Source: Globomyces pollinis-pini
Taxonomy: Eukaryota > Chytridiomycota > Chytridiomycetes > Rhizophydiales > Globomycetaceae
DNA length: 22,011 nt
NCBI GenBank assembly: GCA_025399215.1
Contig: MU621371.1
Span: 1-22,011, forward strand
Direction of reading: 5' to 3'
Positions 1-22,011 of this stretch are shown here, one piece after another. How positions within the stretch are numbered: the first letter of the stretch is position 1; every line of letters starts with the position of its first letter. Below the pieces are notes generated by a model, which ran no database searches, was not told the origin of the DNA, and saw only the letters and a list, made by a program, of their open reading frames with translations. The translations under genes and the position numbers were made by a program.

Positions 1-12
1 TTTAATTATTAG
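1..12 (+). other. 3' end of an intron (acceptor) interrupting the NRPS-like gene
   Basis: The first 12 bases, TTTAATTATTAG, have the pattern of the other intron ends in this window: a TTAAT branch-like motif a few bases before a TAG acceptor. Without splicing the TAG is an in-frame stop. With splicing the reading frame begins at 13 with Leu-Asp-Lys-Lys, which fits the end of an adenylation domain. The donor lies outside the window. Confidence 0.6.
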
Positions 13-1107
13 CTTGACAAGAAAATGCTTTTAAGTTTAGGTACAGATATTACTACATCTACTTTGACAATTTACGAAGAGATTGTTGCTGATGTTTGGT
101 TCAAGATGCTCGGTGTTAAAGTGGAATCTACAAACATATCATTTTTTGAAGCGGGAGGAAATTCTATCAATGTTATTTCTATTGTTCAGATTTTGAATCA
201 AAAGTTCCCATCATGTAAACTTGATGTGAAGATGATTTTCAAATTGCAATCGCTAAGAAGAATTGCTCTTTATATTGAGACAGGTCAAGTTAAATCGTTA
301 CAAGCAAAGCAGTCAACTAACTCACTCGCTGATGAACCTGATGATCTTCTCTTACAAACTAAATTGTCAGTTCGACCAATATTCAAAGAAAGGCCATTGA
401 AGATTGTGTGTCTTCATGGAGCGGGTAGTTCCGCCAATGTATTTTCTTTACAATTGCAGCAAGTAGTGGAGCAAATGGGATCAACTTGTGAATTTTCGTT
501 TATTGAAGCTAAAACAGAAATTAAAGGTGGTAATGCTTATCTATCAAAGTTCTATGATTCTGATCATTGGTATACTTGGGTTGGAAGCAAATACTTTGGA
601 ACCAAATTTTTATCAAAGAGAACCATGGACAAGGCTCTAAACGATGTGATTGAACAATTGCACGATATTGGTCCGGTGGATGCCCTTCTTGGATTTTCAC
701 AAGGTGCTGCTATGATAGAGATGCTTGATAGAAAAGCTCAAGCTTTCGAAATTCCAAAAACGTGGAACTTCAGCATTTTAATGTCTGGTATGCCAATCAA
801 GTCTTTGGCTCTTCCAAAAAGTTACACCAGCAAAGTTGAAGGTGGAATAAAATCTTCTGCACTGGTAGTCACTGGAGCAGAAGACCGTGATGCAACCTTA
901 CATTTAATGGATCGATACAATGTCAACTATAGACAACTGATGGAACATGATAAAGGACACGAAATCCCAAAACAAATGGAATTTACAAGAAACTTTGCTG
1001 ATAAAATATTTCGAATGGCCGTTAATGAACGAAAACGTAAAAATAATACACGTACAAGCTTAGATGACCGACGAATCGTTACATCCGTAGTTGATACAAC
1101 CTGGTAA
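13..1107 (+). CDS. NRPS-like protein, C-terminal part: adenylation-domain end, carrier domain, FSH1-family serine hydrolase
   Basis: The left end is cut by the window. The first codons read LDKK, the tail of the A10 motif (NGK-x-D-R/K) that closes adenylation domains, so the Met at 25 is probably internal. Numbered from that Met, residues 10-90 are a carrier domain with the phosphopantetheine site FFEAGGNSINV (Ser47). Residues 124-335 are an FSH1-type alpha/beta hydrolase: oxyanion segment HGAG (131-134), nucleophile elbow GFSQG (Ser225), an acid in GAEDRD (Asp287 or Asp289) and His312 in DKGHEIPK. Order A-T-hydrolase suggests an enzyme that activates an amino or carboxylic acid, holds it as a thioester, and releases it with the hydrolase in the place of a thioesterase. 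Substrate unknown. The tail after 335 is basic. A polyadenylation signal AATAAA lies at 1120-1125. Confidence 0.85.
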   Translation, partial: LDKKMLLSLGTDITTSTLTIYEEIVADVWFKMLGVKVESTNISFFEAGGNSINVISIVQILNQKFPSCKLDVKMIFKLQSLRRIALYIETGQVKSLQAKQSTNSLADEPDDLLLQTKLSVRPIFKERPLKIVCLHGAGSSANVFSLQLQQVVEQMGSTCEFSFIEAKTEIKGGNAYLSKFYDSDHWYTWVGSKYFGTKFLSKRTMDKALNDVIEQLHDIGPVDALLGFSQGAAMIEMLDRKAQAFEIPKTWNFSILMSGMPIKSLALPKSYTSKVEGGIKSSALVVTGAEDRDATLHLMDRYNVNYRQLMEHDKGHEIPKQMEFTRNFADKIFRMAVNERKRKNNTRTSLDDRRIVTSVVDTTW

Positions 1108-1258
1108 TACATTTACTTCAATAAAATGAAAATCGGTTACACTATTATTTTTTCATATTAATTGTCTTTTGACATTATTATAATGGTGATGATCAACAAT
1201 CAAAAAAATATGTGAGTGTTAGACTGACGTAACAAAAAATATTGAACTATTTGGTAAC

Positions 1259-2913
1259 ATGTTTCGAAAATGGGCAATGTTACCATTTGTATTTGGTAGT
1301 GTTGTCGTACAAATACAATACCGGAATTCATTTAATTGTGTAGGATCACCAAATGTAATGTACATTTTCAATGTGACAGATTTGAATTCACCCAAACCTA
1401 ATATCAACGAATCTTGGCCAGTATTTTATTCTTTTACACTGACGGAATGTTCAGTTTTTATATGTAGTTCTTTGGAAGTTCCATTAAAGGATAATTGTTG
1501 TATATCATCTCTTGACTTGTCTTTATCGGAGCAATATCAAAGTGGAACTGCAGCCGAATTAAAGGAAGTTAACCCATTACAAATGTATGCAAATGATGGA
1601 ACTTACTGTGTAATTACAAAAACAACTTTGCATCACAATAGTAGCAACTTTCGGTACAACGAAATGTTTATATTAAACGATAATCATTGTGTGGAACATT
1701 TTAAATGTCTTCAGAACAAAACTCTTATGATATACGATCAAAATCAATGCCAAGGTTCATTCGAATTATTTTCTTTAAAAGCTACTCCAATATTAATCAA
1801 TAGTAGAGGGTTATCTGGATCGGTGCAAGTTAGTTACCAAACGGGTACTAATGATACAAACAAAATATCTTGGATCGCTTCCATACCATCAACAAACTCC
1901 ATTCCCAACACAAATTCCATCTGGGATATTATTCAACATTTATGCTTTTCGGTTATATTGATTTCAGATTTAGCTTTGATTGTCTATGTCTATTTTTATC
2001 TGTATAGGGTGACTCAGACAAATTACATGAAGCTATTGATGCTTTTATCAATTATCTGGCTAGTCAGTGATACATTGAATTGTGTGTATGCTTATTCTGT
2101 GATTTCATCTATTCAACAGCAGTATCAAATCATTCAAACTCTATGGACTTTTCATAACTTAGCTACTCTTTTGAATGTTTTTCAAACTACCTTTTTTATA
2201 TTCAATATTGTCATTCCAAATGAATTCAATCTTTTGAAAGCAATAATAATCATTTCGATTGTCATTCTACAATTGGTACTTGCTGGATCGAAATATATCG
2301 GATATTGTTGGCAACCATATGTCACTTTTTGTACTACCTATTTCCCAAATTATTTAGATTGGATAGGGTATGTACAATATTGGATCTTGTTTGTATTCAT
2401 TTGGGATATCGTGCCAATTACTATAATATTCTACAAATTCTTTAATTCGCTGAACTTTCGTACCACAAGCGTATGGCAAAGTATATATGTTGCATGGCTC
2501 TATGATATTGTATTGCCTCTTATTGTTCTTCTACAGGTATTCATTGCTGTGACATATTTCGCAGTATCTTTTATCCAGCACTATACTGATTGGTTGGGTA
2601 ATTTGACGTATATTAAACTTTAGGAAGTGATAAAGCATGGGATAGTCTATTGGCAGTCCAAACGTTACTGATTACCAGCCATATGATACTGAATGTGGTA
2701 GCTATTCAAAGATTAAGATACCTGATATCAATGAAAGTTAACGCAGATTTAATCCAAGAAACAGAGCAAGATACTCAGTATTCAACCACACAGAATACAA
2801 CTTTTACACCAGATACACCTCCAAACTCGGGGTTTTCAAATTCGCATCATCAAACAACTTGTAATACTCATCCAAAAGGGCCACCATCAAGTCCAATTAC
2901 ACCAGAAGATTAA
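1259..2913 (+). CDS. 7-TM protein with cysteine-rich ectodomain, family 1 copy A (spliced, about 542 aa)
   Basis: I do not recognise the family, but the copy at 3643-5171 is a clear paralogue. Exons are 1259-2597 and 2624-2913. A short hydrophobic N-terminus (WAMLPFVFGSVVV) may be a signal peptide. Residues 20-215 form an ectodomain whose eight cysteines (27, 69, 80, 81, 117, 144, 150, 164) are all conserved in copy B, with several N-glycosylation sites. Seven hydrophobic segments follow (about 225-249, 256-280, 296-320, 327-349, 368-395, 414-440, and one after the splice). Shared signatures are PST-x5-PNTN-x-IWD before TM1 and AGS-x-Y-x-GYCW-x-P after TM4. The cytoplasmic tail is rich in Thr, Ser and Pro. 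Ectodomain plus seven helices suggests a receptor, but no G-protein-coupled receptor motif is visible. AATAAA lies at 2941-2946. Confidence 0.75.
2598..2623 (+). other. 26-nt intron in 7-TM family 1 copy A
   Basis: GTAATT...CTTTAG. Unspliced, the frame ends in TAG just before the last transmembrane helix; the next frame continues GSDKAWDSLL, matching GSDKAYDSFS of copy B. Splicing in phase 1 joins the two. Copy B has a 27-nt GT-AG segment at the same codon. The alternative is a one-base deletion in the CTTT run, which would give the same length as unspliced copy B. Confidence 0.6.
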
Positions 2914-3102
2914 AACCAATTTTCCATAAATCACTGTAATAATAAAACCTATTCAATATGAAATCCGGACCTTCCTGTATCTTTAAATTAATCTCAATAG
3001 AAACAGTTTGAATTCCGCTCACATCAGGATGTGTATAGTCCATAATAATTTAAAGGTCCAAATATGCTTTTATCATCAGTTGATTTATTGAGCATAAAGA
3101 AT

Positions 3103-3432
3103 TTACTCTGCAGCTTCTCTAGCAGCTTTCCATTTAGCGATTCTGATTGGCATTAATTTACGTTCAGTTCCTTTAAAAAATAAAATAATATCAATGCATA
3201 CCAATGAAAGGGAGAGAGAGACCAATAGCACTGACAGTCCAGAAACCGATTTGGAATAAAACTCTGTTCTTGACACCAAAAGGAAGAGCACCATTACCTC
3301 TCCAGTTACAACCAGCAAAATGAAGAGGACCTATTGATTAATCCTAAACAGCTTACCATATTGACCTGGAGGAAGGTGATTTTCACCACGAACCACTCTG
3401 CGAGCTTGGACTAAAGTTGATGAGGAAATCAT
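3103..3432 (-). CDS. COX7C-like cytochrome c oxidase small subunit (three exons, 90 aa)
   Basis: Exons on the minus strand are 3432-3357, 3330-3202 and 3170-3103. The product has a basic N-terminus rich in Ser and Arg (ARRVVRGE), as in mitochondrial presequences, then NGALPFGVKNR followed by one membrane helix (about 48-68) ending LPFIG, then a basic tail. LPF-x-VKNR before a single helix is the layout of COX7C, a small inner-membrane subunit of complex IV. The tail (KWKAAREAAE) is longer than in COX7C proteins; if the second intron is not spliced the protein ends at GMH, closer to the usual length. AATAAA is at 3084-3089 on the minus strand. The gene sits between the convergent copies of 7-TM family 1. 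Family assignment is probable, not certain. Confidence 0.6.
3171..3201 (-). other. 31-nt intron 2 of the COX7C-like gene
   Basis: GTATGC donor and TTTAAAG acceptor after a T-rich stretch. It joins LPFIG to TERKLMPIRIAKW in phase 1. Reading through gives a stop two codons later, so an unspliced shorter product is also possible. Confidence 0.6.
3331..3356 (-). other. 26-nt intron 1 of the COX7C-like gene
   Basis: GTAAGC donor, GATTAAT branch-like motif, AATAG acceptor. It joins QYG to PLHFAGCNW in phase 1; unspliced, the start codon's frame meets a stop at once. Confidence 0.75.
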
Positions 3433-3642
3433 TGCTTTTGATTTTGGGGGAAAAAAATTCGATGGAATGAAAAATTATGACAAAAACTGATAATTGAATG
3501 CTCACCCTAGAGAAGTTTATCGAAAACTATGCAAATGATAGGAATAAAAGAGAAGGAAATTGATGTAGGAATTGAATGAAAAAAAAACAGAATGAGTGGA
3601 CTTTTTGTTTATTGATTTGATGGTTTTTTATGGAAAATGTAT

Positions 3643-5171
3643 TCAGTTCTTGGTTGAATGAATGTTATTCACAGTATGCTGTTCTCCGTTGTTTGCAATG
3701 CCAAAGAGCACATTCTTCAGTCTTGACATGATCAGTAAACTTATTTGAGAATGTAAAGTAATAAGTGCAACTAATAGTGCTGAAAAACTATCATAAGCTT
3801 TATCGGATCCTAGTGAATTAATTAAACGCGCATTACCTAGCAAATCTGTCTGAAATTGTATATGGCTAGTTACAAAATAACCAATACATAAAAGAGTATT
3901 GCAAATCATTCCAATCATGAATATTTTATCGACTTCATATAAGTATTTCAATCTCTGAAGAACTGATTTACTTCCATGCACCAACAGCAGACTATATACT
4001 AAATAGCTAGAAGGAATTAAATCAAAAGAGAAAACAAATAGAAACCAAAATGGCATCATGGTCATCCAAACTCTGTAAGTATCGTAATGGATGCAATACT
4101 CTTGATCTGGACTCCAGCAATATCCAAAATAATAGGATCCTGCAAAAACTATATGTATTGCGATGGTAACAGCAAACATAGTTATCTTTGCTCTTGATTT
4201 CAATGGTGGTCGCATAACTCGAAATAGGTATACACTTGTTTGCATCACTGTGCATAACGAGGCCAAGTTTTGAATCGACCAAAGACATTCAATGAATATA
4301 TACATCGAATTCTCGTCTGGAAACTTATACAATGCGTAGAATGCTGTTAAGACCGTGTTGATTAACCATAATGTTGAAGTTATGATTGTAAGTGTGGTGT
4401 AATAAGTTTTGGTTCTGAGAAACAATCTAATGCTATATATCAAAACAAATAAATCTCCAACAATAGAGACGATGAAACACACGTATTGTAGTCTATCCCA
4501 GATGATGTTGGTGTTAGGAGTTGCAATTGTTGAAGGACAATATGTTATCCAAGATACATTCACCTTTGAATCGGCTCCTTTCGCGTATCTCCCATAAGCA
4601 ACGAGTCCTTCGTTGTCATTGATCTCCATCAAATCCGACTGAAGCTCTAAAGTCATTGAAATTTCTATCATTAATCATTTATGCTTCTACCTTCGCAATT
4701 AGGTCCAGAGTATATTTGAAAAGTTCCATCAGAATGGCATTTATAGGTATCATAGCAGTGGCCATCATTGAGAACATATATCGCCTTATATCCATAAATG
4801 GTAGATTTCTCTGATTCTTGTAAAACACAATATGTCCCACCAGCAGCATAAGCGTTCAATCCATATTCGTAGTCGTTAGTAGGTAAAATATTTGCTGAAC
4901 CACTCCAATAATTGTTTGATTCAATCAAACTCAACGAAGACGTACAACAACTATGAACTAACTGTATTGATAGACTTCCACAATAACCTAATGGTGACTC
5001 CTGTAGTGTGAAATAATAGTAATCTGGCCAAATTTCATTTTCCAACGGCTCTGAGCTTGTAATATCATAAACATTAAATAAGTACATAATTGAAGGCGAA
5101 TTTTGACACTGAGAAGAGTCTCTGTATTGTAGCTGAATGACTGAATACGAATGAGAGTCGTTAATTTGCAT
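3643..5171 (-). CDS. 7-TM protein with cysteine-rich ectodomain, family 1 copy B (spliced, about 500 aa)
   Basis: Paralogue of the gene at 1259-2913, on the opposite strand and convergent with it. Exons are 5171-4691 and 4664-3643. The ectodomain aligns from VIQLQYRDSSQC (VVQIQYRNSFNC in copy A), with the same eight cysteines, including the CC pair and TYCV. The membrane part carries PNTN-x-IWD before TM1 and AGSYYFGYCWSP after TM4, then three more helices. Unlike copy A, no signal-peptide-like stretch precedes the ectodomain, so a first exon upstream of 5171 is likely missing; I could not place it. The C-terminal tail is short and lacks the Thr/Pro-rich segment of copy A. Function unknown; receptor-like by shape. 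AATAAA on the minus strand at 3608-3613. Confidence 0.75.
3810..3836 (-). other. Candidate 27-nt stop-free intron in 7-TM family 1 copy B
   Basis: GTAATG...CACTAG, at exactly the codon where copy A has its 26-nt intron. Being a multiple of three without a stop, it is invisible in the reading frame. Spliced, the protein reads LLGSDKAYD, as spliced copy A reads WLGSDKAWD. Confidence 0.45.
4665..4690 (-). other. 26-nt intron in 7-TM family 1 copy B
   Basis: GTAGAA donor, GATTAAT branch-like motif, GATAG acceptor. It bridges two frames between the ectodomain and TM1 and joins PNCE to EISMTLELQ in phase 1. A second acceptor (TTTAG) 18 bases downstream would give a 44-nt intron at 4647-4690, also in frame. 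The 26-nt version matches the spacing of copy A better (23 against 22 residues from the last ectodomain Cys to the GL of the linker). Confidence 0.6.
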
Positions 5172-5409
5172 TGGACGGAAATTTCAATGTGGAATTCTAC
5201 GCGAACCGACATAAATTTGACATATAAGAGATATTTCAAATGAAGCACGCCAAAGTGTTGGATTTAAAAACTGTAAAGACATTCTTAAAATGAATTATGA
5301 GAGTCAATTTCTCTGTATCTGTATAAAAATAGCATATCTAATTTAATTGCAGGTTAATCGATTCGTTTTTTAACATCTTTATTTTTAAAAACCATTGACG
5401 AATGATCCC

Positions 5410-6255
5410 CTAAGTCTTCGTTTCGAATACATTTACATTTCCGCCTTTGGTGTTTGTAATTGAAGGAATAGATGGCCCTGTAGCGTTAACAGGGTTTGTT
5501 TTGAGATTAGTAGGATTGGTGTTTCCACTAGATTCAACATCGATACCAAAGATAGTTTGATACAATTTTCTTTGTTCAGTCATTGCAGAAATCGACCAAC
5601 TAGCTAGTAAAAATTCGAAAACAAATGGCTTATCAGCAGTTGATTTCAAGAAATCCATCAATGTAAATACAATAACGCAAAGCGTTAAAACATTTTCGAA
5701 GGTTAAAGAATAAATAATTTTCTGAAACGCTTTTTGTTTATGACGATCAGTAGTTGATTTGCCGCGCATATCCCAAATCTTGTACAATGAAACGGAATCC
5801 ATTAGTGCACGTAGGATAAGTAAAGGAACCATAGTAATAACCGTAATAATCACTGGGATCGCTGCATCGGGACCATTCATAAAAATAAATACAGTTCTGA
5901 CTTTTCGAATTACAAAAACCAACACCAGCAATGGTTGTCCAAACTTTAAGATCCATGGATTTCCAAAACAAATAGCATCAAATCGTTTTAGAGACACGTA
6001 AACCATTCCCACCAGCATACCGTTTCCAAAAAAAGTAGAAATAGCCATAACCGTATTTGCAGCTTCGAAAGGAACACCATTAACTTCAGCCCAATTAACC
6101 GTACATTGTATGGTAGCAGTCATAAATGAACACATTACCAAAAATTTCGTGATCCAGGTTTGTTGACTTACAGAAATGTTAATCAATTGATTAATTGTTA
6201 ATGCATGAACAAAACCTGTAGCGTAGAGGTAAAACGGTGGTTTTGGCAATGTCAT
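5410..6255 (-). CDS. Small 7-TM protein, family 2 copy A
   Basis: About 281 aa, almost wholly membrane-embedded, with seven hydrophobic segments and a hydrophilic Asn/Thr/Pro-rich tail. I start it at the Met at 6255 (MTLPKPPFYLYATGF), since the paralogue at 20645-21460 aligns from there (SRTPFLIFNAGF); an upstream Met at 6306 is possible. Motifs shared with that paralogue are VSL-x-RF-x-A after TM3, R-x-x-R before the TM4-TM5 loop, KAF-x-KII-x-SL at TM6, and TEQRKLYQTIFG after TM7. There is no long ectodomain. The family is not one I recognise; a sensory or receptor role is only a guess from topology. AATAAA on the minus strand at 5378-5383. Confidence 0.75.
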   Translation of the reverse strand: MTLPKPPFYLYATGFVHALTINQLINISVSQQTWITKFLVMCSFMTATIQCTVNWAEVNGVPFEAANTVMAISTFFGNGMLVGMVYVSLKRFDAICFGNPWILKFGQPLLVLVFVIRKVRTVFIFMNGPDAAIPVIITVITMVPLLILRALMDSVSLYKIWDMRGKSTTDRHKQKAFQKIIYSLTFENVLTLCVIVFTLMDFLKSTADKPFVFEFLLASWSISAMTEQRKLYQTIFGIDVESSGNTNPTNLKTNPVNATGPSIPSITNTKGGNVNVFETKT

Positions 6256-6306
6256 ATTCAGATTAGCGAATTCAAAATAGAAATGGACAATTTCGATTGA
6301 TAACAA

Positions 6307-6752
6307 GTCGACGTCAGTCGATATTCAAAAAAAAATTCCGAACAATATGCATAAACGAGCAATGTTATTCAAGATAAGTGTCTTGCATAATAATACAATT
6401 TGCTTAATTTGAATTATGTGGGTAGAAGGTTTGGAATATCTAACTGTATCTTGATGAAGCTTATTACCATTATTGCAAACGCGAATAAAATCACATGAAA
6501 ACCTTGATCAATAGTAACCATTATGATTTGAAAAATATGAAATAGTTCATCTTGATTTTTTACATGTTTACCTATTGTATTTTATTACAGATTAAAATAG
6601 CATGGAAATATATACTGACTCTTGAACCTCAAGCATCTAAAACCCTAAGCTCTTGCAAGACCTTTCCATTGCTGCGTCAATTAATCTTACTTCCAACGAG
6701 GTCAAGTGTTCATATCATTTATTTGAATTTCTTTTTCTTGTCACCTTTCTTA
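6307..6752 (+). other. Gene-less stretch between divergent genes
   Basis: This separates the divergent family 2 copy A gene and the Nudix gene and should hold both promoters. The Nudix frame is open back to about 6552 but shows no family similarity there. I see no RNA gene or repeat. Confidence 0.4.
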
Positions 6753-7641
6753 ATGCCGACAATCCTAAATATTTTAAAGGATTTTAACACCGGATCATCA
6801 TCGGATAAACTGGAATTTATTGTCGAAGGAATAGTAGTTGGTCATATCCCTTCAATCATTGTTCCACATCTGATATCTCCAATATTTACCATACAAAATA
6901 ATGCTGTTCATTTAACATCATTCAATTCTTTGAATCAAAGAACAATTGAATTAGAAAAAGTACTACTGGAATGGAAATCAAAGAGATTATTTCGTTGTTT
7001 AGATGGATGGAGGAATGAACGGTATTTTATTTACGGACCAAATGGACCTTTACTTGAAATAGAACGTGCAGCAACTGGATTGTTTGGAGTGCTTAGTTTG
7101 GGTTGTCAACTAAATGGGTATACTATTGTCAACAATGAAATTAAAATGTGGATTGGGAAAAGATCATTATCAAAACAGTATAGTTATCATCCTTTCTAAC
7201 AATAGAACTTATCCAGGAATGCTAGATAATACAGTTGGAGGAGGATTAACAGCTGGAAGCATTCCGTTACAAACGCTGATAAAAGAATGTTATGAAGAAG
7301 CAGGGATTGAAGAGCATTTAGCAAGTAAAAGCAAATACGTAGGATACATATCTTATTGGCAAGAGAAAGAATTTGAATCGAATTCTGGAATTGACTATAT
7401 TTTCGATCTGCAGCTCCCTGAATCATTTATTCCTAAACCTGTAGATTTGGAAGTAGATAGTTTTCAATTAGTATCCATGACAGATCTAAAAGAATTGATT
7501 TTGCAAAACAAATTTCATCCTGAAGCTTTAATGGTGGTGGTTGATTTTTTGATCCGTCATCATGCTATATCAGATATAGATGGTGAGCTAGAAAAGCTAT
7601 TGAGATTCTCTCTTCCATATCATCGGCCAGTATTCGAATAG
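6753..7641 (+). CDS. Nudix hydrolase of the thiamine-related (DUF4743-Nudix, YJR142W-like) family
   Basis: Exons 6753-7177 and 7206-7641 give about 286 aa, normal for the family. Residues 1-110 match the N-terminal DUF4743-type region (EGIVVGHIP, LDGWRNERY, IERAATGLFGVL). The Nudix part follows: NGYTI, KMWIGKRS-x-SKQTYPGMLDNTVGGGL, and the box end KECYEEAGI (168-176), giving the Glu residues that bind the metal. Ser160 stands where the canonical box has its first Glu. The C-terminus has DLQLPESFIPKP and VVVDFLIRHHAI, both family hallmarks. Relatives in yeast and plants hydrolyse diphosphates of damaged thiamine analogues (oxothiamine, oxythiamine), so a role in thiamine diphosphate quality control is likely. 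I start at Met 6753 because similarity begins there. Confident on family, less on substrate. Confidence 0.85.
7178..7205 (+). other. 28-nt intron in the Nudix gene
   Basis: GTATAG donor, TTTCTAAC branch site, AATAG acceptor. Splicing in phase 2 creates SKQ-TYPG, exactly the conserved family motif. This is the best single proof that introns this short are real here. Confidence 0.9.
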
Positions 7642-7851
7642 ATGTTCATTACAATTTTGCTTCATATAAATCATCGTCTCAATGGATATATATTTTAAAG
7701 ACTGTTACTATAGTGAGTTCAAAGAGTCATTAAGTTATTAAATCATTAAACTAATAATTGGGATTAATAGTGAAGTGATTATATTTAATATCGTTTCTCA
7801 GTCCTCATTGAGTTAGTTGTTTGTGTTGATCGCGTCTCCTTCACTATCAAA

Positions 7852-10634
7852 ATGGCACTCTTTAAAAATGACTACCAAGTAATCATCAGAAAATTTAATT
7901 TAAATAGGGTGGAAGCCATCTAGAAATACTATCAAGGTACCAGAGATTGTTTAATGTTGTTAGTCAGGGTACAACCATCAAGAATTGGAAGTTACGAGGA
8001 GTAAAGAAAATATATCAATCGGATTTAAAAGTATACAAGGCTGCGATTAATAGATAGGGTTCTTGTCATCATGTGGAAGGTTTATAATATCATTGATAAC
8101 GTTGCAAAGGAGGGAAGTTGAATCTACCAAAGAACGATAAATTACATTGTATTTCTTAAGCATAGAATCTAATCGATAGTATATCTATATCAACCATACC
8201 TGCTTTTTCAGTTATACATCACTTCTGGGATGCCAATTTCTATTGAATTGTGTTTGATTGACATGAATAATAATCACAGTAACAATTTATCATTTAATTC
8301 AATAGGAAGATTTTTGATATCAACCAATAACAAAGAAACCAAAACTACAGCGTTACACATATCATGTCCATTTCCGGATCTGATCAAAGGGCAGGTATAG
8401 TTGGTCCCATAACATATAGTGGATGAATGTGTGCTTTGATTTAGTGAATTTGGTAGCTGAAATTTGTGGAATTAATTGTTTTTAGTTGTCAGACAATTTT
8501 AAAGGATTTACATACAAGAGGCTAGATTCAATTGGACTAAATGGAACATTTCGATTAAGAAAAATCTGTACAATCAAAGATCGACCACCAGAAACTCAAA
8601 TGGATAACTATTCAAAATATTCTGATTTCAAATCTATTGTAGAATTACCTAAATCCATTCTTCTACCAAGCGATATATTGAGCAGTACGATAGTCTATGA
8701 TATGCAACGCATTTTACGCATCGAAAATAGGAGCCTTAACACTAATGATGTAATTCCAGCCATTAGTAAATTGGGAATGATCTAATCATTTAGTGGATAG
8801 TCAAACACAACATCCAATTCAAACTCATATAGCGTTTGGTGTAACTACAAAAGGAAAAGCTCCATCAATTTATCATGCTAATCCATTAATTGGTGCTGTT
8901 AGATCAAAAGTAATACATAAATGTACTAATCGTCCAAGTCTAGTATATCCTCTAGGAAAAACACACCTGATCTTCATGTGTTATCTCCAATACACAATGT
9001 TTCAAAAGAATCAAAGCACTCAAAAGTTGAGGTGGTAAAACGTCCAACATCAGTTAAATCCAAACCCCTTGCATCAGTGGTGAAACAATTAGATATCACA
9101 GAGGAAGATGATTTATTTTCTGATGAAGATATTGATGGTATTGAAGAAAAAAATATCAGAGATTTGGAACTAATGGAATTCAAGAAATCATTCATTTCGA
9201 ACGAGAGTAACAACAAAAACGTTCAACATACAACCGAATTGATAAAAAGGCCAGTTGAAGAAGACAAGAAGGAAACAGTATACGAAGATAAAGATATAAG
9301 AGTATCCCCCGATCAATCACCCATTAACTTGCAAGTCGCCGGCATCACTGAACATGTCCAAGCACAGGATTTAACACATAAAGCTTTGGAAGGATTGAGG
9401 GCAATAGATGAGATTGAAGAAGATATTGCTGAATATTCAGAGCAATCCAATACCTCGATGAACAGCTTTAGCAAATTCGACAACCGTGATCTTTTCCCAC
9501 ATAGCATAGATGAAGAAGGTGAAGGCTTTGAAGACAATGTCATACCAGAAGAAATACACTTTACTAATGGCCACAATGCAAACCAGGTGTTAGAGTCGAA
9601 AGTGATTGGAAATGATTCTGATAATAATCGAAGTGGAAAGGAAGAACATATTAATGAACTATCCGATGTTTGCAAATATAATCAAATTAAAACAAGACAA
9701 TCTGATACGGAAGAAGATGATTGTATACCAGAAAATATTTCACCTGAAATAAGCCAATCAACAACTACAACGTACCAAATTCAAAATGAATGCATACTAC
9801 AAACCTTTGAATCAAAACTAGTCCTAGCAGCTGATAACAATACTCCTATGAAAAGCTTTATTCCAAAACGTACAAATATTGTTCGATCTATTTCAAGAAA
9901 TTCGGTTCAATCAGTAACCAAAACTATTAGAAGTATATCAAGACAATCAGTTGATAGTCAATCTTTGAAATTGACTTCATCTGGAGGCGTGATTATGCCG
10001 TCTCAACAAGATTCTGAACAATCCAATGCCAAAAGGCAAGAATCAGTGACAGATACTTATCAGTCAAATTTAACGTTACATAATTATGATACTTTGCATA
10101 AAGAATCTCTGGAGCAGATTTCTGAAATAAAATCCACATCATCGGACAGTACCAAATTGAAAGCAAATATAAAATCTTCAAAAACACCATTAGAATCCAA
10201 AAGAATTGCTCCGGCAGCAGAGCCAAACCAAGAAACAGAAGCACTTAAACCATGGGATATACAGGAAGGGCATCAACTTTTTCAATCTTACTTATCTGAA
10301 ACTGATAGACTATCTCTTGGACCGCCAGCAGATGAAAGTGATGAAGAGCTAAAGCAAAGTATGCAAGAGCGTATCTTAGCCAGATTAGAGGGATACAATA
10401 TGTAATTCAATTTTTATAACAGTTAGGAATCAAATGCCAGTAGATGAGATAACTGATGATATTGAGAAACTTTTTATTTACCAAGAAGATGGATCATCTA
10501 AAACACTAGGTTCACGATATTTACCTATTGATCAAGATGTTGAGGTTTGTTTTGATCAAAACGAACAATGTTATTTCGACCCTACCAATGGTAATTACTA
10601 TGATTTGCAGGATGAAAAGATTACATCAAAATAA
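7852..10634 (+). CDS. CFAP20DC: CFAP20DC homologue: CFAP20 domain plus long acidic disordered region (12 exons, about 823 aa)
   Basis: Exons: 7852-7878, 7908-7936, 7964-8030, 8058-8079, 8110-8148, 8180-8278, 8306-8394, 8420-8452, 8486-8765, 8794-8909, 8939-10401, 10427-10634. Introns are 29, 27, 27, 30, 31, 27, 25, 33, 28, 29 and 25 nt, and all phases fit. The spliced N-terminus (FKNDYQGGSHLEILSSQG, KNWKLRG, LNLPK, FQLYITSG, RRFLISTNNKE, MNVCFDLV, NFKGFTYKRLD, LRKICTIKDRPPET) follows human CFAP20DC (C3orf67) segment by segment as I know it, through residue 175. The rest is acidic, Ser/Asn-rich and probably disordered. The last 60 residues are more ordered, with CYFDPTNGNYYDL (803-815). CFAP20-domain proteins belong to cilia and flagella, so this points to a flagellated stage. 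An AATAAA overlaps the stop codon at 10630. Exon 1 (9 codons) and exon 4 (22 nt) are the least certain. Confidence 0.85.
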
Positions 10635-10751
10635 ATCTCAACTATTTGATAATATACATTTTTATAAAAATACTCAAAGTTTCACTTCAAATATTTACGT
10701 GCTGAAAACTAAAACCAAAAGCATCAAATGTTTTATTCTTTGAGTTTTATT

Positions 10752-12395
10752 CTATTTGATGAATTGAAATTTTTGATCAATTAATTGAAACTTTGCAGTG
10801 TTGGCAAAAGCATCGTCTAATTCACCATTTTTCTGATTAGCTTGTAAAGTTTTGGAAAAGGATGGATCACCAGCTGACATCAATAGTAAAATATCATCAT
10901 CAGATTTCCATTCGATATCCTTGTTCTTCATGACTCCTGCCAGGCAGATCGAGGCCACAACCACAACAATCAGTGCTAGTGGAACAACTGTGGAGTATTT
11001 TATTTGAACGGTATTAAATTGACGACAATAGTTGATTTTTGTGTTTTGGAGTGATTGAGGTTCTAATGCAACTGCACAAAGACCATACTGGAATCTTTTC
11101 TTCAGTCTATCTACTAAATTATCCATCTTCAAAGTCATATTTTTCACACGTTCTTCAAATACATCACCCCAAGTAAACTTAGTTACATATGTTGATGTTG
11201 TTAGAGATTGATATGCATAACAGTTTTTCTCATCACCGATGGGAGATACAGCAGAATCTAGTAAACCGCCTTTGAACAATTCAGGACGCTTCTTTTCAAT
11301 CGTTTCCGCTTGTTTGCTACTTGGGAAAAAACCACTGTCGCTATAATTGGAGTATAAGATTGTTGGAAGAGTCTTTGAAGTCCATTTTTTTTCTTGAAAG
11401 TTATAAATCATGTCAGCAGCGACTATTGAAGCACTAAGTTTGCAGTTAGGGCCAATTTGCATGTCTTCACTACCCAAATCTAAGAATGGTATGTAAACTC
11501 GGCTGACCGAATCTTTTTGCATTACTTTCTCTTCCATCCCATAACCCAAAACAAACTGAGATTGGTCTTCAACTTTAATAGTAGACTTTCCGACTTTAAA
11601 TTCATCCATTAGTCCAGGACTTTTCTTTGAGCTAGAGCTGGAATCGCAATTAATTTCCCCTTGAATGAATGTAATATTTTGGGCTTCAATACGATTAGTG
11701 TTTTGATCTAATATTGGTGGTAACAAGTAAGCAAATTTATTGGCTCCTAAATTCACTTGACTGGCAGAACACCTATCAGTAATGGTACCAATATCTCCAT
11801 TTAATATCTGGGCACTAGTGGACGCTTTAATAAAAGCACCGCCAGATTGAAGAAAACCTGTAGTCTTGAACTTTTCTTTATCTGGATTGAGTCCTGTACT
11901 TAGAGCCACAGACTCGTCTGTACACACCACAGTATCTTTTTTTACGGTGACGGCAAATGGAAATACCATATTCGAGATAGATGCAAATAAGATTAAGTAG
12001 ACAGATAGTTGCATGAGAGAATGTTTGAACCAGATTGATCGCAATCCAAGCAATGATTCAATTCCCCCAGCAGTCCTTACCGTTACAAATTCGTTTACTG
12101 ACATGGGAAAATTGGCAGCCCTCCAGTACGCAACAGTAGCTCGAAAGTACATAATAATATTACCAATACAGAAGACAAACACCCCAGCCAAAACAGAGAG
12201 TATAGCGGAACCGAAATTCTTCAACAAATCGACCGAATCTTCAATCAGTGTAAAAGAACCGATTTTCAATGCCAAATTTAAGGTGGACAAGTATGCCAGT
12301 AGTGGATTTAAAAGAGGTAAGAGTAGCAATATAAACGCAACGACAAACATTCCCGCTATACTGTACGTAATCAAACTTGGAGTATATCTTGCCAT
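10752..12395 (-). CDS. Multi-pass membrane protein of unknown family (547 aa)
   Basis: I do not recognise it. Hydrophobic segments lie at about 9-39 (one or two helices), 63-84, 126-149 and 467-489. Between the third and last is a domain of about 315 residues with scattered cysteines (158, 208 region and later pairs) and several N-x-S/T sites (QNIT, SNYS, KNMT), so it is probably extracellular or lumenal. The C-terminal 58 residues are charged, probably cytosolic, and carry DIEWKSDDDILLLMSAGD. No intron is evident. A TATA-like element lies about 40 bases upstream of the start. Two minus-strand AATAAA elements, at 10746-10751 and 10732-10737, follow the stop. The gene is convergent with the CFAP20DC homologue, 117 bp apart. 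Confidence 0.75.
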   Translation of the reverse strand: MARYTPSLITYSIAGMFVVAFILLLLPLLNPLLAYLSTLNLALKIGSFTLIEDSVDLLKNFGSAILSVLAGVFVFCIGNIIMYFRATVAYWRAANFPMSVNEFVTVRTAGGIESLLGLRSIWFKHSLMQLSVYLILFASISNMVFPFAVTVKKDTVVCTDESVALSTGLNPDKEKFKTTGFLQSGGAFIKASTSAQILNGDIGTITDRCSASQVNLGANKFAYLLPPILDQNTNRIEAQNITFIQGEINCDSSSSSKKSPGLMDEFKVGKSTIKVEDQSQFVLGYGMEEKVMQKDSVSRVYIPFLDLGSEDMQIGPNCKLSASIVAADMIYNFQEKKWTSKTLPTILYSNYSDSGFFPSSKQAETIEKKRPELFKGGLLDSAVSPIGDEKNCYAYQSLTTSTYVTKFTWGDVFEERVKNMTLKMDNLVDRLKKRFQYGLCAVALEPQSLQNTKINYCRQFNTVQIKYSTVVPLALIVVVVASICLAGVMKNKDIEWKSDDDILLLMSAGDPSFSKTLQANQKNGELDDAFANTAKFQLIDQKFQFIK

Positions 12396-12964
12396 TGTAG
12401 TATCAAATTGTGGCAGTCATGTTTTTCTTACCTTTTTATAACAGTTGCTGCACTTTGTTGGGGATCAGAGCAACACCTTCGTTTCAAACACAAACGAGGA
12501 TTTCTTCTAGCAGAGCTTGGCTCATTTTTGAAAGTGATACCTTTGTAGTTTTATCTATTCAATAAGTTCTGCAAGAGAGTAAGTAGTACATTGCATACTA
12601 ATGGAAATCTCTATATAATTCTAGTACCGGTGGGCACTTAATCATATAGAGTTGCTGTCTCTGATGATCACATTAAACACTTCTTGCGTTCAGTTTGGTA
12701 CTGCATATTATTCATATGAGTATTGTATCCACAGTCTTATTGTTCACTTATCGGTGTGTGGCTGAAACATTTGAACAGGGTCCCACCATTCAAGAAAGAG
12801 ATCCCTGTATTTTTAATGCACCGCAAAGAAAAGGAAGAAAAGGGAGATGATTTATGTCAGCTAAAATATAAATCCTATTATCAAGAAGTCTAAACAAGTA
12901 TTTAATCAACGCTCATCATCCAATCACTCTATTTTTATTTGAGCATAGCGATCAATCAACACTA
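12396..12964. other. Gene-less stretch upstream of the 547-aa membrane protein gene
   Basis: About 570 bases lie between two minus-strand genes. A minus-strand AATAAA at 12934-12939 serves the gene to the right. A short open stretch on the minus strand near 12525-12485 (MSQALLEEILVCV then stop) could be an upstream reading frame or noise. I see no repeat or RNA gene. Confidence 0.4.
12432..12440 (-). promoter_or_regulatory. TATA-like element before the membrane protein gene
   Basis: Reads TATAAAAAG on the minus strand, about 37-45 bases before the start codon at 12395. A similar element sits at a similar distance before the HMG-box gene. In so AT-rich a sequence this is weak evidence. Confidence 0.3.
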
Positions 12965-15058
12965 TCAAGCTTTGACACTAGCCCTTTTAACACCTTTATC
13001 ATCAGTTCCTCCAACAGTCTTTGACCTGCGCCGTGTCTTCGGTCGCTTCTTGCTGTAGTAATATGTATACTCACACACCATACAATCACCAGATGGTCGG
13101 GATTTGGGGTACGTGGGTGAATATAATGTCCATACAGATTTTCCATTGAGTTCTTTGACAGATTTTCTTAGTGCGGCTGATGCATTTGGTGGGATTCGAA
13201 CAGGTACTAATGGTGAATTTATTGATACAGATGTGCCGGCATTTGCTCGTTTTTTCTTGGATCGGCGTTTGTTGACAATTACATCGTCTTTGGTCACTGG
13301 GGTTACTGGTTTAGTTGGCATATTCTCTTTTGCTTCGGATACACTATCAGCTGGAATTACAGGTATTGGACCTTCAGGTGATGGTACAACATTCACTTTT
13401 GGCGTACGAAACAAAAAATCTTTAGTGGCCATACTAAACTTTGACATGGTTGATAAAACAGGCTTTCCTTTCAATTCTGGGTTGACTTCCACTGGCTTCG
13501 TTTTTACAATTATCTTTGGTGTGTATGTTTTCATTAAAAAGCTGCGTTTGGGACTGCGTGTTTTACCTTTTAACCAACCACTCATTGGAACTTGATCTTT
13601 GACGTCATGGTCCGGCTTTGCAGCATTTCCAACAGTATCAAATTTAGGGGTTTGAGTCGCATCTGAGGAGAGAGAGCTCTTGTTTGCTAGTGGGATAGCC
13701 TTGGTAAACACAGGGAGGTTTTTGTTAGATGTTGCGGCGTTCACGCCAAACGTAGGTACGGGTTTAAGTGGTTGAATGCCATTGGTTTTAGAGATTGGAA
13801 CTGTTTGGGTAGATTGTACATTCTTACCAAGAATGGGAGCGTTTTGAAGATTGTTTGGAGGCGGATAAGTCTTGCCGAACACTGAAACATTTTGGTGGGG
13901 TGTTGTAACATTCTTTCCAAGAGGTGAAGTATGTTTCTCCGACACCGAACTATCATGCTTTGGGGGAGGAACATTCTTTGCAAACACATGTGCATTCTGG
14001 CTTGGAGCAGTGGTCATATTATCTGATGAAGATTTAACAAACGTTTGGCCCACATTACTAGATTCTTGATTAACAACTGATGGGACGCTAGAAATCACGT
14101 CTTTCAACCCCAATTTTTGTTTGATATGCTTATACGCTTGTTGTCCTTTAATATTATTATCAAACTCGGTCTGCAATCGCTCATGAAGTTTTTGAATTTG
14201 TAAATCAAATTCATGTTTAGAAATAGTACCATGTTCAAGTATTTGATTTCTATTCTTATCCAGATGAGATTGAAATTCTTGATCAGTTAATGGAATATTA
14301 AAATCAGCATATCTCTTTTCCATTTGATTCAGAAATTCTTGAAATGGTAGTGCTAGTGCAGCCTCATCTTCAGGGGATAGATTGAGTGATTTAAGAATTT
14401 CAATGCTTTCTTTGATAGTTTGATTGGCAAATACATTGGTGAGCATTGGGGTTGAGGTTGATGCTGGGGAGGAGGTCGGTTTAAAAGGTGAATTAGGCGG
14501 TTTTTTAAATGTTGGTGATATGATTTTACGATTGGCTGGTACATGCTTTGATTTTTGGAAATTCGGTACGGTGAAAACGAATGAATTTGGTTTGTTGTTT
14601 GGTTTCTCATAGGATGGTAATTTTGGTATTTCATTGCTTTGTGATGAACGCTAATATATTAGAACATGTAAAAAGGTTACCTCTTGGTTTATTGTATCTT
14701 TGAATAACGCTTGAACATCTACCATATTTTCGGGATATTTCGTTTTTGGTTCCATTTGCAATTCACCATTAATCATGGTAGCTTGGAATTGAGTTGAATG
14801 TTGAATAGCTTTCATGTCGCGTTTATCAACAGAATTATCAATTGTTTTTGGTTTCATAACATTGCCAAACCCTTCCATCATTTTTGTATCATGCGAGTCA
14901 AATTCATCAAATGTAGCATTATTATCTAGTCCAAGTTCTGCTCTATCCATTTGAGTTTGAACTGTTCTCGTAGGAGCGAAGTCAACTTTACGGTCTCCTC
15001 TTGGACTATTGTCAATGACTGTTTGTGACGAGACTTCTTGTGATTGTTTTTGTCCCAT
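12965..15058 (-). CDS. Low-complexity protein with N-myristoylation signal and FGKN-like repeats (687 aa)
   Basis: Exons 15058-14681 and 14650-12965. I do not recognise the family. The N-terminus MGQKQSQE fits the N-myristoylation rule (Gly2, Ser6), so attachment to a membrane is plausible. After an acidic region comes a Pro/Ser/Asn-rich stretch, then a charged, probably coiled region (about 205-310: ESIEILKSLNLSPEDEAAL, NQMEKRYADFN, IQKLHERLQTEFDN). Residues 348-452 hold about six degenerate repeats. Beyond these are basic, Pro-rich segments (KGKTRSPKRS, RRSKKKRA) and a very basic end (SKKRPKTRRRSK). Such composition suits a scaffold or cytoskeleton-linked protein; that is inference. A GTGAGT...TACAG segment of 22 nt near 13050-13075 could be one more intron and would replace the C-terminus. 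Confidence 0.7.
13673..13987 (-). repeat. Degenerate protein repeats around FGKN-x-PPP
   Basis: Six units are visible: VFAKNVPPPK, PLGKNVTTPH, VFGKTYPPPN, ILGKNVQSTQ, TFGVNAATSN and VFTKAIPLAN, spaced roughly 13-27 residues apart. The DNA copies have diverged, so this is an old or selected repeat and not a recent tandem duplication. Confidence 0.6.
14651..14680 (-). other. 30-nt intron in the myristoylation-signal gene
   Basis: GTAACC donor, TTCTAAT branch-like motif, ATTAG acceptor. It joins TINQE to RSSQSNEIPKLP in phase 0 and connects two long frames with the same low-complexity style. It is a multiple of three, but reading through meets a TAG. Confidence 0.75.
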
Positions 15059-15243
15059 AACTGTCTTCTGTCTAACTGGTTTTTAAAGTAAACTTTTCAA
15101 ACAAATTCTCGCGTTTATTTGGTTAATTGCTGAAATTTAGAATCAACATGAAAGTAAACATAAAAAACTCAGTACACTTTTACACTGAATCTGTTTGATC
15201 GATATTTATTATATGCATATAAAGAGACTAATTGGTTTAAAAA

Positions 15244-16541
15244 TTAACTGATAACGAATGATTTCGCTTTCAAACAAGCTATACGTAACTCTTTTTCAAT
15301 ATCCAAATTATTCAACTTTATATCAATGGCATTCACCAATAGTTGAACATGATAAGGATTAACAGGGCCACCTGCCATTAACCATAAAATAAAATACCAG
15401 CATATAATACAAAGTCACCAATAGTTTTCAAAATCAAAATAATAGCTTTATCATTTTTACAAGTATTGATCATAGTGATTAGCAATGGCAATATAGAATC
15501 CATATATTTGTGAAAGGATGAACCTATCACCATTGAAACTTTTCCTAAAACCTTCAAAACGTTTATGATTAATTTATCAATCAATTGATGATAATTCACT
15601 TGATGACTATTCAACACCACATTTGAATGATCATCATCTAAATTTAATTGTGTTAGTAAATCGTGAGCTTGAGAGAATTGTTCAACCAACATATACATTA
15701 AATAATCCACATGATCAGAACGATCCAATAATGTTTCATCGAATTTCAATATACTGCCGACCAATTCATTCAAATGTGATTGAATTATTAGATGATGTTG
15801 TAGATGTGATGGTTGTGAAATATGTTGAATGGATTTGGTATAATCAATCACAATATAATAGAATTGGTTGATGGTTATTAAATGATTCAACGATGAACGT
15901 TTGATTAATTGCATTATCGTTTTTAATATATATACTTTCATCTCCACCAATTCAAAATCAATCCTATAAAAATATCAATTTACCACAATAAATCTACCTG
16001 ACAAAACAATCCCATAAATGATTCAGAATAGAATTAAAAAATGGTGATAGTTTACAATCCAAATCGGTATCGTTTGTGGTTCCAAAATGTTGAATTAAAT
16101 GATTGATTGATTTAATTGAGTTTAAACTACATTGAATATCAGTTGAATATAAATTCTGTAAGATTCGCTCGAGTATTTCTGATATTGGTAATGGATTACA
16201 AATTGGCAGAGAACATATTAATGACAATAAGGAAGCGCAAGTTCGTTGAAGAGAGGGATCATTTGAAAGATTCAGAATAAATGGTAAAACCTAATGATTA
16301 CAATTAAATCAAATACTGATTTCAATTGAGAATCATCCAAGTTTTCTACTGTTGAATGAGTAGGTATTTTTGGCTCTGGGCAGACGACGGATGTCTGGTG
16401 GTCAAGCAATGAACCCAAAACCAGTAGAAACGAATGGAATTCATTTAGTAAAGAGTTGGCATGATTCAATTCAATTTCTTTTGCTTCTAAGTAAACTTTT
16501 AACTGTGAATTTTCTAGCTCCAATTCGTTCTGTTTTGCCAT
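15244..16541 (-). CDS. Helical, HEAT/ARM-like protein with N-terminal coiled coil (four exons, 403 aa)
   Basis: Exons 16541-16317, 16290-15998, 15963-15398 and 15371-15244. The start MAKQNELELENSQ opens a coiled coil of about 30 residues. The rest is a series of amphipathic helix pairs typical of HEAT or armadillo repeats: VLPFILNLSNDPSLQRTCAS, ILERILQNLYS, INHLIQHFG, and, best, LGKVSMVIGSSFHKYMDSIL followed by LLITMINTCKNDKAIILILK and a closing LRIACLKAKSFVIS. I could not name the family; the C-terminal part recalls importin-type repeats but is too short for a karyopherin. An upstream open segment (DFELEIVDHIQIIL, near 16600) may be a further exon. A minus-strand AATAAA is at 15205-15210. 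Confidence 0.65.
15372..15397 (-). other. 26-nt intron 3 of the HEAT-like gene
   Basis: GTATTT donor, GGTTAAT branch-like motif, GGCAG acceptor. It joins FVLYAG to GPVNPYHVQLL in phase 1. Confidence 0.75.
15964..15997 (-). other. 34-nt intron 2 of the HEAT-like gene
   Basis: GTAGAT donor and TTTTTATAG acceptor. It joins LWDCFV-R to IDFELVEMK in phase 2. It is the longest intron I resolved in the window. Confidence 0.7.
16291..16316 (-). other. 26-nt intron 1 of the HEAT-like gene
   Basis: GTATTT donor, GTAATC branch-like motif, ATTAG acceptor. It joins SQLKS to VLPFILNLS in phase 0; unspliced, the frame closes nine codons later. Confidence 0.7.
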
Positions 16542-16914
16542 GTCCAACCACTGAACCTCAAAGAAATTTTCAAAGAATTATCTGGATATGGTCCACAATT
16601 TCAAGTTCAAAGTCAGTTATATAGCTAATAATTGATTTATTAACTTATTAATTTGGACTCAGGTTCCGAATGGATAGGACAGAGTCGCGTTGGAAATATC
16701 AAGTGATGGATATGTGAAAATCAATAATAATAGTATGTTTACTAACAGCAATTAATAATGATCCTGTTTAGAGACATTGAACTATCTGGTAATTAACTGT
16801 ATCCAAAGTCATTGTTCAATACTGAAATCTTGGAATGATTTCTTAATGAATATATCAAGTTTAATATGATTCTATTTGCGTGAACTTCTTCACACCGTGA
16901 AGTGACAAACTATA
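16542..16914. other. Intergenic stretch between the HEAT-like gene and a possible plus-strand gene
   Basis: This is probably the shared upstream region of a divergent pair. On the minus strand near 16635-16590 an open segment preceded by an acceptor-like TTATTAG may be an extra 5' exon of the HEAT-like gene. I see nothing else. Confidence 0.3.
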
Positions 16915-17007
16915 ATGTTTTATGTCATTTATGGAGTGAAAAATTCAAGGTATCATGATTCATGATCCCATTACTAACCATCGTTTCATACAGATTATTA
17001 TTCTGTC

Positions 17008-17217
17008 ATGTTACTGCACAATATCCAAATCACAAAGACAGTAGAAAATAATGCCACATCCTCTATAATAAACACACTGGGCCTTGAAACATCCAAAAGT
17101 ATGCAGGGTGAAAAAAAGAGTGAACTACACAGCAATCGCCCAAGTATTGATTCGGAACACAGATATATTTACCGCTGGATTTCAATCATCCATGACAGTA
17201 GAACTCTGTTGGGATAA
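17008..17217 (+). CDS. Possible exon of an unresolved plus-strand gene
   Basis: The frame is hydrophilic and Ser/Asn-rich, ending RYIYRWISIIHDSRTLLG. It is not recognised. A good intron end precedes it: GTATCA at 16950, TTACTAAC, CATACAG at 16993 (44 nt), following a short open stretch from an ATG at 16915 (MFYVIYGVKNS). That reading enters a different frame from this one, so another intron would be needed (for example 28 nt starting with GTTACTG). I could not build one consistent gene. An AATAAA at 17515-17520 supports a plus-strand transcript ending nearby. Confidence 0.25.
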   Translation: MLLHNIQITKTVENNATSSIINTLGLETSKSMQGEKKSELHSNRPSIDSEHRYIYRWISIIHDSRTLLG

Positions 17218-17282
17218 ACTGAATCAATCACGTCAAGACAAATAGATACCATCAGTAAAATGAAAAAAGAATGTGAACGGGC

Positions 17283-17486
17283 ATGCTTGATATTGTGATT
17301 GGTACCTCAACTCATTGTATTTTTGCCTTTGAAATATTCTCCGATTCATTTTACCAACCAAAAAACAGCCTACCAACGATTAAGGTGGTACACAACCACA
17401 GAAACGTGCTTTTTAGGGAGTTTCTGCAAGGCCATGTTAATGGTGTTGAAACACCATCGAAAAACAATACAAATTCAATATTTTAA
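17283..17486 (+). CDS. Possible 3' exon or short gene of unknown function
   Basis: Sixty-seven residues, mixed hydrophobic then polar (DIVIGTSTHCIFAFEIFSD, NSLPTIKVVHNHRNVLF), with no recognised family. An overlapping frame (17299-17505) is equally open, so the true frame is unclear. The frame closes 28 bases before an AATAAA at 17515. No convincing splice acceptor precedes it. Confidence 0.2.
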   Translation: MLDIVIGTSTHCIFAFEIFSDSFYQPKNSLPTIKVVHNHRNVLFREFLQGHVNGVETPSKNNTNSIF

Positions 17487-17576
17487 TCACGTTGCATTTG
17501 GATAATAACCAAAAAATAAAATTCATAAAGAGTAGAGATGTTATTGAATTCAGTAGTTCGATTTATTTACAATACA

Positions 17577-18903
17577 TTATGGAAAGAATAATAATTGATC
17601 ATCAGTAGGTGTCCACCCAGATGCATAACTGAAATCAAAATCCCCAGGTTGCACTGCACATGAGGATATCGATCGGCGTTTGTCATTACCATTCATATAC
17701 TGTGGTAATAGATTGGTATCTAATTTCAAATCCGTTTTGGATAATCGATGGTTGTGATGTTGGGAATCTAAGCCAGTCTCTGAGAGTGAGAGACTGGCAG
17801 TAGATGGGTTTTGGTAGGTCATCAATGATTGGCTAGAATCATTATTGTGATTCATTAAGTTAATAGTAGAATTATTAGGCTGCGCTTGAAGTACAAAGTT
17901 TGAGTTTTGATTATAATTAGAAAGAGTAGCATTAGAGTTATTTGAATGTTGGAAAAAGAGTTGATTGTTCATGGTGGACATATCAGAGTTGACCATTCTG
18001 GTGGTATCAGTGTAAGAATTCCTATGTGGATTGTTTGTAGGTTGACGATTTGCATAGTTTTGTCTGTTAAGTTGCGAACCAGATTCAGGGATAAAACTGA
18101 GTGGATTATGGCCAAATACAGGGAGCGGATCGTTCGGTTGGTGTAAAGCCAAGCTAAATGTAGAACCTTTCAAGAGTTCTTGGTTTGAAGGAAACATATG
18201 CATTGAATCACTATGATGATGACCTGTACGTTCAGCCAATTGAGGATAACTTTTAGTTCGTGAGATTTGATGATTCATACTTCCGGAACCAGCCGAAAAT
18301 AAGTTTTGTTGATAAGTATCTTTGAAACTAGTAGAGTATTTCTCGTCCGACAAACGCCGGTTTAATGACGAATGGTCACCAATAGTCTGTGTATTTGATT
18401 GAGGAGCCCATCTTGATGAATCACCAAAGTCCATGAGGATGGATTGAGAGACTGAATGATCTTTCAAAGAACTGCTTGAATTCGAACTTGGCCTTCTTTC
18501 CAAGTTCATGTCTTGGGTACTAGAACTAGTACTATTACGTTTCAAACTGGGATGTTTTGAAGGTTTTGGTGATGGTAACGATTTACTCTTCACTACCTTT
18601 CCTTTTTCCTTTGTCTTTGTTGTTTTCTCAGCCTTCTCTCGTTTTGACCTACCATAAGACAAATCAAAATTACCAATTAAAATCAGGGTATAGTTCACGA
18701 TGTTCACAATGTGCATTATAAGACTTGAGTCTATATTGATCCTTGACTTCATCACTTTCCTTTGCCCATAATTCTGCAGCAATTTTTGAAATCAAATGAG
18801 ATTTACTAACACCATGTTCTTGAATGATTTTCATTTTAACATCTTTTCGATACATGAAGAATGAATTCATTGGCTTTTTGACATTATCGTTTAGTTCTGC
18901 CAT
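17577..18903 (-). CDS. HMG-box transcription regulator (SOX/MATA-type), 433 aa
   Basis: Exons 18903-18674 and 18648-17577. Residues 8-77 are a sequence-specific type HMG box: VKKPMNSFFMYRKD at helix 1, SKSHLISKIAAELWAKES at helix 2, DQYRLKSYNAHCEHRELYPDF at helix 3. It resembles SOX/TCF and fungal MATA-HMG boxes more than the architectural HMGB type. A lysine-rich nuclear-localisation stretch follows (SKREKAEKTTKTKEKGK). The rest is Ser-, Asn-, Gln- and His-rich and probably disordered, as in activators. In fungi such boxes include mating-type and sex-locus regulators as well as general ones; the neighbours here are not the known sex-locus neighbours, so a mating role is only a possibility. 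Minus-strand AATAAA at 17562-17567; TATA-like element about 45 bases upstream. Confidence 0.85.
18649..18673 (-). other. 25-nt intron in the HMG-box gene
   Basis: GTAATT donor and GGTAG acceptor. It joins LYPDFNW to SKREKAEK in phase 2, directly behind the HMG box; unspliced, the protein would end after the box. It lacks an obvious TAAT/TAAC branch motif. Confidence 0.8.
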
Positions 18904-18945
18904 AGTTTTCTTTTTTTGTTGAATTGGGTGATAATGAATTTTTTT

Positions 18946-18954
18946 GTTTTTATA
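18946..18954 (-). promoter_or_regulatory. TATA-like element before the HMG-box gene
   Basis: Reads TATAAAAAC on the minus strand, 43-51 bases before the start codon at 18903, at a distance like that of the element before the membrane protein gene. Confidence 0.3.
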
Positions 18955-20209
18955 GCCTAAAAAGGGCCGTGTAATTCGAAAAAATCGTCCATGCGATTGA
19001 TCGTTACTTGCTTCAAGCCACCTGGACTGGATTTACTCAGAGCATCCAAACCGAGAAAAAAAAAGGGGGCTTAGAAAAGAATACTCAAAATTAGGATATT
19101 GAAATCCATGAAAAGCATCATAAAAGACTATCGTTTACAACAGAAAAAATGTCATTACCAGTCAGTTCAGTCATATGATTTCGTGTGACCATATTCCTGA
19201 CGCTGCACACTGTTTTACAAGTGTTTTAGTCAAATTATGGATGATTTTGAGGTATCACAAGAAAAATGATTTGGATGAGTATGAGCTCAAACTGCCATAA
19301 AAATATCTTAATACTTGGTTTTATGAAATATGCAAAAACTGACTGTTACTGGCTGTTGTTCTGATTGACTTTTAGGTGGGCTAAAACTGATTGCATGTGG
19401 AACTATGGGTGTTGTTTTTTTGGAGTTGCTGGGCTAATGGTATAAACAACACCACTTGACCGCTAAAATGTTATAACAAAGTCAATTAGGAATAACATCG
19501 TTTATTGATTACTGTTGATCTTAAGTTCATTTTGTATAACATTGGCTTGCAAATTGCTTTTATTTTGCTTTGACTTCTAAAGCATCAACCATCAATATTT
19601 TGACATTAAAAACACATTTATTGCACTTTAACAATACACTGGAATTGATATTAAACTAAACATTCAACGACTCAAATAATTTGAAGATTATTTAAACAAA
19701 AGATTGGAACAAATTGAACAGATTTTTAGAAACGATTGAAGCTGGCGGCAAATTTAATCGTGGAATGTTGCAACACCTTTAGGGCATTGCAGTAAAATGG
19801 AAACACGTGAGTATCTGAGGCTGAATTTTCATTGATATCCTGAAAAGGATTCCAGATTGAGTCCACTAAAAAAAAAACCAAAGTGCATTGTAAAGAATGC
19901 TTTATTAAATGCTAACCAAGTTCGTTTCTATTTTAAAGTAGAAATCGAATTTTATCGGTAAGAAACTAGGTTGAATGATTAATGGGTGAACGATAAAAAT
20001 TATCTGCCATTGATTAGTACATTTAAGGTTTGGCCTTCAAACCCTTTTAATGGTTTAACCAAAACTTACTGGGGAAAATTCAACATGTGGTGCGAGGTAC
20101 AAAACGTTTCAATTGAAATCAATCTCGTTTTTCATTTAATAACTGATTGACTCATTTTTTTTTAAATTGTTGAATTGTCCTTATATTTCATCTTTTTGAT
20201 GAAAGAAGG

Positions 20210-20280
20210 GGTTGGAATTCTGACAGTAAATTTGGTTGGATCTGCCTTTTAATCAAGTTTGAAAACTGACTAATATCTAA
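20210..20280 (+). repeat. 71-bp tandem repeat, unit 1
   Basis: Unit 1 of two head-to-tail copies with no spacer. By eye about 7 of 71 positions differ; the last 20 bases of each unit are identical. Confidence 0.85.
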
Positions 20281-20351
20281 GGTTAGAACTATGACAGTAA
20301 ATTTGGTAGGATCAGCCTTTTAGTCAAGATTGAAAACTGACTAATATCTAA
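20281..20351 (+). repeat. 71-bp tandem repeat, unit 2
   Basis: Unit 2, adjacent to unit 1. Shared cores are GACAGTAAATTTGGT and GAAAACTGACTAATATCTAA. It lies between genes, with no open frame through it. Confidence 0.85.
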
Positions 20352-20644
20352 ATGAAAGTGACCAGATACAATTTCTCAATTTTGCTAATTTCAATCCAAA
20401 TGCGATATTTTCCAAGATAAAAAAAATCGTTATTACGACCAACAACCATGTGGCCATGACGGATTTTAATGTGCAACATAATATGGAATTGATTACGTGG
20501 AACCATCAATTATTGGATCCACCATGTGGCCATCACGTTTGAAGTTTCAATTCAAAACCCAGGAAAAATCACAAACAACACCTTTAGCAAATGATCCACC
20601 AAAAATAAATTTCTAAATTTCATTCGTTTATGTAAAAAAAAAAA

Positions 20645-21460
20645 CTATACAATGGAATTCTTTAAAGTGGATTCAGTAGGATGATACGATTTGTTTTGGG
20701 TAAGATTTGTAGAACTGGTAGTATGACCAAAAATAATTTGATACAATTTCTTTTGTTCAGTAAGAGCACCTAAACACCAAGCAATTAGAATCCAATCTAC
20801 AAAAGCAGGTTTCAATCCAGTATAAGCAATAGCTTCCAATCCTGCTATTCCAATAGCAAATACAGACAAGATGATTTCTAATGATAATGATACAATGATT
20901 TTCTTGAATGCTTTCAGTTTACTGGAATCATTGGTATCACGTACACGTAATTCAAAAACTTTTTTAAATGAACCAATATCAAGTATAGTTCTGATGATCA
21001 AGATTGGGAAAATGGTTGCCAATTGAATCATATTGGATTCTGGAAAGACTGCTGATCCAGTATTTTGTAAAAAAACAAGTCCTGATCGAATAGTTCTTGC
21101 CAAGAATAATACTCCGATAAAGTAAAGTCCGATTTTTTTGATGGGTAGTGATTTGAGGTTTGTACTGTAGAGAGCCTCGAATCGTTGAAGACTTACAAAC
21201 AAAATCCCACAAATAGTGATATTGTAAAGTAGTGTACTGAACGAAACTGCATACGTGAAATTTGGGATTTTAGAATTTTCTAGAATCGTCCAAGCATTGA
21301 TCAATTGGATAGTGACGTAAATGAGCCAAGAAGTCAAAAACACTTTGATATGAAGTTTAGTAGAGTCCATGGATAGATTGATTGTTTGATTGATGAGTAA
21401 AGCATAGGAGAAGCCAGCATTGAAGATTAGAAATGGAGTTCGTGATAAGCCGGTGGACAT
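20645..21460 (-). CDS. Small 7-TM protein, family 2 copy B
   Basis: About 271 aa and seven hydrophobic segments, paralogous to the gene at 5410-6255 along its whole length: VSLQRFEALY, ARTIRSGLVFLQNTGSAVFP, LIIRTILD, KLKAFKKIIVSLSLE, and TEQKKLYQIIFG after the last helix. I start at Met 21460 (MSTGLSRTPFLIF) because alignment with copy A begins there; the open frame runs on to a Met at 21577 but that 39-residue Cys-containing extension has no counterpart. The tail is short and Thr/Ser/Asn-rich. No intron is needed. It is tandem with copy C. Function unknown. Confidence 0.75.
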   Translation of the reverse strand: MSTGLSRTPFLIFNAGFSYALLINQTINLSMDSTKLHIKVFLTSWLIYVTIQLINAWTILENSKIPNFTYAVSFSTLLYNITICGILFVSLQRFEALYSTNLKSLPIKKIGLYFIGVLFLARTIRSGLVFLQNTGSAVFPESNMIQLATIFPILIIRTILDIGSFKKVFELRVRDTNDSSKLKAFKKIIVSLSLEIILSVFAIGIAGLEAIAYTGLKPAFVDWILIAWCLGALTEQKKLYQIIFGHTTSSTNLTQNKSYHPTESTLKNSIV

Positions 21461-21837
21461 TTGGATACAACATATGGGCAATTTTTTTGCTTTTATGGTG
21501 TTGTTGCCACAAAAGCATGGCTGATTGATGGACTGTGAGTGTGATATTTGGGGAGGCAATGGACCCATTTTTGCCACCTGATTCTTGGAATCTGTGGAGG
21601 CTTGGTTGATTCACACCAGGCTTTAGTTGGCGTCATGGTTACGAGTCGTGAAGGTGATATTTACGTCATACATTATCTACTAATACAATCAAATTCACAA
21701 ATTGATTCAAACTATGATAGTTTATTTCCTCTTACAATGAACACTCGTTTTTACAAATCTTTGAGATTCATCAGGCGAAAATCAAAACAAACACAAAATT
21801 AGAATTCAATTCACAACTCGAAAACTTTATAAACAAT
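21461..21837. other. Spacer between tandem family 2 copies B and C
   Basis: About 377 bases containing the promoter region of copy B and the 3' end of copy C. Open frames on both strands here look incidental. No repeat is evident. Confidence 0.4.
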
Positions 21838-22011
21838 CTAAACAAATACAGCATTTCCATTACTTTTCTGTGCCCCCTGATCAAACACATTAACACCATT
21901 CACAATAGATTTCGTTGCAGTATGTTTAGTTTGATTGGTATAAGCAGATGATGAAGCTTCCTCTTTACCAAAAATAATTTGATACAATTTCTTTTGTTCT
22001 GTCATGGCAGC
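21838..22011 (-). CDS. Small 7-TM protein, family 2 copy C (C-terminal end only)
   Basis: The last 57 codons of a gene cut by the right edge of the window. The first visible residues are AAMTEQKKLYQIIFGKEE, the diagnostic end-of-TM7 motif of family 2. A hydrophilic tail follows (NQTKHTATKS, VNGVNVFDQG), whose VNVF recalls the NVNVFETKT end of copy A. The stop is TAG at 21838-21840. It is in the same orientation as copy B, so B and C form a tandem pair. Confidence 0.8.
   Translation of the reverse strand, partial: AAMTEQKKLYQIIFGKEEASSSAYTNQTKHTATKSIVNGVNVFDQGAQKSNGNAVFV

Follow-up and report, generated by a model that had tools for sequence, protein, structure and literature searches.

Predicted ultrashort U2-type introns form the main, but not the sole, intron class of a chytrid-like fungal genome

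Ultrashort introns in described systems

Ultrashort introns as such are a known kind, found in ciliates and others, and both Stentor and the chlorarachniophyte nucleomorphs carry ultrashort spliceosomal introns that are shorter still than those described here and belong to other lineages. The nucleomorph introns measure 18 to 20 bp, and Paramecium and Nyctotherus have ultrashort introns of about 25 bp and are said to have only such introns (PMC5014332). The genome analyzed here resembles these two ciliates in a main predicted intron class near 25 to 30 nt. It differs in being fungal, and the exclusively ultrashort repertoire of the Paramecium type is not what we observe, with 7 of 59 homology-mapped introns spanning 77 to 271 nt. 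Introns of 3n length, which are under strong pressure in Paramecium (PMC5014332), account for 22 of our 74 short introns. In Oxytricha and Stylonychia, the shortest introns of 30 to 45 bp occur alongside longer ones (PMC5014332), a two-class pattern shared with our genome, in another lineage and another size window. The mikrocytids have numerous introns of 16 to 17 nt in a very narrow range (PMC10245619); the narrowness is shared, but theirs are much shorter and belong to parasites with a highly reduced spliceosome, whereas canonical parts are encoded here.

Among fungi, Cryptococcus neoformans is rich in short introns and has a 20- to 40-nt bin, but its mean intron length, given as 56 nt (PMC11913375) or 63 bp (PMC8476143), is about twice that observed here. 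Malassezia could be the nearest fungal parallel, being compact with “very short introns” for which the available text gives no length (PMC7426719), but it is a basidiomycete. No report of a chytrid with such introns appeared in titles or abstracts among the matches listed, in a literature that lacks most subscription journals, and this result is weak evidence of novelty. The available parts of PMC5364385 and PMC6572847 give no chytrid intron length, and in those of PMC13391722, on another Rhizophydiales chytrid, introns come up once, in an output setting. The latter reports Rhizophydium megarrhizum MAGs with a completeness of about 75% at the genome level versus 40.5% at the protein level, ascribed to fragmented genes; as a guess, unseen ultrashort introns could contribute to this shortfall.

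Introns of about 28 nt are far below the usual fungal size. Gene finders that accept no introns shorter than about 40 nt would break or fuse genes in genomes of this kind, which makes the present case a warning for annotation. The DNA from which we started (the window) is a stretch of 22,011 nucleotides comprising the entire contig C282 of an 18.55-Mb assembly of 459 contigs.

Intron length and anatomy across the genome

The length distribution was read from spliced alignments to known proteins that were blind to intron length and used no splice-site rule, covering nine conserved genes (Prp8 and CCT1-8). They yielded 59 introns, 15 in Prp8 and 44 in the CCT genes: 52 measure 23 to 35 nt (95% interval of the short fraction, 77 to 95%), 7 measure 77 to 271 nt, and none falls between 36 and 76 nt. 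The short ones have a mean of 28.9 nt and a standard deviation of 2.7 (51 of the 52). In Prp8, where 2,075 of 2,326 aligned residues are identical to the Boothiomyces protein, the introns span 27 to 33 nt; six junctions are GT-AG directly, and all 15 become so under a small GT-AG bonus that leaves the lengths unchanged. CCT intron lengths are likewise alike with and without the bonus, with the aligner placing 41 of 44 as GT-AG and the remaining 3 placed by hand, one of them shifting from 31 to 28 nt. At the level of sequence, the claim of the first-pass annotation that these are spliceosomal GT-AG introns is borne out, and all 59 can be placed with such ends (Prp8 with the bonus, three CCT introns by hand). 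Homology also revised CCT lengths called by the gene finder, from 16 to 28, 39 to 27, and 50 to 29 nt, with 23 unchanged, while a 47-nt intron in the Hsp60 gene (L044) is a gene-finder prediction alone.

Two wider surveys point to the same mode. In the window and 20 sampled 10-kb stretches, scored independently of gene models, GT-AG pairs join two coding-like stretches at rates of 59.5 (25 to 29 nt) and 44.5 (30 to 34 nt) per 1,000 pairs, versus 11.2 to 27.0 for ten control dinucleotide pairs; small GT-AG excesses also occur at 35 to 39 nt (30.0 versus at most 26.6) and 50 to 59 nt (38.5 versus at most 34.1). A gene finder with a flat length prior of 12 to 250 nt, run on 221,784 bases of the 18.5 Mb including the window and Prp8, placed 188 of 368 predicted GT-AG introns at 25 to 34 nt, where six decoy pairs gave 8 to 23. 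Predicted introns of 23 to 35 nt occur in 19 of 22 stretches; the same conservative run finds 7 in the window, 12 in Prp8, and 180 elsewhere, the latter with a median of 28 nt. Above 40 nt, GT-AG counts are within or under the decoy range, so this survey is blind to a long class. A sharp mode at or below about 35 nt, as expected of an ultrashort-intron genome, is therefore seen both by homology (52 of 59) and in the 222 kb surveyed (188 versus 8 to 23 decoys).

The long introns found by homology measure 77, 80, 82, 82, 159, 199, and 271 nt (7 of the 44 CCT introns) and lie in five genes (L036, L037, L038, L040, and L041, on contigs C20, C136, C81, C168, and C52). In CCT6 (199 and 82 nt), CCT5 (80 nt), CCT1 (82 nt), and CCT8 (77 nt), alignments to PDB proteins are ungapped across the long introns, and on this ground we regard the long class as real. 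The remaining two, of 159 and 271 nt in CCT3, were placed provisionally, against a reference sequence; the 159-nt intron contains a 9-bp hairpin and, by eye, a repeated ACAAACAAATAACAA. Candidate explanations of the long introns as carriers of known small RNAs found no support in Rfam, nor was there support for folding into shortening structures (seven introns, z of −1.7 to +1.6 versus letter shuffles). Among predicted introns, whose acceptor model drew on the final 8 letters and thereby overlaps the motif region, the branch motif is found in 115 of 199 at 23 to 35 nt (34.0 in shuffles), 9 of 38 at 36 to 69 nt (5.7), 15 of 38 at 70 to 120 nt (4.9), and 20 of 87 at 121 to 250 nt (11.2). The excess at 70 to 120 nt indicates a real longer class beyond the CCT genes. 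On these predictions, ultrashort introns are the main class of the genome and not its sole class. The “general rule” of the first-pass annotation stands as a main mode and falls as a statement about all introns genome-wide, narrowing to a strong majority because 7 of 59 are long.

Of the 74 short introns, 54 carry a YTRAY motif 6 to 14 nt from the 3′ end, compared with a mean of 12.8 and a maximum of 24 in 2,000 shuffles, which agrees with the TAAT or TAAC noted earlier near the acceptor. By set, it occurs in 38 of 52 homology-mapped short introns (9.1 shuffled) and 16 of 22 window introns (3.7 shuffled), and 5 of the 7 long introns have it at the same place (shuffled mean 1.1; 5 reached once in 2,000 shuffles). 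The previously described GTA(A/T) donors and predominantly TAG acceptors are found again in 73 short introns (51 homology-mapped plus 22 from the window), with A at +3 in 64, A or T at +4 in 66, G at +5 in 17, and T preceding AG in 57. The distance from donor to best-scoring branch A is 14 to 22 nt in 47 of the 51 homology-mapped introns and in 17 of the 22 from the window; the score used is simple, and shuffled introns often satisfy it too. An inner AG is present in 16 of 74 short introns.

Host lineage, splicing machinery, and alternative readings

Prp8, rebuilt from contig C137, has its best match in Boothiomyces sp. JEL0866 (order Rhizophydiales; 89%) among the best 120 of 3,048 hits. Within those 120, nine of the ten next-ranked nameable fungal Prp8 records are from chytrids, at 83 to 90% across the aligned portion; third in rank is a fish record. 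Prp8 scans against viral and GTDB contigs turned up no relative. By the hits of this single protein, with no tree, we place the organism among the true fungi, closest to a chytrid of the order Rhizophydiales, which corrects the earlier wording “fungus-like.”

The predicted splicing machinery includes a U2 RNA with the branch-pairing GTAGTA, a U5 RNA, Prp8, SF1, and U1-70K, all above cut-off; Prp8 is intact over its aligned length, and a 28-nt GT-AG segment joins the two matched pieces of SF1. The U2AF large subunit appears as four pieces on contig C16, each under the family cut-off, with 2 of 14 bacterial controls matching too. U1 and U6 RNAs were not found in the genome by Rfam (for U6, also by two core patterns), with Rfam searches silent everywhere, so that absence is not implied; the U6 gene may have diverged, be interrupted, or lie outside the assembled sequence. 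A U6-like 16-mer on contig C309 was rejected, as Rfam gives no U6 there and it resembles coding sequence.

With these parts encoded, we consider it very probable that the segments are ordinary U2-type spliceosomal introns of narrow ultrashort size (23 to 35 nt; mean, about 29 nt) that make up around nine in ten introns, with the rest at least 77 nt long. A different impression would arise if the short introns were simply the visible subset of an ordinary fungal genome, with many normal introns hidden by frame bridging and a short-biased search. The 77- to 271-nt introns among the 44 of the CCT genes, the branch motif in predicted introns of 70 to 120 nt (15 of 38 versus 4.9), and the restriction of the homology sample to nine conserved genes all lend this some weight; the length-blind alignment nevertheless still places 52 of 59 introns at 23 to 35 nt and none at 36 to 76 nt, which makes such a large hidden class improbable.

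Tiny AT-rich segments also resemble the IES-like elements of ciliates, and could in principle be sequences eliminated at the DNA level or bypassed in translation rather than RNA introns. Against this stand the GT-AG placement of 59 of 59, the branch motif near the 3′ end, the U2 RNA with GTAGTA, the intact Prp8, and the longer introns with the same ends, and we judge elimination or bypass very unlikely indeed. Least credible of all, and close to negligible, is that the frame breaks are sequencing or assembly errors or mark pseudogenes: N runs do occur in 3 of 20 sampled 10-kb stretches, but what interrupts these conserved genes (Prp8 and eight CCTs) are GT-AG segments, 52 of the 59 being alike in size, and not indels of 1 or 2 bases.

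If the segments are ultrashort U2-type introns, recognition may well occur across the intron (intron definition), given the weak donor and close branch. A YTRAY motif 6 to 14 nt before the 3′ end leaves little space for a polypyrimidine tract, and 28 nt could hardly accommodate U1 and U2 next to each other in their usual arrangement; donor and branch would therefore probably be recognized one shortly after the other or through hand-over to U6/U5. The introns may have shrunk from longer ones rather than been born short, with the spliceosome imposing a lower limit on how far the donor-branch interval can be reduced by tolerated deletions. A more far-reaching proposal, which we put forward tentatively and hold to be somewhat doubtful, is that in a Rhizophydiales lineage almost every intron was shrunk to the minimum that a canonical spliceosome allows, leaving two separate size classes and a near-empty zone at 36 to 76 nt. 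Were this true, donor and branch would be recognized in two physically different ways within the same nucleus. An extreme intron size, familiar mainly from ciliates, nucleomorphs, and reduced parasites, is thereby predicted for a fungus that encodes canonical spliceosome factors, and the minimum donor-branch spacing could thus be studied near tractable systems.

Gene models of the window

Genes in the window were modeled by a purpose-built gene finder that had been trained on this genome and was run with a strong prior for short introns, under which it also placed introns within uninterrupted frames. Of 49 predicted introns, 21 frame-restoring ones were retained and 28 discarded; one of the discarded calls, at 3810-3836, later gained support from a paralogue. 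An intron placed by hand at 2598-2623, which yields a single open protein, brings the frame-restoring set to 22 GT-AG introns of 25 to 34 nt (mean, 28.0 nt) in eight genes, one more than the 21 of the first-pass annotation and in the same size range. The least certain of the 22 is that at 15228-15255.

The hand-placed intron (26 nt) belongs to gpcr1 (1259..2913, plus strand), a two-exon gene with a seven-transmembrane (7TM)-like appearance by eye, and it is also supported by alignment to the neighboring paralogue gpcr2 (3643..5171, minus strand). The two lie in opposite orientation and share 34% identity over 476 columns. A frame-restoring intron interrupts gpcr2 at 4665-4690 (26 nt). In addition, opposite the 26-nt intron of gpcr1, gpcr2 has 9 extra residues corresponding to a 27-nt stop-free GT-AG segment, so that 3810-3836 is, by comparison with the paralogue, probably a hidden 3n intron that causes no frame break. 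Bridging frame breaks alone, as done originally, thus misses stop-free 3n introns, which we found in gpcr2, CCT2, and CCT7. Pfam gave no match for gpcr1 or gpcr2, nor for further 7TM-like ORFs seen by eye at 5410-6324 and 20645-21610 (minus strand).

The most intron-rich model is a CFA20-domain gene (7852..10634, plus strand) with 11 frame-restoring introns. Introns 1 to 8, at 7879-7907 (29 nt), 7937-7963 (27 nt), 8031-8057 (27 nt), 8080-8109 (30 nt), 8149-8179 (31 nt), 8279-8305 (27 nt), 8395-8419 (25 nt), and 8453-8485 (33 nt), are covered by a Pfam CFA20 match to the spliced protein (2e-18, residues 4 to 168). Introns 9 to 11, at 8766-8793 (28 nt), 8910-8938 (29 nt), and 10402-10426 (25 nt), are placed by frame only. 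Three unspliced ORFs of this gene gave no Pfam match, in a scan that excluded short frames upstream of 8173. The protein has two matches in PDB, the better being CFAP20 at 2e-4. This gene had been taken as a CFAP20DC homologue proving all 11 introns; homology covers eight, and the name is not established because a search with the complete spliced protein gave no relative at E 0.001. A similar proof had been seen in the DUF4743-Nudix gene (6753..7641, plus strand), whose intron at 7178-7205 (28 nt) restores the frame. Splicing unites Pfam DUF4743 and NUDIX in one protein and lets the Pfam match begin at profile position 11 instead of 18, with a slight gain from 30.5 to 33.0 bits, which amounts to support rather than proof.

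The other four genes are on the minus strand. A Cox7c-like gene (3103..3432; Pfam COX7C at 1.6e-4, under the curated cut-off) has frame-restoring introns at 3331-3356 (26 nt) and 3171-3201 (31 nt). The gene at 12965..15058, both ORFs of which lack a Pfam match, has its frame restored by an intron at 14651-14680 (30 nt). Four more, likewise placed by frame, occur in a gene with a weak importin-beta-like match (15180..16541; TPR_IMB1 at 3.4e-6, under cut-off), at 16291-16316 (26 nt), 15964-15997 (34 nt), 15372-15397 (26 nt), and 15228-15255 (28 nt). Finally, an HMG-box gene (17577..18903; a clear match to Pfam HMG_box at 7.7e-13) has one intron at 18649-18673 (25 nt).

At the contig edge, the gene at 13-1107 (plus strand) combines a phosphopantetheine carrier domain with an FSH1 serine hydrolase and is perhaps the end of a larger synthetase. 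By eye, the intergenic DNA at 20206-20352 contains a sequence of about 72 bases repeated head to tail, the two copies having diverged.
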